Source: Pelagicoccus sp. SDUM812003 | GTDB lineage: Bacteria; Verrucomicrobiota; Verrucomicrobiia; Opitutales; Opitutaceae | Assembly: GCF_031127815.1 (NCBI RefSeq) | Contig: NZ_JARXHY010000004.1 | Coordinates: forward strand, 248,001-312,000 | Reading direction: 5' to 3' | DNA: 64,000 bases | Shown: piece by piece, positions 1 to 64,000 of the stretch | Layout of the letters: each line of letters opens with the position of its first letter | Position numbering within the stretch: position 1 is the first letter of the stretch | The notes under the pieces: generated by a model | Seen by the model: the letters and a program-made list of their open reading frames with translations, nothing else | What the model was told of the DNA's origin: nothing | Databases searched by the model: none | Made by a program: the position numbers and the translations under genes

Positions 1-1
1 G

Positions 2-160
2 CGCGCCACGATCGCGCTCTCACTAGAAAAGCTCATCGAGTGTATCGATGCCCCGCTTGGCGGCTCCAAGGGACTGCATTCCGACCGAACTGCGCCCGTG
101 CTGGAGTCCGCCAAGGACCTGGAATCAGGTCCCCCGTTTCGTACCGAAATCGCGGGCTAA
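2..160 (+). CDS. 3' end of an unidentified gene (partial)
   Basis: An open frame enters from the left edge and stops with TAA at 158-160, giving 52 residues (start outside the window). The composition looks protein-like (ATIALSLEKLIECIDAPLGG followed by a polar tail), and the stop lies 37 bp before the start of the next gene on the same strand, as in an operon. I do not recognise the family. With so little sequence it could be a chance open frame in high-GC DNA, so the call is tentative. Confidence 0.4.
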   Translation, partial: RATIALSLEKLIECIDAPLGGSKGLHSDRTAPVLESAKDLESGPPFRTEIAG

Positions 161-197
161 GCGCCTGCTTGTCAGTCGGAAGCTCAACCCCGGACCC

Positions 198-668
198 ATG
201 CTCCCTCTCAAACCCTCTCGCATAGCTGTTTTCATTTTGCTCGTCGCGGCGTCACTTGTCGCCTTGCACGGTCGAGCCTCGATCTTTTCCTCGCCCGAGA
301 CGGACGACTACTTCACCGACGACGGCACCGTGCCTCTGGCCTGGGCCGCGACCACCGAAGGGGACGAGTTCGAGGTGCGCCGTTGGCAGGCTGGTGGCGA
401 CCCTCAAGGCGTGCTTGTCTACCAGGGAGGGGACACCGCCAGCTTCCTTTCCGGACTGCCGGAAGGTGTATTCGAAATACGGGTACGATCTCGCGGTCAA
501 GGCGAGCCTTTTCCCGAGTGGGAGGACGCCCATTTGCGCGTCACGGTCGACTACAAGGACATGCGAGTGGTGGCGGCGCTCATGGGAGCGGGTTTTCTGA
601 CCTTTATCGCAATCGTGGCGACCATCGTGGTCGGGCACCGGCGGGCTCTGCGAGAGGCCGCAAAATAG
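198..668 (+). CDS. Small membrane protein with an FN3-like domain
   Basis: 156 residues. An uncleaved anchor or signal peptide spans about residues 8-26. A single beta-sandwich of fibronectin-III type follows (VPLAWAATTEGDEFEVRRW, then GVFEIRVRSRGQGEPFPEW). A second hydrophobic segment lies near residues 122-147, with a basic tail (HRRALREAAK). The start at 198 is preferred over the upstream ATG at 48 because it places the hydrophobic N-terminus first, and the 48-197 stretch has no protein-like features. It sits 71 bp before a sodium:solute symporter on the same strand. Function is not known; the domain probably faces the periplasm and may assist the symporter, which is inference from position. 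Confidence 0.6.
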   Translation: MLPLKPSRIAVFILLVAASLVALHGRASIFSSPETDDYFTDDGTVPLAWAATTEGDEFEVRRWQAGGDPQGVLVYQGGDTASFLSGLPEGVFEIRVRSRGQGEPFPEWEDAHLRVTVDYKDMRVVAALMGAGFLTFIAIVATIVVGHRRALREAAK

Positions 669-739
669 CGCATGGCGACTAGAGATCGAAGAAGCCCCGT
701 CTTGAACCTCCTTTTCCCGAATCCCTGACGTTTCATCCT

Positions 740-2164
740 ATGCATCAAAACGAAACAGTGCTCAATCCCACCCTTGGATGGACCTTGTTGGCCATTTTCG
801 GCATACTCTGGGTCGCGCTCGGGCTTTTCTGGGGCCGCCGCGCCAAGAGCCTGGAAGGCTTCATGCTGGCGGGCAGAAACGTGGGCCTGGCCCTCGGCGC
901 CGCTACCGCCATGGCGACCTGGGTGACTTCCAACACCATCATGGTGGTGCCGCAGTTCGGTCTGAAGATGGGAGTTTGGGGCCTGCTGGCCTTCACCACG
1001 GCCAGTTTCGGCCTGTTTCTTTTCGCCCCTATGGCGTCTCGGATCAGATCGCTGATGCCTAAGGGCTTCACTTCGGGGGATTTCATTCGCTTGCGCTACG
1101 GCCGACCCGCTTGGGCCATCTTTCTGCTAATCTCCTTCTGCTATTCCATGGCCTGGCTCGTTTCCATGGCTATGGCCGGCGGCATCGTCCTAGAGGCCTT
1201 GGCTGGCATCGACTATCTCTATGGCATGAGCATGATCCTGTTGGTCTGCGTCATCTACACCTTGGTCGGCGGTCTGTACGCGGTGATCGGCACTGACTTC
1301 ATTCAGAGCATTATTATCCTTCTCGGAATCGTTATCGTAGGCGTGACGGCCTTGAGTAAGATCGATCTGGATACGGCTTATCAGACTGCGACGCGCACCC
1401 AGCCGGCGCTCTTCAACGCCTTGCTCCCGGTGGCTTTGCTTTCGCTGTTCAACAACATGTTCTTTGGATTCGGCGAGGTCTTTCACAACAACGTCTGGTG
1501 GAGCCGCGCTTTCGCCATGCGCAAGACGATCGTATCCAAAGCTTTCGGTTTGGCTGGCTTGTTCTGGCTGCCGATTCCTCTGGCGGTCGGCTTCGGAGCT
1601 CTCTTCAGCAACAGTCTTGGTATCAACATTACGGATATAGACATGACCGGTCCCTTGATCGCGGGTAATCTGTTGGGATCCGCTGGCGCCGTTATCTTGT
1701 TCGTAGTGGTGTTCTGTTCCCTCGGTTCCAGCATTGACAGCTTGCTCGCGGCTACCTCGGACCTGCTGGCGGAGGACGTTTATAAAAAGATGTTCAATCC
1801 GCAGGTCAGCGACGAGACGCTGCGTCGCGTTTCCACCGGGATCATCATCGGGCTAGGGCTGGTCACTTGGCTGATCTGCTTGCCCAATATCGGAAACCTC
1901 ATGACGGTGCTCTTTTTCGCAGGACCGTTTGTCGGCAGCACGATCTGGCCGGTCATCACCGGGCTGTACTGGCGCAAGGCCAATCAGATCGGAGCGGTGC
2001 TTTCGATGCTGCTAGGGATCAGCTCCGGCATGTATGCGTATTTTGGACACGGATGGTACACGGCATCGCTTGTGGCGACCGTGGTATCCATGATTACTAC
2101 TTTTGCTTCCGTGGCGCTCTCTCGAACGGAATTCGATTGGGAGCTGCTGAATGAAAAACACTAA
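740..2164 (+). CDS. Sodium:solute symporter (SSS family)
   Basis: 474 residues, very hydrophobic, with about 13 predicted membrane segments, the normal size and pattern for the SSS family (TC 2.A.21). Family-like stretches include SLEGFMLAGRNVGLALGAAT near the N-terminus, VGGLYAVIGTDFIQSII in the middle and FCSLGSSIDSLLAATSDLL in the second half. Family members use the sodium gradient to import sugars, amino acids, ureides or nucleobases; the substrate cannot be read from sequence. The gene is followed after 14 bp by a 41-residue membrane peptide, and then by carbamoyltransferase, AsnB, aminomutase-like, carbamoylase and amidase genes. It therefore probably imports the substrate or product of that pathway (inference). 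Confidence 0.9.
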   Translation: MHQNETVLNPTLGWTLLAIFGILWVALGLFWGRRAKSLEGFMLAGRNVGLALGAATAMATWVTSNTIMVVPQFGLKMGVWGLLAFTTASFGLFLFAPMASRIRSLMPKGFTSGDFIRLRYGRPAWAIFLLISFCYSMAWLVSMAMAGGIVLEALAGIDYLYGMSMILLVCVIYTLVGGLYAVIGTDFIQSIIILLGIVIVGVTALSKIDLDTAYQTATRTQPALFNALLPVALLSLFNNMFFGFGEVFHNNVWWSRAFAMRKTIVSKAFGLAGLFWLPIPLAVGFGALFSNSLGINITDIDMTGPLIAGNLLGSAGAVILFVVVFCSLGSSIDSLLAATSDLLAEDVYKKMFNPQVSDETLRRVSTGIIIGLGLVTWLICLPNIGNLMTVLFFAGPFVGSTIWPVITGLYWRKANQIGAVLSMLLGISSGMYAYFGHGWYTASLVATVVSMITTFASVALSRTEFDWELLNEKH

Positions 2165-2178
2165 CCCCTAAAAATGAA

Positions 2179-2304
2179 ATGATCTTATTTCCGGAATCCA
2201 TCGTATCGGGGCTGATCGTGGGCGCTTTGTGCCTCACGGGCATAGCCATCGTTTCGTTGATCGCTATGATCATCAAGGACTATCTAACAAAGGACGTTTG
2301 GTAG
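2179..2304 (+). CDS. 41-residue single-pass membrane peptide, likely symporter accessory protein
   Basis: ATG at 2179, TAG at 2302-2304, 41 residues. The peptide is one hydrophobic helix (about residues 8-32, IVSGLIVGALCLTGIAIVSL) with a short charged C-terminus (KDYLTKDVW). It lies 14 bp after the symporter stop, and the carbamoyltransferase ATG follows one base after its stop, so the three are almost certainly co-translated. Short one-helix proteins placed directly after sodium symporters are known as small accessory subunits; this one fits in size and position. No strong ribosome binding site is visible, so coupling to symporter translation is likely. The role is inferred. Confidence 0.65.
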   Translation: MILFPESIVSGLIVGALCLTGIAIVSLIAMIIKDYLTKDVW

Positions 2305-2305
2305 A

Positions 2306-3400
2306 ATGAGCGACAAACTAGAGTTAAACAAGCGTGCCGAGTTCCTTTCGCCTCCCGATGGGGTGGAAACGCTCAGGCCCGAGCCTAATAGTCTTTTTGA
2401 AAACAACCCCGTGCGGCTGTCCGTGCTGCGGGCTTTGGAAGGACGCTCCATCCTTTCGGTGAAGGACTTCACTCGGGAGGAGGTGATCGAAATCGCTAAG
2501 CTAGCGGCGATCTTGGAGAACTTCGAGATCGCGCCTTACCACATCATGGACGGCAAGATCGTCACAACCGCCTTTTTCGAGGCGAGCACTCGGACCCGGC
2601 TCTCTTTCGAAAGCGCCGTGCTGCGCCTCGATGGGAAGGTGCTTTCCATCCCCGAAGGCGGGGTGACCGGCGTGCGCAAAGGCGAGTCGCTGGACGACAT
2701 CGGCATGATGTTCAACGCCTATTGCGATATGGTGATCATGCGGCATACGGAGACGGATTCGCTGGAGCGCCTGACGAAGGGGCTGCGCGTTCCGCTTATC
2801 AACGCCGGCAATGGAAGCGGGGAGCATCCTACCCAGTCTCTCGCAGATTGGTACGCCCTGCTCAAGTGGCGCCCTAAGCTGGCCGAGACGGATCCAAGCA
2901 AGCGGAGCAAGAAGCTCTGTCTTGGGATTTTGGGTACGCCAGGCAGCATGCGCGCCGTGAAGAGCTTTCTTCTGATGTCGCTGATGTTCCAGGATCGGAT
3001 CAGCAAGGTCATCGTGATATCTCAGATGGCGGATCCCTTTGGGGAAGACTTGGTGACTGAGCTCGAGAAAGCGGGTATTCAGTACAAGGTTACGAACAAC
3101 ATGAAGAAATACGTGCCCAAGCTGGACGTTATCTACATGAACTCGATCGCGTTTCTAGGGGACAGCTACAAAAATCTCGATGCCGAGTTCCAGCTCAACA
3201 AGGAAAGCGAGTTGAAGGAAGAGGCGGTTATATTGCACCCGTTGGCTCGGCTTAGCGAACTGGACAAGTCTCTCGACGACACGGCTCACAATCTATACTT
3301 CTCGCAGGCGCATGGAGCCGTTTTCGTACGGCAAGCCCTGCTCATCGCAATCAGCGGTCGTCTCGATCGCTTGCCAAAGGAAATTCCGGTCGTCGACTAA
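2306..3400 (+). CDS. Divergent aspartate/ornithine carbamoyltransferase homologue
   Basis: 364 residues, about 50 longer than catalytic PyrB because of an N-terminal extension (residues 1-45). The carbamoyl-phosphate site is intact: STRTR at 94-98, K125 in the 80s-loop equivalent, R146 (MRH), HPTQ at 174-177, R216, and HPLAR at 311-315 (PyrB has HPLPR). The loop that binds the aspartate carboxylate in PyrB (TRVQ, Arg229/Gln231 in E. coli) is replaced by NSIAFLGD around residues 279-286, so the acceptor is probably not aspartate. The next gene is an AsnB-type amidotransferase 81 bp downstream and no other pyrimidine genes are nearby. Best reading: it carbamoylates another amine (family knowledge plus inference). 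A degenerate PyrB cannot be excluded. Confidence 0.8.
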   Translation: MSDKLELNKRAEFLSPPDGVETLRPEPNSLFENNPVRLSVLRALEGRSILSVKDFTREEVIEIAKLAAILENFEIAPYHIMDGKIVTTAFFEASTRTRLSFESAVLRLDGKVLSIPEGGVTGVRKGESLDDIGMMFNAYCDMVIMRHTETDSLERLTKGLRVPLINAGNGSGEHPTQSLADWYALLKWRPKLAETDPSKRSKKLCLGILGTPGSMRAVKSFLLMSLMFQDRISKVIVISQMADPFGEDLVTELEKAGIQYKVTNNMKKYVPKLDVIYMNSIAFLGDSYKNLDAEFQLNKESELKEEAVILHPLARLSELDKSLDDTAHNLYFSQAHGAVFVRQALLIAISGRLDRLPKEIPVVD

Positions 3401-3481
3401 GTGGCCGTTTCCTTCTCACCGCTACGGTCCATGAGCTCCGCTTGTGGACTGCCGAAGCTAACTCAGGAATAAGATACCTAA

Positions 3482-5458
3482 ATGTGTGGAATAGCAGGAT
3501 TTTTCTCAGCAGCGCCATTGTATCCAGAAGACGATGCCACCTTGTCTCGAATGCTGGATACGATCTATCATCGGGGACCCGATGGAGAGGGCGCTCATAT
3601 CGATCATGCTCGAGGAGTAGCCATGGGGCACACTCGACTGTCGATTATCGACTTGAACACCGGCGAGCAGCCGATCTTGAGCAAGGACGACCGGTTGGCG
3701 CTCACCGTCAACGGCGAGTTCTACGACTTCAAGAAATATCGATCCCACGCCATGGCGGAAGGAGACCGGTTTCGCTGCAAGTCGGATAGCGAGATCGCGT
3801 TGAGCTTGTATCGAAAATATGGATTGAGCTTTGTCGACCACCTGCGCGGAGAGTTCGCGTTCGCTCTCTACGACAAGGAGCAGGACCAGATGATTTTCGT
3901 CCGAGATCGATTCGGCATCCGTCCGCTGTTCTTTCACAACAATGGTGAGATGCTGGTTTACGGTTCCGAGGTCAAGTCGGTCATCGCTCATCCCAAAGTG
4001 CCGAAGCGCCTATGCCGCAAGGCCGCCTTGCATCAGCTGATGCAGACGATCAAGCCGGGGACTTCCGCCTTTGAGGGAGTCGTCGCTCTGGAGCCGGGAC
4101 ACATGATGGTCGTGAAGCGACGTAACGGAAAACTGGAGACGAACGTACGAAAGTACTGGGACCTCGATTTTCCAGAAGTCGACCAGCGCGATGCCTTGCT
4201 GACGGAGGAGGATCACATCGAGCGGATTCGCGAGAAGCTGATCGAATCGATCGTTTTCCGTTTGGAAGCGGACGTGCCGGTTGGTTGCTACCTTTCGGGC
4301 GGGATCGACAGTTGCTGCATCCTTGGCTTGGCCAGCGGGGCCATGCAGAGTCCGGTCAAGGCCTTCACCATCAGCTTCGACGACGACAAGTACGACGAGG
4401 CCCACATCGCCAAGGAGATGTCCGACAGCATGGGGGCGGATCAGGAGCAGATAAACCTCAAGGCTGCCGACCTGTATGGGGAGAACTATATTCGTACGGT
4501 GTGGCATGCGGAGCGTACCTTTTACAACACCCTTGGTGTAGCTAAGTACCTCATGAGCAAGCGTGTCCGCGAATGTGGATACAAGACGGTGGTTACTGGC
4601 GAGGGCGCGGACGAGCTTTTCGGCGGGTATCCGGCGTTCAAGCGCGACATGTTCCTCTATGGACTGGAAACGGAGGATCCCAAGGAGCGCGAGCGCTTGC
4701 AGGGCTTGCTCGACGAATCGAACAAGCTGTTCAAGGGCGCCATCCTCGCCGAGAATCGCTTGCGTCACCCGGCGTTCGAAGAGCTGTGCGGTTTTACTCC
4801 TTCGTGGATTCAGCCTTGGATGGCTACGCTGGAGCTGGCGCGGCCGCTCCTCAGCGACGATTCGCTGGAGGAGATCGGTGACTACGACCCGATCGAGCAG
4901 ATCGCTTCCAAGATCGATGCCAAGATGCTTCTGAACCGTCACCCGCTGGACAAGGCTCAGTACACCTGGAGCAAGTGCCAGCTGGAAGGTCAGATCTTGA
5001 ACTGGGGCGGCGACCGCGTGGATATGGCGAATTCCATGGAGTCTCGTCCGGCTTTCCTCGACCACCATCTAGCAGAAGCAGCCATTCAGGTGCCGCCGAA
5101 TCTGCGCATCAAAGGGAATGTCGAGAAATGGGTCCTGCGCGAGGCCGTCAAGGGCGTGCTTCCCGAGGTGCTATACAAGCGCGAGAAGTTCGCCTTCATG
5201 GCCCCGCCCGCCCATACCAGTCCGGACAAGTTGGCCAAGGTGAACGAGCTGATCGAGCGATTCCTGAACCCGGATAGCGTACGGGAGGCTGGCATCCTCA
5301 GTCCGGAGCGCACCGAGACTTTCCTCAAACACTATCGCGAGGACAAGGACCCGATCTCCCTGACGCGAAAGGATACGCTCCTCAACCACCTGATTTGCCT
5401 GCAGATCATGCACGACAAATTCATCGAAACGGAGGCAGCATATGGGAAGCCGAACTGA
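3482..5458 (+). CDS. AsnB-type glutamine-dependent amidotransferase (asparagine synthase family)
   Basis: 658 residues with both domains of the asparagine synthase family. The N-terminal class II glutaminase has Cys2 as nucleophile (MCGIAGF), R52, NGEF at 78-81 and D102. The C-terminal ATP-pyrophosphatase has the SGGIDS loop at 272-277 and TGEGADELFGGYPAFKRD further on. Members activate a carboxylate with ATP and transfer ammonia from glutamine to make an amide; many act on substrates other than aspartate. A purine-rich AGGAATAAG precedes the start. The 3' end overlaps the radical SAM gene by 17 bp. Given its company (carbamoyltransferase, aminomutase-like enzyme, carbamoylase), it probably amidates a dedicated metabolite rather than supplying general asparagine. 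Confidence 0.9.
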   Translation: MCGIAGFFSAAPLYPEDDATLSRMLDTIYHRGPDGEGAHIDHARGVAMGHTRLSIIDLNTGEQPILSKDDRLALTVNGEFYDFKKYRSHAMAEGDRFRCKSDSEIALSLYRKYGLSFVDHLRGEFAFALYDKEQDQMIFVRDRFGIRPLFFHNNGEMLVYGSEVKSVIAHPKVPKRLCRKAALHQLMQTIKPGTSAFEGVVALEPGHMMVVKRRNGKLETNVRKYWDLDFPEVDQRDALLTEEDHIERIREKLIESIVFRLEADVPVGCYLSGGIDSCCILGLASGAMQSPVKAFTISFDDDKYDEAHIAKEMSDSMGADQEQINLKAADLYGENYIRTVWHAERTFYNTLGVAKYLMSKRVRECGYKTVVTGEGADELFGGYPAFKRDMFLYGLETEDPKERERLQGLLDESNKLFKGAILAENRLRHPAFEELCGFTPSWIQPWMATLELARPLLSDDSLEEIGDYDPIEQIASKIDAKMLLNRHPLDKAQYTWSKCQLEGQILNWGGDRVDMANSMESRPAFLDHHLAEAAIQVPPNLRIKGNVEKWVLREAVKGVLPEVLYKREKFAFMAPPAHTSPDKLAKVNELIERFLNPDSVREAGILSPERTETFLKHYREDKDPISLTRKDTLLNHLICLQIMHDKFIETEAAYGKPN

Positions 5459-6788
5459 CTACTTGAATACGGACAAAGGGGCGTCCGTTCGGGCCGGCAT
5501 TCGGGACACCTTTCTCGAACAGGTTGCGGACTTAGACGTGCGCTACCAGCGTGGCGGCGTGAGCCGACTCTCCGCTTATGCGAAATCCGACGGTGACAAG
5601 CGGCCGCAGAGGCCGCTCTACAGCCCGGAGGAAGCTCGCCGGTTGATCGAGCTCGGAGTCGAGCAGCGCATGAAGGTCAAGATCAGCGACCACTACAATG
5701 CTCTGGTGCAGGGTAGCGGCAGCATGCCTCCAAGCGAAGCTCTGGCGAACCTCGTCACGGCGCGCGGCGAGGAAGTGGCCGACCTCTCCGGCGAGATCGA
5801 CCCCAGCAATCAGCTCGGCTATAGCCCGTTGCCAGGAGTGCTGCACAAGTACGAGATGGCTCTGCTGTACGTAGCGAAGACCTGCAGCGCCCATTGCCGC
5901 TACTGCTATCGATCTGACCTCTTTTCCGGCATTTCCGGAAAGCAGCTGGCCAAGATCGATCCAGTTGTTGAATACATCGAAAACCACAATGATCAGGTCG
6001 TCAAGAACGGCGGCAAGCATCCGAAAAGCGGTCACCCTGCGTTGAAGGAGGTCTTGTTGTCCGGAGGCGATCCAATGATCCTGAGCAACAAGAAGCTCGC
6101 CCAATGGCTGAGCGCGCTTGCGGATGCCGGTATCCAAAAGATAAGGATCGGAACCAAGGAGCTCGCATTTTTCCCTCAGCGTTTCGACGACGCGTTCTTC
6201 GCCATGTTGGACGCGTTTCACGAATACTACTCAGACACGCGCATCGTGTTCGCGACTCACTTCACGCATCCGGACGAGTTTCTGTTTCGCGACGAGGAAG
6301 GAGATCCGTGCGATTTGGGAAACGGAAGGCTCGAATGGCTTTCGCCGGTGTACAACGCGGTAGCCCATCTAGGCGAACGTCGACACTTCGTTTCGCTGGA
6401 AAACCAGACGCCGATCATCCGCGACGTGAACGATGATGCGAAGGCCCTGCGCGTTCTTCAGCGCGAGCTGTACGCCCATGGAATTGGGAACCACTATTTC
6501 TTCCAATGCCGACAGATCCAGGGCTTTCGAGCCTTCGCGATTCCGGTGGAGGAGACGCTCTCGATCTTCAACGAGTCCAAGCGCGGCCTCTCGGGTGTGG
6601 AGAGTCACGCTCGGTTGGTGATGTCGGCGGAAGAAGGGAAGATGGAGATCTGCGGCGTGGCGGGCGACCAGATCGTTTTTCGCCGTCTACGCGTACCTGG
6701 CGCCGCTGAAGAGCAAGGTAGGCTCTACATCGCTCCTCGCAATCCCGACGCGTATTGGATCACCGACTACGATTTGAAATCCACCTAG
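5442..6788 (+). CDS. KamA-type radical SAM enzyme (lysine 2,3-aminomutase family)
   Basis: 448 residues. The CX3CX2C cluster motif is at C148, C152 and C155 (CSAHCRYCYR), with SGGDP at 207-211. R157 matches Arg134 of clostridial lysine 2,3-aminomutase, which binds the substrate carboxylate. K400 (EEGK) matches the PLP lysine. Asp293, which holds the lysine side-chain amine in that enzyme, is replaced by R357 (QCRQIQG), and the Asp330 region is not acidic (LVMSAEE). The substrate is therefore probably an amino acid with an acidic or amide side chain, as in glutamate 2,3-aminomutase (inference from alignment by eye). GGAGG at 5431-5435, six bases before the ATG inside asnB, shows coupled translation. 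Confidence 0.85.
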   Translation: MGSRTDYLNTDKGASVRAGIRDTFLEQVADLDVRYQRGGVSRLSAYAKSDGDKRPQRPLYSPEEARRLIELGVEQRMKVKISDHYNALVQGSGSMPPSEALANLVTARGEEVADLSGEIDPSNQLGYSPLPGVLHKYEMALLYVAKTCSAHCRYCYRSDLFSGISGKQLAKIDPVVEYIENHNDQVVKNGGKHPKSGHPALKEVLLSGGDPMILSNKKLAQWLSALADAGIQKIRIGTKELAFFPQRFDDAFFAMLDAFHEYYSDTRIVFATHFTHPDEFLFRDEEGDPCDLGNGRLEWLSPVYNAVAHLGERRHFVSLENQTPIIRDVNDDAKALRVLQRELYAHGIGNHYFFQCRQIQGFRAFAIPVEETLSIFNESKRGLSGVESHARLVMSAEEGKMEICGVAGDQIVFRRLRVPGAAEEQGRLYIAPRNPDAYWITDYDLKST

Positions 6789-6810
6789 CGACTGAAACGG
6801 AAGGGAAACC

Positions 6811-8049
6811 ATGACTTGTATTGATATCGAACGTTTGAAGCGGGACTTTTTCGAGCTTTCCGAAATCGGAAGGAACGAGGAGGACCGAGGCATCTACCGG
6901 ACCGCGTTTTCGGAGGCCGATATGGAAGGGCGAGCATGGTTTCGCTCCAAGCTGGAAGAGATCGGCCTGGAGACGCGCGTCGATGGAGCGGCAAACGTTT
7001 TCGGCCGTCTCAAGTCTTCGGATACGAAAGCGAAGACGGTTATCGTGGGCTCGCATCTCGACACGGTGCCCTGCGCGGGGGCTTTGGACGGGAGCCTAGG
7101 CGTTCTGGTCGGCCTGGAATGCCTGCGGGTCTTGAAGGAGCGTGGCGAGACGTTCGATCGCCATCTAGAGGTGGTGGCATTCAGCGACGAGGAAGGGCGG
7201 TTCGGAGGGATGTTTGGATCGCAATCGGTAGTCGGCTCGGTGACTCCGGAAACCTTGGAGTACTACAGCGACCAGGAGGGATGCACGCTGGGCGAAGCTA
7301 TGAAGCGTCGCGGGCTCAAGCCGTTTGACGCGTTGGACGCCGCCCTGGATCCGGCGGATATAGAAAGCTACCTGGAGCTGCATATCGAGCAGGGACCGGT
7401 GCTGGACAACCTACGCAAGTCGGTGGGCATCGTGGAAAACATCACCGGCCTTTTCAAGTGGCTCATCAAGATTCGCGGCACCGCGAATCACGCCGGCACC
7501 ACGCCGATGGAGATGAGACAGGACGCCTTCATGGGGCTCGCCGACTTCGCCCATGAGATCCCTCGCATCCTAGAGGAAAACGGTTCGGAGCTCAGCCGGG
7601 CTACCATCGGGCGGGCCCAGATCCTGCCCGGAGCCCCGAACACCGTGCCTGGTCTGGTGGAGCTGACCATCGACGTTCGCGACACTTCGAAGCAGATCCT
7701 GGAGGAGCTCGGGGAGGCGTTTCACCGGGCTCTGTCGGCGATCGCGAGGCGCCGGAAACTGATGTTCGACTACGAGATCCAAAGCGTGATCGAGCCTACG
7801 CAGTGCCACCCGGAGATCGTAGATTCCCTAGAGTCGGCGGCCAAAGAACTCGATCTCAACTACTTGCGAATGCCAAGCGGAGCGGCCCACGATGCCCAGA
7901 TCATGGCTCAGCTGACGCGGGTGGGCATGATCTTCGTGCCGAGCAAGGACGGGAAGAGCCATTCTCCCGCAGAGTGGACCGCGTGGACCGACATCGAGTC
8001 CGGAGCGAATCTGGCCTTGCATGCCCTCAAGCGAATGGCAGGCGCCTGA
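6811..8049 (+). CDS. M20-family Zn hydrolase, hydantoinase/carbamoylase type
   Basis: 412 residues, the usual length for the L-carbamoylase / beta-ureidopropionase / allantoate amidohydrolase group. Metal ligands are readable: H82 and D93 (GSHLDTVPCAGALDG), E127/E128 (DEEG), H191 (ELHIEQGP) and H384 (KDGKSHSPAEW). Dimer and substrate-site features are H227 (HAGTTPM), N277 and R290 (GAPNTVP, IDVRD) and H360 (SGAAHDAQ). These enzymes hydrolyse N-carbamoyl amino acids or ureides to the free amine, CO2 and ammonia. The gene starts 22 bp after the radical SAM gene behind a good GGAAGGG site. In this cluster it could reverse the carbamoyltransferase step. The exact substrate is unknown. Confidence 0.85.
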   Translation: MTCIDIERLKRDFFELSEIGRNEEDRGIYRTAFSEADMEGRAWFRSKLEEIGLETRVDGAANVFGRLKSSDTKAKTVIVGSHLDTVPCAGALDGSLGVLVGLECLRVLKERGETFDRHLEVVAFSDEEGRFGGMFGSQSVVGSVTPETLEYYSDQEGCTLGEAMKRRGLKPFDALDAALDPADIESYLELHIEQGPVLDNLRKSVGIVENITGLFKWLIKIRGTANHAGTTPMEMRQDAFMGLADFAHEIPRILEENGSELSRATIGRAQILPGAPNTVPGLVELTIDVRDTSKQILEELGEAFHRALSAIARRRKLMFDYEIQSVIEPTQCHPEIVDSLESAAKELDLNYLRMPSGAAHDAQIMAQLTRVGMIFVPSKDGKSHSPAEWTAWTDIESGANLALHALKRMAGA

Positions 8050-8095
8050 GGCGAAATCCGTTTACCTATCTATCGTTTTGAAACAAACCGTTCGC

Positions 8096-8824
8096 ATGCA
8101 CGAAGACCCACTCAAAACCGTCTATCACGAGTCGATCGTCGATAATCCCGGGCATTTCAGCCAGCTGATCAATCACAACACCGCCTTGCTTTGCATCGAC
8201 CTGCAGTATCTGGACGCGGTGGAAGGCTATGGCGTCTTTCGCGATCCGGAGACCTCGGGCGTACCCAAGGAAGGGCGCGACTACTACTTCAGCCGCCTGC
8301 AAAACACGGTGCTTCCCAACGTGCGCAAGCTGCAGGAAGCCTTTCGCGAGAATCACCTGGAAGTAGCGCATACCCGGATACAAGCTTTGACTCGTGACGG
8401 ACGCGACCGCAGCGCTGGCCACAAGCGACTCAATCTGCTGGCGGCCCCCGGTTCGCAGGAAGCCAAGTTTGTGGAATCGGTGGCTCCCGCTGGAGACGAG
8501 GTGGTGGTGAACAAAACCGCGAGCGGGGTGTTCTCGTCCACAAATTTCAACTACGTTCTCGCGAACATGGGCATCAACGCCTTGTTTGTCTGCGGCGTCT
8601 ATACCAACGAGTGCGTGGAAACGACGGTGCGGGCGGCGAGCGATCTCGGGTTTTTCGTCACCATGATCGACGATGCCTGCGCCACCGTGACGCCCGAGCT
8701 GCATCAGGCCAGCATCGCCACGCTCAAGGACCGCTACGCCCGCGTGATCACAACCGAGGAAGCGTTGGAAGACATCGAGCGCTTCGTGCATGGTCAAAAC
8801 GTTTTCGAGCGTTCGCAGGGGTAG
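8096..8824 (+). CDS. Isochorismatase-superfamily cysteine hydrolase (amidase or carbamoyl amidase type)
   Basis: 242 residues from the ATG at 8096. An earlier in-frame ATG at 8021 would overlap the M20 gene and adds residues with no family match. The catalytic triad is D35 (LLCIDLQ), K140 (VVVNKTASGVF) and C173 (CGVYTNECVETT). The superfamily includes nicotinamidase, N-carbamoylsarcosine amidohydrolase and ureidoacrylate amidohydrolase (RutB), all of which release ammonia from amide or carbamoyl groups. As the last gene of the cluster it probably hydrolyses an amide or carbamate made or taken up by the pathway. The N-terminal 30 residues are polar and not part of the core fold. No strong ribosome binding site was found. 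Confidence 0.82.
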   Translation: MHEDPLKTVYHESIVDNPGHFSQLINHNTALLCIDLQYLDAVEGYGVFRDPETSGVPKEGRDYYFSRLQNTVLPNVRKLQEAFRENHLEVAHTRIQALTRDGRDRSAGHKRLNLLAAPGSQEAKFVESVAPAGDEVVVNKTASGVFSSTNFNYVLANMGINALFVCGVYTNECVETTVRAASDLGFFVTMIDDACATVTPELHQASIATLKDRYARVITTEEALEDIERFVHGQNVFERSQG

Positions 8825-8887
8825 TCGAAAAACGGGTACGGCGATTTTGGCTAGGTCGACTTGCCCGCTTTCGGCTCCGGAGAGATG

Positions 8888-10195
8888 CTAGTTGTCGCCC
8901 CATCCGCCCCATGGATCCTCATCCTGGGAGGGGAGCTGCGACTCCTTCGCTCTGGCCTCGATCCCCAGAATGGTCATGTCGTCCTGGGCGTCATCGCTGC
9001 GGCTAAACGCTGCCAAAGCGGCGTAGACCGCTTCGATGCTGTTTTCCAGCGAGAGACCTCGGGTCGCGGCGAGGGTTTCGCAAAAGCGCTGCATGCCGTA
9101 CTCCTCGTCACGATCGTTGACGGTTTCGAGGAATCCGTCGGTATAGGCGTAGAATCGGTCTCCGGGGCGAAGCTGCGCCTTGTGCGAACTGCGCTCCACT
9201 AGGTCGAGTAGGCCGACGGCGAAATCTCCGTTTTCCAGCAGCTCGTAGCTGCCATCCTTGCGCACGATGACTCCCGCAGGATGGGCCGCGTTGGCGTATT
9301 CGAGCTCCACCGATTCGGTGGACTCATCGTAGCGGGCGGTTGCGGAGATGGCGGTGAAGAAGCCGTTTGGAATCTGCCCGTAGAATTCCATATCGAGGTA
9401 GTTCAGAAAATAGCCAGGCAAGGCGCGGACTTCCTCGGGGGCTTCCTGGGAAATGTATTTCAGGAGGGCCATGAACAGAGCGGCGGTGACGCCATGACCG
9501 GTCAGGTCAGCTAGGAGCAGGGAGTAGGCGTCGCCATCCAGATTGCGAAAGCTCATGTAGTCGCCGCCGACCTTCTCCATGTAGCGGTAGCGAAACGCCA
9601 CGTCGAGAAAGGCGCAGGGCTCGGCTCGCTTTCCGAGGAGGAACTTCTGAATCTGTCGGGCTGAATCGAGATCGAACTCGATGGTCTTGTTTCGCTCTTC
9701 CAGTTCCTTCTCGTGAGCGAGGATCCTGCGTTCCGATTCGCGGTGTTCGGTCACGTCCAGATAGGTCACCAGAATGCCGGCGGGTTTCTGGTCGTGGCCT
9801 TGGAGGGGGATGCGGCTCACGATGAGGTTCGCCGATCTGCCATCGGGCAGGATCGCTTCGACTTCCCTATCGAGGGCCGGTTCGCCGGTGGCCAGGACTC
9901 GGGAGTCGTCGAGCTCGATCTGGCAGTTTAGCGGGCCGGAGAAAAGCGCTTCTTCGGCGCTGCCGACGGGGTGCTGGTCGCGCTCGCACGGTGGCAGGCC
10001 AAGCAGGGAGAGCAGACGTTTGTTGCAGCCGCGCACGCGTCGGCAGCGATCCTTCCACAACGAGGCGATGGGAAGGTCCCTATGCATGGCTTCGTAGTGC
10101 TGGGCGATGCTGGTAAGCGTGGGGGTTGAGTGAATCGCTTGCTCCACTCCTAAGAGATCGGTACCGATCGCCGACAGTTTGCTGGCGAGGCGCAT
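8888..10195 (-). CDS. PAS domain plus SpoIIE/RsbU-type PP2C phosphatase
   Basis: 435 residues from the start at 10195 (MRLASKLSAIG); an upstream in-frame ATG at 10300 adds an arginine-rich stretch that looks non-coding. Residues about 40-160 resemble a PAS sensor ending in VTYLDVTEHRESERRI. A short coiled linker follows (KELEERNKTIEFDLDSARQIQ). The C-terminal domain is a SpoIIE-type serine phosphatase, with metal-site motifs VGGDYMSF, ADLTGHG and YTDGFLE and the closing QDDMTILGIE. Such proteins usually dephosphorylate an anti-sigma-factor antagonist in a partner-switching cascade; no partner gene is visible nearby. It points away from the upstream cluster (63 bp between convergent stops) and lies divergent from an AraC regulator. 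Confidence 0.82.
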   Translation of the reverse strand: MRLASKLSAIGTDLLGVEQAIHSTPTLTSIAQHYEAMHRDLPIASLWKDRCRRVRGCNKRLLSLLGLPPCERDQHPVGSAEEALFSGPLNCQIELDDSRVLATGEPALDREVEAILPDGRSANLIVSRIPLQGHDQKPAGILVTYLDVTEHRESERRILAHEKELEERNKTIEFDLDSARQIQKFLLGKRAEPCAFLDVAFRYRYMEKVGGDYMSFRNLDGDAYSLLLADLTGHGVTAALFMALLKYISQEAPEEVRALPGYFLNYLDMEFYGQIPNGFFTAISATARYDESTESVELEYANAAHPAGVIVRKDGSYELLENGDFAVGLLDLVERSSHKAQLRPGDRFYAYTDGFLETVNDRDEEYGMQRFCETLAATRGLSLENSIEAVYAALAAFSRSDDAQDDMTILGIEARAKESQLPSQDEDPWGGWGDN

Positions 10196-10390
10196 TTTTA
10201 CACTACATTCGCTAGAGCCTGGCTCGGGCAGGCGGCGAATCGCTCCCCGGCGGAATGAGCTACCCCTCTCCGCCGATCTCGGCCGCAGGCGCGTTTTCAT
10301 CGTCGGCGATTGTCGGCGCGCCTCATCGACGCTTGCCAGTTGCCTTTTCGTTTGGCCGATGGTTGGATATCGCCACGTTTTACCCCTACC

Positions 10391-11395
10391 ATGAGCGAGC
10401 GAACCCAGCAGGCTGCCAAACCCGAACTGTTGATCGGAGGATTGCTAACGAGCAAGGACCGTGTCGAGATTTTGGAGACGCTAGAGAAACGTATTCACGA
10501 CGCCGAATACAACGCGTTGTCCCTTAAGATCCCGCGGGACGACGGACGGCTGCAGAAACGGCCTGGCATGCACTTTCATTTCAAGCCGGAAATCTTTATC
10601 CAGATCTCCGGTTTCACCGAATTCTCGGTGCCTGGCGAAGTGCTGACGGTCCGTCCGGGAGACGTGTGCATCATGCCCGCCGGGGTGCCGCATCAGGAAA
10701 CGATCTACTCGCAGAAGGGGGCTTCCTTTCGCAACCTCGTGGTCGGCTTCTACAGCAATGCCATTAGCGTGCACCTCGCCTTCGAGGTCGAACCGCACAA
10801 ACCCGAGATCGATGTCATCGCGTTCTACGACGCCCCGAACTTGGATGTGTTTCTCACCTTGGCGAACTCTTTGGTGAACAACTACCACAAGCGAAAACCC
10901 AGTCGGGATCGCATCGTCAAAGGCCTCTCCATCGCTTTGCTTTCGATGGTTAAATCCTTGGTGGAAACGGGTAGCGACGGACTCAATCAAGACATCGGCA
11001 AGGTGTTCCAGGTGAAGTGGCTGGTGCGCGAGCAGATCTCCAACGCGAAGCTCAACGTTAAGACCTTGGCGGACCGCTTGAAGTGCTCGCCCGACTACTT
11101 GTCGCATCTCTTCATCCAGCAGACGGGAGAGAAGTTGACCCACTATATCCAGCGTATCCGCATCGAGGGAGCGGCCTTGGCCTTGCAGACCACGCCGCTC
11201 TACGTCTCCGAGATCGCCTGGTCGAGCGGCTTTTCCGACCCGGCCTATTTCGCTCGGGTATTCAAGAAGTTCATGAACGTGACCCCGCAGGAATACCGGG
11301 CCCAGCGCGAGGAAAAACGCCGCCAGGAGGAAGCCGCCCCGAAAACGATCTACTACGATCGCGAGGACTACTCGGCAGGAACGCCGCATCGCTAG
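10391..11395 (+). CDS. AraC-family transcriptional regulator with N-terminal cupin domain
   Basis: 334 residues from ATG at 10391. The start at 10310 is less likely because it adds a stretch without family character. The N-terminal half has a cupin-type sensor (PGMHFHFKPEIFIQISG, then RPGDVCIMPAGVPHQE). The C-terminal 100 residues are a double helix-turn-helix (LNVKTLADRLKCSPDYLSHL and VSEIAWSSGFSDPAYFARVF) followed by NVTPQEYR, the standard AraC signature. A charged tail follows. It is divergent from the phosphatase gene and convergent with the maltodextrin locus. It could regulate either that locus or the ureide-like cluster; the sequence does not decide. Confidence 0.88.
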   Translation: MSERTQQAAKPELLIGGLLTSKDRVEILETLEKRIHDAEYNALSLKIPRDDGRLQKRPGMHFHFKPEIFIQISGFTEFSVPGEVLTVRPGDVCIMPAGVPHQETIYSQKGASFRNLVVGFYSNAISVHLAFEVEPHKPEIDVIAFYDAPNLDVFLTLANSLVNNYHKRKPSRDRIVKGLSIALLSMVKSLVETGSDGLNQDIGKVFQVKWLVREQISNAKLNVKTLADRLKCSPDYLSHLFIQQTGEKLTHYIQRIRIEGAALALQTTPLYVSEIAWSSGFSDPAYFARVFKKFMNVTPQEYRAQREEKRRQEEAAPKTIYYDREDYSAGTPHR

Positions 11396-11433
11396 GTTGA
11401 GACGATCCGCTCGCAGATCTCCAAATGTGGCAG

Positions 11434-11455
11434 GGTCCTGGCGCCGTCCCGGACC
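11434..11455 (-). repeat. REP-like palindrome, copy a
   Basis: A 22-nt palindrome with 8-base arms (GGTCCTGG / CCCGGACC, one mismatch) and the 6-nt spacer CGCCGT. It matches the palindrome at 18039-18060 in 21 of 22 positions when that copy is reverse-complemented. It lies between the convergent AraC and MFS genes and may also act as a bidirectional transcription stop, although no T-run follows. Confidence 0.6.
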
Positions 11456-11568
11456 TGAAGCGGCCATCACGTTCGTATCCCGCCTCCGTATCTCAATAGC
11501 TGGGTCTTTCCGCCAGCGCGAGGCGTGACGCGACGGTCACGCCCAACCTCTTCTTGCGAAAAGCCGCA

Positions 11569-12927
11569 CTAGCGGTTCTCTTCCACGAAACGTAGTGAGA
11601 AAGCCGCTACAAGAAAGGCGATGCCGCCAGCGACGACGGCCAATGACGCGTCGTTCGCGAGGAGATGCTTGACGATGGGACCTAAGCCCAGCGAAGCCAC
11701 GATCTGTGGGATGACGATGAAGAAGTTGAATACGCCCATGTAGAAACCCATCTTTGTCCCGGGAATCACGTTGGACAGCATGGCGTAGGGCATAGAGAGT
11801 ATGGATGCCCAGGCGATGCCCACACCGACCATGGAGACGAGAAGCAACTCTGGCGACGATATGAAGTTTGTGGATACAAGCCCAACTGCTCCGAGAGTCA
11901 GGCAAACCGTGTGGATCCCTTTAGCGGAGAAGCGTTTGGTGAGGGCGATGAGGGCGAAGGAGAAGAGGAAGGCGATGAAGTTGTAGGCGCTCAAGCAGAC
12001 GCCTGCCCACTCGACGCCCTTCTGGTAATCGGCATCTCCCACCACGCCGCCAAAGAGTCGCGTGGCCACCGCGGGCGTGAAGTACAGCCACAGGCAGAAC
12101 AGGCCAAGCCAGGTGAAGAACTGGGCCACGGAAAGCTGCTTCATGGCCTTGGGCATGCTGAAGATGCCTTGGAAGATTTCGGAAAACATGTGACCGACGC
12201 CGGCGGACTTTCGTTTTTCCTCCTCGAACGCCTCAAGGTCCGCGGGTGGCTTCTCCTTGGTGGTCAGCACCGTGTAGAGCACCGCCACGAAGAAGATCAC
12301 CGACCCGATGTAGAAGGAGAGCTTCACCGAAAGCGGGATGGCGCTGCCTTCAGCCGCTCCACTCGCTAGCCCGAACACGTTGGTGAAGAGCCATGGCAGC
12401 GAGGACGCGGCGACCGCTCCCAGTCCGATGAGCAGCGACTGCATGGCGAAGCCGGTCTTGCGCTGGTCTTCGGGCAGCAAATCGCCAACGAAAGCGCGAA
12501 AGGGTTCCATGGATACGTTGACCGAAGCGTCGAGGATCCAGAGCAAGCCCGCCGCCATCCAGAGCGATGACGAGTTTGGCATGGCGATGAGGGCTAGACT
12601 GGCTAGTACGGCTCCGACGAGAAAGTAGGGGCGGCGACGTCCCAATCGCGTCCAGGTACGGTCGCTCTTGTATCCGATAATTGGTTGCACCAGCAATCCC
12701 GTTATGGGGGCGGCCAGCCAAAGCAGGGGGATCTCGCTCTCCTCGGCCCCGAGGTATTGATAGATGGCGGACATGTTCGCCATCTGCAGCCCCCAGCCGA
12801 ACTGGATGCCGAGAAAGCCAAAGCTCATATTCCAGATCTGCCAAAACGAAAGACGCTGTGATTCCATGGAGGCGGGGTTGTTTGTCCAGGGTGGGGGCGT
12901 TGAAGGAGAGTCGATAGCGCTTTTCAT
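11569..12927 (-). CDS. MFS sugar transporter, maltose/sucrose porter type
   Basis: 452 residues from the start at 12927, 8 bp after the malQ stop. Twelve membrane segments are expected. The stretch [20 protein letters not shown], then [14 protein letters not shown], is the hallmark loop of the glycoside porters related to SLC45 and plant sucrose carriers, several of which take up maltose or maltodextrins in Bacteroidetes and Verrucomicrobia. In this locus it would carry maltose or maltooligosaccharides across the inner membrane after periplasmic cleavage by the two GH13 enzymes, feeding MalQ. An upstream in-frame ATG at 13272 lies inside malQ and is rejected. A second ATG at residue 21 (MESQRLSFW) is possible as the true start. 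Confidence 0.85.
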
Positions 12928-12935
12928 AGGAAAAC

Positions 12936-14576
12936 TCAAACGGCGGGTTGAACGGGAGCTTGGGGGGTGGTTTTGCGAGCTTTGCGAGGCGACATTTTTG
13001 GAGGGATGACCGACGAGCGGGGCGGGGCGCTGAAGTCGCGCTGCGCCGTGTCGTCGATGCGATGGTAGCGTCGGTGACGTTTTTGGTACGCAGGCGCGTG
13101 CACGCGCATCAGCTCGTCTAGTTGGGTCCGATCCAAGCGCCACTGCCAGTTGCCCGTGGTGGTGCCGGGTCGGTTCATTCGCGATTCGGATCCGAGTCCT
13201 AGGATGTCTTGAAGGGGCAGCACCACGAGACGGGCCACCGAACCGTAGGCGGCGTCGATAAGGCGGTCGCAACGCGGGTGTTCGTGCAGATCATAGTAGT
13301 CGAAAACGCTTCGACGCGTTTCGCCCTCCAAGTTGTCGATCCAGCCCTGCGTCGTATCATTGTCGTGGGTACCGGTGTAGACGACTTGATTGAAGGAAAA
13401 GAAGTGGGGCAGATTTACGTTGTTGTCATCGTGGCCGAATCCGAACTGCATGATCTTCATGCCTGGGTATCCGGTGGCTTCTCTGAGCTTGAAGACGCGA
13501 CGATTGATGTAGCCCAAATCTTCGGCGATGTACTTGCCGCCTGGAAGCGCGTCCTCGATGGCCTGGAAGAACTCAAGGGAAGGGCCGTCCTGCCAATGTC
13601 CCCGGGACGCGTCCATGGCGTCGGCGGGCACCACCCAATAGTCTTCGAAGCCGCGGAAGTGGTCGAAGCGCAGCACGTCGAACAGCGTCAAGCTCGCTCG
13701 AATGCGATCGATCCACCAGCGGTAGCCGGTGCGAGCGAGGTGTTCCCAGTCGTAGAGCGGATTGCCCCAGCGCTGGCCGGTGGAGGAAAAGTAGTCGGGA
13801 GGAACGCCGGCCACGGAGTCCAGGCGTCCGTCCTTGTCCATGAGAAAGTTTCTTCTTCTGCTCCAGGTGTCGGCGCTGTCCAGTGCCACGTAGATAGGCA
13901 TGTCGCCGATGATTTCGACGCCTCGCTGATTGGCGTAGCGTTTCAGGCGCCCCCATTGGCTGAAGAAGAGGTATTGGTAGAAGGTGTGGCGGGACTTCTC
14001 GATCCGGTCCCATTCCGTGGCGAGCTGTTCGGCGGCGGCGCTGGGACTGCGGAACTGGTGCGGCCACTCCGTCCAGGACTTGTGATCGAAACGGTTCTTG
14101 AAGGCCATGAACGTCGTGTAATCGTCGATCCAATACACGTTTCTCTCGATGAATTCGCTGAAGGATTCGCTGTCCGGCAAGCGGAAGCTTCGCGAGTCGA
14201 AGCGATCGTGGGCTCGGGCCAGCGTATCCCAGATGCGATGGTAGAGGGCGCCGTAGTCGACCTTCGACGTGGGCAGCGTCTTGTGAGGGAGGATTTCCTC
14301 CGCTTTGAGCAAGCCGACTTCCACTAGCTCCTCTAGGTCGATGAAGTAGGGGTTGCCGGCGAAGGCTGAAAAGGACTGGTAGGGGGAGTCGCCGTAACCT
14401 GTCGGCCCGAGGGGACAGACCTGCCAGTAGGAGAATCCCGCTCGAGCGAGGAAGTCGACGAAGCGGCGGGCGTCTTTGCCCATGTTGCCGATCCCGCTTG
14501 AGCTGGGGAGGCTGCTGACATGGGCGAGAACTCCGGCTTTGCGTGAGTCGAGCCAGCTGGATGATGAACTGCTCAT
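12936..14576 (-). CDS. malQ: 4-alpha-glucanotransferase (amylomaltase, GH77)
   Basis: 546 residues. N-terminal VLAHVSSLPSSSGIGNMG and YWQVCPLGPTGYGDSPYQS are typical of MalQ. The catalytic residues are D305 (VLRFDHFRG), E352 (AEDLG) and D405 (THDNDTTQGW). The enzyme transfers glucan chains between maltooligosaccharides in the cytoplasm, releasing glucose. The core ends near residue 500. The last 45 residues are a basic, proline-rich tail not usual for the family, probably non-catalytic. It is co-transcribed with the MFS porter (8 bp gap) and lies 186 bp downstream of the TonB receptor on the same strand. Confidence 0.93.
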   Translation of the reverse strand: MSSSSSSWLDSRKAGVLAHVSSLPSSSGIGNMGKDARRFVDFLARAGFSYWQVCPLGPTGYGDSPYQSFSAFAGNPYFIDLEELVEVGLLKAEEILPHKTLPTSKVDYGALYHRIWDTLARAHDRFDSRSFRLPDSESFSEFIERNVYWIDDYTTFMAFKNRFDHKSWTEWPHQFRSPSAAAEQLATEWDRIEKSRHTFYQYLFFSQWGRLKRYANQRGVEIIGDMPIYVALDSADTWSRRRNFLMDKDGRLDSVAGVPPDYFSSTGQRWGNPLYDWEHLARTGYRWWIDRIRASLTLFDVLRFDHFRGFEDYWVVPADAMDASRGHWQDGPSLEFFQAIEDALPGGKYIAEDLGYINRRVFKLREATGYPGMKIMQFGFGHDDNNVNLPHFFSFNQVVYTGTHDNDTTQGWIDNLEGETRRSVFDYYDLHEHPRCDRLIDAAYGSVARLVVLPLQDILGLGSESRMNRPGTTTGNWQWRLDRTQLDELMRVHAPAYQKRHRRYHRIDDTAQRDFSAPPRSSVIPPKMSPRKARKTTPQAPVQPAV

Positions 14577-14663
14577 AAGGATTCTTGGGAAAGGAGCTTC
14601 CTTGTGTGTCGAAAATTTGGATACTTCTCCAGCCCTTGTTTGACTCGGCTGGTCTGGGAAAGG

Positions 14664-14693
14664 GAGCGCCGCCCGTTTGCGAGAGCGGCGCTC
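14664..14693. repeat. GC-rich hairpin between receptor and malQ
   Basis: Nine-base perfect arms GAGCGCCGC (14664-14672) and GCGGCGCTC (14685-14693) with a 12-nt loop. With the palindrome at 14721 it sits in the 186-bp gap between the TonB receptor and malQ. It could attenuate read-through or stabilise the 3' end of the receptor transcript. No T-run follows on the - strand. Confidence 0.45.
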
Positions 14694-14720
14694 GGCGAGT
14701 GGTTGCGAAGGCTCGGGAGA

Positions 14721-14748
14721 GGCGTGGCGTATCTGCCACGCCCGACCT
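14721..14748 (-). repeat. REP-like palindrome, copy b
   Basis: Perfect 8-base arms GGCGTGGC (14721-14728) and GCCACGCC (14735-14742), spacer GTATCT. Read on the - strand it begins AGGTCGGGCGTGGC, fitting the AGGTNGGGCGNG start shared by the other copies in this window. It lies 14 bp beyond the stop of the TonB receptor gene. Confidence 0.55.
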
Positions 14749-14762
14749 GTCGACTCTTCGAT

Positions 14763-17534
14763 CTAGAACTTGTAGGCGACTCCTACCGAGTACTGGGCGC
14801 CCCAGCTTTGGTAATCTTGCACCAGGCGGTCGTCCTGGTCGCCTTGGGTGGCGAAGAGCGGCTCGTCGGTGAGGTTGTATCCCTGAAGGATGAGGCTCAT
14901 GCCTTCGAGGGCTCCGCTTTGGAAGGCGTAGCTGACTTGGGCGTCGACCACCGTTTCCGGCTGCAGGCTGCGGAAGGTTTCTCCGCGAGGTCCGAAGGTC
15001 GAGATGTCGCCGCGGTACTCGGAGCGGTAGCGAGCGCTGAGGCGGGCGGAGAAGCCGCGCTGGTTTTCGTAGTACACGGTACCGTTAACGACTTGCTCGG
15101 AGAGTCCGGGAATCGGCTGGGATGGGTTGCCCGGGTCGGGCTGAATGGAGCTTTCTGTGAGCGATCCACTGAGCGTCATGCCGAAGCCGCGCAGGCTCTC
15201 GGAGAGTTTTTCGCCTGGAAGAGAAAGGGCCAGCTCCAAGCCGCGCAGGCTGCCGCCGCTACCGTTTTGCGGAACGGTGTTGTAGCCTTGGTAGATCGCC
15301 GGGGTGACATCCGAAGCTCCGGTGGAGTAGCCGGTGAAGTCCCAAAGAATTGGCTCGTCGAAGGTGTAGCTGACGAGGTCCTTGTAGAAGCCGTTGATGG
15401 CCCAGTATCCCATTCCGTCCTGGAAGTACCTTTCGTAGGTCAGATCGATGGAGTTGGAGCGCCAGGGCTCGAGCTTCGGATTGCCGCCATTGGCTTTCCA
15501 TGGGCTGTTCGTGGGATCGGTGGAGTTGGCTAGGCTTGGATTGAACTCGTAGGTGGAGCCGGCACGCATGTCGCGCATCTCCTGGCGGGCCAGCTGGCGG
15601 GCTACGCTGAAGCGCACTGTGCTGCGCTCGCCCACCGCGAAGTTCAGGCTGAGGCTGGGCACGAAGTCGGTGTAGTCGTGGGAGTCGGTCACGTTGAAGG
15701 TGGTGACGCCGTTGGTGGCGAGTCCGCTGGACTCCTGCTCGGACTGAATGACCTGAGCCCCGAGGAAACCGGTCACTGGCACGTCGCCCCAGCTGGTGGA
15801 GATGCCCATTTGCACGAATCCGGTGGTGATGTCTTCCTGGATCTCCCAGTTCTCGGAGACGTAGGCGGGGTTGTCGTTGGGGATCTCGTCGTAGTAGCCG
15901 CTCTCGTAGAGGGCCCGAGCGTCGTAGCTGGGCATGCCTTCGATGCCGATGAAACTGAGGCTGGTGGTGCCGATGATCTCAGGCAGCGGGGCGCTGGTGG
16001 CGCCGTTTGGCAAGGCGAGGAAGAATCCTTCGGTGCCGTCCGGGCCGGCCTCGATCTCCCACTTGTTGCGGGTGGTGTAGGCCACGCCGCCTTCGAAGCT
16101 GCTGAAGATGCCGCGGTCGATGTTCTTTCCGACTGACAGCTTCAGTTGGTCGAGCGAGTCCTTCGCTTCCGGTCCCTTGAAGAAGCCGACCTGGCCGCCT
16201 TCTACCGCTCCGGAACCCCATCCCTGGGGACTGGCGAGCATGATCTGGCTGGCGTCGGTGTAGTCGAGCGTAGGAGTGAAAACGGCGCCGGCGCCGCCTT
16301 TGAGCGAGAAGCGCATGATGTCCTCGGTGCCGTTCTGGTTGCTGGCGAAGCCGGAGTAGGTCTCCAGCACGTTGTCCTTGCGCTCGACCTGGGAGGTGCT
16401 GAGGTCGGCGGTGAAGAGCCAGTTTTCGCGCGACTCGTCGCCAAGCTTGATGTTCCAGCCCGCGTTGAAGACTTCCGCGTCGCGCCAGACGATGTCGTTG
16501 CGCATGACGCCGTAAACGTTGCTGTATACGCCTTCGGTGACGAGTCCGTCCTCGACCACTTCCGAGCCATCGACGAACTCGGCGGAGCTCCAGGCAAGCG
16601 GGATTTCGATGCCGCGCAGGTACTGCGTTTCGGAAAACTCCGAGTAGAAGAGGTCGATCTTGGAGTGAAAGCTATCGGATGGACGGTTTTCCAAGACGCC
16701 GAGAAAGCTCTCGCGGTCCAGGGTGCTGGAGCGCACGAAGGGCTTGGCCCCGCCTAGGATGTAGACGTCTCCGTATTGCTCGGTTTCAGCGATAGGATAG
16801 CCCCAGGCATTCCATTGCTCTCCCTGTCCGGGTTGGTCGGTCTTCACGTACCCGAAGGCGATGCCGGTCTTGCCCTCCTGGTCGAGCTGGTCGATGTAGT
16901 TGAGGGAGTAGCGGATGCCAGCGTCGTCGGCCTCCGGATTCAGTTTTCCGAGGTCGGACCATTCGTAGAATAGGTTGGCGGCGACGGTGCGCTTGCCGTG
17001 CTTGAGCGGGCTGACGGTGGCCATGTCGATAGTGCCGGCCAGACCTTGGCCGATGACAGTGGCGTCGGCGGTCTTGTAGACGACCACGCCATTTAGTAGC
17101 TCCGCGGGGTATTGGTCGAACTCTACGGAGCGATCGCTGCTGGTGCTGACCTGCTGACGACCGTTCAACAAAGCGGTGCTGAAGTCGCCAGTGAGGCCGC
17201 GGATGACAATGCCCTGAGCTCGGCTGTTGACGCGCTGGCTGGTGAGGCCCGGGAGACGGGCGAGGCTTTCGGCGATGGAGGTGTCAGGCAGCTTGCCGAT
17301 GTCCTCCGCGGAAATGGCTTCCACAATGACGGGTTTGTAGCGCTTCACTTGCGTCGCTGCGGCGAGGCTGCCAGCGTAGCCGCCAGTGACCTCGAATGCG
17401 TCGAGCTCGAAAACGTCGTCGGCTTTGGATTGGGCGAAGAGCGTTGGTGAAAAAGCGAGGCCAATGGCGCTGAGAACGGCCGCGCTTCGCGTAACAGCTA
17501 GGGGTGTCTTGGATGACGCGAATCTAGTGTGCAT
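14763..17534 (-). CDS. TonB-dependent receptor, probable maltodextrin uptake
   Basis: 923 residues from the start at 17534; the in-frame ATG at 17711 adds 59 residues without a signal peptide. A signal peptide ends near LAFSPTLFAQS, followed by VFELDAFEVTGG (TonB-box-like region), then the plug domain (IGKLPDTSIAESLARLPGLT, SRAQGIVIRGL). A long 22-stranded-type barrel follows, ending in an aromatic residue (GVAYKF). Such receptors import oligosaccharides across the outer membrane. No SusD partner lies next to it. Placement with malQ, a SusA-like neopullulanase and an alpha-amylase points to starch oligosaccharides (inference). The 34-nt element at 17722-17755 lies 187 bp upstream of the ATG. 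Confidence 0.9.
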   Translation of the reverse strand: MHTRFASSKTPLAVTRSAAVLSAIGLAFSPTLFAQSKADDVFELDAFEVTGGYAGSLAAATQVKRYKPVIVEAISAEDIGKLPDTSIAESLARLPGLTSQRVNSRAQGIVIRGLTGDFSTALLNGRQQVSTSSDRSVEFDQYPAELLNGVVVYKTADATVIGQGLAGTIDMATVSPLKHGKRTVAANLFYEWSDLGKLNPEADDAGIRYSLNYIDQLDQEGKTGIAFGYVKTDQPGQGEQWNAWGYPIAETEQYGDVYILGGAKPFVRSSTLDRESFLGVLENRPSDSFHSKIDLFYSEFSETQYLRGIEIPLAWSSAEFVDGSEVVEDGLVTEGVYSNVYGVMRNDIVWRDAEVFNAGWNIKLGDESRENWLFTADLSTSQVERKDNVLETYSGFASNQNGTEDIMRFSLKGGAGAVFTPTLDYTDASQIMLASPQGWGSGAVEGGQVGFFKGPEAKDSLDQLKLSVGKNIDRGIFSSFEGGVAYTTRNKWEIEAGPDGTEGFFLALPNGATSAPLPEIIGTTSLSFIGIEGMPSYDARALYESGYYDEIPNDNPAYVSENWEIQEDITTGFVQMGISTSWGDVPVTGFLGAQVIQSEQESSGLATNGVTTFNVTDSHDYTDFVPSLSLNFAVGERSTVRFSVARQLARQEMRDMRAGSTYEFNPSLANSTDPTNSPWKANGGNPKLEPWRSNSIDLTYERYFQDGMGYWAINGFYKDLVSYTFDEPILWDFTGYSTGASDVTPAIYQGYNTVPQNGSGGSLRGLELALSLPGEKLSESLRGFGMTLSGSLTESSIQPDPGNPSQPIPGLSEQVVNGTVYYENQRGFSARLSARYRSEYRGDISTFGPRGETFRSLQPETVVDAQVSYAFQSGALEGMSLILQGYNLTDEPLFATQGDQDDRLVQDYQSWGAQYSVGVAYKF

Positions 17535-17721
17535 AATCTGATTGATTTCCTTGGTTCGATGGCGCCTCGCCGGTTGAATGAGCCCTGGTGATGTGGGTGG
17601 GCTCTGGGAGCCGGATGGGGCGCCGATTGGGTGGGGGTACCAGAGCGACGCTGGCCAGGCGTGACTTGCTCCGATGCTATTACTAAACGCGACTCGTCTC
17701 TCTTTAGCCAACCGGAAGCTG

Positions 17722-17755
17722 GGGAGAAAACAGATATCGATAGGACAAAACCTAG
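17722..17755 (-). promoter_or_regulatory. Shared mal element, copy B (receptor)
   Basis: On the - strand this reads CTAGGTTTTGTCCTATCG, nine bases, then TTTCTCCC. The same two blocks with identical spacing occur at 21416-21449 upstream of the alpha-amylase gene. A TAATAG hexamer lies 39 nt further downstream (17677-17682) and could be a -10 box with a poor -35, as expected of activator-dependent promoters. The function as an operator is inferred from conservation between the two leaders. Confidence 0.55.
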
Positions 17756-17994
17756 ATGGAAAACAAAAGGTGTAACCTCGGTTGATCGATGGGTTTTGGT
17801 GTTCACGGATTCGTAACTATCAGGATATCAGGTGAAAACGAAAATCCCTCGCCGCTTTGGCGAGGGTTGGGGGCGGACAGGATCGGAGCCGCTGGACAAA
17901 AGGCTACGACAAATTCGCTGATATGGTTATCTCGATTTAGGAGTGATATAGGGCCTGTTTTTGATGACGCATTGGCGAAGCGGTTTTACATATT

Positions 17995-18021
17995 GGTAGG
18001 GCGTGACCGTGGCGCTACGCC
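17995..18021 (+). repeat. REP-like element, copy c
   Basis: Begins GGTAGGGCGTG and has short arms GGCGT / ACGCC around a 12-nt loop. It is the more degenerate member of a directly repeated pair with 18038-18060. Confidence 0.4.
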
Positions 18022-18037
18022 TCGTCTTAAATGCGAA

Positions 18038-18060
18038 AGGTCCGGGACGGCGCCCGGACC
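18038..18060. terminator. REP-like palindrome, copy d, possible terminator of the amylase operon
   Basis: Perfect 8-base arms GGTCCGGG (18039-18046) and CCCGGACC (18053-18060) around ACGGCG. On the - strand the hairpin follows the stop of the neopullulanase gene by 17 bp and is followed by TTTCGCATTT, a weak T-rich tail. It can therefore end the amylase transcript. It is also a near-identical copy of the palindrome at 11434-11455. Confidence 0.55.
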
Positions 18061-18076
18061 CTAGCTCTGAAGGATG

Positions 18077-19930
18077 CTAACGATTGAGTTCGATGATCAA
18101 GGCGCTTCTCGCATCGATCTGAAGCTCGCTCTTCAGTTCGAGCTCCTCGCTGGTGGGAACTCGTTTTGCTTGGCTGAACGTTTTCAGCACCTCCTCGAAT
18201 CGGGAGAGCGTCAGCGCTTTTGACTCATCGTTGCTGTTCACGACGGTCATGATGGCTTCGTTTTCCAAAACTCGAAAGTAGACATAGATGCCGTCTTCGG
18301 GGGCGAAGTGAAGGAAACTCCCGCTTTGAGCCGCTTCGCAGGTGGCTCTCCAGTGGTTGAGAGAATGGGTGAAGGCGAGTATCTCCTTCTCTTTCGCGGT
18401 GCGTCCTTTTTCTGTGAATACGCTTCGCTCATCGTCAGGCCAGCCGCCGGGCATGGTTTGACGCCAGGCTTCATCGTCGCCCCCGCGATCTTCGTGGCCC
18501 ATCATGAGCTCGGTACCGTAGTACACGACAGGGATTCCTCGGCTGGTGAGGAGGATTTGGTAAGCTATCTTGAACAAATCCTCGTCCCTGCCGAGCTGCT
18601 CGTAGATGCGTCCCATGTCGTGGTTGTCCAGAAAGATGATGTTGTGATTGGGATCCGAATACAGGGCGTCTTGTGAAAATAGATAATACAAGCGAGTGAT
18701 GCCGGTTTCCCACCCGAACTCCTCCATAAGTCCATTTCGGACCGCAAAACAGTAGGGGAAGTCGGTGACCGAAGGCAGGTGGGACTGATACCCATCGTCA
18801 ATGCCTGGGAGGTCCTTTTGCCAATAGGCTTCCTGGGCGACGGTTTCCACCCAGGCTTCCCCGACGATGTTGAAGTTCGGATAGGCGTCGGTGATCTCTT
18901 TGGCCCAGCGTGCCATGTAGTCTGGATACGGGTACAGATAGGTGTCCATGCGAATGCCGTCGATACCGCTGTACTCGATCCACCATATGGTGTTTTGAAT
19001 CAGATAGTCCGCCAGCAATTCGTTGCGCTGGTTGAGGTCGGGCATGTAGGGAACGAACCAGCCTTTTATCAGTCGATCTTTGTCGGCCTGAGAGGCGTAG
19101 GGGTCCGAGGGGATGGGACCGCGGAAGTTGGTGTATCCATATTTCTCGACATCATGCACCCAATCGTTGGTGGGAAGGTCGGACATCCACCAGTGGTCCA
19201 GTCCGATGTGGTTGTGGATCATGTCCATGATGACTTTCATGCCGCGCTGATGAACGTCGTCTACGAGCTGCTTGTACTCCTCGTTCGTCCCGAGTCGTCG
19301 ATCGACTTGATAGAGATCGGTGGCCGCGTAGCCGTGGTAGCCACCGTAGTCGGGAGGGGAGTTGTTCTCGAAGGTTGGAGTGAACCAGATGGCGGTCATG
19401 CCTAGGTCGTCGATATAGTCGAGATGGTCGCTTATGCCCTTCAAGTCGCCTCCTTGGCGCTTGGTCGGATCGCTGCGGTCGACGCCTTCCATCAGGCCTT
19501 CGATCTCGTCGTTTTCGATGTTTCCGTTAGCGAAGCGATCGGGCATCATCAAGTAAACCAGATCGCTGGAGTCGAAGCCCTGATGCCGGTCGCTATTGTC
19601 CTCGCGTTGCTTCAACTCGTAAGGGATTTTGACCTGGGAATCTTGATACGTGAGATTGATCTGCAGCGTGCCGGGCTTGGTTTCTGGACCGATCTCGAGA
19701 TAGAGGAAAAGATAGTTTCTCGAATCGACCGAAAGCTGCTTGGTCAGTCTGACGCCGGGGTAGTCGATCTCAGCCCTGAAGGGGCCAATATTGGGAGCGT
19801 ATATCTGAATTTGCAGAGTGGATACAGGCATGTCGGTCCACCAGAAGGGCGGCTCGACGCGTTCGATCTTCCCCCAAGCTGCGATGGGAAGCAGAGCGAT
19901 GGCTAGCAGGGTGCAGAGATTCGGTTTCAT
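18077..19930 (-). CDS. Exported GH13 neopullulanase / cyclomaltodextrinase (SusA-like)
   Basis: 617 residues with a signal peptide (LLAIALLPIAAWG). Residues about 22-108 form the N-terminal beta-sandwich of cyclomaltodextrinases. A GH13 barrel follows, with nucleophile D329 (GIRMD), acid/base E358 (VGEAW) and stabiliser D438 (LDNHD), and a C-terminal beta domain. Bacteroides SusA, a periplasmic neopullulanase, has the same order and similar length. It would cut maltodextrins, cyclodextrins or pullulan fragments in the periplasm. It is co-transcribed with the alpha-amylase gene 18 bp upstream. The signal peptide has no lipobox cysteine, so the protein is probably soluble in the periplasm. Confidence 0.9.
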   Translation of the reverse strand: MKPNLCTLLAIALLPIAAWGKIERVEPPFWWTDMPVSTLQIQIYAPNIGPFRAEIDYPGVRLTKQLSVDSRNYLFLYLEIGPETKPGTLQINLTYQDSQVKIPYELKQREDNSDRHQGFDSSDLVYLMMPDRFANGNIENDEIEGLMEGVDRSDPTKRQGGDLKGISDHLDYIDDLGMTAIWFTPTFENNSPPDYGGYHGYAATDLYQVDRRLGTNEEYKQLVDDVHQRGMKVIMDMIHNHIGLDHWWMSDLPTNDWVHDVEKYGYTNFRGPIPSDPYASQADKDRLIKGWFVPYMPDLNQRNELLADYLIQNTIWWIEYSGIDGIRMDTYLYPYPDYMARWAKEITDAYPNFNIVGEAWVETVAQEAYWQKDLPGIDDGYQSHLPSVTDFPYCFAVRNGLMEEFGWETGITRLYYLFSQDALYSDPNHNIIFLDNHDMGRIYEQLGRDEDLFKIAYQILLTSRGIPVVYYGTELMMGHEDRGGDDEAWRQTMPGGWPDDERSVFTEKGRTAKEKEILAFTHSLNHWRATCEAAQSGSFLHFAPEDGIYVYFRVLENEAIMTVVNSNDESKALTLSRFEEVLKTFSQAKRVPTSEELELKSELQIDARSALIIELNR

Positions 19931-19948
19931 TCGATTGCGGAGAGAGGG

Positions 19949-21322
19949 TTAACGAGTGAAAATCTTGAACTGCCAGGCGTCGAGCTGGAGCGAGGCGGGG
20001 TTTGAAAGCGTGACAACGCTTTCGGAGTCGAAGCTCTGGAAGATTCCGTGCAAACTATTGCTTGCCGAGAAAAACGCAACCGGTCGGTCGGTGAGATTCG
20101 CAATCACGATGACTTCGCTTTGCCCGTAGGTGCGGCGGAAGGCGAAGATGTGTTCATCAGCCGTAGTTGGAATGCGCTGGAAAGCTGCGTCGCTTCGCAT
20201 AGCGGGAACGGTTTCCTTGAGAGTGGTCAGGCTCTTGTAGAAGGCCGACTCTGACAAGTCGGACCAATCGATCGGATCGCGTTCGAAGAATTCCAGACGC
20301 TTCGATAGCCCGGCCTCTTGTCCATTGTAGATAAGCGGAACGCCCGGAAGGGTGAACATGAGGACTTCGAAGGCTCGTTTCGCTGGGCCCATGCGTTCGG
20401 CCGTCGTGCCGTTCCAGCTGTTTTCGTCATGGTTGGTAACGAAGTTTAGCAGGTGAGTGTCGTGCGGGAAGTAGATGGTTTGCCGATTGAGCTGATCGAG
20501 GATCTTCGAAGCTGGCTCCTCGCCGCGGGCGATGCTGTTAAACACATGGTGCATGGGCCAAGCGTAGGAAGAGTGGAAGCTCTCCACGTTGAGCTCGGGC
20601 GATTCTGCTTCAGCCAGAAGATAGACATCAGGCTTGGCTTCGCGGAGAGCCATGGTGGCATCGTTCCAGAAATCGACCGGTACTCCCGCCGCATAGTCGC
20701 ACCGAAAGCCGTCGATATCGTATACACTTACCCAGTACAGCATCTCGTTTTTCATGATCTTCCAAAGCTCCTTGTTTTGAAAATCGAGCTGAATGACATC
20801 GGTCCAATCCGTGCCATGAGGCGGCACGAAGCTGCCTTGGGAATCCGTTTCGTAGAAGTCTGGATTGCTTTTCGTCCATGGATGGTCCCAAGCGGTGTGA
20901 TTGGCTACCCAATCGATGATGACCTTCATCCCCCGATCGTGAATGGCATCGACCAGCGAATGAAAGCTCCGCTCGTCTCCAAACTCTGGATTGATGCCTC
21001 GATAGTCGGCCACCGAGTAGTAGCTGCCCAGCGGGCCTTTGCGATTGATGGCCCCGATCGGGTGGATCGGCATCAGCCAAATGACGTCGATGCCCAGATC
21101 TTGGATACGATCAAGCTGCTGTTCCACGGCCGTGAAAGTTCCCGATTCGGAGAATTGCCTCACATTCAGTTCGTAGATGGTGGCGTTTTCGATCCAGTTG
21201 GGAGAGGCGGGAGCGGTTTCAGTGAAAAGCGGAACGCCAAGCTCTTCGGGCGGATTTGCCCAAGCGAGGAAGTGTAAAGCGCACGCGATAGCTGCTGAGA
21301 CGAAGAAGCGATTGACCGTCAT
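19949..21322 (-). CDS. Exported GH13 alpha-amylase
   Basis: 457 residues with an N-terminal signal peptide (FFVSAAIACALHFLAWA). The GH13 barrel starts at ATIYELNVRQFS. Catalytic residues are D209 (GFRCDYAAG), E238 (LLAEAE) and D299 (TNHDENSW). A short C-terminal beta domain ends at residue 457. No starch-binding module is seen, and the protein is short for the family, suggesting action on soluble oligosaccharides in the periplasm. It is the first gene of a two-gene unit with the SusA-like enzyme, preceded by the shared mal element at 21416-21449. Confidence 0.9.
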   Translation of the reverse strand: MTVNRFFVSAAIACALHFLAWANPPEELGVPLFTETAPASPNWIENATIYELNVRQFSESGTFTAVEQQLDRIQDLGIDVIWLMPIHPIGAINRKGPLGSYYSVADYRGINPEFGDERSFHSLVDAIHDRGMKVIIDWVANHTAWDHPWTKSNPDFYETDSQGSFVPPHGTDWTDVIQLDFQNKELWKIMKNEMLYWVSVYDIDGFRCDYAAGVPVDFWNDATMALREAKPDVYLLAEAESPELNVESFHSSYAWPMHHVFNSIARGEEPASKILDQLNRQTIYFPHDTHLLNFVTNHDENSWNGTTAERMGPAKRAFEVLMFTLPGVPLIYNGQEAGLSKRLEFFERDPIDWSDLSESAFYKSLTTLKETVPAMRSDAAFQRIPTTADEHIFAFRRTYGQSEVIVIANLTDRPVAFFSASNSLHGIFQSFDSESVVTLSNPASLQLDAWQFKIFTR

Positions 21323-21415
21323 GGTGATTCTAGGGGTTAAGTTAGGCGATGATACAAGCCGAGGTACGCCTTATATTACGAAGCACGCCTCTATAAAATC
21401 TCGCCATCAAACTCT

Positions 21416-21449
21416 GGGAGAAAGCCAAACACGGTAGGACAAAACTTAG
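21416..21449 (-). promoter_or_regulatory. Shared mal element, copy A (alpha-amylase operon)
   Basis: On the - strand: CTAAGTTTTGTCCTACCG, nine bases, then TTTCTCCC, 93 bp before the alpha-amylase ATG. The blocks and spacing match 17722-17755. A TAATAT hexamer lies 37 nt downstream (21373-21378), nearly the same distance as the TAATAG in copy B. A regulator site is the simplest reading; which protein binds is unknown. Confidence 0.55.
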
Positions 21450-21575
21450 GTCGCCGATCGCTCACCTGCTCCGAAATTCGTTTCCGCCGAGCTCTCCGCC
21501 CAGTCGAACCGCCGAACGTGGTCTCGCCGATCGCCTAGCTTTTCCGATTGGGTGATTGGCGCTGTTTTCTCGCGA

Positions 21576-23129
21576 TTAGCGCAGTAGAAGTTGAAGGACG
21601 ATTAGCGCAATTGCGATGGCGCTGAAGCAGGTGAGAAGCGAGATCGTGGTTCGCGGAGAGGGCCGCTGCAATTGCTTGTGATGCGTGCCTTTTTGCGAGA
21701 GGGCGACGAGTCCCGCTATGCTCACCAGGAAGCCGCTTAGGTTCCACCAGAGCCAGCTAACTTGTGGGAGGAAGAGCCATAGGGCAACGTTGGAGGCGAT
21801 GCCGGCGCAGAGCGAAAGCACGGAGTGTCGTGGGCGGATGCCACCTCTTGGGAGGAGTAGGAAAACGAAGCAGGCAAGGATCGGGCCATTGAAGGCGGAG
21901 CTTACGGCGTTCACTAGAACCAGAACGGTGGCTTGCGAGCCGCTGAACAGGATAGCGAGCAAGCAGCAAAGCACGCCGAAGACGAGCGTGAAGCTGCGGG
22001 CCCGCTGCAGCGGGTTACGAAAGCCAGGCAGAGGAATGCGTCGCTCCTTGAGAAAATCGTTTTCCAGAGCGGCGCTCATGGAGTTGATGTTGGAGTCCAG
22101 ACTGGACATGGCCGCCGCTAGGATGCCGGCCACGATGACTCCTTTGAGACCGGTCGGCATGTATTCGATGATAAAATACGGAGCGATGAAATCCGGGTTC
22201 GTTCCGACCATCTTTTCCTGAAGCCAGCTTGATTCCTGGTAGAAGAGTCCTAGCAGCAGCCCGAATGCGCAATAGGTGAGCACAAGCGGAAAGCGCAGGC
22301 AGCCATTCAGAAACACCGCCTTGCGAGCGGTTCTCATATCGCGGGCCGCAAGCAATCGCTGAGCCTGGCTTTGGTCGCATCCATAGTAGGCGAGGTATAG
22401 AAAGAAACCACCGATGAGCATGGGCCAAAGGGTGTAGGAACTGTCGCTGGTTAACCCAAAACCGCTCGTATCCAGAACCTGAAGGCGGCTGGGGTCGAAG
22501 TTAGTTAGACGTTCCGAAGGCGACTCGATCAAGGTGAGCAGATAAGCGCCACAAGCCATGGCGCTTAGCCAGAGGATGATCAGCTGAATGATGTCGGAGT
22601 AGATATCTGCCTCAATGCCTCCGATGGTGGTGTAGAGCATGGAGAGACCACCGACAATCAGGATGGCGGTCAATAGTTCCGTCTCCAGACAGACCGCCAC
22701 CACAACCGACATGGCGTAGAGCGCGACTCCGGTAGCCAGACCACGTCCGCTGAGGAAGAGCAGACTCAGCGTCTTTCGGGTCGGAGCGCCGAGACGTTTT
22801 TCCACAGCTGAGAAGATGGTGACGACTCCGGGCTGTTTGTAGGCGCCAACCAAATACAGGATCCCAATCGCAGCCAGAGGGACCGCCAGTTCATACTGGA
22901 GCCACTTCAAGCCGCCACCCTGTTTGATGGCGATGAACGCGGGAGCTCCGATGAGGCTGATGGCGCTGCATTGCGTGGCGATCATGGAGCCGGCGATCGT
23001 CCAGGAGCCAAGCCGATTGCCAGCGAGATAGTAGTCGCTCTGCGCTTTTTGGCGGGCGCCCAACCAAAGGCTGAGTCCGATCATGCCCGCGATGTAGAGG
23101 GTGACAACGATCCAGTCGAGAGGGGCCAT
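21576..23129 (-). CDS. Sodium:solute symporter, SGLT-like
   Basis: 517 residues with about 13-14 membrane segments. The stretch QSDYYLAGNRLGSWTIAGSM, then TIGGIEADIYSDIIQLIIL, identify the SSS family. LLAARDMRTARKAV and AAAMSSLDSNINSMSAAL resemble the sugar- and sialic-acid-like branch. It lies 253 bp upstream of the alpha-amylase gene on the same strand. It therefore probably belongs to the maltodextrin locus, possibly importing glucose or maltose released in the periplasm, which would complement the MFS porter (inference). No copy of the mal element is visible upstream of it. The substrate is not determinable from sequence. Confidence 0.88.
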   Translation of the reverse strand: MAPLDWIVVTLYIAGMIGLSLWLGARQKAQSDYYLAGNRLGSWTIAGSMIATQCSAISLIGAPAFIAIKQGGGLKWLQYELAVPLAAIGILYLVGAYKQPGVVTIFSAVEKRLGAPTRKTLSLLFLSGRGLATGVALYAMSVVVAVCLETELLTAILIVGGLSMLYTTIGGIEADIYSDIIQLIILWLSAMACGAYLLTLIESPSERLTNFDPSRLQVLDTSGFGLTSDSSYTLWPMLIGGFFLYLAYYGCDQSQAQRLLAARDMRTARKAVFLNGCLRFPLVLTYCAFGLLLGLFYQESSWLQEKMVGTNPDFIAPYFIIEYMPTGLKGVIVAGILAAAMSSLDSNINSMSAALENDFLKERRIPLPGFRNPLQRARSFTLVFGVLCCLLAILFSGSQATVLVLVNAVSSAFNGPILACFVFLLLPRGGIRPRHSVLSLCAGIASNVALWLFLPQVSWLWWNLSGFLVSIAGLVALSQKGTHHKQLQRPSPRTTISLLTCFSAIAIALIVLQLLLR

Positions 23130-23279
23130 GCCCGAGGCGCAGCAGTATTTGCGCTAGGGGGGGGCTTCGCCGCGTGGGTGGTTTCTTTTTGCTCTATTTC
23201 CGCAAAGAGCAAGACGGTGACTACGAAAACGAAGGTGGCGGCTTGGTGGTTCGTCCCCTGAGGTAGCGGGGCTTTCCTG

Positions 23280-24521
23280 CTACCAGGCAAGTATCTCGCG
23301 AGCAACTTTGCGTCCGGAGCGTAGCGCACCCTGGATCGAACTGGAGAATCGATAGTCGCCGCATAGCCATACGCCGCTTTGGTGGCGGAGGGCAGCGGTT
23401 TCGAACGGAAGGTCGCCCGGGCGCTGACGGGGAAGCGCTCTGGGAATGTGGTAGGAGCGAAGGAAGGTGAATGACTGGGCTGTTTCGCCAAACCATTGGA
23501 CCATTTCAGATTTCAAGGAGTCCGGTTCCGCTTCGTGTATCGAGTTGGTGGAAACGCAGATCAGAGCCTTGCCGTCGGGGGCGTAGGATGGAGAAATGTC
23601 GCTCGGCACGCAGAGGTTTTGGATCAGCCCCTTGCCGGAGGCGTTCAGCGCGATCATGGGACGCCTTAGCGGCGAATGGTCTGCGGCGAAGTAGCTGCAG
23701 CGGGCGCTATTCCAGGGGCGTTTAAGTGAGTCGTCGTTGCCGAGACGGCTTGCTTCGTCCATGTCGGTGGCGACCACGACCGCTTTTGATCGCAGGCTGC
23801 TTCCGTCGCTAAGGGTCACGCCATTCTCTCGTATCGCTTCCACTGGAGAGTTCAGTCGCAAGCAGCCAGCGGGCAGTGAGTCGGCGAGCTGCTGTGGGAT
23901 GGCTCGCATGCCGTTAGCAGGCAAAGCGGCGTGGCCCCGTCCGAAGCTTTTGAATACGAAATCGAACATGCGTCCGGAGCTCGCTAGGTCGGGCTCGAGG
24001 AAGATGCCGCAGAAGAACGGCTTGAGAAAGCGCTCGATCATCGTTTCGGAGAAGTCTCGCTGCTGTAGCAGCTCCAGGCTGGAGCGCTCTGGCGATTGGT
24101 AAATCGCGTCATCCGCTTGCCGAGCAAGGCGGAGGTTGAGCTTCCCGATGCGCAGCTTGTCCCCGAGAGAGCCAGCGGAGCTGGCAAGCGAGCTAAAGGC
24201 GAGCTCCGGTTGACGGATTGGATCGGCCACTGTCTCCAACTGGGATCCGTTCCATAGGTGCGCCCCAGGGGCGAAGGTTCCTAGGTCGAGCTTGTCGTAG
24301 TCGAGCAGGTCGCGGCATTCCGAATAGTCGGTCAGCAGCACCTGGAAGCCGCGATCGAGCAGAAAGCCTTCGTGCTGATCGGTACGAAGGCGGCCGCCCA
24401 CCCGATCGCTCGCTTCGAGCGTGAGCAGGCGCTTGCCGGCTCTGGCTATCTCGATCGATGCAGCGAGGCCCGCTAGGCCAGCGCCTACAACAATGACGTC
24501 GTATTCAACTTCTGGGTTCAT
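23280..24521 (-). CDS. FAD-dependent amine-oxidase-like oxidoreductase
   Basis: 413 residues. The Rossmann FAD site is at the N-terminus ([19 protein letters not shown], then [13 protein letters not shown]). The C-terminal flavin contact is [19 protein letters not shown]. The overall size and motifs match the protoporphyrinogen oxidase / phytoene desaturase-like group of NAD(P)/FAD oxidoreductases often found next to photolyase genes. It probably acts in the cytoplasm; the substrate is unknown. Its start overlaps the end of the DUF2256 gene by 17 bp, and that gene overlaps the photolyase by 3 bp, so the three form one translation-coupled unit, suggesting a shared flavin- or light-related role. 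Confidence 0.85.
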
Positions 24522-24678
24522 AGGTCGATTCGGTTGGGTTGCGGCCTAGTTTCCGTCTGCGGCGGCAGCGATCGGAGCAATACTTCACCTGCTCCCATGC
24601 TTCGGCCCACTTTCGTCGCCATACGAACTCCCGTTCGCAGACTGGACAGCGCTTGCTTGGCAGTAGCGACTTTTTCAT
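24505..24678 (-). CDS. DUF2256 mini-protein (two CxxC-type pairs)
   Basis: 57 residues read directly from the sequence: ATG at 24678-24676, TGA at 24507-24505. It contains [17 protein letters not shown] and [12 protein letters not shown], the conserved core of DUF2256, a small presumed zinc-binding domain. Its ATG overlaps the photolyase TGA (ATGA arrangement) and its end overlaps the FAD oxidoreductase start by 17 bp. DUF2256 genes are commonly found beside photolyase/cryptochrome genes, as here. No biochemical function is established to my knowledge. Confidence 0.85.
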
Positions 24679-25910
24679 GCTCTAAGGCTGGATGTCGATT
24701 CCAGCAATCGAGGAAGCTGTTTTTTCATGGTGAAGAATCCCCCGGTGGCATAGGGGTAGAGCTCGTTTTCCCACCACTCCCTGTAGGTTTCGATCTGGTA
24801 GCCTTCAGCTTCAAGCAGAGGGCGATTTTCCTTCCACCAATCGCCCCAAGGCCCCGTCTGCGGCTGCCGGAGTACGATGGTCGCCAGCTTGTGCTGTTTC
24901 GCCCATGCGATGATGTACCGAGCGGTTGTTGTTTCGCTACGTTCCACCGGGGCGAGATTCGCATCGCGTAGCCTCTCGATCTGATCGTTCAGCGAATGGC
25001 TTCGAAACGTTTTCACGGTATCGGCGATTCCGTAGGCGGCGTAAATGGATTTCGGATACAGGGCGAGAATGGCCTTGCTGCGGGGGATCCGGCTAACGGA
25101 GCCGCCGAGGTCTTCATCCAGCAGCAAAAGACCGGCAGTCGCGAATCGAGGTTCGTCCGGCTGCAGTAGCGGCTCGACAAGCTGCAGCGCAGCGGGGTGA
25201 AACGGTTCTGGCGGCGTTGCCCGAGTCGCCAGATTCTCGACTGGACTGAAGCGGGATTCGGTATAGCGATCGATGTTGCTGGGTCGCGCCAGGTAGGTTT
25301 TTCCTTTTGTGTGCAGCCCAGCTACCCACCTCCACGAGAGGGTGTTGGAGGCGGGATCCCCATCGAGCAGATGCCGGAAAAAGAGGTCCGCTCCGAGCTG
25401 CCAAGGCAGACCGAGAGTGAAAATCCAGATGCTGGCGAACCACATGCGAGCGTGGTTGTGCAGGTAGCCCGTTTCGTAGAGTTCGCGTATCCAGAAATCG
25501 AAGCAGGATATTCCGGTGTTGCCTGCTAGGGCGGCTGCGTAGTCGGGGTTGCCCTTGTATTGCTCACCTAGACGTGGGAGCTGCTCGCGATACTGCTCCC
25601 ACAGGTCGGGATGGTTCTCCAGATAGCCCTTCCAGTAGGTTCGCCAGAAAACCTCTTGGATGAACGTTTCGGCGCTGCGGTAGCTATGGCGCCCGAGGAT
25701 GGCTTGCGAGACCTCCCATTCGCTCAGGAGCCGGTTGCGCAGGTAGGGCGAGAGCGTGGAGACGTTGCTGCGATCGGCCGGACCGAGATCGTAGTTTCGC
25801 CGAGCGCGGTAGGTCGAGCCGGCAAGAGGTATGAAGCGCTTCAGCTTGAGCAGACCCGCCTCTCTCGAGGGATTGAATTGTTTTAAGCGTTCGAGCTCCG
25901 CTGCTATCAT
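24675..25910 (-). CDS. Photolyase/cryptochrome-family protein with the FAD domain at the N-terminus
   Basis: 411 residues. Residues about 30-235 are the FAD-binding helical domain of photolyases: [55 protein letters not shown], and [16 protein letters not shown]. The alpha/beta antenna domain that normally comes first is absent. Instead about 150 residues follow that contain an alpha/beta-like pattern ([36 protein letters not shown]). This could be a circular permutation or a new C-terminal domain. It probably binds FAD and acts in DNA repair or light sensing, but activity is not certain. It is translationally coupled to DUF2256 and the FAD oxidoreductase. Confidence 0.8.
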
Positions 25911-26100
25911 ATGCTGTCAACGAGGCGACAGCCGGTTCGAATTCCGAAAAGTTCTCGCTTGTTTCGAGTTCTCGTGCGTTTCGCGTTTAGATTGTCGCAA
26001 GTGCGCTTGCCTAAGCGCCCCTGAGCTCTGCGAATAGCGCTCTGTAGTCGATGAGCGACTACGAAAGGAGATTCGTTCGCCTTTAGCCTGGCGCCTCGCT

Positions 26101-27015
26101 CTACACGAGAGCGATAGCCAGTACTAGGGAAACGATCGACATGACGGTGCTGAGGATGACGATGTTTCGCGCCATGACTCCGTCGTTGTTGAGCATTTCA
26201 GCCAGCACGTAGGAGAAGACGGCGGTGGGGCAGGCCAAAAAGATGACCGCGACCTTTAGGCTGATGGGATCGAGTCCCAAGGCTTTGCCCACGAAGTAGC
26301 CCAGCAGCGGACTAAAGGCCACGTTGATCAGTGAGGCCACCGCCGAGAGGCCGATTTGCCCCTTGAGCTCCTCGAACTTCAAGCCAGCCCCCAGCCCGAT
26401 GAGCGCCAGAGGTAGAGCCAGCTGCCCGACTGCCTCCAAGGAGCGGAAGATCATGACAGGGATGGTGATGTTCGCGAGATTCAGGGCGAACCCGATCACG
26501 CAGGCGAGGATAAGCGGATTGCTGATGCCGTGGCGCCAGATGGCTCGGAGGGGACGCTCTGTTCTCCCTTTCGAGTGTAGTATCAAAAGCGCTACGCCGG
26601 TGACGTTGTACACGAGGATGCAGATGCCGCTGGAGAACATGCCTAGGTCGAGGCCCTCCTGGCCCAGCGCGAAGAAGATCACGGGAAAGCCTACGAAAGC
26701 GAGGTTGCCACGATAGCATCCTTGGATGAACGAGCCAATGGAGTCGCGGGGAACCTTGAGCAGGAAGACGAACAGGTATCCGAGCAGTACGGTTGCCCCG
26801 ATCGCGATGAGCAGCGTATAGAGAATGCCGATACCGGCTTCGGTCTTCAGGTCGATCTCCGCCACCTTGTAGACGAGCAAGGCGGGCAGTCCCCAGAAAT
26901 AGGTGAGGCGATTGAGCTCTTTGAAAAAGCCTTGGGCGAAGAAGCGGGCCTGCGAAAGGGCTTTGCCGAAAGCGATGAGAATTAGAACCGGTACGATGCT
27001 CTCCAATACGACCAT
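26101..27015 (-). CDS. AEC-family transporter (auxin-efflux-carrier type)
   Basis: 304 residues with about 10 membrane segments in the 5+5 arrangement of the AEC family. Recognisable stretches are VPVLILIAFGKALSQARFF, YRGNLAFVGFPVIFFALG, and FLACPTAVFSYVLAEMLNND near the end. Bacterial members move malate, malonate or other organic acids. The nearest metabolic gene for such a substrate is the malic enzyme about 4 kb away, which is weak evidence. It stands alone, with 85 bp to the next gene upstream of its start having no clear promoter. Substrate unknown. Confidence 0.85.
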   Translation of the reverse strand: MVVLESIVPVLILIAFGKALSQARFFAQGFFKELNRLTYFWGLPALLVYKVAEIDLKTEAGIGILYTLLIAIGATVLLGYLFVFLLKVPRDSIGSFIQGCYRGNLAFVGFPVIFFALGQEGLDLGMFSSGICILVYNVTGVALLILHSKGRTERPLRAIWRHGISNPLILACVIGFALNLANITIPVMIFRSLEAVGQLALPLALIGLGAGLKFEELKGQIGLSAVASLINVAFSPLLGYFVGKALGLDPISLKVAVIFLACPTAVFSYVLAEMLNNDGVMARNIVILSTVMSIVSLVLAIALV

Positions 27016-27153
27016 GATAGAGGTGCCCTAGCAGCTCCTTGGCAATCTGGCGAGCAGGCGATGGGAAAACCGCTCCACCGGTAGGGCGAGTCGTCCGGAT
27101 GCGCGCTCGGCCGAGCTCCGGTTCGTATCAAGCCGACGGAAAGCGCGGCGCGG

Positions 27154-27537
27154 TCAATCGGTGAAGACGATCGCCACCGCCTTCACGTTGTAGATGAAGG
27201 TTTCGTTTAGCTGGCTTCGCTCCTCCTCGATTTCGATAATGGCGTCGGCCCCTTGTTCCCGGGCGAGCTGCTGCAGGCGGGGGAGGGCTTCGGCGAAAGC
27301 GGATTTTATGAAGAACGTCTTCTCGAGATGCACGTTCAGGCGAGCGATCTCTTGGTAGTCGCGGCTGGGTAGCTCCTCGCGGAAAACGTCCACTGCAGCG
27401 TCCTTCGGCTTGGCAGGGTAGCTGACCGAGCCGATGGGAAAGACGGAGTTCTGCACGCTGGCGCACCCCGCCAGCGAGAAGAGGAAAAGCAGACAGGCCG
27501 CGCCGATGAGCGTGGAGCGAGGACTATTCGAGAGCAT
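27154..27537 (-). CDS. Small lipoprotein, RcsF/YbjQ-like fold suspected
   Basis: 127 residues with a lipoprotein signal and lipobox LAGC (Cys at about residue 25). The mature part shows the pattern VDVFREELPSRDYQEIARLN followed by a helix and GADAIIEIEEE, seen in small RcsF/YbjQ-like beta-alpha-beta lipoproteins. It should be anchored to a membrane facing the periplasm. Its start overlaps the end of the preceding exported protein gene by 14 bp, so the two are probably made together. No function can be assigned from sequence. Confidence 0.6.
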   Translation of the reverse strand: MLSNSPRSTLIGAACLLFLFSLAGCASVQNSVFPIGSVSYPAKPKDAAVDVFREELPSRDYQEIARLNVHLEKTFFIKSAFAEALPRLQQLAREQGADAIIEIEEERSQLNETFIYNVKAVAIVFTD

Positions 27538-27967
27538 GAACGATCGTTTGAGCGACCTCTTCGTTCCACAGTTTTTGTCCCACCAAGCCGACCATGGTCT
27601 TCTTGGTTTTCACGGTCACTTCGCAGGTTCCGTCGCCCATGTCCACGATGTCGACGAAAAGCTTTTCGCCGCCGGATCCCACTGCCAGACCTACCTTGTT
27701 GGGACGCTTGCCCTCGATTGCCGTCTTGTTGTTTTTCTTGATTTTGCAGCCGATGCTGGCGAGGGCCTCCAAGGCGGCTTCGCGTACCTGATCAGGCGTC
27801 GCGGCGACGGTCACCATGGTGGTGTTGCGCTTGCCGTCTTCTTCGGACTGTTCAGGAGCCTCCTCATCTTCGGCGTTCTTGTTCTTGGCCGAGAGTTCGC
27901 TGGTGGAAAAGCAGAGGGTGAGGAGGAGGGAGAGAGCGAGAAGAAACGACGTTTTCATCTTTGTCAT
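27524..27967 (-). CDS. Small exported protein of unknown function
   Basis: 147 residues with a signal peptide (FLLALSLLLTLCFSTSELSA; cleavage near residue 27), an acidic low-complexity linker (NAEDEEAPEQSEEDGK), then a compact alpha/beta domain (ATPDQVREAALEALASIGCK through VDIVDMGDGTCEVTVKTKK). This pattern occurs in small periplasmic proteins of the DUF3568/DUF4410 style, but I cannot name a family with confidence. It overlaps the lipoprotein gene by 14 bp. The alternative start MKTSFLL, three codons later, would fit the signal peptide equally well. Confidence 0.6.
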   Translation of the reverse strand: MTKMKTSFLLALSLLLTLCFSTSELSAKNKNAEDEEAPEQSEEDGKRNTTMVTVAATPDQVREAALEALASIGCKIKKNNKTAIEGKRPNKVGLAVGSGGEKLFVDIVDMGDGTCEVTVKTKKTMVGLVGQKLWNEEVAQTIVHALE

Positions 27968-28090
27968 GGGGTTGAAGGAAACGCGTTCTCCGACCTGGAA
28001 AACGCGTGTATCGAGAATCTGAATAATCCGCAGCAGATATCAAGCACATAGATGGGGACGCGCGCATTGGCTGCCGGGGTATTGGGAGAC

Positions 28091-28124
28091 AAAAAGGAAG
28101 GCTGCCGCAACTGGACAGCCTTCC
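28091..28124 (-). terminator. Rho-independent terminator of the cytochrome c gene
   Basis: Nine-base perfect arms GGAAGGCTG (28096-28104) and CAGCCTTCC (28116-28124), followed on the - strand by TTTTTGTC. It lies 26 bp beyond the cytochrome c stop codon, in the correct orientation to end that transcript. Confidence 0.85.
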
Positions 28125-28150
28125 CGGAAAGCGATGCGATCGACCGGCCG

Positions 28151-28621
28151 TTAGCTGTTCTTTTTCAAGGACATCAGGTATTTGGTGACGGCGATGGCGT
28201 CATCCTGGTCGAGACGAATCGTAGGCATCGGAGGCAAGGTGGGACCGAGACCATGAGGACGTTCCCCGGTCATGAGAAAGGTTATCATCGAGGCTTCGTC
28301 GTAGTGCGGCGGCAGTCCGGCTAAGTTGGGAGCGAGCGGCGCCCATGGCATGGGTACGGTCGCTACGAAAGCGAGCGGCGAGCCGGTCAAGTCCTTCCCT
28401 TCCAGGAACTGCCCATCCGGTCCGCGGGGCGAATGGCAATCGATGCACATCGCTACGCTGTGGACAAGATAGCGTCCTCTTTCGACTTGTTCGCTTTGGG
28501 ATGAGGACGAGGTTTTGCTAGTGGGCGCGCTCTCTGAGTAGAGCGGATTGATTGAAGCCCACGCGAGGAGAAGCAGCGTAAACGCAGCTGGGCGCGACAG
28601 GAGACAAGTTTTGGTTTTCAT
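28151..28621 (-). CDS. Exported class I c-type cytochrome (mono-haem)
   Basis: 156 residues with a signal peptide (FTLLLLAWASINPLYS). One haem-binding motif CIDCH is present (VHSVAMCIDCHSPRGPDG). A likely distal methionine lies in TLPPMPTIRLDQDDAIAV, and the C-terminal helix ends the fold (TKYLMSLKK). The short mature domain of about 100 residues between haem motif and C-terminus is usual for small periplasmic electron carriers. No oxidoreductase partner is encoded nearby, so its redox partner is unknown. It is a single-gene unit ended by a strong hairpin at 28091-28124. Confidence 0.85.
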   Translation of the reverse strand: MKTKTCLLSRPAAFTLLLLAWASINPLYSESAPTSKTSSSSQSEQVERGRYLVHSVAMCIDCHSPRGPDGQFLEGKDLTGSPLAFVATVPMPWAPLAPNLAGLPPHYDEASMITFLMTGERPHGLGPTLPPMPTIRLDQDDAIAVTKYLMSLKKNS

Positions 28622-28675
28622 GGTGTTGAACGTTTTCTGAACAGGAAAGCATTGTGTAATTGTAAACGAACTACG

Positions 28676-29962
28676 CTAGCCAGCGAAGCAAGGCGTCTGT
28701 TCGGTCTGCGTTGCCAGACTCTCGAGAAGGGATACGACGGGCGATTGCTCGCTTTCCGATCGTATCGCCTTGCCGAGCCGTTTCGCGTTTCGGGAGAAGC
28801 TTGGTTCGTCGATCAGTCTACGAATGGCGTATTCGATTTCGGATACGCTTGATCCAGCCTCGAGTTTGAGCCCGGCTCCGCGCTCCACGACGCGAATAGC
28901 GTTGTTGTTTTGATCCCGACCATGCGGGATGATGAGCAAAGGCAGGCCGAAACTGAGGGCTCTCATCACCGTGCCATGGCCACCATGCGTGATCACAAGC
29001 GCCGCCTCCTTCATCACTGCGTCGTGGGAAACGCTTTTGACGAAATGGGCGTTTTTGGTGGATCGGAGGGATCCGGGCTCGATTTGTCCCAGAGTCACCA
29101 AGGCTCGGATGGAGAGAAGGGAGCAGGCGTCCACCACCTTTTGCAGCGCCGCGGCGTGGTTTTGAAAGGTCGTGCTGAAGCCGACCAAGGCCAATGGCCG
29201 CTGGTCTTTTTTCGTCCAAGGCGATCTCCAGCTACGCGTCCCGCCCAGCTCGTCCAGCTGCGGGCCCACGTAGCGCAGCTTTTCAGGCAGAGCGTCGACG
29301 GGGAAGTCGAAGGCTTCGCTTGTGCCGACCAGAAAAAGAGCCACGGAGTTGATCTGGTCGGTGACGTGGTCTAGCGGGGCGAGCCCTAGTCGAAGTCGAG
29401 TCGCGTTGTAGGATGAGAGTCCGGTATCGAACAAGGCGATGGTTCCGGCCTTGACGGCCAGGTGCAGAGCTCGGTCTTCGTCCGTCTTGGCGGGTGGCAG
29501 CCCCGGTCCGAAGGCCGGCATGCCGGGAAAGGGATAGAAGCAGAGGTTCGCCGAGAAGACGGCTGTCCGTTGATCACGACTCTCGCAGGCGGCCATCACG
29601 CCGAGCAGCATTTCGCTGGTCACGACCAGGTCCGCTGGTTCGCGATCCAGCTCCTCCAGCAGGTCTTGGGCGTAGTCGCCCGCCGGAGCGACCATGATCT
29701 TGTCCATCAGCCTTTGAATGCCTTCCTGTGGCGAGTTCGCTTCCCAGTCCTTCACTGGACAGGACGCGGGCGAGCCATCGGGGCGATTCGGGGCCCGCCG
29801 CCAGGGCATGAAGGCGATTCTGCGGTGCTCTAGGGTCGCTTTGCGGGCGCTTTCGTCGCACATGAAGCGGACGAGGTGTCCGCGGTCAGCTAGCTTACGA
29901 GCGACGGTCAGGGTGGGAGCGACGTTTCCGCCTCCCTCCCAGGTCGTGAAGAGGAAACGCAT
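28676..29962 (-). CDS. GT1-family glycosyltransferase (UGT/macrolide glycosyltransferase type)
   Basis: 428 residues from ATG at 29962, chosen because AAGGG lies seven bases upstream; an ATG at 29992 is also possible. The N-terminal acceptor domain starts MRFLFTTWEGGGNVAPTL (glycine-rich loop). The C-terminal nucleotide-sugar domain has THGGHGTVMRALSFGLPLLI, then PHGRDQNNNA, the HGG...PxxxDQ signature of GT1 enzymes. These transfer a sugar to a small lipophilic or phenolic acceptor. The divergent-looking C-terminal QTEQTPCFAG tail has no assigned role. It lies 68 bp downstream of a TetR-type repressor gene on the same strand and is probably controlled by it. Confidence 0.85.
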   Translation of the reverse strand: MRFLFTTWEGGGNVAPTLTVARKLADRGHLVRFMCDESARKATLEHRRIAFMPWRRAPNRPDGSPASCPVKDWEANSPQEGIQRLMDKIMVAPAGDYAQDLLEELDREPADLVVTSEMLLGVMAACESRDQRTAVFSANLCFYPFPGMPAFGPGLPPAKTDEDRALHLAVKAGTIALFDTGLSSYNATRLRLGLAPLDHVTDQINSVALFLVGTSEAFDFPVDALPEKLRYVGPQLDELGGTRSWRSPWTKKDQRPLALVGFSTTFQNHAAALQKVVDACSLLSIRALVTLGQIEPGSLRSTKNAHFVKSVSHDAVMKEAALVITHGGHGTVMRALSFGLPLLIIPHGRDQNNNAIRVVERGAGLKLEAGSSVSEIEYAIRRLIDEPSFSRNAKRLGKAIRSESEQSPVVSLLESLATQTEQTPCFAG

Positions 29963-30030
29963 CGGTTTCCCTTGAGTTGCGGTTGTATTCATACATTTGG
30001 CACAAGAAAAAGACGTTCGCTCGCCCGCGT

Positions 30031-30639
30031 TCAGCTGTGTTCCAGAGCGGCATGGATCAGGGTGCGGCACACGTTCTTAAACTCGGAAACTGGTCGCTTC
30101 ATGTCGCGTCTGAGCAATTTCCAAACGTAGAGGTCGGTGGCGACGACGAGCGCATCCAGGCGCTTGCGGCGTTTCGCGGGGCTGGCATGGGTCAGCTCAT
30201 TGGTGAAAACGGATTCCAGCCACTCGCGATGGCCATGTCTCCCTTTTTCAACTACAGGTTGGATCGCTTCGTGACGGTCCTCCTGATTGAGGAAGCGAAG
30301 AATCAAGTCGCCCACCGATTCATAGTCGTCAGCCAGGGCTTTGACGGTGAAATCCACGTCGCCCTGCCGCACTGGCCGACGCACCGCGATCTCGTCGCCC
30401 AGCTGCTTGATCGCCGCTTCCAAAAGCCCGGTCTTCCCTCCGAAGCGGCGAATCACCGTTTGAACCGTGACGTTGGCGTCCTGGGCTACGGAGTCCAAGG
30501 TGATATCCTCGTACCACTGGTCGCCAAGGCGTTTCAGGAAAGAGGTGACGATCGTTCGAGCGGTCTCGGCGCTGGCCCGAGCCCGCGCTCGCTGGCGGTA
30601 GCTCCGCTGCTTCTGCTTTTTCTCCACCTCTTCTTTCAT
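30031..30639 (-). CDS. TetR-family transcriptional regulator
   Basis: 202 residues. The N-terminal helix-turn-helix is clear: ARTIVTSFLKRLGDQWYEDI then TLDSVAQDANVTVQTVIRRF, and GGKTGLLEAAI. A helical ligand-binding domain follows. The basic N-terminus (KKQKQRSYRQRARAR) is longer than usual. It precedes the glycosyltransferase gene on the same strand. Two 17-bp near-identical inverted repeats (30639-30655 and 30681-30697) lie at and upstream of its start codon, so autorepression is likely, together with control of the glycosyltransferase. Ligand unknown. Confidence 0.85.
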   Translation of the reverse strand: MKEEVEKKQKQRSYRQRARARASAETARTIVTSFLKRLGDQWYEDITLDSVAQDANVTVQTVIRRFGGKTGLLEAAIKQLGDEIAVRRPVRQGDVDFTVKALADDYESVGDLILRFLNQEDRHEAIQPVVEKGRHGHREWLESVFTNELTHASPAKRRKRLDALVVATDLYVWKLLRRDMKRPVSEFKNVCRTLIHAALEHS

Positions 30640-30655
30640 GTTAGTACGAGTAACA
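30639..30655. promoter_or_regulatory. TetR operator candidate O1 (overlaps the start codon)
   Basis: TGTTAGTACGAGTAACA: arms TGTTA and TAACA around seven bases. Its first base is the A of the tetR start codon read on the - strand. A second copy, differing in two central positions, lies 42 bp upstream. Confidence 0.65.
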
Positions 30656-30680
30656 TCAAAGGCGCCTTCGTCAAACTTTA

Positions 30681-30697
30681 TGTTAGTAGGATTAACA
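30681..30697. promoter_or_regulatory. TetR operator candidate O2
   Basis: TGTTAGTAGGATTAACA, the same arms as O1. Start-to-start spacing of 42 bp is about four helical turns, so two dimers could sit on the same face of the DNA and block the tetR promoter between them. Confidence 0.65.
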
Positions 30698-30861
30698 CGA
30701 AAGTGCTTTGACCTAGTGAAAGCCCCGAGGAGCGGGGACTGAGCATTGGAGCGTGGCGGGGGCGGTTTTTCGTGGAAGCGTCGGGTGGCGGGTGGCGTTT
30801 CGCGTGCGATATAGCAATGGAACAGGCTTGCTTTGAGCGGTGGCGCTTTTTCTATCGTGGA

Positions 30862-32556
30862 ATGCCTGAGTCCGAGTCGAAGCGCCCTCTATACATTCCC
30901 TACGCGGGACCCGTTCTGCTTGAAGTCCCCTTGCTCAACAAGGGAAGCGCCTTCACTGAGCGGGAGCGTCGGGAGTTTAATCTGGAAGGATTGCTGCCGC
31001 ACAGCATTGAGACGATCGAGGAGCAACGGGATCGCTCCTACCTGCAGTTCAGTCAGCTGACCTCGCGCATGGAGAAGCACATCTACTTGCGCGGCATTCA
31101 GGATACCAACGAAACGCTCTACTACTCCCTGCTCACTCACTACCTGGTGGAGATGTTGCCTTTGATCTATACGCCGACGGTAGGCGAGGCTTGCCAGCGC
31201 TTTTCGGAGATCTACCGGCGCAAGCGAGGCTTGTTCATTCGCTACGAGGATCGGGATCGTATCGATCGCATTCTGCGCAACGCGACGCGCAAGCGAGTGA
31301 GCGTGATCGTAGTGACGGATGGGGAACGCATTCTCGGCTTGGGCGATCAGGGCATCGGAGGTATGGGGATACCGATCGGAAAACTCGCGATCTATTCCGC
31401 CTGCGGGGGTATCAGCCCAGCCAATACGTTGCCCATCACGCTCGACGTGGGTTGCGACAACGAGGAGCTGATCAACTATCCCATGTACATGGGAAAACGC
31501 TCGCCGCGGGTGCGAGGCGAGGCGTATTTCGATTTTGTAGACAAGTTCATCAAAGCGGTGAAGGACCTCTGGCCGGACGTCCTGCTGCAGTTCGAGGACT
31601 TCGCCCAGCCCAACGCCATGCCGTTGTTGAAGCGCTACCAAGACGAGCTGTGCTGCTTCAACGATGACATCCAGGGGACGGCTGCGGTAGCGGTTGGCAC
31701 CATGTTGGCGGCTGTGGCCCGAAAGGGCGAGAGCCTGGCGGAGCAACGTATTTGTTTCGTGGGCGCGGGATCGGCCGGCTGCGGGATAGCGGAGCATCTG
31801 GTCGCTCACCTTCGGTCCGAAGGCTTGTCCGAGGCGGAAGCCAAGGGGCGTATCTTCATGGTGGACAAGGATGGACTGCTCACCTCCGACATGAAGGGGC
31901 TGCGGGACTTTCAGGAGGAGTTGGCGCAGCCAAGCTCGCAAGTGGATTCCTGGCGTGACGAGAAGGGCCAGGTGCCGTTGATCAATGTGATCAAGCAGGC
32001 GCGTCCGACCATACTGGTAGGCGTCTCCGGCCAGTTCGGTCTCTTCAAGGAGAACCAGATTCGTTTGATGGCTAGCCAGATCGAACGGCCCATCATTCTT
32101 CCGCTCTCCAATCCGACCAGCCTTGCGGAGGCGACCCCGCAGGATGTGATCGCCTGGACGGAAGGCCGCGGCATCGTGGCGACTGGAAGCCCCTTCGATC
32201 CGGTTAACTACAAGGGCAAGGTGCATCAGATCTCTCAGTGCAACAACAGCTACATCTTTCCCGGCATCGGGCTAGGGGTGCTGGCCAGCAAGGCGCGTCG
32301 GGTGACGGAGGGCATGCTCATCGCGGCCAGCCGTACCCTAGCGGATAGTTCGCCGCATCAGAGCAACGTCGGAGCCCCTTTGCTTCCTGCTCTGGAAGAG
32401 CTGCGCGAGCTCAGCCGCCTCATCGCTCGTCGCGTTGCCCGGCAGGCCATGGAGGACGGAGTGGCCACCGATCTGACGGAGCTGGCCTTGGAAAAGGCCA
32501 TAGACAAGGTGTATTGGGAGCCGAAATACAGGCGCTACGAACGGACCTCGCTGTAG
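30862..32556 (+). CDS. maeA: NAD-dependent malic enzyme
   Basis: 564 residues from ATG at 30862 ([20 protein letters not shown]), almost exactly the length of E. coli MaeA (565). Highly conserved stretches include ERLLGLGDQG-type [53 protein letters not shown], and the dinucleotide site [12 protein letters not shown]. The enzyme decarboxylates malate to pyruvate with reduction of NAD. An ATG at 30772 would add 30 residues with no counterpart in MaeA and is rejected. It is divergent from tetR (223 bp gap) and convergent with the protease gene, 37 bp apart, with only a weak 5-bp hairpin between. Confidence 0.95.
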
Positions 32557-32593
32557 GTTCCGAATCGAACCAGAGCTTTGTCAGGAACAGGTC

Positions 32594-35500
32594 CTACTCC
32601 GTTGGGCCGGTTTGGAGAGGAGTTTCTTCCAAATAGATGCTCGGCGTATCGGCGGTACCGTTTCTTACGAGTCTCCAGCGAAAGAACTGGCCGGTGGAGC
32701 TCGAATTTCCCGATACGATCTCGGCTCGATACGAGAGGTAGTTTTCCGTGGAATCTTGGAGGGTAAGGGTGGGGCGCGTCAGATTCCACTCGACCAAATC
32801 CAAGCTGCTTTCGAAGACCATGGAGGATGCGCTGCTACGGGCGAGCTGGTAGTCCAGGGTGGCTTTCGCTTCGCCGCTTGGGGAAAGCGTGACTTGGAAC
32901 GCGGGAATGGGATCGCTGCGGAGCGGATGGAGGTTGAAGGTGTATTCCAGCCAGTTGGGGATAGAATCGTTGTCTAGGTCTTCCTGTTGCCCGAGGTGGG
33001 AGGAGGGAGCAAGGATGTGTTGAGAACCGAGATCGCTTCGCCACTGCTCGTACGAATAGGCAGCGAGAGGGGAGATGATCAAGCGATCGATGGCTTGGTA
33101 AGCGCTGGAGGGTTCACCCGCCGGCTCATCGTTGCTTTCCTTGACCCGTATATTGAAGGCGCGAGACTCGCCGGCCGCGATGTAGCCCAGCGGACGGAAA
33201 GTCCAGTCTGCGGCCCTTTCGACTTCGTCGAGTTCGAACCCATCTCCTTTGATGTAGTATCCCGCGATCGCGGGGCCGTCGATTTCGATCCTAAGGCCGC
33301 TCTCCTGTCCGTTTCCGATTTCACCGGAGCGGAGGCAGCTCGGCCCCGCGACGCTTTGAGATTCGTCGATGCCCCACAAGGCATGGCCCCATGTGCCAAG
33401 GCGAACTCCGGGGAAATCGATGGCTAGGTCGAAAGGAAGCTTCAGCAAGGAAACGGTAGCGACTTCGCTGTAGGTTTCGCCCCCGGCGCTTTCTATTGCG
33501 ATGGCTTGATAGCGTCCCAGGTCGTCGAGGGAAAGGTCTTCGATCGATAGGAAACCGTCTTCTCCGCCGGCGATTTTTCGACCATTCTTTTCCCACCGAT
33601 AGGATAGGGGATTGATCGGGCTCAGGGCCTCGGCCCGCAGTGAAATGCTGTCGCCAAGAAAGGTGGCGTGGCTCATTGGCTGCTGCTCGAAACGCACGCG
33701 ATCGTCGAGAGCGACCTTATCGATGAGCACGCGAGCGTTCGGGTTGTCGTTCGATGGGATAAAGACGTAGCAATCATCCAGATCGGAGGAGATCGAGACT
33801 TCGGTCCACTCTGTTGGAGGAGGAAAACTGCTTGTCATTCCTCGGCCAATGGATACGGAGAACTCGTCGTTCGGATCGAAGCCGACGGTCTTCATCCAAA
33901 GGCTTTTCGCATTGTATGAGAACTGGAACGGAGCCTGTTCATCGGAAAACGGTCCAGCGATGGAAAGAGACGAGCCGCCATGGACGAAATCCTGGTAGTC
34001 GTAGCGGCTGCCGCTGGTCAGACCGTAGAGGGAGTAGATGGGGGCATCGAGAACGGCGCTGTAGGATTCGATGAAGGCGACGCTCATGGGGGCGGACTCC
34101 ACGGTAGCTCCGACGGCGTCCGTGACGGTGCAGGTGTACTCGCCTTCCTGGTTCTTGTTGGGAGCTGTGGAAAACAGTCTGTGGATACCAGAGCTTTGGT
34201 TTGACTCGGTTAAAATGAGTTCACCGTTTCGGTACCACTCGAGAGAGAGCGGCTCGATACCGCCGACCGCGATGAATGGCGGTTCGTTGTTATCGAAGCT
34301 TTCAATTTGAACGCCGTAGAACTCGGCTTGACTGGTGATGATGGGATCGCTTTGGGTCCAAATGCCGTAGAGCTTTGACCAACCTGTATTCGACCCGCCG
34401 GAAAGGGATAGAGTGATGGTGTTGCTGTCGCTAGAAAGTGAATACGCGGAAAGGCCTCTTTCACTGTGGTCGCCGAGAGCGTAGGCTTTTCCGTCTATCG
34501 TGATGGAGGCGTCGCCGAGGTTGCCTTGGTAGTCCAAAACCAGCACTCCGGGTCCGCTCGCTTGAGCGGCGAGGGAGACGCTTTGGCCGTTTTCCAGACG
34601 CGCTTGGAAGTAGGGATGGCCGGTTTCCGGGTCGGTCTGGCTGGAGTCTATGAACTCGCTCCCTTCGATGGCGAAGTCGACGTTTGAGCCGATACCGTGA
34701 GCCAGCGACGGTATTCCCTCTAGCTGTGCTTTCTGGGTCTGAGCGGAGCCGAAGGAGTTGCTGCCCCGTAGATGGTAGGATGCGATATCGCTCTCGGAGA
34801 ACTCCTCGATCACGAGCTGACGTTGATTCGCTCCCGGGATTTCCTGGTCATCCTTGAACCACTGTAGAGCAAGCTCGGGGCCGGTGATTTCCGCTTTGAG
34901 GCATACTCTGCTCCCAAGGGCCGGCAGGTCGTGAGCGATCTCATGTAGGATCGCAGGTCGCTTCGTGGGTAGGTATTGATCTACCCATGCGGTCACGGGG
35001 CCGGAGGTGGAATGAAGGGTGAAAACGGTGGCTTGAGAAAGCTCTCCTGAGGAAAAGAGAAACTCTTGCCATTGGCCGGTTCCCACCAGGGTTTTCGAAA
35101 AGAGCTCTCCTCGAGAAACCACGAGACGAGTGCCCAGGTCGCTCTTCCAAAAGAAGCTAACGTTGGTATTGGGAGGCGTTCCCATGACGTGGAATTCGCT
35201 AGCTTGAGGCGCGAGCCCATCGTGAGTGATCTCTAGAGCGTCGATGCCATCGCGAGTGACCGTGGATTGGCTGCGAACGTCTATCCTTCCTATTGTGTAG
35301 TCATTGGTCGAATACACAACATACCGGTTCGCGTCGATCGCCTCATTCAGGGACGAGAGTACGTGCAAGGTCGTTTCATGGCTGGTGATGGTGCCGAATC
35401 GATTGCTGATTTCCGCGAAATAGGTTCCGGAGTCTTCGATCTTGGGAGCGCGTATTGGGAGGAGGTTGCCAAGTTCGCTTTTGGGGAGCTCCACTCCATC

Positions 35501-38455
35501 TTTGAACCATTTGATTTGGTAGCTCTGCGTCCCTAATACTTCTCCGATGCTTATCAAGACAGGAGACGAGCCATTTTCGATGGCGTAGATCGTTTGGTCC
35601 TCAGGGGAGCTCGAGAGGCGGGGAGGGCGTCGATCGTCCGAGGCGACGACGGTGATCGAGTGGCCTTCGCATCGATAGCTTCCGTATTGGTTGCTCACCT
35701 CGAGATGGTAGGTGCCAGTGTGCGCTTCGGTGACGGGTCCGAGGGCGAGACTGGGGCCGGAAGTGGGCAAGGGCTGGGTCGGCATCAGCGGAGTTGAGCG
35801 ATACCATTGATAGACGATGGGAGGTTCTCCCACCACCTCGCGCGAAAGCTCGATGGACTCTCCAACAATCAGTGTCGTGGTCTCGTACGCGGCATCGAGA
35901 ATCGTCGCGGGAACAGGCGTGTCGTCGATAGATAGTTCCGCGACTTGGCTTTTGGCGGAGCCGAACGGGTTGGTAACAAGCGCATGGTATCGTCCGGCGT
36001 CGTTTTCTTGGATCGGAGATAGCTCGAGGGTGGAGCTTGTCGCTCCGTCGATCAACCGATCGTCCTTGAACCACTGATAGTTCAAGTCTTCGCCTTCCGC
36101 GTCGCAGCTGAGTTTCGGTTTTGAGAAGAGGGAGACTGTTCTGGAGCTCGGGTGGCTGATGATGAAAGGCGGCGCTTGTTGTGACTGGAAAAACACTGCT
36201 TTTCTCAACGCCAGGCCCCCTGCGGGAGCTGTGAATGTCGATAGGCGGGTGCCGTAGGTAACCGTCACCCTCTGGTCGCTTTGATAAGGTAGAAACAAGC
36301 GACCGGTGGTCCAATCGCTATTTGGCAACTCTAGCTCATAGATGTCGCTTTGGATTTCAGCCACCAGACCGATCACCCGATTTTCGCCGAGCTTGGCTTC
36401 GAATTCGAGAAGGCCTTCGCTGGGGGCGAGCAGAACGAGTTTGGCCAGGCGTCCGTTTGACTGCTCGGCGGCGCTGACGTAGGGCGCGGCATCGGTTTCG
36501 TCTTGAACGATTTGCCAATCGTCCTCGTGGGAGGCGTAGATCGGAATGTCGCTGCCTAGAACGTTTTCGATGGCTTCAACTCTTGGATACACGATCAGTG
36601 AGAAGCTGCCATAGACGCTACCGTCCGCGTTGCTGACTTCGACGGTGTAGGTTCCTCTACTCTCGGCCGGTACGGCGTCGAGGTTTAGAGCGGCGTTGGT
36701 TTCTCCTTCGAGGGGGCTCTGCTCGAAGTACCACTGATAGGCTAGTTCGATATCGCTTTCAGCCGTGACTCTGAACTTGGCTGATTCGCCTTCCAAGATG
36801 GTGACGCTTTGTTCAGAGGAGTCCGTGATGCTGGGGATTTGGGGGATTCGGATCATTTCGAGGCTGTTCGCAAGATTCACGATCCCTGAGCACATGGCGA
36901 AATAACGTAGTCCGGGCCGCGTTTCAGCCGAGGCGCGGAGGCGGGCGATCTGTTCGTCGATGTCGCTATCCGGGTGCTGGGCGAGGTTTAGGGCGAGGGT
37001 TCCTGAGACGAGCGGGGCGGCCATGGAGGTGCCGCTTAGGCTCGCGTAGGCGTTGGTCCTGCTGTGCCAGCTAGATAGGATGCCGCTCCCTGGCGCCATG
37101 ACATCCAGCGTTCTCCAGCCGTAGTTAGAGTAGGAGGCCCGTTCTCCGTCGTCATCGACGGCGCCCACGGCAACGACGCAATCGATCGGGTAGGCCGCGG
37201 GGACGGGGAGCTGAGAGGAGGCATCGTTTCCAGCGGCAGTCACGAAGAAGATACCGGCGTCTTGGGCTCGGTATATCGCGTCTCTCAATGCCGGCGCGAA
37301 ACCGTAGCCTCCCCAGCTTGCGTTTATGATATGGGCTCCATTTTCGATTGCGTAGTCGATGCCATCCACCAGGGAGCTTACGGATGCTTGGCCGTCTTTG
37401 TTGAGACACTTGACTGCCATAAGGTTCACATCCCAGGCCACGCCAGCAATCCCTATGGAATTGTTTCCCACGGCGCCTGCAATGCCAGCGACATGCGTTC
37501 CGTGCCCATTGTCGTCGTTGGCGGAAAGGCTTGGCGCTATGGTGTTCGCCCCGTGCACGTCGTCGACGTAGCCATTGCCATCATCGTCTATGCCGTTGTT
37601 GGCGATCTCGCGACTGTTTGTCCAAAGGTTGGCTTTCAGGTCCTCGTGATCCAAGCGGATGCCGGAATCGGTGATGGCGATGATGATGTCGCCGGCGCTC
37701 GTTCTCGTCCGCCAGCCCTCCGGGGCGTCGATATCGTTGTCCTGCCGATGGTTGAGCGCCCACTGTTCGCCGCGCCCATAGGAGGGATCGTTTGGGAAGG
37801 CGCTAGCGTAGAAGATAAGGTTGGCGCTGACTTGAATGCCAGTATCCGAAAGATCGATACTTTCGAGAGCGTGTTGTACGGTATCGGCTGTAAAGTCCGT
37901 GGTGAAGAGTTCGGCTAGGAAGGGGCTTCGGATGGTAGAGCTCAACTGCCAGCCGAGCGCTTGGGCGATTTGCTCGACATCGTCTTTTCGAAGCGGGGTG
38001 GCGGAGTGGAGCAGAATCCGGTTTGCTGCCATGGCCGAGACGAGCTCGGTGTATTCATCGTTTGAATTCGGGTCGACATAGACCGCTTCCTCCAGGCGGA
38101 TAGGGAAATCGAACCCATCGGTGGTGACGATTCTAATTCTGCTGTAGGAAGCGGAGGCCAGGTCCTGGCTGGGATGGCGGGTTTCCGAATGCAGTTTGGC
38201 GAACTCCCAATCACGTGGATCTCGCCATGCGACCTCTTGGGGCTCCAACGCTGGGGGCGATGCGGGCCGAGCTCTTTGCTCTCGCCGTGAAGCGTCGCCG
38301 GATTCGGCTGGGGCGCGGCGTGGCGTGTTTTCCTTTTGTTTTACTATCGCTTCGATGTCTCCGGGGTTTACGGCGTTTTTCCAAGGGATGAAAATCAACG
38401 AAAGACCGAGTATGGCGAGGGAGGCGACGGAGACGAAGAGAAGGGGTTTTTTCAT
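32594..38455 (-). CDS. Very large subtilisin-like serine protease (S8) with Ig-like domains
   Basis: 1953 residues with an N-terminal hydrophobic signal/anchor (residues 4-24). Residues about 25-220 form a prodomain-like region. The S8 catalytic domain carries D263 (AITDSGI), H318 (NGHGTHVAG), oxyanion N410 (AAGN) and S477 (SGTSMAAP). Downstream are repeated Ig-like modules with the YQWY/F tryptophan strand (YQWYFEQSP, YQWFKDDRL, YQWYRSTPL, LQWFKDDQE, LEWYRNGEL, YRWEKNGRK). Between them are jelly-roll-like segments (GPGVLVLDYQGNLGDASIT). Near the C-terminus is a calcium-type loop DLDNDSIPNWLEY and the segment FESSLDLVEWN. It is an exported or cell-surface protease; substrate unknown. No sorting signal such as PEP-CTERM or T9SS was seen. 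Confidence 0.9.
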   Translation of the reverse strand: MKKPLLFVSVASLAILGLSLIFIPWKNAVNPGDIEAIVKQKENTPRRAPAESGDASRREQRARPASPPALEPQEVAWRDPRDWEFAKLHSETRHPSQDLASASYSRIRIVTTDGFDFPIRLEEAVYVDPNSNDEYTELVSAMAANRILLHSATPLRKDDVEQIAQALGWQLSSTIRSPFLAELFTTDFTADTVQHALESIDLSDTGIQVSANLIFYASAFPNDPSYGRGEQWALNHRQDNDIDAPEGWRTRTSAGDIIIAITDSGIRLDHEDLKANLWTNSREIANNGIDDDGNGYVDDVHGANTIAPSLSANDDNGHGTHVAGIAGAVGNNSIGIAGVAWDVNLMAVKCLNKDGQASVSSLVDGIDYAIENGAHIINASWGGYGFAPALRDAIYRAQDAGIFFVTAAGNDASSQLPVPAAYPIDCVVAVGAVDDDGERASYSNYGWRTLDVMAPGSGILSSWHSRTNAYASLSGTSMAAPLVSGTLALNLAQHPDSDIDEQIARLRASAETRPGLRYFAMCSGIVNLANSLEMIRIPQIPSITDSSEQSVTILEGESAKFRVTAESDIELAYQWYFEQSPLEGETNAALNLDAVPAESRGTYTVEVSNADGSVYGSFSLIVYPRVEAIENVLGSDIPIYASHEDDWQIVQDETDAAPYVSAAEQSNGRLAKLVLLAPSEGLLEFEAKLGENRVIGLVAEIQSDIYELELPNSDWTTGRLFLPYQSDQRVTVTYGTRLSTFTAPAGGLALRKAVFFQSQQAPPFIISHPSSRTVSLFSKPKLSCDAEGEDLNYQWFKDDRLIDGATSSTLELSPIQENDAGRYHALVTNPFGSAKSQVAELSIDDTPVPATILDAAYETTTLIVGESIELSREVVGEPPIVYQWYRSTPLMPTQPLPTSGPSLALGPVTEAHTGTYHLEVSNQYGSYRCEGHSITVVASDDRRPPRLSSSPEDQTIYAIENGSSPVLISIGEVLGTQSYQIKWFKDGVELPKSELGNLLPIRAPKIEDSGTYFAEISNRFGTITSHETTLHVLSSLNEAIDANRYVVYSTNDYTIGRIDVRSQSTVTRDGIDALEITHDGLAPQASEFHVMGTPPNTNVSFFWKSDLGTRLVVSRGELFSKTLVGTGQWQEFLFSSGELSQATVFTLHSTSGPVTAWVDQYLPTKRPAILHEIAHDLPALGSRVCLKAEITGPELALQWFKDDQEIPGANQRQLVIEEFSESDIASYHLRGSNSFGSAQTQKAQLEGIPSLAHGIGSNVDFAIEGSEFIDSSQTDPETGHPYFQARLENGQSVSLAAQASGPGVLVLDYQGNLGDASITIDGKAYALGDHSERGLSAYSLSSDSNTITLSLSGGSNTGWSKLYGIWTQSDPIITSQAEFYGVQIESFDNNEPPFIAVGGIEPLSLEWYRNGELILTESNQSSGIHRLFSTAPNKNQEGEYTCTVTDAVGATVESAPMSVAFIESYSAVLDAPIYSLYGLTSGSRYDYQDFVHGGSSLSIAGPFSDEQAPFQFSYNAKSLWMKTVGFDPNDEFSVSIGRGMTSSFPPPTEWTEVSISSDLDDCYVFIPSNDNPNARVLIDKVALDDRVRFEQQPMSHATFLGDSISLRAEALSPINPLSYRWEKNGRKIAGGEDGFLSIEDLSLDDLGRYQAIAIESAGGETYSEVATVSLLKLPFDLAIDFPGVRLGTWGHALWGIDESQSVAGPSCLRSGEIGNGQESGLRIEIDGPAIAGYYIKGDGFELDEVERAADWTFRPLGYIAAGESRAFNIRVKESNDEPAGEPSSAYQAIDRLIISPLAAYSYEQWRSDLGSQHILAPSSHLGQQEDLDNDSIPNWLEYTFNLHPLRSDPIPAFQVTLSPSGEAKATLDYQLARSSASSMVFESSLDLVEWNLTRPTLTLQDSTENYLSYRAEIVSGNSSSTGQFFRWRLVRNGTADTPSIYLEETPLQTGPTE

Positions 38456-38594
38456 TCGAGTGCGATGAGGAGCGGGATCCGGATCCAGCGGATTGCGACA
38501 TATCGCAGCTCAAAGGTCAATCTACTTAGTAGGATCTGCGTACTCGAAAGGCTCTATTTCAAGGCGTCGTTGGGAGAAGCCAGCCCAGCTGTTT

Positions 38595-39380
38595 CTAGCT
38601 GGCGTAGCTGTGCACGCTTTGGCTGGCGATGGGCATGTAGTTTAGCCCGAACCAGCAGAGCAGCAGCACCACCCAGGCGACGGCGAGGAATGCGAAGGCT
38701 GAGGCGCGCTTATTCGGAAATTGGATACGGTGGTGAACGTAGCCGAGGTACGCGAGCCAGGTCAGCAACGCCCACGTTTCCTTGGGATCCCAGGTCCAGT
38801 AGTGACCCCAGGCTTCCTTGGCCCAGATGGCTCCGATGATGAGGCCGAGGGTGAGCAGGCCGAAACCGATTTGAGCGGACCGATCGGCGAAGGCGATGGC
38901 TTGAGCGGTTTTCGCTTCGTCGCCTTTGGCCCTCCAGCCGCGAAGACTTCCCACGAAAGCCGCGGAAAGAAAGGCGTAGGCGAGTAGGTAGGCGAGCACG
39001 TGTGGTACGAACCAAGGACTGCGCAAGGCGGGCATGAGCGTACTGTCCCAACTTTCTGGATGCGCCCAGGTGATGCCCAGAAACAGACCAGCCAGCGGAA
39101 CCGCGTAGAAGAGCGGCCAGAGCAGCCTCCAGCGATAGCTGATCAGACCTGCCGCTACCGGAAGCATAAAGGCGTACCAGAGCCGTGTTTCGCCAAGCGT
39201 GCGCATGGGCGGTCGCTCCAGAGTGATCCAGATCAGGACCAAAAAGCCGCCGAGGCACAGGCAGCCGGCGCTGAGAAGCAGTATGCCAAGTACGCGCCGA
39301 CGAGACAAGGCGAGCATTCCGCCGATCCAGGACGTCAGCACCACCGAAGCGAGCAGGGGAAAGCTTTGGGCGGTATTCAT
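38595..39380 (-). CDS. ccsA: Cytochrome c biogenesis protein CcsA/ResC type
   Basis: 261 residues with 7-8 membrane segments. The haem-handling WWD motif is WGHYWTWDPKE at 191-201, and candidate haem-ligand histidines are in SPWFVPHVLAYL and YLGYVHHRIQFP. In system II, CcsA with ResB carries haem out and attaches it to apocytochromes. Its start overlaps the end of the ResB-like gene by 4 bp (ATGA-type overlap), and the pair follows nrfHA on the same strand. It probably serves the maturation of NrfA/NrfH, including the unusual CXXCK haem (inference; other cytochromes in the cell may also use it). Confidence 0.88.
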   Translation of the reverse strand: MNTAQSFPLLASVVLTSWIGGMLALSRRRVLGILLLSAGCLCLGGFLVLIWITLERPPMRTLGETRLWYAFMLPVAAGLISYRWRLLWPLFYAVPLAGLFLGITWAHPESWDSTLMPALRSPWFVPHVLAYLLAYAFLSAAFVGSLRGWRAKGDEAKTAQAIAFADRSAQIGFGLLTLGLIIGAIWAKEAWGHYWTWDPKETWALLTWLAYLGYVHHRIQFPNKRASAFAFLAVAWVVLLLCWFGLNYMPIASQSVHSYAS

Positions 39381-40693
39381 CGCTCGATCTCCTTTTCTGT
39401 ATCGATCGAAGGACTACGGTTTGCCCTGGCTCGAGAAAAGAGGGTTAAGGTCGCTCCGAGCAGTATCATGCCGCAGGCGAAATAGATGATCGGCATCCAA
39501 GGGTCGCGCACCGCTTCGATGACGGAGAGGCGAGAGGCCTTGCCGGCCGACTCGTCGTAGGAAAGCTGGTTGAGAGACCAACCGGCGATGTGGATTGGTT
39601 TGTTGACTTCCAGCAACGCTTCCCGCGGCTCGGTGTCCGGTTCGAAAAGGGTGACTTTTGAATAGAAGCGTTTGGGGCGAGGCATGGCCATGGCGAAGCG
39701 AAACGAGTCGCCAGCCAAGAGCGTTCGGGTTGGCGAGGCGATGCTGCCGCAGGTGATCCAGCCCTCGACCGTTTCTCCATTTTTCGTATTGGTAGCTAGG
39801 ATACGAGCTGCCGGAGCGGCGTAGGGCGATCCGCTCGCTTGGTAGCCGTCGCCGTCAGGAAGGGCGGAGGCAATGCTTTCGAGAACCTCTATCCGCCAAG
39901 CCCTGATTTGGCCGATGGCTTCTTCTTCGAGATCGATCAATGGTTCGCCCTTTTCCCAAATGATCACCGATTCGCCGACGTCGACGAGGGTCAGCTGAGG
40001 AGCGAAGAACTCGATGCCGAAGTCGTTGAGAGCGACACCGAAAGGCAGGTAGCGCGACTCGTGTCCGGCGGCCCGGGTGGCCAGGGCGGTGGCGTTTCCC
40101 TCGGTGACGGAGATTTCCCAGCGTTCCAGATCGGATGAAGACATCAGTCCGGCAGACAGCAGGAGCCAGATGCCAAGGTGGTTAAGGGCGAAGCGCAGCT
40201 TGCCTCTTTTCCGCTTTAGAAGGCGGGTGGTCGAACCCAGCCCGAGGTTGGTGAGAAAGAGGAGCAAGGCGGCGTTGAAAGGAATGCTCGCCGTCGGTTG
40301 GGCCAGTCCTAGAGACAGGGCGACGGGGTGAAGCTCCGTTTCCGGTTTGGCGGGAATCAGGCCCGCCACCAGCACCCAGAGAAAGAAATGGGCGATGGCG
40401 CATTGTGCGAAACTGATGCCGCCAAGCAATTGCACGGGGCGTAACCGTCGCCCGAATACGCTCGTGGTGACGATCCACAGAGCGTATAAGCCCAGCAAAT
40501 ACGCGTTTCCTGGAAATGGGGGAGCGGAGAGCGGTTTTCCTCCAAGGGAGGCGGAGAGCGCGATGGCGATCACGCTCGTGCCGAGGCAGATCGCGGCGCT
40601 GATCGCGTAGTCGCGGCCGATTGCGGTGTTGAAGGTTGGGCGAGCGCTGGCGTTGAGGTCGGGGCGCTCGCACGAGGGTGTCGCGGCTTGCAT
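39377..40693 (-). CDS. ResB-like cytochrome c biogenesis protein
   Basis: 438 residues from the start at 40693 (MQAATPSC); an ATG at 40747 adds 18 residues of no family character. Four to six membrane segments are expected: three to four in the first half (YAISAAICLGTSVIAIAL, LLGLYALWIVTTSVFG), one before the large periplasmic region (FALNHLGIWLLLSAGLM), and one near the C-terminus (PIIYFACGMILLGATLTLF). HLGIWLLL and PGGW-like DPWMPIIY are family features of ResB. It forms system II with CcsA, with which it overlaps. The family is variable, so the assignment rests on topology plus the CcsA and Nrf neighbours. Confidence 0.8.
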   Translation of the reverse strand: MQAATPSCERPDLNASARPTFNTAIGRDYAISAAICLGTSVIAIALSASLGGKPLSAPPFPGNAYLLGLYALWIVTTSVFGRRLRPVQLLGGISFAQCAIAHFFLWVLVAGLIPAKPETELHPVALSLGLAQPTASIPFNAALLLFLTNLGLGSTTRLLKRKRGKLRFALNHLGIWLLLSAGLMSSSDLERWEISVTEGNATALATRAAGHESRYLPFGVALNDFGIEFFAPQLTLVDVGESVIIWEKGEPLIDLEEEAIGQIRAWRIEVLESIASALPDGDGYQASGSPYAAPAARILATNTKNGETVEGWITCGSIASPTRTLLAGDSFRFAMAMPRPKRFYSKVTLFEPDTEPREALLEVNKPIHIAGWSLNQLSYDESAGKASRLSVIEAVRDPWMPIIYFACGMILLGATLTLFSRARANRSPSIDTEKEIER

Positions 40694-40732
40694 GCGTTGT
40701 TCTTGGCTGGTGGTGGTTTCGAGGCTCGAACA

Positions 40733-40761
40733 GGGCGCGGCCACCACGCCGCGCCCTACCT
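40733..40761 (-). repeat. REP-like palindrome, copy e
   Basis: Perfect 9-base arms GGGCGCGGC (40733-40741) and GCCGCGCCC (40748-40756) around CACCAC. On the - strand it begins AGGTAGGGCGCGG, matching the family start. It lies in the gap between nrfA and the ResB-like gene, where it may dampen read-through so that NrfHA is made in excess of the biogenesis proteins. Confidence 0.6.
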
Positions 40762-40774
40762 AGAGATGAAGGGC

Positions 40775-42274
40775 CTAGTAGAGGCTCTTCTTGTCGGAAA
40801 CGTTGTCGGGAAGCCCCATGGCCTCTTGGCGAGCGGCTGCGGTTTCGTCCCACGCGGGGAAGAGCTCTTGGCGATGCTCTGCCTTGGTTGATTCCAATTC
40901 TTCAGGATCGAGCCCGATGAAGCGCTGGGCCTTTTCCTTGGTCGAGATGTCCGGCATTTCGATGGGCTCTGTGATGCCGTGCGACCACAGGACGCGAGCG
41001 ATTTCCTGGCGAGCGGCGCCGGCCTTTTCGATGGCGGTGCCGAGAACTTGCAGGGCGGTGTTGGGAGCGTGGAAGCCCGCGGAGTTCGCGGCGGCGACCC
41101 AGTCCCAACGCCATTGAGCATGGCGGATGAGGGTCAGCGACTGCTTCATTTCCTCTTCCGTCGCCCCAGCGTCCCAAGCGGTTTTCGCCTCGATGTGTGC
41201 CTTGGCCAGCAAGCCTTCCACGATGCCGCGAAGCTCCATGACCTTGGCCTGGCGGGAGTAGACGTCGGTCAGCAAGGTGGCTTCCGATTCCCGGTGGCAC
41301 ACCTGGCAGGAGCGATCGATGGCGTTGAGCGGGCTCTGGATGTGGTGATCGGTGAACTTCGCTCCGCCTTCGGACTTGTAGGGCATGTGGCAATCCGCGC
41401 AGGAGACGCCGCGCTGGCCGTGCACGCCGGTCATGTAGAGTTCGTAGTCCGGATGTTGGGCTTTGAGCATAGGCGCACGGGAGAGCTTGTGGGTCCAATC
41501 GGAGAACTCGAGCTGGTCGTAATACGCTTCCATGGCTTCAGCAGAGAAACCGTTGTCCCAGGGAAACTTCAGGTACTTGGCCGGCTCCTTTTCGAAGTAG
41601 TACTCCACGTGGCACTGGGCGCAGACCAGGGAACGCATTTCCTGATGCGTGGCTTCGTTGATGTTCTTGCCCATGTCGTTGAAGGCCTCGGCCAGAGCCG
41701 GTCGCGAGATGCGCAGGTTCATGTTTTGCGGGTCGTGGCAATCCTGACAGCCGATGGCGTTGACGATTTGTTCCCCGCGGTCGAACCAGCTGCCGTCGTA
41801 GAATTCGGCGACGCCCATCTCGTTCATGACGCGCGGCACGTCGGTGGACTTGCAGGTCCAGCAGGTGGCCGGCATGCCAGCGTTGGTACGGTAGGTCTCG
41901 CGGATGTCGTCGATGGCATGAGCGTGTCCGCGGCCTTGCTCGTAAGCTTTGGAGAAACCGTAGCCCGCCCAGAGGATCACCAGATTAGGATACTCTTCCA
42001 GATAGTCGGTCTTGGCCGAACCGCCGTGGGCGCTTTTGAAGTCGGTTTCCAAAGTCTTCTTCCAGCCCTCGTATTCGCGAGGGAAGTTGGCTCCCCAAAC
42101 TTCGTTGCGCGGCTCCCATTGGGCGATGGGATTGGTCATCTTGGCCTGCTTGGCTTCGACGCGACGCTCCATGACGGAAGTGATGAGGAAGCCGACCATG
42201 AAAACGCCGATGAGAGTGGAGAGGAATAGGATCCAGCCCATGCGCGAGCCAGAAGAGCTAGTTTGCCGATTCAT
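40775..42274 (-). CDS. nrfA: Ammonia-forming cytochrome c nitrite reductase, catalytic subunit
   Basis: 499 residues with an uncleaved or cleavable signal anchor (WILFLSTLIGVFMVGFLI). Five haem motifs are present: the active-site CXXCK at 138-142 (CWTCK) and four CXXCH at 176-180, 218-222, 292-296 and 323-327. Active-site regions include MTGVHGQRGVSCADCHMPY and KFTDHHIQSPL. NrfA reduces nitrite to ammonium with six electrons in the periplasm, receiving them from menaquinol through NrfH. The ATG overlaps the nrfH stop by 4 bp, so the pair is translationally coupled, the usual arrangement of nrfHA. This implies anaerobic nitrite respiration or detoxification. Confidence 0.96.
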   Translation of the reverse strand: MNRQTSSSGSRMGWILFLSTLIGVFMVGFLITSVMERRVEAKQAKMTNPIAQWEPRNEVWGANFPREYEGWKKTLETDFKSAHGGSAKTDYLEEYPNLVILWAGYGFSKAYEQGRGHAHAIDDIRETYRTNAGMPATCWTCKSTDVPRVMNEMGVAEFYDGSWFDRGEQIVNAIGCQDCHDPQNMNLRISRPALAEAFNDMGKNINEATHQEMRSLVCAQCHVEYYFEKEPAKYLKFPWDNGFSAEAMEAYYDQLEFSDWTHKLSRAPMLKAQHPDYELYMTGVHGQRGVSCADCHMPYKSEGGAKFTDHHIQSPLNAIDRSCQVCHRESEATLLTDVYSRQAKVMELRGIVEGLLAKAHIEAKTAWDAGATEEEMKQSLTLIRHAQWRWDWVAAANSAGFHAPNTALQVLGTAIEKAGAARQEIARVLWSHGITEPIEMPDISTKEKAQRFIGLDPEELESTKAEHRQELFPAWDETAAARQEAMGLPDNVSDKKSLY

Positions 42275-42903
42275 TTTTGTTCTTCGTTAGGGTTGGAGAA
42301 GTGGTTTTGCATCCATTCGGGCATGACGGAGTCGAGATCAGGCGTGCGCGCGAACTCGGTAGCGGAAAGAGAGTTGACGGAGCCGTGCGGCGTTTCGCTG
42401 TGGCAGTCCCAGCAGAGCTTGCCGTGGCCTGCTTGGGATTCCTCGAAGGTCACCATCATGTTGGGCGTGTGGTTGAGCAGGTTCTCGTGGCAGCGGATGC
42501 AGTTTTGCTGCACCACGCCCATGCCCGGCTCGTGCACCTTGATCACTTGCGGCTCCATGTGGAAAGTGAACATGAAGGCGTGCCGCAGCCCGTCCTTGGC
42601 CTTGAAATAGTACTTGTTGGCCAGGTTGTCGTGCGGCACGTGGCAGTCGTTGCAAGTCGCCACGCGAGCGTGGCTGCCGCGCTCCCAGGTGGCGTACTGC
42701 GGGTTCATGATATGGCAGTTCACGCAGGCCGACGGTTCGTCCGACAAGTAGGAAGTCGCGTTCGACACCCGCAGCAGCACGCAACCCAGGCCGAGCAGGA
42801 TGGCGGTGCTCAATATCAGGGGAAGTCGCCAGGCCGGGGAAGGGGAAAGACGCTTCCAGAGCGAGGGCTTTTCCGAATCGGAGTCAGGAGGGCTTACGGA
42901 CAT
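42271..42903 (-). CDS. nrfH: NrfH-type tetrahaem quinol dehydrogenase (NapC/NirT family)
   Basis: 210 residues from the start at 42903 (MSVSPPDSDSEKP). One N-terminal membrane anchor (LILSTAILLGLGCVLL) is followed by four CXXCH motifs at 60-64, 84-88, 135-139 and 164-168. It oxidises menaquinol and passes electrons to NrfA, encoded directly downstream with a 4-bp overlap. The distance from the anchor to the first haem is as expected for the NapC/NirT family. The 240-bp upstream region is AT-rich near the start and contains the inverted repeat at 42941-42967. Confidence 0.93.
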   Translation of the reverse strand: MSVSPPDSDSEKPSLWKRLSPSPAWRLPLILSTAILLGLGCVLLRVSNATSYLSDEPSACVNCHIMNPQYATWERGSHARVATCNDCHVPHDNLANKYYFKAKDGLRHAFMFTFHMEPQVIKVHEPGMGVVQQNCIRCHENLLNHTPNMMVTFEESQAGHGKLCWDCHSETPHGSVNSLSATEFARTPDLDSVMPEWMQNHFSNPNEEQK

Positions 42904-42940
42904 CTTAAAAGTGGTAAGTGAAATGCAACTTAAGCTTCGC

Positions 42941-42967
42941 TTATCTTCAATCAAGAATAAAAGATAA
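42941..42967. promoter_or_regulatory. Inverted repeat upstream of nrfH
   Basis: Arms TTATCTT (42941-42947) and AAGATAA (42961-42967) with a 13-nt spacer, 38 bp before the nrfH ATG. It lies within a conspicuously AT-rich patch (42940-42985) that is likely the promoter. It does not match the FNR consensus TTGAT-N4-ATCAA. A regulator site is plausible but unproven. Confidence 0.4.
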
Positions 42968-43144
42968 ATTACTAATGATTAGCCCGTCCTGATCGAAGCG
43001 TCGTAGATCGGAATCGATTTGCTGCGGCTCAGTTGGCTTGGTTCGGAACGCGCTTGTTCTGCGCTGGCGAGGCGTATTGAAAACCGAAATACGAGGAGCT
43101 GAGGGCGCGCGCCGCTCTCGGCGAAGCCGATTCCGTTCCGCGTT

Positions 43145-45592
43145 CTATTCGGCTGCCGTGAATTCGCTTGTTTCGAAGGCTCGGAAAAAGACTTCGGTAT
43201 GATGCGGGGAAATCGGAACGCTACGCCGGGTTGACCCGGTTTCGCTGGAGGTTGCGGGCGGGTTCGCTCTCCAGTTTATCAAATCAGGGGAGCTTTCGAT
43301 GAAGAAGGACGCTCCTTCGGCGACTGCGATGTCGAGCTCGACCGAGTCGGTTCCCACCTCGACGGAGAGCGGCAGTGGCAGGTCGGACCTGAGCCGCCAG
43401 GTCGTGAAGGCGTCGTAAACGGGAAAACGCGACGAGCTCAGGGCGAGCGTCGAATGGTGCGGATCGAAGAACAGCTCGCACTCATGGAGGTCGACGCCGT
43501 ATTGATCCAAGATCAGCTCGAAGCGATCCGTTGGATGGCCTGTTTCGCGATCGACGAAGCACGCTTCGTTTTCCGAGCTGATGAGCAGCAATCGATCTGG
43601 TAGTGAAACGTTGAATACGAATCTCGGGGTCGAGCTGAACGGATTTTGCAGCCGCTCGAGCGGCGCGTCGGTCTTGAGCGAGAGCCGTGTGAGCAGGTAG
43701 GATCCGTCGATCTTTTCCACGAAGTAGAGCCATTTCGAGTCGTCGCTTACGCAGAATCCGTAGGTCGGACCTGAAAGAACGAGCTCTTTGGATGTGTAGG
43801 TCCGGTTTTGGTGGTCGATGGTGAAGATGTGCAGCAGACGCTCAGGCGTGCGATCGGGGTCTTGGGTTTGAATGATCAGCGAGCGGAAATCCGGCGAAAT
43901 GGCGGTTTTTCTATACAAGGTATTGCGATCGACTTCGAAGGGGATGGAGACCGTCGCGGTGTGGGCAGTCGCATCGAAGAAATGGTGTTCGCCGCTCTCT
44001 TCGTCGAGGAAGGCTAGGTAGCTTCCGTCTGGGGAGAGCCAGCCGGACGAAACGTTTGATTCGGCCTCTAGCTCCCATTTCGTTTCACCTGTATCCAGGT
44101 CTGAGATACGAATCGATTTCCCGTACGAGCTAAGCAGCGTTCTAGACTCGGCGCGCGCGGCTAGCAGATTGCCGTCGGGCAACGCGTAGGGCTCATGGCT
44201 CGTTGGCTCGAGCGTTTCGCTGCTGAAATAGGAAACCTCACGCTTCTGATCGATCACGTAGAAGAGACCAGCGCTTCGATCGAAACCGGCAAGCTCGATG
44301 CTGCTTCGAGCTATGGGGCGGATCGCTTGGGATTCGAGGTCCGTGTCGAAGAAGACGAGGTCCCTTTGGTTTCCGAATACGAGGTGATGGCTGTTGGGGG
44401 AAAAGCGAAAGCGGACGGAGATCGGCGCGATGCCTTGCGGAAAATCGCGTGGCGAGGACGGGGAGTCGACATCCCAGACGCGTATGCTTCCGTCGCTCAG
44501 TAGGGCGGCGAGGCGCTGTCCGTCATCTGAAACGGCGATCCAAGCCGCGGACCGGCTGTCTGTCGGGAGCGAGAAAAGGAGGGTTTTGCTTTCCGTATCC
44601 CAAACCTCGATACCTGAATCGACGCGTACGAATAGACGTTTCCTTTCGAGGTCCACGGTCGCGCGATCGGTTTCCGGAAAGCCGAATTCCGCCAGATCGA
44701 GGAACAGGCTGCCGTCATCGGTGTTGAAAATCCGGTAGCTGTTGTCGTTGAGGTCGTTTTTGAGCATGACCAGCTGCCCGTTGGCGAGGAAGCGTCCGAG
44801 TAGGACGGATTGATCTTCGCCTACCGGGATGATCTCGCCGGTGTCGCTATTGACGATAGCGGTCTTGTGGTAGGTTTCTCCGATGGTCACACCGTTTAGA
44901 AGAAGGTGCTTTCTCGCCCCTTCGAAGAAAGTGAAGTAGAACTCCGAGTAGACGGTGAGCTCGCGGTCCAAGAGCGCGTCTCCGGTATCGGTATCGATCA
45001 CGATGATTCGATCGAAGTCGTAGAGGTAGCTTTCGTCCATCCATCTGAGAAGGATGAGGCGCGAGTCGTTCGGATAGTGGAATTGCTTGAAACGCCCCTC
45101 GTAGGCCTTCTGCCAGCGGCGCGCGCCGGATTCGATCTCGATCGCGCCGAGGGTCAGAGGATATTGGCTGGCCGCGTAGAAGATGCCTTCGCCGTCCGAG
45201 GTGAAGGTGGCGGCGCTCAGGTGGCCTGGGAGGTCGATAGGACGGGGAGGGCTTTCCGAATCCAGCTGGGTGAGAAACAGTTTTCCGAACCTGCCGAGGT
45301 GCAGGGCCGACTTTCGATCCTGCGAAAGGTCCAGGGCTTTGCGAAAGGAATGCCTCGTTTCGTTTCCCGTGATTTGCGAAGAGGAATCAAGATCCCAAAA
45401 GGTGGAGAGGTGGGGGTAGTCGGAGTCGTTTCCCCGATGGGTTTTGAGCACGCCGTCATGTCGAAAGTCGAACGACAAGTAGTAGTCGAAACCAGTGAAG
45501 GGGCCGGGTTCGGCTCGGTTGCGGGCTTCTTGGGCGAAGGAGCTATGCAGGCAGCAAAGCGAAGCGAAGAGGGGAAACAAGTAGCGATGCAT
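43145..45592 (-). CDS. Exported beta-propeller protein (WD40-like) with Verrucomicrobia-type C-terminal domain
   Basis: 815 residues with a signal peptide (LFPLFASLCCLHSSFAQ). The body is a succession of WD40/PQQ-like blades: IVIDTDTGDALLDREL, IEVWDTESKTLLFSL, IRVWDVDSPSSP, IRISDLDTGETKWELE. This is enough for one large or two smaller propellers. The last 70 residues contain FFIESSPDLINWRANPP and end FFRAFETSE, a small domain also recognisable in the S8 protease of this window. It is probably periplasmic or surface-exposed; no enzymatic motif is seen. Function unknown; neighbours on either side are on the same strand but separated by more than 50 bp. Confidence 0.75.
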   Translation of the reverse strand: MHRYLFPLFASLCCLHSSFAQEARNRAEPGPFTGFDYYLSFDFRHDGVLKTHRGNDSDYPHLSTFWDLDSSSQITGNETRHSFRKALDLSQDRKSALHLGRFGKLFLTQLDSESPPRPIDLPGHLSAATFTSDGEGIFYAASQYPLTLGAIEIESGARRWQKAYEGRFKQFHYPNDSRLILLRWMDESYLYDFDRIIVIDTDTGDALLDRELTVYSEFYFTFFEGARKHLLLNGVTIGETYHKTAIVNSDTGEIIPVGEDQSVLLGRFLANGQLVMLKNDLNDNSYRIFNTDDGSLFLDLAEFGFPETDRATVDLERKRLFVRVDSGIEVWDTESKTLLFSLPTDSRSAAWIAVSDDGQRLAALLSDGSIRVWDVDSPSSPRDFPQGIAPISVRFRFSPNSHHLVFGNQRDLVFFDTDLESQAIRPIARSSIELAGFDRSAGLFYVIDQKREVSYFSSETLEPTSHEPYALPDGNLLAARAESRTLLSSYGKSIRISDLDTGETKWELEAESNVSSGWLSPDGSYLAFLDEESGEHHFFDATAHTATVSIPFEVDRNTLYRKTAISPDFRSLIIQTQDPDRTPERLLHIFTIDHQNRTYTSKELVLSGPTYGFCVSDDSKWLYFVEKIDGSYLLTRLSLKTDAPLERLQNPFSSTPRFVFNVSLPDRLLLISSENEACFVDRETGHPTDRFELILDQYGVDLHECELFFDPHHSTLALSSSRFPVYDAFTTWRLRSDLPLPLSVEVGTDSVELDIAVAEGASFFIESSPDLINWRANPPATSSETGSTRRSVPISPHHTEVFFRAFETSEFTAAE

Positions 45593-45646
45593 AGCAGGAA
45601 CGTTTAGGGGTAACCCACCCGTTATGGCTTCATTCGCTCGCTCTTG

Positions 45647-47971
45647 TCAATTCACTCGGGGCCCTGGGGTGGAAAGGGCTTGTTTGGCTGCTGCCAGGGA
45701 GCTCGGCACTCCAACCAGCAGAAGGAGGTCGCCCGCTTCGATGAGGTCGCTGGCTTGGGCGTGGCGGGTTTCCTCTCCCTTTTTCCGGATCGCCACCACC
45801 TGCACTCCTAGGAGGCGAGGCCAGTTCAGGGACTTGAGCGACTTGCCGAGGCATTCGGACGCTTCCGGCACGATCACCGTTTCCAAAATGGCGGCGCTGT
45901 AGTCGATGGCGTCGTCCAAGTCGGTTTCCGTGTCCTTGGCGAAGAGGTCCCTCAGCTTTCTGAGGCTTTCCATGCTTCCGGTGGCGAACACGCGATCTCC
46001 AGCGAAAAGATGGGTGTTCGGCCCGATCGATGGCAGGTAGTGGCCTTGCCGCTCGATTCCCACGATGGTGGCCCCGGTGCGTTCGCGGATTTCCAGGTCG
46101 GCCAAGGAGCGCCCGGAGATGCCGGACGAACTGAGCAAGGTTTCCTCCAGTTGGATGCCCCATTCGCGCCGCGCCTTGTCGAGAGCCAGCTCCTCCTCTT
46201 CCGAGGAGTTGTTGGTGGTGACGGTTTGCGTGATGGAGTAGGTCGCCTGGCTGTGCAGAAAGACCATCCGGCGCCAGCCCACGGCGATCAGGATCAGTAC
46301 GCAGAGCAAGGTCGCCGCCAAGCCGTAAGGGCCGATCCAGCTGAAGGGGATCAGGTTGATCAGCCAAAGGGCGAGAAACGAAAGCCCCAGGCCGCGCAGC
46401 AGGAGGATGATGGCGCGCTTGGCCGGCGATCCGTGAGGGAGTTGTTGCGTCAGAGCGTCGCCGACGAGCAAGGACATGGCGTTCAGATTGCGAGCGAGCG
46501 CGATGGTGGGAGTCAAGGCCAGCGCCGCCACCACGATCCAGTAGGAAATCCGATAGGCGCCACGCTCGAGCAGCTCCATGGTGGGCGGATACTTGGCGAG
46601 CTGCGCGTAGATGGGCGAGGAAAACGCCAGGATGGCGGAAACAAAAAGGAGCTCGGCCACGATCTGGGGGATGCGCGGCTTGAGCAGCCTGAGTAGGATG
46701 CTGCTCTTCTGGCGTTTTGAGAAGCCTGTCCAGATCTTGCGGTAGGCGCTGAGCCCGAAGCCGATCCACTTGAGACGCCCGGGATTGAGGGCATTGGCGA
46801 TGCCGTCGTTTCGCTGGATGATCCAAGGCGAGAGAATGGCGGTGACGAAGGCGATGCCCACTGCAGCGGCCTGAAATCTCGGTTCGAGCACGCCGGCGGC
46901 CACGCCGAGGTTCGCGATCACGAAGGAGAACTCGCCGATAGGGGAGAGGCTCAGGCCGGCCCGCGTCGCGTCTACCGGCTCTTCGCAGGTCAACAGGAGA
47001 CCAAGCGTCGCGGCCAAGGGCCGCAGCGCCAGGGCCAGAGCGGAACCGACCGCGATCAGCAGGGCGGCGTCGCCGAAAAGCGAGATGTCGATGCTCATGC
47101 CGATTGCGACGAAGAAAACCGCGGCGAAAAGGTCCTTGAGCCCGGAAAACGAGCCGCTGATCTGGCGACTCTGCTTCGACTCGGCGACCAGCACGCCGCA
47201 GAGGAAGGAACCAAGCGCCAGGCTGTATCCGGAAAGCAAGGTCAGCAGCGCCATGGCGAACAGCACGGCGCAGACGAATAGAGTCTGCAGCTCCTCCTTG
47301 TCGCTTCGCATCCTGCTGATGCGCTTCAAGGTTCGAGGCACGAAGATGATGCCCGGCAGCAGCAGCAAGGTTATGAAGCCGATCAGCATGCCGACTTGGG
47401 TGGCGAGCTTCAGGCTGCTCGAGGCCGACTCCACGTCCATGGCGGCGTAGGAGCCGAGAATGGTAAGCAGTACGATGGCCACGATGTCTTCGCAAAGCGT
47501 GATGCTCAATGCCAGTTGGCCGAAACGCTGATGGGTCACGCCCTGGCTCTGCAGGCACTTGCCGATGACGGCGGAGCTGCTGACCATCAGCATAGCCGCG
47601 AAAAAGAGGCTGGCGTCCGCCCCTAGCCCGATCCAGCCCGCCACCGCCCTGGCGATGGTAAGCGTCAGCAAAGCCGTGCAAAGACAGGCGATCACCATGC
47701 CCATGCCGAGCTGTTTGAAACGTTGGATACGAAAGCTCAGCCCGATGGTGAACATCAGAAAGATGAGTCCAAGCTGCGAAAGCAGGTGGATGCGGGCCGT
47801 GTCGGTGACGTAGATGAAGGTGATCTGCGGCGTGCCGACGATGATGCCTGCCAGCAAGTAGCCCACTACCGGAGACAGGTTGACGCTTTTGCACAAGCCG
47901 GCCGCGATGATGGCGGACACAAGTATGACCGCGAGGTCTTGAATGAGGTAAAGGGGCTCGTAGGTCAGCAT
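45647..47971 (-). CDS. CPA2-family cation:proton antiporter with two TrkA-C domains
   Basis: 774 residues from ATG at 47971 (MLTYEPLYLIQDLAVIL); the ATG at 48013 adds 14 residues. About 13 membrane segments of the Kef/NhaA-type exchanger come first (VVGYLLAGIIVGTP, GLIFLMFTIGLSFR, then SPIGEFSFVIANLGVAAG). A second group of membrane helices lies around residues 440-590. The C-terminal 200 residues hold two TrkA-C (RCK-C) modules (GISGRSLADLEIRERTGATI and ECLGKSLKSLNWPRLLGVQV). The NAD-binding TrkA-N domain typical of KefB/C is absent. It probably exchanges K+ or Na+ for protons, gated by a ligand at the RCK-C domains. A longer same-strand frame across this gene is a frame shadow. Confidence 0.88.
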   Translation of the reverse strand: MLTYEPLYLIQDLAVILVSAIIAAGLCKSVNLSPVVGYLLAGIIVGTPQITFIYVTDTARIHLLSQLGLIFLMFTIGLSFRIQRFKQLGMGMVIACLCTALLTLTIARAVAGWIGLGADASLFFAAMLMVSSSAVIGKCLQSQGVTHQRFGQLALSITLCEDIVAIVLLTILGSYAAMDVESASSSLKLATQVGMLIGFITLLLLPGIIFVPRTLKRISRMRSDKEELQTLFVCAVLFAMALLTLLSGYSLALGSFLCGVLVAESKQSRQISGSFSGLKDLFAAVFFVAIGMSIDISLFGDAALLIAVGSALALALRPLAATLGLLLTCEEPVDATRAGLSLSPIGEFSFVIANLGVAAGVLEPRFQAAAVGIAFVTAILSPWIIQRNDGIANALNPGRLKWIGFGLSAYRKIWTGFSKRQKSSILLRLLKPRIPQIVAELLFVSAILAFSSPIYAQLAKYPPTMELLERGAYRISYWIVVAALALTPTIALARNLNAMSLLVGDALTQQLPHGSPAKRAIILLLRGLGLSFLALWLINLIPFSWIGPYGLAATLLCVLILIAVGWRRMVFLHSQATYSITQTVTTNNSSEEEELALDKARREWGIQLEETLLSSSGISGRSLADLEIRERTGATIVGIERQGHYLPSIGPNTHLFAGDRVFATGSMESLRKLRDLFAKDTETDLDDAIDYSAAILETVIVPEASECLGKSLKSLNWPRLLGVQVVAIRKKGEETRHAQASDLIEAGDLLLLVGVPSSLAAAKQALSTPGPRVN

Positions 47972-48135
47972 GGCTTGGACTGCGGTTATGCGGCGGAGCC
48001 CGCCGCTTTTCAAGCCTCAGTGAAACGCGACCGGTCCAAGATTCGATCGCATCGGAATCGCACAGCCACGCAGGCCTGCTCAGACGACGTTTGCCAGGGA
48101 AATGGAGGAGACTCGGCGGGCTATTCGGCTTAAAG

Positions 48136-49308
48136 ATGAAAACGAGTCTCAAAAGCAACTTGACCTTTGGGCTGGTGTTCCTATCGCTAACGATCTTGCG
48201 ACTCATTCTCATAAAACTGCATCTTTATCTCGGCCTGGTGGGCGGCGCTCTGTTGAGCGTGATCGCCATCACGGGGGCCTTGTATGCCTACGAGCCGCAG
48301 TTGAGGGCTTGGTGGAGCGAGAAGATTGAGGCCTGGACTCCGGCGTCGGTCCTCAGCCCTCGGGAGTTGAACGAGACCGTTTGGTCGTGGGGAGTGGACG
48401 GCGCGGCCACGGCGTATCGGTGGCCGGAGGACGATCAGGCCCCTGTTTGGGTGATCTGGCGAACGGAGCAGGGAGAGCGTCTAGACTTCATGCTTGATCC
48501 GAGCACGGGCCAGCGCCTGCCGCGGGCGGAGGCGGCGCGGGTGTTCTTTCATGGCGTCCTGGACATTCACCGCACCTTGACCATGGGCGAGGCGGGCACG
48601 AAGATCGTGGGCGGAGCATCGGCTGCCTTGCTGGTCTTGACGATTAGCGGCCTGTTTATCGGGGTGCGTCGGTGGCGGGACGCTAAGCGCGTCTGGATTC
48701 CTGCGAGGTCGGAAAGTCGCTCCAGGCATCCCTCGGTTCGTTGGCGTTTTCTGCACCGCATCGTCGGAGCTTGGGGAACGCCGTGGCTGCTGTTGATGCC
48801 GCTGACGGGGATGGTGTGGAGCTTCGACACGTATTCGGCCTTCTTGAAGCAGCTCGGAGGTCCGCCCCAGTTTCCCGCTTATCCCACCTTGCAGGCGAGC
48901 GGCGAGGGAGATGCAGCCGTGGATTTGGATCGAATCTGGGAGAATTGTCTTACCAAGGTGCCGCAGCAAACCGCCATGCGCTTGATGCTGCCGACCAGTC
49001 CGAGCCAGCCAGCGCGCTTCGAATGGAGCCCGGAGGCTGCGGTCTCCTTCGCTATGCGTTCGAAACTGTTTCTGGATCCGAAAACTGGATACGTTATCGA
49101 GCAGCATCCTTGGGAGGCGTTCAGCTCCGGCGAGCAGCTGGTGCGCTGGGCCTATCCGCTGCATACGGGGCGCATCGCAGGCGTCTTCGGCCAGACCGTC
49201 GCCTTTCTGGGCGCCCTCACCATGCCCTTCTTTTTCGGAACGGGACTCTATCTCTACCTTGCTCGAAGGCGAAAGCGTCGAGCGTCTGAACTTAGAACTG
49301 CAAAATAG
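48136..49308 (+). CDS. PepSY-associated membrane protein (putative siderophore-linked reductase component)
   Basis: 390 residues from ATG at 48136. Four membrane segments in the PepSY_TM arrangement: LHLYLGLVGGALLSVIAITG near the N-terminus, IVGGASAALLVLTISGLFIG, then LHRIVGAWGTPWLLLMPLTG, and VAFLGALTMPFFFGTGLYLY at the C-terminus. Periplasmic loops include HGVLDIHRTLTMG and YPLHTGRIAGVFGQ, with the conserved histidines that suggest haem or metal binding. Proteins of this family are commonly encoded beside TonB siderophore receptors and are thought to help reduce or release iron. The next gene, a siderophore-type receptor, starts at the base after this stop codon, so the two are one operon. 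Confidence 0.85.
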   Translation: MKTSLKSNLTFGLVFLSLTILRLILIKLHLYLGLVGGALLSVIAITGALYAYEPQLRAWWSEKIEAWTPASVLSPRELNETVWSWGVDGAATAYRWPEDDQAPVWVIWRTEQGERLDFMLDPSTGQRLPRAEAARVFFHGVLDIHRTLTMGEAGTKIVGGASAALLVLTISGLFIGVRRWRDAKRVWIPARSESRSRHPSVRWRFLHRIVGAWGTPWLLLMPLTGMVWSFDTYSAFLKQLGGPPQFPAYPTLQASGEGDAAVDLDRIWENCLTKVPQQTAMRLMLPTSPSQPARFEWSPEAAVSFAMRSKLFLDPKTGYVIEQHPWEAFSSGEQLVRWAYPLHTGRIAGVFGQTVAFLGALTMPFFFGTGLYLYLARRRKRRASELRTAK

Positions 49309-51405
49309 ATGAATACACTGAAACTCAACAAACACGCTTTGACCGCCACGAGCGCGGTCATGCTCGCTGCTTCGGCTTGGGCTCAGCAGGATCTGGGCGC
49401 CGCCTACGAACTGGATCCCTACACCGTGACCACTGCCACGCGGGTGGAAAAGCAGATCAGCTCGATCCCGCAAAGCGTTTCGATCGTATCCGAACAGTCG
49501 TTACAAGATCAGTTGTCGATCTCCAGCGACCTCATTTCGGCTCTTTCGCAAATGGCGCCTAGCTATTCGCCGAGCCGAGGCAAGATGACGGGTGCGGGTG
49601 AAACCTTTCGCGGTCGCAATCCGCTTTTCATGATCGACGGTGTGCCCCAGTCAAATCCGTTACGCGATGGCAGTCGCGATGGCTACACTATCGATCCCGC
49701 GATGATCGAGCGCATCGAGCTGGTGCATGGGGCCTCCGCGGCTCAGGGCATGGGGGCGACTGGCGGGATCATCAACTACGTGACCAAGCGCGCTCCTGCG
49801 GTGGACGGTTTGAACCAATGGGCGGAGTTCGGCCTCAGCTCCAGCGATCAGTTTTCCTCGGACGGGGTCGGCTATCGTTCAGCCTATGGGCTTGGCTATC
49901 GCCAAGGGGACCTCGGTCTTGTGGGCGGCGTGACTTACGAGTGGCGGCCCATGTCCTACGATGGCGACGGAAACTTGGTCGGCATCGACAACGTCCAAGG
50001 CGACACCATGAACTCTAGCGCCTTGGACTTGTATGGAAAACTCACCTACCAGCTCGATGAGGACCAGGAGCTTCGTTTCATGGTTAACACCTTCGAGATG
50101 AAGCAGGATCTGGAGTACGTGCAGGTGGCCGGCGATCGCGAGGCGGGCGTACCGACGACTTCAATCGAAGGAGAAACCATCGGCAAAGCGACGCAGAACG
50201 ATGTGACAACCCTGTCCGCTAGCTATCGTCACAACGCGATCGGCGGCGGGAAGCTGTCGGTCGATCTCTTCGCCAACGACTTCGCCGCGACCTACGGCGG
50301 TGGCACCTATGGGACCTTCATCTACGAGGGTGAGCTGATATTCGACCAGTCGGAAAACCAGTCCGAAAAGAAGGGGGCGAAGGTCACCTTCGTGCGCGAT
50401 CTGGACGAGTATTTGAACCTCGGTCTGGTCACGGGCATCGATTTCTTCGAAGACACTACGCAGCAGGTTCTGGTGCAGACCAACCGTCAATGGGTACCGG
50501 AAACGACCTACGAAAGCTGGGCGCCGTACCTTCAGCTCGATCGCTTGGTTGGCGACTTTGTAGTGACTACGGGAGTACGCTTCGAGAACGCGAAGCTCGA
50601 CGTGGGCGATTTCACTACGCTGGAGTCCTATGGAAGCCAAGAGGTCGCGGGAGGCAGCCCGGACTTCGACGAATGGCTGTTCAACCTCGGAACTACCTAC
50701 CGGGCGACGGATGCCTTGACGGTTTTCGCAAGCTACACCCAAGGATTCGGCATGGCGGATGTGGGGCGTGTGCTGCGCGGAATCAACGAGCCCGGGCAGG
50801 ACGTGGATGACTTTCTCGATCTAGAGCCTGTAGTGACGGACAACTACGAGCTGGGCGCTCGCTGGTCGTCGGAGAACTGGAAAGCCTCGCTCAGTGGCTA
50901 CTGGTCGACCTCGGACCTTGGTAGTCGCCTGCAAGCGAACGAGGACGGCATCTATCTTGTTCGTCGCGAGAAGACGGAAATCTGGGGCGCGGAGGCCGAA
51001 CTCGAGCGCGACCTGGATGCCCGTTCCAGCATCGGCGGCGTATTCGCTTGGGTAGACGGCAAGTCGGATACGGATGGTGATGGCGAAGTGGATACACGTT
51101 TGAACGGAGCTAACATCCCGCCGGCTCGCCTCAACCTCTATTGGAATCGAGTGTGGGGCGAGGGTTTGCGAACCCGTTTTCAAGCGTCCAACTACTTCGA
51201 CAGCGACAGCAGGGGCTTCAGTGGCTATACGCTCTTCGATCTGCTGCTATCTTACGAGCTGGGAGAGGGGGCTCTTAAGGTCGGATTGGAAAATGTATTC
51301 GATAAGCAATACATCACCTACTATTCGCAGACGGTAGGAAACGATAGCCGCTACTTCGCGGGGCGGGGCAGAACGCTGACGGCCAAGTATTCCTTCGAGT
51401 TCTAG
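49309..51405 (+). CDS. TonB-dependent siderophore-type receptor
   Basis: 698 residues with a signal peptide (LTATSAVMLAASAWAQ), then AAYELDPYTVTTATR (TonB-box-like). The plug domain carries SSIPQSVSIVSEQSLQDQ, FRGRNPLFMIDGVPQ and a conserved ERIELVHGASAAQGMGATGG. The length and the SIPQSV plug start are typical of ferric-siderophore receptors (about 700 residues) rather than carbohydrate receptors. The barrel ends in KYSFEF with a terminal phenylalanine. Adjacent PepSY protein upstream (no gap) and an exported esterase convergent downstream support a siderophore role (inference). The exact ligand is unknown. Confidence 0.9.
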   Translation: MNTLKLNKHALTATSAVMLAASAWAQQDLGAAYELDPYTVTTATRVEKQISSIPQSVSIVSEQSLQDQLSISSDLISALSQMAPSYSPSRGKMTGAGETFRGRNPLFMIDGVPQSNPLRDGSRDGYTIDPAMIERIELVHGASAAQGMGATGGIINYVTKRAPAVDGLNQWAEFGLSSSDQFSSDGVGYRSAYGLGYRQGDLGLVGGVTYEWRPMSYDGDGNLVGIDNVQGDTMNSSALDLYGKLTYQLDEDQELRFMVNTFEMKQDLEYVQVAGDREAGVPTTSIEGETIGKATQNDVTTLSASYRHNAIGGGKLSVDLFANDFAATYGGGTYGTFIYEGELIFDQSENQSEKKGAKVTFVRDLDEYLNLGLVTGIDFFEDTTQQVLVQTNRQWVPETTYESWAPYLQLDRLVGDFVVTTGVRFENAKLDVGDFTTLESYGSQEVAGGSPDFDEWLFNLGTTYRATDALTVFASYTQGFGMADVGRVLRGINEPGQDVDDFLDLEPVVTDNYELGARWSSENWKASLSGYWSTSDLGSRLQANEDGIYLVRREKTEIWGAEAELERDLDARSSIGGVFAWVDGKSDTDGDGEVDTRLNGANIPPARLNLYWNRVWGEGLRTRFQASNYFDSDSRGFSGYTLFDLLLSYELGEGALKVGLENVFDKQYITYYSQTVGNDSRYFAGRGRTLTAKYSFEF

Positions 51406-51422
51406 AGCGCGTCGTATTCGAC

Positions 51423-51453
51423 AGGTGGGGCGGGACCTCCGGGCCCGCCTTCC
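51423..51453 (+). repeat. REP-like palindrome, copy f
   Basis: Begins AGGTGGGGCGGG; 6-base arms GGCGGG (51429-51434) and CCCGCC (51444-51449) around nine bases. It lies 17 bp after the siderophore receptor stop, before the true terminator at 51487-51516. Confidence 0.55.
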
Positions 51454-51486
51454 CGTTTTCGCGGAGATTCGTTCGCGACTTTTCAG

Positions 51487-51516
51487 GACGTCCGGCATTT
51501 GCGGGGCGTCTTTTTT
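51487..51516 (+). terminator. Rho-independent terminator of the pepSY-receptor operon
   Basis: Arms GACGTCC (51487-51493) and GGGCGTC (51504-51510) with one G-T pair, followed by TTTTTT. It is oriented to end the + strand transcript before the convergent esterase gene. Confidence 0.7.
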
Positions 51517-51595
51517 ATCGGCTCGAAAGCGGCCCCGGAGGTCTCGCTCCACCATCGGCGAGAGCTACCCCTAGCTAGTTGTCAACGAAACGTTG

Positions 51596-52468
51596 CTACT
51601 GTTTTGATTGGGCGAATACGGACTTCAAGCCCATGCTGATCGATGGCGCCACCATGGTGAAATGGTCGAAGCCGGGCAGCACTTTGATTTCAAATGAGCC
51701 GGGTTTTGCCCAACCGCCAGAGAGTTTCGCTTCGAGCGGCTTCAAGTCGTTGAGGAAATAGACAGCGTCTTCCTCGTCGCCTGTGACAATGAAGAGGCGA
51801 CAAACGCGAGCATCGGCGCCGCTCGCGGTATCCGAGAGCAGGTCGAGCTGTCCGGCGAGAAAGGGGCTGCCGGCGACGATGCCTTGAAAATCGTCACCGC
51901 TTTTCGAATACGTGTAGAGGGCGAAGAGTCCGCCGAGAGAGTGGCCGAAGAGGTAGCGTTTTTCGGGGTCCGCAGGGTAGCGTTCTTCGATGAAGGGAAT
52001 GGCCTCGGTGAGCAGAAATTGATGAAACTTCGGACCACCGCCGGACTGCGGCTCGTTTCCGTAGGGCTGGGGGCTCAGGTCTCGACTGCGGTGGTTTCCG
52101 TTCTCCAGATCGAGCGTGCCGTATCCAATTCCCACTACGATGGATGGGGGCACGGCTCCCGACCAGCCGAGCTCGGTGACGATGGAGCACATCATGGGGA
52201 AGGTATGATCTCCGTCGAGAGCGTAGATCACAGGGTAGGTTGCGTCTGGATTCGCTGCTGCCTCAGGCGGGACCCGCACGTAGAGCGTGAAGTCGTCCCC
52301 AACCGATTCGGAAGAGAGGACGGTGACTTGCGTGCCAGTGAGCACAGGAAGTTCGCTGGTGGAAACGTCTCCCATAAGAGGCGAAACGAGGAGTAACGCG
52401 CTCGCCAGGCAGAGCAGATGCTGGAGGAGGGAGCGTGAACGGGCGAGGAGGCGAAGCTGTTTCGACAT
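51596..52468 (-). CDS. Exported alpha/beta-hydrolase esterase (IroE/Fes-like fold)
   Basis: 290 residues with a signal peptide (LLQHLLCLASALLLVSP). The esterase-D-like fold includes YPVIYALDGDHTF, SIVVGIGYGTLD, the nucleophile elbow GHSLGG with S177, and the C-terminal histidine in LPGFDHFTMVAP. PF00756-type esterases include periplasmic siderophore hydrolases (IroE). Its location convergent to a siderophore receptor/PepSY operon fits cleavage of an ester-type siderophore, though S-formylglutathione-type or acyl esterase activity is equally compatible with the sequence. It is transcribed alone from a 138-bp gap shared divergently with the GH51 gene. Confidence 0.75.
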   Translation of the reverse strand: MSKQLRLLARSRSLLQHLLCLASALLLVSPLMGDVSTSELPVLTGTQVTVLSSESVGDDFTLYVRVPPEAAANPDATYPVIYALDGDHTFPMMCSIVTELGWSGAVPPSIVVGIGYGTLDLENGNHRSRDLSPQPYGNEPQSGGGPKFHQFLLTEAIPFIEERYPADPEKRYLFGHSLGGLFALYTYSKSGDDFQGIVAGSPFLAGQLDLLSDTASGADARVCRLFIVTGDEEDAVYFLNDLKPLEAKLSGGWAKPGSFEIKVLPGFDHFTMVAPSISMGLKSVFAQSKQ

Positions 52469-52606
52469 AAGATCCGGTGAGCAGTTTCGATGCCACGACT
52501 TGGGTTCTTGGCCTCTGGGCAGCGGGAGAGACTTGTTTACTGTTTGATTGTACGCGCCCGCATAGGCGTTGCAATCGTCCGCAAAACCGTATTGTCTGCT
52601 TGACCG

Positions 52607-54148
52607 ATGAAATACGTCTTAACCCCTCTCATTTTCGCAGCTGCATCATCCCTTGTAGTTGCAGAACCAGTACATGAGCTCACTATCGATGCTGCCGGCG
52701 ACAACGGTCACATCAGTGAGCATATCTACGGCCATTTCGCGGAGCATCTTGGCCGCGGAATCTACGACGGCTTTTGGAAAAAGGATGCTTCTGGCGAGTA
52801 CATTATTCGCGACGACGTGGTCGCCGCCATGAAGGAGCTCGGCGTGCCAAATCTGCGATGGCCGGGCGGTTGCTTTGCCGATTACTATTTCTGGGAGCAC
52901 GGCATCGGCCGCAAGGATCAGCGTCCCACGGTGGTGAACAATCTCTGGGGTGGCGTCACCGAAGATAATTCCGTGGGCACGCACGAGTTCATGGATCTAG
53001 TGGCCGAGCTGGAGGCCGAGCCCATCGTGGTCGGCAATGTCGGCAGCGGCACGGTCGAGGACATGGCGAATTGGTGGCAGTACATCAATCATCCGGGCGA
53101 GAGCCCTATGGCCAAGCTGCGCCGAGAAAACGGCCGCGAGGATCCTTGGAATGTGAAGTACTGGGGCGTAGGCAACGAAAGCTGGGGCTGCGGCGGACAC
53201 ATGCGCCCCGAGTACTATGCGGATCTCTATCGACGCTTCGCGACTTTTCTGCACGGCTATGGAGACGTAAAACCTTTCCGCATCGCCACTGGCCCTGCGG
53301 AGGCCGACTACAACTGGACCGAGGTGGTCATGGAGCGAGCCGGTCACATGATCGACGGCCTAGACCTGCACGTTTACACCATCGACGGCACTTGGCAGAC
53401 CCACAAGGGGCAGGCAGTCAATTTCGATGAGAGCGGCTGGTATCGCCTGATGCGCCGCGCCATGTGGATGGACGAGCTCATCACCAACCATAAGGCCATC
53501 ATGGATGAGCACGATCCGGAGAAACGCGTTTGGCTCATCGTGGGAGAGTGGGGCACCTGGCACGAGCAGGAGGAAGGCTCAACTCCAGGCTTTCTCTACC
53601 AGCAAAACACCCTGCGCGACGCCCTGACGGCCTCGGTCACGCTCGACATTTTCCACCAGCATCTGGACCGCGTGAAGATGGCCAACATCGCCCAGACCAT
53701 CAACGTGCTGCAGGCCATGATCCTCACCGACGGCGAGCAAATGCTGCTGACGCCGACTTACCATGTGTTCGACCTCTACAAGCCGCATCGCGAGGCCAAG
53801 GCCTTGCCCTTCGAGCTGGATCGCGGCGAATATATGTACGAAGGCGAGGAAGGCGACCCGCTGCCCGCGATCAGCGCCACGGCGTCGATCAACGACGAAG
53901 GCCAGGTCCACATCAGCCTGACCAACATCGACCCGCACCAGGCGCGCACCATCGAGATCTCGATGGACGGCTTGAAGGGCAAGAAGGTCCGCTGGGCCAA
54001 GATCCTCACTGCTGACGAGATGAACGCTCGAAACACTTTCGAAGCCCCCGAAGCCCTCGTGCCCGAGAAGTTCAAGGGAGCCAAGATCAAGGGCGGCAAG
54101 CTGATCGTCGAGATGCCAGCCAAGTCGCTAGTGACTCTAGCCCTCTAG
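52607..54148 (+). CDS. Exported GH51 alpha-L-arabinofuranosidase
   Basis: 513 residues with a signal peptide (LTPLIFAAASSLVVA). The TIM barrel starts with ISEHIYGHFAEHLGRGIYDG. The catalytic acid/base is E191 (GVGNESWGCGG) and the nucleophile is E314 (IVGEWGTW). N-terminal NLRWPGGCFADYYFW and the C-terminal beta-sandwich complete the family. The enzyme removes terminal arabinofuranose from arabinan or arabinoxylan. Export is less common for bacterial GH51 enzymes, which are often cytoplasmic, so action would be in the periplasm or outside. It stands alone, closed by a strong terminator; no transporter for arabinose-containing sugars is next to it. Confidence 0.93.
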   Translation: MKYVLTPLIFAAASSLVVAEPVHELTIDAAGDNGHISEHIYGHFAEHLGRGIYDGFWKKDASGEYIIRDDVVAAMKELGVPNLRWPGGCFADYYFWEHGIGRKDQRPTVVNNLWGGVTEDNSVGTHEFMDLVAELEAEPIVVGNVGSGTVEDMANWWQYINHPGESPMAKLRRENGREDPWNVKYWGVGNESWGCGGHMRPEYYADLYRRFATFLHGYGDVKPFRIATGPAEADYNWTEVVMERAGHMIDGLDLHVYTIDGTWQTHKGQAVNFDESGWYRLMRRAMWMDELITNHKAIMDEHDPEKRVWLIVGEWGTWHEQEEGSTPGFLYQQNTLRDALTASVTLDIFHQHLDRVKMANIAQTINVLQAMILTDGEQMLLTPTYHVFDLYKPHREAKALPFELDRGEYMYEGEEGDPLPAISATASINDEGQVHISLTNIDPHQARTIEISMDGLKGKKVRWAKILTADEMNARNTFEAPEALVPEKFKGAKIKGGKLIVEMPAKSLVTLAL

Positions 54149-54234
54149 GAAAAGCGAGGCGACGAATGCCGGTCCGAATAGATTCGTTTCGGATACGGCG
54201 CCCCGCCGCTTGCGGAGGAGAATTCTGTTTGAAA

Positions 54235-54262
54235 GGCCGAGCCATGGAGCTCGGCCTTTTTT
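54235..54262 (+). terminator. Strong rho-independent terminator of the GH51 gene
   Basis: Perfect 8-base arms GGCCGAGC (54235-54242) and GCTCGGCC (54249-54256), 6-nt loop CATGGA, then TTTTTT. It lies 87 bp after the GH51 stop codon. Confidence 0.92.
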
Positions 54263-54373
54263 GGGGACTCGATGCCGCGACCGATGCGTGCGGAGCAGGG
54301 GATGCACGGGGAGTTAACTTGGCTGAGCTCGCAGCGCGCATCCTGGCGGCGCGGTTCAAGCGGAAAACTGGCT

Positions 54374-57300
54374 CTATCGATCGCTGAGGACCAGCCGTAT
54401 CAGGGCGGGATCCGAGGGGAGCTGCTGGAAACTGATTCGGGCCAGACGGGCCTGCCCTGCGACATCGACGGCGCCGGGCGTCAAGGCCTCCAGGGAGTAG
54501 GTGCTCCAATCGACGCCGCCGGTTTGATCGTCCTTTTTTCCGATTTGCAGAGCGAGCGACGCGATCGAGGTGCGGCTAGGAAGGTATGCCATGAGAGACA
54601 GGGCGCTGGCCGAGTCGAATCGCGGTTCATGTTCGGGCAGCTCGCCTCGCAATTTCACGATCGATTGGGGACCGGGACCCGAGGCGGGCTGGTCCATAAA
54701 ACGCTGCTTGAAAGCTGCGAGCAGTTCCGAATCGCTGAGATCGCTCTCGATCGCCCATATCCGAAAATCGAATACGCCTGGATTTGTGCCTAGAAGAAGC
54801 TCCCGCTGGTTTTGCACGCCGTCGCCGTCTAGGTCGCCACTGCTGGTGAACTGCGTGCCTCGAGCGAAGGACCTCAGTGGGACGGCGGCCTCCAGCTTGA
54901 GCTTGAAGGCATCGCTTTGTTTCTCGGGCGTGAAGGTCAAGTTGTCGAGGTGGACGGTTCCGATCCAGTAGTAGTTGATCGAGGTGGAAACGATTGAGAC
55001 GAGTCCGCCGGAGGATGGAATGTTGAGGGAGTAGTCATTTCCGTCCCAGAGGGTTTCGATGATCTGCCCGTTGATTCTCACCTCTCCAGGGAACGGTTTG
55101 AAGTCCCATTCCCTTCGGTATCCAAAACTCAATACGCCGCCTTGGTCGAGGTCGAGATGGATGGCCGAATTGACAAGGGTCAGGTCCATGCCTTGCGACA
55201 ATTCGGAACCGCGTGTCACCGTAAGATCGTTTTCGTAGTCGAAGATGTAGAAGAGATCGCTCTTCTGCATTTCCTCGACAGGCCCCCGCTCGAGCGGGAA
55301 GACTTGTCCGACGAGGTGATCGCTCACGGTGAAGGTGAGAGGCAGCGTCGCGGCTGCGCCGAACGTATCGATGAATACCGGAGCGTCGAGATCGTAGACC
55401 TCCGCCTTTTCGCCCCAGTCCACGGTGATCTGATCGCCTGCTTTATAGGACTGCTTTTCTGGCGCGATCGAGAGCTTGTGGTAGTCGCTTTGCACCGTCA
55501 GGTCTACCTTCAGACCCGGCACGTAGGCGACCGGAGCTGCTTGCAGTCGAGTTGACTGAGAAAGGTGCAGGCGCTGCTTGCCTGCTGGAACGAGAAAATA
55601 GGAATGCCCGCTGGAGGTTTGGGTCATCTTCTGCAGTCGGCCGTTGATTCTGAGTTCGGGGTTTCGATCGAGATTGGTATCGAATGGAAGAGCGAGACTG
55701 CCAGGTCCTTCGACGACGGTGGTGTAGGTGTAGCGATCGTCGATCTGATGAAGCAGTGTCCACTCGCTACCAGTGTAACCAGAAACTGATGACGCGGAGA
55801 CCAACGCGCTCACCTCGGTGTGTTGACTGATGGTCAAGGTCAGCGGGTTCTGGGCGCTCGAGGCGTCGCCAGTCCACTGCTGAAACGAAAACCCGTCGAA
55901 GGGGCGGGCGAAAAGCGTCACCTGCTCTCCTCTGGTGTAGTAGGGCTTCTCCGGGTACAGCGTGACTGCAGCGTTCTGAGCTGTGGCGGATAGCGTGTAT
56001 CCGTTTATCAATTGCACGTCGTTTATGACGCTTTCCCAGCGATCATCGGTAGCGCTGTAGATCAATTCCACGGTTTTCGTTCCAGCTGGGATCGTGAAAT
56101 AGGAGGGGGTGGACTGGTTGTGTCTGGGGTGGGCGACGAGATAGCTCTCGTTTCCGATCCGGACCTCGACGTTCGCTTCGAATTGCAGATAGGCATCGAC
56201 CATGAGCACGGCGGGTCCTTGCACCTGTTTGGTGAAGGTGATGGGGCCTTTCTTCAGCAGGATGCGACCGTTTGTATCGAGTTCGCTCGGGGGGTCGAAT
56301 TGAGGCACTTCGCCTGTGGCGGTCAGACCGAAGGGCAGTCCCGCTTCCTCTTCCTCCGGTAGGCCGAAGAAGCCGATCGCTGGTAGCGGAGTATTCACCG
56401 ACTCCGTGATGGAGAGTTCGTAGGTCTCCTCCGGAGTGAGCCAAACGTGAAACGCTTCGGGGGAATCGGGGACCGCCTTGAGGGTCACGCTCCCGCTTTG
56501 AGAAACGACGCCGTTGACGGGCTCGATCTGAATCTGACCCGGTCCGAAGGATATGAAAGGAGCCGCGTACCCGGATATCGTTTTGATCGAAGAGATTCGG
56601 CTCGTTTCGTAAAGAACGCCACCGTCCGCGATCGTGAAGGAGATAAAGGTCTGGCCGACCGGGACGGGGAGCCCGACTCGCATCCACTCGCCGAGCCCTT
56701 CGACCGGGATAGGCACGCCTGGCGACAGCGTTTCGAAGAGCGCATAGTCGCCCTCTGGGAGGTAGAGGTAGAAGGTGACGAACTTGTCGCCCGCCGTTTC
56801 GATGCGCACGATGGAGTCCGGATCCAAGGCCTTGCTCGTAGCCCCCGTAGGGTCGAGCTCGTTGGATGGACGATTGGCGCTGCTGGGAATGGTGGTGAGC
56901 AAGCCCTTGGAGCGGACGAAGGATGGGCCGACGTTTCCGGTGACGAAGGTATCGCCCTTGATCGTCACTTGATATTGGCGCACGAAATCCGAGCTCTCCC
57001 ACTTCGTTTGCGAGTGGTCGAAGGAGGAGGTGACCAAGTTGCTGAATACCGAGCTTTGCGGTACCGATGACGCCAGCGAGATGGTTACTTTTTCGCCCCA
57101 GGCGTAGTCCTCCTTGGCTGGCGTGACCAGCACGTTCTCGGTTTGCAGGCCGAAGTCGCCGGTAAGGGAGAACCGATTGCGGGTCAGGGCGTTGACGATC
57201 GAGAGGCTTTCGCTTGAGTTCGCATCGATCTGAACTTCCAGCTTGGCGGATCGCGCGGTCGTGGACGGGGCGAGGGCGATGGTGGAACCCGCATAGACGA

Positions 57301-60300
57301 GCTGAGGGCTTCGACCGTCCACCGTCCACTTGGCGGTTCCGGTGAAATCGCCATCCAGATCGAAACGAAACTCGTGGTCCGCGGGTATGGAGAAGGTGAA
57401 TACGCTCGGGGAGGCAGAACCCTTGATCTGGAAGGATGGGCTGTACTCGTCCGTGGTTGCGAGCGCATTCGAGCCTTGGCCGACGGTGTAGGTGGTGGGG
57501 AGGAGACTCGCGGTCGGTCGGTAGCGTGGAGCGACCAGGCGATGCTGGTTCATCACTACCGTTGTGGTCCGATTGGCGCCGCTGGCGTCGCCAGTCCAGG
57601 ATAGAAACTGATTTCCCGTGGTCGCGTCCGCGGTGAGCGTCACGGACTGGCCCTTGGCGAAAACGTTTTTAGGCGACGAACCCGAGACGCTGTAGCTTCC
57701 CAGCATGCTCGATGTAGGCCGCACCGCGAAACCCTTGGTGTAGCTCATCGCTGGCAGGGGAATGGGGTCCGCGTAGCTTGATTCGTTTTTACGGCTGACG
57801 TCGATGCTCAGTCGGGTCGTTCCATCTGGGATAAGGTATTCGTGAATGTAGGTGTAAGCCTGCTGACCGAAAGAAATGCGCGGTTCGATGTAGTCGCCTT
57901 CTCGATACACCTCTGCGGAGAGGGAATCGAGGACGGTCAGTTCCAGGACGCCAGGCCCCTGCAGTATTACGTCAAGCGTTTCCGGGTCGTTGACCAGCTT
58001 GTCGTCGATGGTTTCGAAACGGTTGAAAACCGGATTGAAGTGCCAGTCCTCGAAGTTGCTCAATGGCAATTCCAGACCAGAGATGCCTAGGTCGAAGATG
58101 AACTTCGGCTTCAGGTCGATGTTTTGGTAGAGGGTGACGGGAAGCGAAAGGGACGATCCGCTGAGGTCAGGGTCTTCCCAGCCGAGGAAGGTATAGCGGT
58201 CGTCGACTTCGACTTTGATGTCGAGAACTTCGCCCACCTTGGCTTCGAAGGGAAAGCCCGATCTCGCCACCACCCGTCCGCCATGAGCGGTCTGCGTGGC
58301 GTTGATGGTTTGGTGGACGCCGAGAAATTCGAGCTTCATGGCGCCGACGCCAGACTTCGAACGAAAGGAGACCCGGAAGGGACCCGCTTGAGCAAGCCTC
58401 ACTCGCACCATGTTGTCGAAGAACGTAGACGCTTCAGCGCTCTCCCCTGCGGCGTCTACCATGACCGATATCGAGCTTGAGGAGGTGTCCACCAGACGAA
58501 ATATCAAGGTGCAAGGACCTTGCGCCTCGCCGTTGATGGCGGAGGCGAATCGATCGCTCAGGTTGGTGGTTAGCAATCCGTTGTCTTTGGAAAACGAATA
58601 CGGAGAGGACCAGCTCAGCGGAATGGGCGACTCGAATATTGCTGGCGTCCGGTAGTAGGCAGCGAGGGTGAGGTTGCCGTTCGCGATTGGCTCGATGTCG
58701 TAGGATAGGGAATGGACGTCGCCCTTCCACTGCTCGAATCCTTGGCGCTTCGAAAGCGAGATGCTAAGCGGGATCGCGCTGCCGTAGGCGTAGGGTCCGG
58801 CGGGCGCGGCGACGGCGCCGGCGGGCGCGACCAGCTGCAGGCCGACTTCAATCTCGTCGATCGGAACGAAGGTGAAGGTGTAGGTCGAGGGAGAGAAACG
58901 GCCGCCTTGGTAGTCGCTAGCGAGCTTGAAGAAGCGTGGGAATTTGGAGCTTCGTTTCCCTTCCCCCGTAAAGCCCTCGGTCGAGCCCAGAACCTGTCCC
59001 GCTGGAAGATCCAAAGCGTAGGCCTCGATCGGCAGGCGCTCGAAGCTGGAGACGTTTTGGGTATCGAGGATGGAGAAGGTGATGGTGCCGCTTTGGTCGT
59101 TCCCGACCGAGATCTGGGCGGAGCCTCCGTGGGCGAAGAGGAAGGACTTTCCCTCCCAATCGAACCGCTCTCCGAACACGGCGTAGAACGACTGGGCGTG
59201 GGTTAGGGTTGGAGAGAAGGTGGCGTCATGCGAGATGAAGCCTCCCGTTTGGCGCGACCGCCAGCCGATGAATTGCCAGCCGGGGGCGGCGAAGGCGTTC
59301 AGCGTCGCTGTGACCGACCCGTCGGATGCAGGAACGGAATGAGCCATGGAAACGGATCCTTCGCCGATCGTCGAAGCGAAGGCCTGCGCTTCAGTGACGT
59401 ACCTGAGATTATGGATACGCATGTTCGCCCGAGATCCATAGCCGTCGCGAGTCGGATGAAGAATCCAGTTGACCACTTGAGGAGGGGTTTCGAAGGCGAG
59501 GTGGACGGTATGGGGCGTGTCGCCATCGGCGGTGACGTAGATTGTCTCCAGGTGATTGGTCAGGCCTTGCATCGAGGAGAACTCCAAATTGCCCGACATG
59601 GAGGGAACTACCTCGAAGGAGAGAACGCCGGGGCGGGAAAGGCCTTCCGCCTGCGCTTCCATGACGAAGTCTTCCGGCTGCGCATTGGGTTGGTCGTAGG
59701 GGCTCGGCGCTTCGAGGGACCACGCCTTGCCGCCTTGCATGTCGAGTTGAGCGTCGAAGATGGCGCTCGCGACCGAATGGCCGTGCAGCAGCACGCTCAG
59801 TTTTCCGGTTTTCGAAGTGATGTAGGAGCGTTCCGGGGCGGAGCCGGAAAGGGTTCGCAGCGCCAGCGAATTTACGCGGTAGCCAGAATCGGGCAGAGCC
59901 TCGATGGTCACGCGTTCCGTCGGGGCGTAGGCGCGCTTGTCGGGTGAAAGGGATAGGGTTCCGCCATCTGCGGTTTCTTTTCTAACTTGTCGCCCGTAGC
60001 TCAGCTTGAAGTCGTCGATGAGGAGAGCGGCGTTCAGCGCGGCTTCGCTGAAAATCTGAAACTCGATGGAAAACGTGCGCTGCGAAGGCGCGGAGACAGG
60101 GACGATCACCGTCTGCCAGGCCGATCCCGAAACGTCGATGACTTGAATATCCAGACTGCTGCCGTCGATCTTCGGCTTGATCGTGTAGTTGTAGTCGAGG
60201 TTTCGGCCCTTCAAGGAAAAGCTGACCACGGCATCGCGATCGATCGTTTTGCTGAGGGTGTAGGAGACCGAACCGCTGGGCTTCTCGGCGGTGCGGGTCA

Positions 60301-60487
60301 GGGCCAAGCTGTTGGCGCCGCGAATCGAGTCGGCGTCGATCGCCAGGGCCGCCGTATCGGCGATGCTGAAACCGCTTGACGGAGAGAGGTCCAATGCGGT
60401 GAGGGCGTCGTTGTTGGAAGGAGCTGCGAATCCCTTCGAGCAGAGACAGAGTCCGATCAACACGGACAGAATAATGCTAGGGTGCAT
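54374..60487 (-). CDS. Giant exported protein with alternating InlB-type repeats and beta-sandwich modules
   Basis: 2037 residues with a signal peptide (SIILSVLIGLCLCSKGFA). The body alternates two module types, roughly nine times. One is a divergent InlB B-repeat (for example SVTLTADATTGNQFLSWTGD, EQVTLFARPFDGFSFQQWTG, GRVVARSGFPFEAKVGEVLD). The other is a jelly-roll-like sandwich (GPGVLELTVLDSLSAEVY; GPAVLMVDAYLQFEANVEVR; GPGSLALPFDTNLDRNPELR). The end has a calcium-type loop GDLDGDGVQNQRELLLGTNP and about 130 further residues. It is probably a surface adhesin or matrix protein; no catalytic motif was found. It is transcribed alone, facing the GH51 gene. Confidence 0.88.
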   Translation of the reverse strand: MHPSIILSVLIGLCLCSKGFAAPSNNDALTALDLSPSSGFSIADTAALAIDADSIRGANSLALTRTAEKPSGSVSYTLSKTIDRDAVVSFSLKGRNLDYNYTIKPKIDGSSLDIQVIDVSGSAWQTVIVPVSAPSQRTFSIEFQIFSEAALNAALLIDDFKLSYGRQVRKETADGGTLSLSPDKRAYAPTERVTIEALPDSGYRVNSLALRTLSGSAPERSYITSKTGKLSVLLHGHSVASAIFDAQLDMQGGKAWSLEAPSPYDQPNAQPEDFVMEAQAEGLSRPGVLSFEVVPSMSGNLEFSSMQGLTNHLETIYVTADGDTPHTVHLAFETPPQVVNWILHPTRDGYGSRANMRIHNLRYVTEAQAFASTIGEGSVSMAHSVPASDGSVTATLNAFAAPGWQFIGWRSRQTGGFISHDATFSPTLTHAQSFYAVFGERFDWEGKSFLFAHGGSAQISVGNDQSGTITFSILDTQNVSSFERLPIEAYALDLPAGQVLGSTEGFTGEGKRSSKFPRFFKLASDYQGGRFSPSTYTFTFVPIDEIEVGLQLVAPAGAVAAPAGPYAYGSAIPLSISLSKRQGFEQWKGDVHSLSYDIEPIANGNLTLAAYYRTPAIFESPIPLSWSSPYSFSKDNGLLTTNLSDRFASAINGEAQGPCTLIFRLVDTSSSSISVMVDAAGESAEASTFFDNMVRVRLAQAGPFRVSFRSKSGVGAMKLEFLGVHQTINATQTAHGGRVVARSGFPFEAKVGEVLDIKVEVDDRYTFLGWEDPDLSGSSLSLPVTLYQNIDLKPKFIFDLGISGLELPLSNFEDWHFNPVFNRFETIDDKLVNDPETLDVILQGPGVLELTVLDSLSAEVYREGDYIEPRISFGQQAYTYIHEYLIPDGTTRLSIDVSRKNESSYADPIPLPAMSYTKGFAVRPTSSMLGSYSVSGSSPKNVFAKGQSVTLTADATTGNQFLSWTGDASGANRTTTVVMNQHRLVAPRYRPTASLLPTTYTVGQGSNALATTDEYSPSFQIKGSASPSVFTFSIPADHEFRFDLDGDFTGTAKWTVDGRSPQLVYAGSTIALAPSTTARSAKLEVQIDANSSESLSIVNALTRNRFSLTGDFGLQTENVLVTPAKEDYAWGEKVTISLASSVPQSSVFSNLVTSSFDHSQTKWESSDFVRQYQVTIKGDTFVTGNVGPSFVRSKGLLTTIPSSANRPSNELDPTGATSKALDPDSIVRIETAGDKFVTFYLYLPEGDYALFETLSPGVPIPVEGLGEWMRVGLPVPVGQTFISFTIADGGVLYETSRISSIKTISGYAAPFISFGPGQIQIEPVNGVVSQSGSVTLKAVPDSPEAFHVWLTPEETYELSITESVNTPLPAIGFFGLPEEEEAGLPFGLTATGEVPQFDPPSELDTNGRILLKKGPITFTKQVQGPAVLMVDAYLQFEANVEVRIGNESYLVAHPRHNQSTPSYFTIPAGTKTVELIYSATDDRWESVINDVQLINGYTLSATAQNAAVTLYPEKPYYTRGEQVTLFARPFDGFSFQQWTGDASSAQNPLTLTISQHTEVSALVSASSVSGYTGSEWTLLHQIDDRYTYTTVVEGPGSLALPFDTNLDRNPELRINGRLQKMTQTSSGHSYFLVPAGKQRLHLSQSTRLQAAPVAYVPGLKVDLTVQSDYHKLSIAPEKQSYKAGDQITVDWGEKAEVYDLDAPVFIDTFGAAATLPLTFTVSDHLVGQVFPLERGPVEEMQKSDLFYIFDYENDLTVTRGSELSQGMDLTLVNSAIHLDLDQGGVLSFGYRREWDFKPFPGEVRINGQIIETLWDGNDYSLNIPSSGGLVSIVSTSINYYWIGTVHLDNLTFTPEKQSDAFKLKLEAAVPLRSFARGTQFTSSGDLDGDGVQNQRELLLGTNPGVFDFRIWAIESDLSDSELLAAFKQRFMDQPASGPGPQSIVKLRGELPEHEPRFDSASALSLMAYLPSRTSIASLALQIGKKDDQTGGVDWSTYSLEALTPGAVDVAGQARLARISFQQLPSDPALIRLVLSDR

Positions 60488-60733
60488 AAGTTTGGGAGCC
60501 CGCGGAAAATGATTGCATGCATTGCGAAAGTCAATCGCGAGCTAGAGCCGGTCATCGCTCTCTTCTCCCTGTCCAACAAGGAGCGGCTTTCCGCTGGCGA
60601 GAAGCCAAGGGCGTAGGGCCAGGGGCGGAGCGGACGGTTCAGATTTGTCAGACTCGCCAGCGTGTGGGTGCAGGCAGGCGGCAGTGCGTGGAAATCTCCA
60701 GCTTTCGCTTGTCGAATCCAGTGCGATTGCGCT

Positions 60734-61360
60734 CTAGGCGCCGGCTCCCTTGACGAGCTCCCAGAACTCCTCGCGGTTGTTGCTGCGAGGGAAGGGGCTG
60801 ACGGGAACGTCGCGGCCTAGGAAGGCGCAAAGGGGGTCCCAGCCTTGGGCGACCTCGAAGACGAGCAGCTGCGACTCGGGTATGGCGGCTTTGACCCGCT
60901 CGTTGTGAGCGGCGAAGTCTTGCTCGAATCGTTCGGAGGTGGAGCCGATGGTGAACCCGGTGCGTTCGATGACGGCGCAAGCCATGTCGAGCCATTCCCA
61001 CATGGCTGGCGGGGCGTTTTCCTTTCCGTCGATCAAGGTGTTGATGGTGCTGGCAAAGCTAGCGCTCCAGCTCTCGGGACTGCGAGTGGTGAGAACGAAT
61101 TTCGCGTCAGGATAAACGGCATAGAGCTCTTCGTAGAAGCCTGCGGTGGGCCAGTCGACGGCGCTGCCGTATCCAGCGTAGAGGGAGGTCCAATTGGGCG
61201 AGCCGGCGAGCGCGGACTGCCACAAGGGAAGGTGATTGGGCAGGTCCCGCGCGACTTCCTCCATGTGGTAGCACGGTCCGTAGTCGAGCGCTTGCAGGGC
61301 GAGTTTGAGCGAATAGGTGCCGGTGCGTCCGACTCCCACGCCGATGACGTTCAGTTTCAT
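60734..61360 (-). CDS. Sulfotransferase-family protein
   Basis: 208 residues. The 5'-phosphosulfate loop is GVGVGRTGTYSLKLAL at residues 7-22, and the 3'-phosphate-binding strand is FVLTTRSPESWSASF. The remainder (VIERTGFTIGSTSERFEQDF, LLVFEVAQGWDPLCAFLG, VPVSPFPRSNNREEFWE) matches the short sulfotransferase group (Sulfotransfer_4-like) frequent in marine bacteria. It transfers sulfate from PAPS to an unknown acceptor, perhaps a glycan or lipid. It is encoded alone, 246 bp upstream of the giant repeat protein gene on the same strand and divergent from an MFS gene. Confidence 0.85.
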   Translation of the reverse strand: MKLNVIGVGVGRTGTYSLKLALQALDYGPCYHMEEVARDLPNHLPLWQSALAGSPNWTSLYAGYGSAVDWPTAGFYEELYAVYPDAKFVLTTRSPESWSASFASTINTLIDGKENAPPAMWEWLDMACAVIERTGFTIGSTSERFEQDFAAHNERVKAAIPESQLLVFEVAQGWDPLCAFLGRDVPVSPFPRSNNREEFWELVKGAGA

Positions 61361-61638
61361 TCAGGCAAGGATTGTTGTGGATTGGATCGGGATAAGCGGG
61401 ACTGGATGGTGGGGTTAGGAAAACTAATAGGCAAACTCTATTCGCCGAAACGAGAGGGCGTTCGGGGCCGATCTGTCGTCGCTTGGGGATCTCGTTTCGC
61501 TTTGCGCCGTGAGCGGACGATCGCCTTCTGCTGGGGCCGCGGGTTTTCACTCAAACGATAGCAGTTGAAACCGGGTGGCGTTCGTTGTGTTGTCTCCGTC
61601 GCTCGCTCTGACGTGGGTGAGTGTCAGGAACTCCTCCT

Positions 61639-62865
61639 ATGCGAAAACGAACGCTTGCGGAAAAACCGCTTTTGCTGCTGCTGGCAGCCGTACAATTCAC
61701 CCACATAATGGACTTCATGATCCTGATGCCATTGGGGCCGCAACTGGTGCGTGAGCTTGGCATCGGACCGAGCAAGTTCAGCGCGATCGTGGCGGCTTAC
61801 GCGGTCAGTTCTGGGGTGGTGGGACTTTTGACTGCTCCGTTTATCGATCGCTTCGATCGGCGCACGGCTTTGTTGGTGGTGTACGCAGGCTTTACGGTCG
61901 GTACGCTTGTTTGCGGGTTGGCTCAAGATGCCAGCGCTTTGATGATGGGCCGCATGATTAGCGGCGGCTTTGGAGGGGTGGCGACTGCTCTGGTGCTTTC
62001 CATCGTTGGCGACGTGGTGCCACCGCAACGACGGGCCGCCGCGGTGGGACTGGTGATGACTGCGTTTTCAATCGCCTCTGCGTTGGGGGTGCCAACTGGG
62101 CTTTACATCGCTCATGCCTTCGCATGGGAAGCCCCCTTTTTGATGCTCGCGAGCTTGGCGACCGTCATGTGGCTGGTCGCGTTTTTCGGTTTGCCATCTG
62201 TGAGCGGTCATCTTGAAGCCGATCCGAAAAAGCGGGCCGCATCCTTCCTCGCTTTGCTGCGGGACGCCAATGCGGGCAAGGCCCTGCTTTTCTACGCGGC
62301 GCTCGTTTTCGGCCATTTCGTGATCATTCCGCTCATGGCTCAGTACTTCGTGGCAAACATGGGCCTGCCGGAAAGCAGAGTCTTTTTGGTTTATCTGATC
62401 GGGGGCGTTCTGACGGTTTTCACCGCGCCCCGCATTGGGAAGCTCGCTGATCGCTTCGGCCGGGTTCGCGTGCTTGGTTTCCTGGTGGCGGTGGCGAGCG
62501 TGATCACGCTGACTATCTCAAATGGCGGGCCGATGCCGATATGGCTCATTCTGATCATCGCGGCGAGCTTCTTCGTGTTCGCCAGCGGTCGTTTCGTGCC
62601 GGGCCAAGCGATCATGACGCTGGCGGTTTCACCGACGCGGCGTGGGGCCTTCATGAGCTTGAGCGGCTGCGCTCGGGACATCGCCTCCGGTTTCGCCTCG
62701 ACGGCGGGCGGTTGGATCGTATCCGCCGATGCCACGGGACGCTTGATCGGCTACCACTGGCTCGGATGGTTGGGGGTCGGCGTCAGTTTGCTGGCCTTCG
62801 CCATGTCGCGCACCGTGCGCGAAGCCGATCAGGTCATGCCCGCGAAAGTGGCTGTGGAAACGTAA
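61639..62865 (+). CDS. MFS transporter, DHA1-like
   Basis: 408 residues from ATG at 61639 (MRKRTLAEKPLLLLL); an ATG six codons earlier is possible. Twelve membrane segments. Family marks are FTHIMDFMILMPLGPQLVRE, the loop FIDRFDRRTALLVVYAG between helices 2 and 3, and GRMISGGFGGVATALVLSIV. This is the AraJ / drug:H+ antiporter type (DHA1), which exports sugars or small toxic compounds. Substrate unknown. A strong bidirectional hairpin (62896-62921) separates it from the convergent fasciclin gene. Confidence 0.87.
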   Translation: MRKRTLAEKPLLLLLAAVQFTHIMDFMILMPLGPQLVRELGIGPSKFSAIVAAYAVSSGVVGLLTAPFIDRFDRRTALLVVYAGFTVGTLVCGLAQDASALMMGRMISGGFGGVATALVLSIVGDVVPPQRRAAAVGLVMTAFSIASALGVPTGLYIAHAFAWEAPFLMLASLATVMWLVAFFGLPSVSGHLEADPKKRAASFLALLRDANAGKALLFYAALVFGHFVIIPLMAQYFVANMGLPESRVFLVYLIGGVLTVFTAPRIGKLADRFGRVRVLGFLVAVASVITLTISNGGPMPIWLILIIAASFFVFASGRFVPGQAIMTLAVSPTRRGAFMSLSGCARDIASGFASTAGGWIVSADATGRLIGYHWLGWLGVGVSLLAFAMSRTVREADQVMPAKVAVET

Positions 62866-62895
62866 GATCCGGTGTCTTCGAGCTGACGATACAGA

Positions 62896-62921
62896 AAAGC
62901 CGAGCGCTGCGGCTCGGCTTT
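62896..62921. terminator. Bidirectional rho-independent terminator
   Basis: Ten-base perfect arms AAAGCCGAGC (62896-62905) and GCTCGGCTTT (62912-62921) with a 6-nt loop. A-runs and T-runs at the arm ends allow it to stop both the MFS (+) and fasciclin (-) transcripts. Confidence 0.85.
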
Positions 62922-62943
62922 GCAAAACGTATGTTCGCGTCTC

Positions 62944-63453
62944 TTAGCTGTCTTGCTCGTTCGGGAGTATGACTTTGTCGATGACGTGGATGATTCCGTT
63001 GCTAGCTTTCACGTCAGTGGCGACGACATTGGCTCCGTCCACCTTGACCTTGCCGTACTTGACGGAGATGGTGAGCTTCGAGCCTTGGGCGGTTTCAACC
63101 ATGCCGGAGGAAACGTCCTTAGCCATGACCTTTGCGGGTACGACGTGGTAGGTCAGGATGGCTGTGAGCTTGTCCTTGTTTTCCGGCTTGAGAAGAGACT
63201 CCAGCGTGCCCTCGGGCAATGCGGCGAAGGCTTCGTTGGTTGGCGCGAAGACGGTGAAAGGTCCTTCCCCCTTTAGAACATCCACTAGGCCCGCAGCCTT
63301 CACGGCGGCAACTAGGGTCGAAAAATCCTCGTTGGACGCTGCGACATCCACGATGTCCTTCTTGGTTTTGTAATCCCCAGCCTGGGCCATGCCGAGGACG
63401 ACGAGACTGGTGAGGGTAGCGATGAAGAGTTTAAGCGTTTTGTTGAATAGCAT
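62944..63453 (-). CDS. Exported fasciclin (FAS1) domain protein
   Basis: 169 residues from the start at 63453, supported by GGAGG eight bases upstream; the longer frame to 63558 has no such site. A signal peptide ([17 protein letters not shown]) is followed by one FAS1 domain: [40 protein letters not shown], then [16 protein letters not shown] and [12 protein letters not shown]. These H1/H2-like stretches define the fasciclin fold, used in adhesion. Small single-domain secreted FAS1 proteins are common in marine bacteria; the partner is not known. It is a single-gene unit. Confidence 0.93.
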
Positions 63454-64000
63454 GTTTTTCCTCCGATTGGTTTTCTGATGGCACCGTGAACAGACATTGA
63501 ACTCGGTTGTGCTGAAATACGAAGAACGATTCGCGTTGATTGGGTAAATGATGGACATGAATAGAGGTCTTTACGCGCTTCAAGGATGGTTCAAAAAGCC
63601 AGCCCTAGGTCTTATTGTGCTCCAGTGGAGGGAGTTGCCGAATGCTGGATTGTCGCAGCGTGCCGCATCGAAATCGCTTTGCGGAGGTCGCTTTTCTTAT
63701 CGCTTGGCAAGCGGGGAGGATTTTTTGGGGTCTTCCACTTGGACCACCAGACAGCGTTGACAGTTCACGAGCACGCCGGAGCTCGCTTGGTCGGTCGGCC
63801 GGCTTTTGCCTTTATCGAATTACGCTAGCTGGAGATGCCAGCAGCAACAGTGAACGCGTCAGCGCAGAGCAAGGATGCGAAGCCCGAAATCGATGTGTTT
63901 GAATGATGGATACGGCGACTCGTATTGGTTGCCTTGAGGAACCGTGACTTTGTTTGTTATCGATTGAAAACGGGCGCGTTGTTGGGCGGGGGCGGAGTAA
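63454..64000. other. Non-coding stretch at the right edge
   Basis: 547 bp upstream of the fasciclin gene. The short open frames here have no protein-like features and no ribosome binding site. I see no hairpin, repeat or RNA gene in it. The promoter of the fasciclin gene must lie near 63470-63560, but no clear -10/-35 pair can be picked out. A gene starting beyond the window could have its upstream region here. Confidence 0.5.

Follow-up and report, generated by a model that had tools for sequence, protein, structure and literature searches.

A carbamoyltransferase and AsnB-type amidotransferase gene cluster of Pelagicoccus predicted to make and recycle N-carbamoyl-glutamine amide

Results

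In a 64,000-nucleotide stretch of the genome of Pelagicoccus sp. SDUM812003 (here called the window), we characterized a gene cluster whose probable role is to make and recycle N-carbamoyl-glutamine amide (CGA; 188.09 Da), a solute that protects against salt. L-Glutamine would be converted to N-carbamoyl-glutamine by a divergent carbamoyltransferase (CT) and then to CGA by an AsnB-type amidotransferase, with import of the solute and control by a MarR-family regulator. This reading draws on the gene families, their synteny, residue changes, phylogeny, and the presence of the cluster in a CGA-producing genus. The core is the CT and the amidotransferase. Two further enzymes that could reverse both steps, an M20 N-carbamoyl-amino-acid hydrolase and an amidase of the isochorismatase fold, often accompany them.

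The named genes from position 198 to 8824 of the window are all open, co-directional on the + strand, and tightly packed, and five of the products (the symporter, CT, AsnB, M20, and isochorismatase-fold proteins) have Pfam matches above curated cut-offs. Position 198, where the first-pass annotation had begun the cluster, is the first base of a small gene for an FN3-like protein; before it lies the 3' portion of a gene encoding a MarR-family regulator (positions 1 to 160, + strand), which starts left of the window and spans 11489 to 12160 in locus L013. SpoIIE-type and AraC genes are present in the window to the right of the cluster, and we set them aside because three congeners have the MFS and malQ genes after the cluster, with neither SpoIIE-type nor AraC genes found in the stretch examined.

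The predicted substrate of the CT (positions 2306 to 3400) is a neutral amino acid, probably L-glutamine, which the enzyme would carbamoylate on the alpha-amino group. In an alignment of CT proteins from 121 loci, the eight checked carbamoyl-phosphate residues (Ser52 to Thr55, Lys84, Arg105, His134, and Gln137) and Arg167 are kept in 120 to 121 of the loci. The positions of Arg229 and Gln231, the aspartate-binding residues of ATCase, are occupied by serine (94 loci) or alanine (27 loci) and by alanine (117/121), respectively, and positions 233 to 234 are deleted in 121/121. The best-matching NCBIfam model is that of aspartate carbamoyltransferase, TIGR00670, on which the CT scores 182.7 bits, below the cut-off of 236.95; the genome also has separate PyrB and OTC genes, both above their NCBIfam cut-offs, with PyrB reaching 339.3 bits on TIGR00670. 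A phylogenetic analysis of 47 of the 121 CT proteins together with references placed the CT set as one clade on one side of a branch against the references (SH-aLRT 100), and the AlphaFold model has a carbamoyltransferase fold (match to PDB 1ml4, E of 7.9e-25), a comparison that bears on the fold only. A plasmid collection yielded 35 records matching CT; among the 20 of 35 listed, the best match had 35.3% identity and most of the annotated ones are called pyrB, and five plasmid matches were used as reference sequences.

The AsnB-type glutamine-dependent amidotransferase (positions 3482 to 5458), predicted to amidate the alpha-carboxyl group of the N-carbamoyl amino acid, exceeds the cut-off of the broad asparagine synthase model TIGR01536 (411 versus 267 bits) and falls below that of the N-acetylglutaminylglutamine amide (NAGGN) amidotransferase model TIGR03104 (287.7 versus 570.1 bits). 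A tree of 45 of the 118 AsnB proteins and references again recovered one clade on one side of a branch against the references (SH-aLRT 100), to which neither E. coli AsnB nor the other AsnB-like protein of the same genome belongs, and a plain asparagine synthetase is disfavored on account of this separate clade. That the cluster holds an ordinary PyrB and an ordinary asparagine synthetase brought together by chance would fit the asparagine synthase score and the best model match of the CT, but the CT is below that model's cut-off and without the aspartate-binding residues, the genome's PyrB is encoded elsewhere, and CT and AsnB each form their own clade; we find this explanation scarcely credible. 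The view of the first-pass annotation that the CT is not the genome's PyrB is borne out by the separate PyrB gene and the differing residues.

The M20 hydantoinase/carbamoylase-family amidohydrolase (positions 6811 to 8049), predicted to remove the carbamoyl group, is above the cut-offs of TIGR01879 (368.6 bits versus 204) and PRK09290.1-5 and below the equivalog cut-offs for ErtE and AllC. The isochorismatase-fold amidase (positions 8021 to 8824; PF00857, 7.9e-36), predicted to remove the terminal amide, overlaps the M20 gene by 29 bp as listed and has an alternative ATG start at 8096; its nearest NCBIfam models are biuret amidohydrolase, PRK11440, and RutB, each below cut-off.

We surveyed the neighborhoods of the 121 CT loci, which derive from at least six phyla. 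AsnB, counted when within 12 kb of CT on the same strand, was near CT in 118 loci, an SSS-family symporter in 103, M20 in 83, the amidase in 80, and a KamA-like gene in 1; the CT-AsnB synteny is far beyond chance. Two of the three loci without AsnB near CT (L141 and L212) end at contig edges, and in the third (L222, genome G815) AsnB is about 0.7 Mb off. M20 was not found near CT in 38/121 loci and the amidase in 41/121, some of which end at contig edges. The highest pairwise distance correlations were those of CT with AsnB (0.80) and of M20 with the amidase (0.81), which is the expectation for one making pair and one unmaking pair. The families and their synteny thus agree with the first-pass proposal of a dedicated gene set, with its own transporter, that puts on and takes off carbamoyl and amide groups, and these families do co-occur elsewhere, the KamA-like one excepted.

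The same survey bears on an alternative raised in that annotation, the breakdown of a ureide taken up from the environment; CT would then run in reverse to give carbamoyl phosphate. Catabolic carbamoyltransferases exist, and a transporter, an M20 enzyme, and an amidase would suit uptake and catabolism. AsnB-type synthesis, however, spends ATP without an obvious catabolic role, CT and AsnB both persist, far apart, in G815, and nine Ectothiorhodospira loci are without the SSS transporter. Degradation also leaves unexplained why CT and AsnB stay paired where M20 and the amidase were not found nearby, as in the Nitrosomonas and Sphingobacterium loci, and we regard it as highly improbable.

The KamA-like radical SAM protein (positions 5442 to 6788, overlapping AsnB by 17 bp) had been suggested to yield a beta-amino acid. 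It has no Pfam match at 1e-3 and matches KamA-type NCBIfam models below cut-off in every case (TIGR00238, 118.6 versus 199.2, and five others), but it resembles PDB 2a5h (E of 2.1e-19) and contains the CxxxCxxC motif (CSAHCRYC), whose three cysteines are also present in the proteins of genomes G026 and G211. No match at E of 1e-30 was found in 26 other CT-bearing genomes, although the same query did match in another search; the clusters of three congeners lack the gene, and in G026 it shares a 6.1-Mb contig with CT but at a distance of at least 2 Mb. Because it is near CT in only 1/121 loci, that of this genome, we rejected it as a core pathway step and dropped the beta-amino acid idea; it is a local accessory.

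The SSS-family sodium/solute symporter (positions 740 to 2164; PF00474, 2.1e-26) is flanked by genes for two small proteins. The FN3-like protein (positions 198 to 668), with an N-terminal hydrophobic helix and a C-terminal membrane helix, is a predicted transporter accessory; it was present in 97/97 SSS-bearing loci with >500 bp upstream of the symporter and in 0/18 scored loci without SSS, and its AlphaFold model has an FN3 fold (best E of 3.9e-3, informative on fold only). Between symporter and CT sits an unannotated 41-amino-acid, single-helix membrane miniprotein ending in tryptophan (positions 2179 to 2304). A hydrophobic mini-ORF occurs in 100/102 SSS-CT gaps versus 16/510 shuffled gaps, and the terminal-Trp pattern holds for the miniproteins of 99/102 gaps. 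Neither small protein matched a Pfam or NCBIfam family, nor did the copies of the symporter partners that we scanned have a specific family match.

CT is unevenly distributed, occurring in 7/387 sampled genomes of the window's own phylum (its own genome included), 4/8 of its genus, 19/321 of the class of Nitrosomonas (including the center genome), and 41/47 of one family, identified here as Ectothiorhodospiraceae. Carriers belong to the Verrucomicrobiota, Bacteroidota, Planctomycetota, Myxococcota, Calditrichota (one MAG), and several lineages of Pseudomonadota; many of the named ones are marine or saline, and Sphingobacterium and Chitinophaga are not marine. The family holds a genome encoding a HiPIP identical over 71/71 residues to PDB 1hpi, the HiPIP of E. 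vacuolata. All nine Ectothiorhodospira-type genomes (G771 to G779, loci L203 to L211) carry M20, amidase, CT, and AsnB in this order with MarR upstream, and from GC content and mutual identity, G775 is presumably E. mobilis and G776 (L208) E. marismortui. PMC1224877, citing Galinski and Oren (1991), gives CGA as a compatible solute of E. marismortui, reported in 1991 in one genus. The cluster is thus present in the CGA-producing genus and presumably in the producing species, which supports the earlier suggestion of CGA as the osmolyte; no gene was described for CGA in the literature searched.

The window CT and the nine Ectothiorhodospira CT proteins share 41.6 to 45.5% identity and differ in a loop near the second-substrate site (NSIAF in the window clade, NAIAW in the Ectothiorhodospira clade), so that the amino acid could differ between clades. 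A rather unlikely alternative is therefore that the same chemistry acts on another amino acid (e.g., asparagine, alanine, or glycine), or on clade-specific substrates with CGA confined to the gammaproteobacteria. The two main CT clades are deeply split and the loop changes (Ser280 versus Ala and Phe283 versus Trp) would suit this, but M20 (55.5 to 59.0%) and the amidase (61.9 to 63.3%) are more conserved than CT across the same comparison, and both have to accommodate that one product.

A role mainly as a nitrogen store or overflow sink, in which a nitrogen-rich neutral amide is produced during nitrogen surplus and mobilized by the amidase and carbamoylase, also deserves weighing. The product would hold four nitrogens, and the hydrolases that would release ammonia lie near the makers in many loci (M20 in 83/121 and amidase in 80/121). 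Pointing instead to osmoregulation are the MscS (12/121) and BCCT (9/121) neighbors, which are minorities and raw counts without a random-locus control; in 8 loci an MscS match, partial in 2 of the 8, follows AsnB on its strand and starts no more than about 350 bp beyond it. A MarR homologue, as in the NAGGN operon, is found in 46/121 loci (including 9/9 of L203 to L211), many named carriers inhabit marine or saline settings, and CGA has been described as a compatible solute. On balance, we judge a primary storage role improbable.

Discussion

Returning to CGA synthesis and recycling as the preferred reading, we infer from the comparisons above which substrate is used, in what order the reactions run, what they yield, and what the product does in the cell, as well as the identity of the Ectothiorhodospira relatives. 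CT would carbamoylate L-glutamine on its alpha-amino group with carbamoyl phosphate as the donor, and the AsnB-type enzyme would then amidate the alpha-carboxyl group of N-carbamoyl-glutamine at the expense of a second glutamine and ATP. Upon down-shock or nitrogen need, the amidase and M20 enzyme may strip the amide and carbamoyl groups to return glutamine, ammonia, and CO2. Scavenging or recapture of the solute would fall to the sodium symporter and its two small membrane partners, and control of the cluster to the MarR regulator.

The chances seem evenly balanced that a nitrogen-rich osmolyte, CGA or something close to it, is widespread but overlooked among marine and saline bacteria of at least six phyla, with the CT-AsnB pair making it and cells exchanging it via a new three-part sodium symporter (SSS, FN3-like protein, and ∼41-amino-acid Trp-ended miniprotein). 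Several observations weigh against the CGA reading. Rhodopirellula baltica carries the cluster (with a frame break in AsnB in the genome of strain BR-MGV), yet the accessible text of an NMR study in which salt and nitrogen were shifted lists sucrose, glutamate, trehalose, and MGG for this species, with no mention of a carbamoyl compound. Ectothiorhodospira also makes glycine betaine, and one survey found that CGA-type solutes in marine and halophilic species occur only in addition to betaine. The non-marine carriers, the presence of CT in only half of the sampled genomes of the window's genus, the loci (about a third) in which M20 and the amidase were not found near CT, the loop difference between CT clades, and the asparagine synthase score of AsnB count on the same side. 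The main text of a salinity transcriptome of R. baltica contains none of five gene words searched, and the available text of a salt study of T. versutus follows glycine betaine and lacks the words "carbamoyl" and "asparagine." If our assignment is true, the orphan osmolyte CGA gains biosynthetic and recycling genes, its reach widens beyond one genus to six phyla, and caution is due in annotating such CT proteins as aspartate carbamoyltransferase and such AsnB proteins as asparagine synthase. The cluster also exposes a conserved symporter-linked miniprotein.

CT shares with PyrB its fold and carbamoyl-phosphate site and differs in the loss of Arg229 and Gln231 and the deletion of 233 to 234, in a genome whose own PyrB is another gene. 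The M20 protein is a family match to carbamoylases related to ErtE and AllC, but it is below their equivalog cut-offs and linked to a carbamoyltransferase. PanF-YhdT and ActP-YjcH are SSS symporters paired with small membrane proteins that are likewise encoded beside them, whereas here the partner has ∼41 amino acids and a terminal Trp and is joined by an FN3-like protein.

Another related system is the NAGGN operon (AsnO-Ngg-aminopeptidase), in which AsnO makes the amide of N-acetylglutaminylglutamine, the MarR regulator PA3458 acts as repressor, and, in Azospirillum lipoferum, a mechanosensitive-channel gene adjoins the operon. In both systems an AsnB-type enzyme amidates, or here would amidate, an N-capped glutamine compound, and a hydrolase within the operon, MarR regulation, and a mechanosensitive-channel neighbor recur. 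The NAGGN cap comes from Ngg, whereas here a carbamoyltransferase would supply it with no dipeptide involved; no Ngg synthetase is found among the cluster genes, and the NAGGN amidotransferase sits in another clade than the window AsnB. Finally, CGA is known in E. marismortui as a solute and is predicted in Pelagicoccus; its alpha-N carbamoyl group and C1 amide are the groups that CT and AsnB would add to glutamine.

Results

The gene cluster at 198 to 8824 (+ strand) is real and widely conserved. The families and reading frames proposed there by the first-pass annotation were borne out by an ORF check and family searches, and we count as further parts the 3' end of a MarR-family regulator gene (1 to 160) and an FN3-like small protein with membrane helices (198 to 668). 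The genome spans 5.75 Mb, and its divergent carbamoyltransferase (CT; 2306 to 3400) is nearest to those of named Pelagicoccus (Verrucomicrobiota). Right of the cluster lie genes for a SpoIIE-type phosphatase and an AraC regulator (8888 to 11395), which were not found around the cluster in three congeners; farther along, both on the - strand, are a 1,953-aa protein in which immunoglobulin-like domains come after a subtilase domain (32594 to 38455) and a 2,037-aa protein with InlB B-repeat-type domains (54374 to 60487).

Conservation was assessed at 121 loci: the window, L015, L017, L018, 37 gammaproteobacterial loci (17 + 20), and the best 80 of 132 relatives (lowest identity, 53%) from a CT-alignment scan of the genome collection. 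Neighbors had to lie within 12 kb of CT with at least 45% identity to the window's protein (at least 35% for KamA). An AsnB-type amidotransferase (AsnB; 3482 to 5458) accompanied CT at 118 of the 121 loci, a sodium/solute symporter (SSS; 740 to 2164) at 103, an M20 carbamoylase-family hydrolase (6811 to 8049) at 83, an isochorismatase-fold amidase (8021 to 8824) at 80, and the KamA-like radical SAM protein (5442 to 6788) at 1; CT is present in all by construction, and the loci come from related genomes, so these counts are not independent events. The scanned loci contributed 80 AsnB, 78 SSS, 44 M20, and 40 amidase genes, and the gammaproteobacterial loci 34, 21, 35, and 36, respectively. Contig ends explain some absences (AsnB in L141 and L212, SSS in L082), and L039 has an SSS fragment only. 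In genome G815, AsnB lies ~0.7 Mb from CT and is 83% identical to that of G776, and neither M20 nor amidase was found in the stretches fetched around the two genes. Elsewhere M20 and the amidase are downstream, upstream, divergent, or not found. Two Bacteroidota loci carry a 965- to 970-aa protein between CT and AsnB (L076, 11047 to 13941; L098, 11040 to 13949), which in L076 has an N-terminal part without a family match followed by an interrupted M20 carbamoylase-like domain. Apparent frame breaks in AsnB of Rhodopirellula baltica BR-MGV (L085, ~12650), in AsnB and M20 of L130 (~1950 and ~7115), and in CT of L211 (~10390; G779, inferred to be Ectothiorhodospira BSL-9) may reflect either sequencing error or decay.

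KamA is missing from the otherwise identical cluster of three congeners and was found in 3 of the 387 genomes examined from the phylum, counting the window's own; none of 26 further CT-bearing genomes had it at an E value of 1e-30, and in G026 it is at least 2 Mb from CT. A KamA relative in G211 (L020, 512 to 4743) adjoins apparent CoA-transferase subunits and an aminotransferase, judged by eye, which suggests a role there in amino-acid breakdown.

The transport genes form a recurrent unit. The FN3-like protein was present somewhere in all 97 SSS-bearing loci with >500 bp upstream of SSS and in none of 18 scored loci without SSS, among which L039 and L082 end at contig edges. Leaving out one gap of >700 bases, 100 of 102 SSS-CT gaps contained a hydrophobic ORF of 28 to 75 aa, versus 16 of 510 letter-shuffled gaps, and 99 showed a terminal-Trp pattern. 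The window's version (2179 to 2304) is a single-helix membrane miniprotein of ~41 aa with a Trp end, conserved in this gap across phyla and with no Pfam or NCBIfam match at 1e-3.

Sequence and a predicted model give CT an aspartate carbamoyltransferase fold. We mapped the 121 CTs onto Escherichia coli PyrB, in which Arg229 and Gln231 bind aspartate. At the carbamoyl-phosphate site, all eight positions checked are unchanged in 120 to 121 sequences, as is Arg167; Arg229 is replaced by Ser or Ala, Gln231 by Ala (117 of 121), Thr228 by Asn, and Pro268 by Ala (120 of 121 each), and residues 233 and 234 are deleted throughout. The same genome encodes a separate PyrB and a separate ornithine carbamoyltransferase (OTC), each by NCBIfam cutoffs. 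Together these features predict that CT should carbamoylate an amine with a non-carboxylate side chain, the Arg167 carboxylate contact being retained. The two main CT clades, one containing the window's CT and the other that of Ectothiorhodospira, have different loops; M20 and the amidase stay similar across both.

In quick trees, one branch (SH-aLRT 100) separated the 47 CT sequences included, of 121, from 8 PyrB/OTC references, and another with the same support set the 45 AsnB sequences included, of 118, apart from 9 references; the AsnB tree, under LG+G4, has several long reference branches. The most strongly correlated pairwise distances were those of M20-amidase (r = 0.81 over 36 loci) and CT-AsnB (r = 0.80 over 45 loci); the other five gene pairs tried gave 0.58 to 0.73. 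None of 2,000 permutations matched any of these correlations, a result that shared ancestry alone could produce. On the strength of these two correlations, CT-AsnB is read as a putative making pair and M20-amidase as a putative unmaking pair.

Discussion

The cluster would most simply be the missing pathway for the osmolyte N-carbamoyl-glutamine amide (CGA), which a review citing a 1991 paper records as the solute of Ectothiorhodospira marismortui (PMC1224877). We found no gene assignment for CGA in the literature searched, which covers few subscription journals. CT occurs in 19 of 321 sampled genomes of Nitrosomonas marina's class (centre included), one of which, G556, is phototrophic; in the family of G556, 41 of 47 genomes carry CT, including all 11 phototrophs. 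Nine Ectothiorhodospira-type genomes (G771 to G779) share the order M20-amidase-CT-AsnB with MarR adjoining M20, and the symporter is missing from all nine CT loci. The HiPIP of G778 is identical across 71 of 71 residues to PDB 1hpi, which we take to be that of E. vacuolata. A 1994 E. vacuolata HiPIP structure appears in the reference list of PMC5439954. G775 and G776 have 68.9 and 68.8% GC and 92.7% mutual identity in 20-kb stretches; values for E. mobilis and E. marismortui are 68.3 and 68.2% GC with an ANI of 92.6 (PMC8877833), and G776 is thus very probably E. marismortui. G556, with a local GC of 55.6%, would fit Ectothiorhodosinus mongolicus, whose GC is ~7.3 points off that of E. lacustris (PMC10224512). 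A genome survey (PMC7824335) reports Ectothiorhodosinus mongolicus as lacking betaine and ectoine synthesis, with CGA among its candidate solutes; it also states that Ectothiorhodospira makes betaine and that, in marine and halophilic species, CGA-type solutes occur alongside betaine.

Several observations count against CGA. The main solutes of R. baltica identified by NMR (PMC3694870) are sucrose, glutamate, trehalose, and MGG, and R. baltica has the cluster, although the genome strain, BR-MGV, has an interrupted AsnB and may not be the NMR-study strain. Of the 8 genomes sampled in the window's genus, only 4, counting the window's own, carry CT, and the two main CT clades have different loops. 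Overall, we consider it quite probable that the cluster would make some N-carbamoyl amino-acid amide, and we lean modestly toward CGA as that amide.

Neighboring genes give a possible osmotic context. Homologs of MarR occur at 46 of the 121 loci, MscS matches at 12, and BCCT transporters at 9, each a minority of loci and a raw count with no random-locus baseline; eight of the MscS matches (two partial) begin within ~350 bp past AsnB on the same strand. Domains were checked for nine of the MscS and BCCT proteins, and L095 belongs to both groups. The nearest precedent is the operon for N-acetylglutaminylglutamine amide (NAGGN), which is controlled by a MarR repressor and encodes an AsnB-type enzyme that adds the amide to an N-capped dipeptide of glutamine (PMC8070244); the annotated NAGGN locus of Azospirillum has a mechanosensitive-channel gene next to it.
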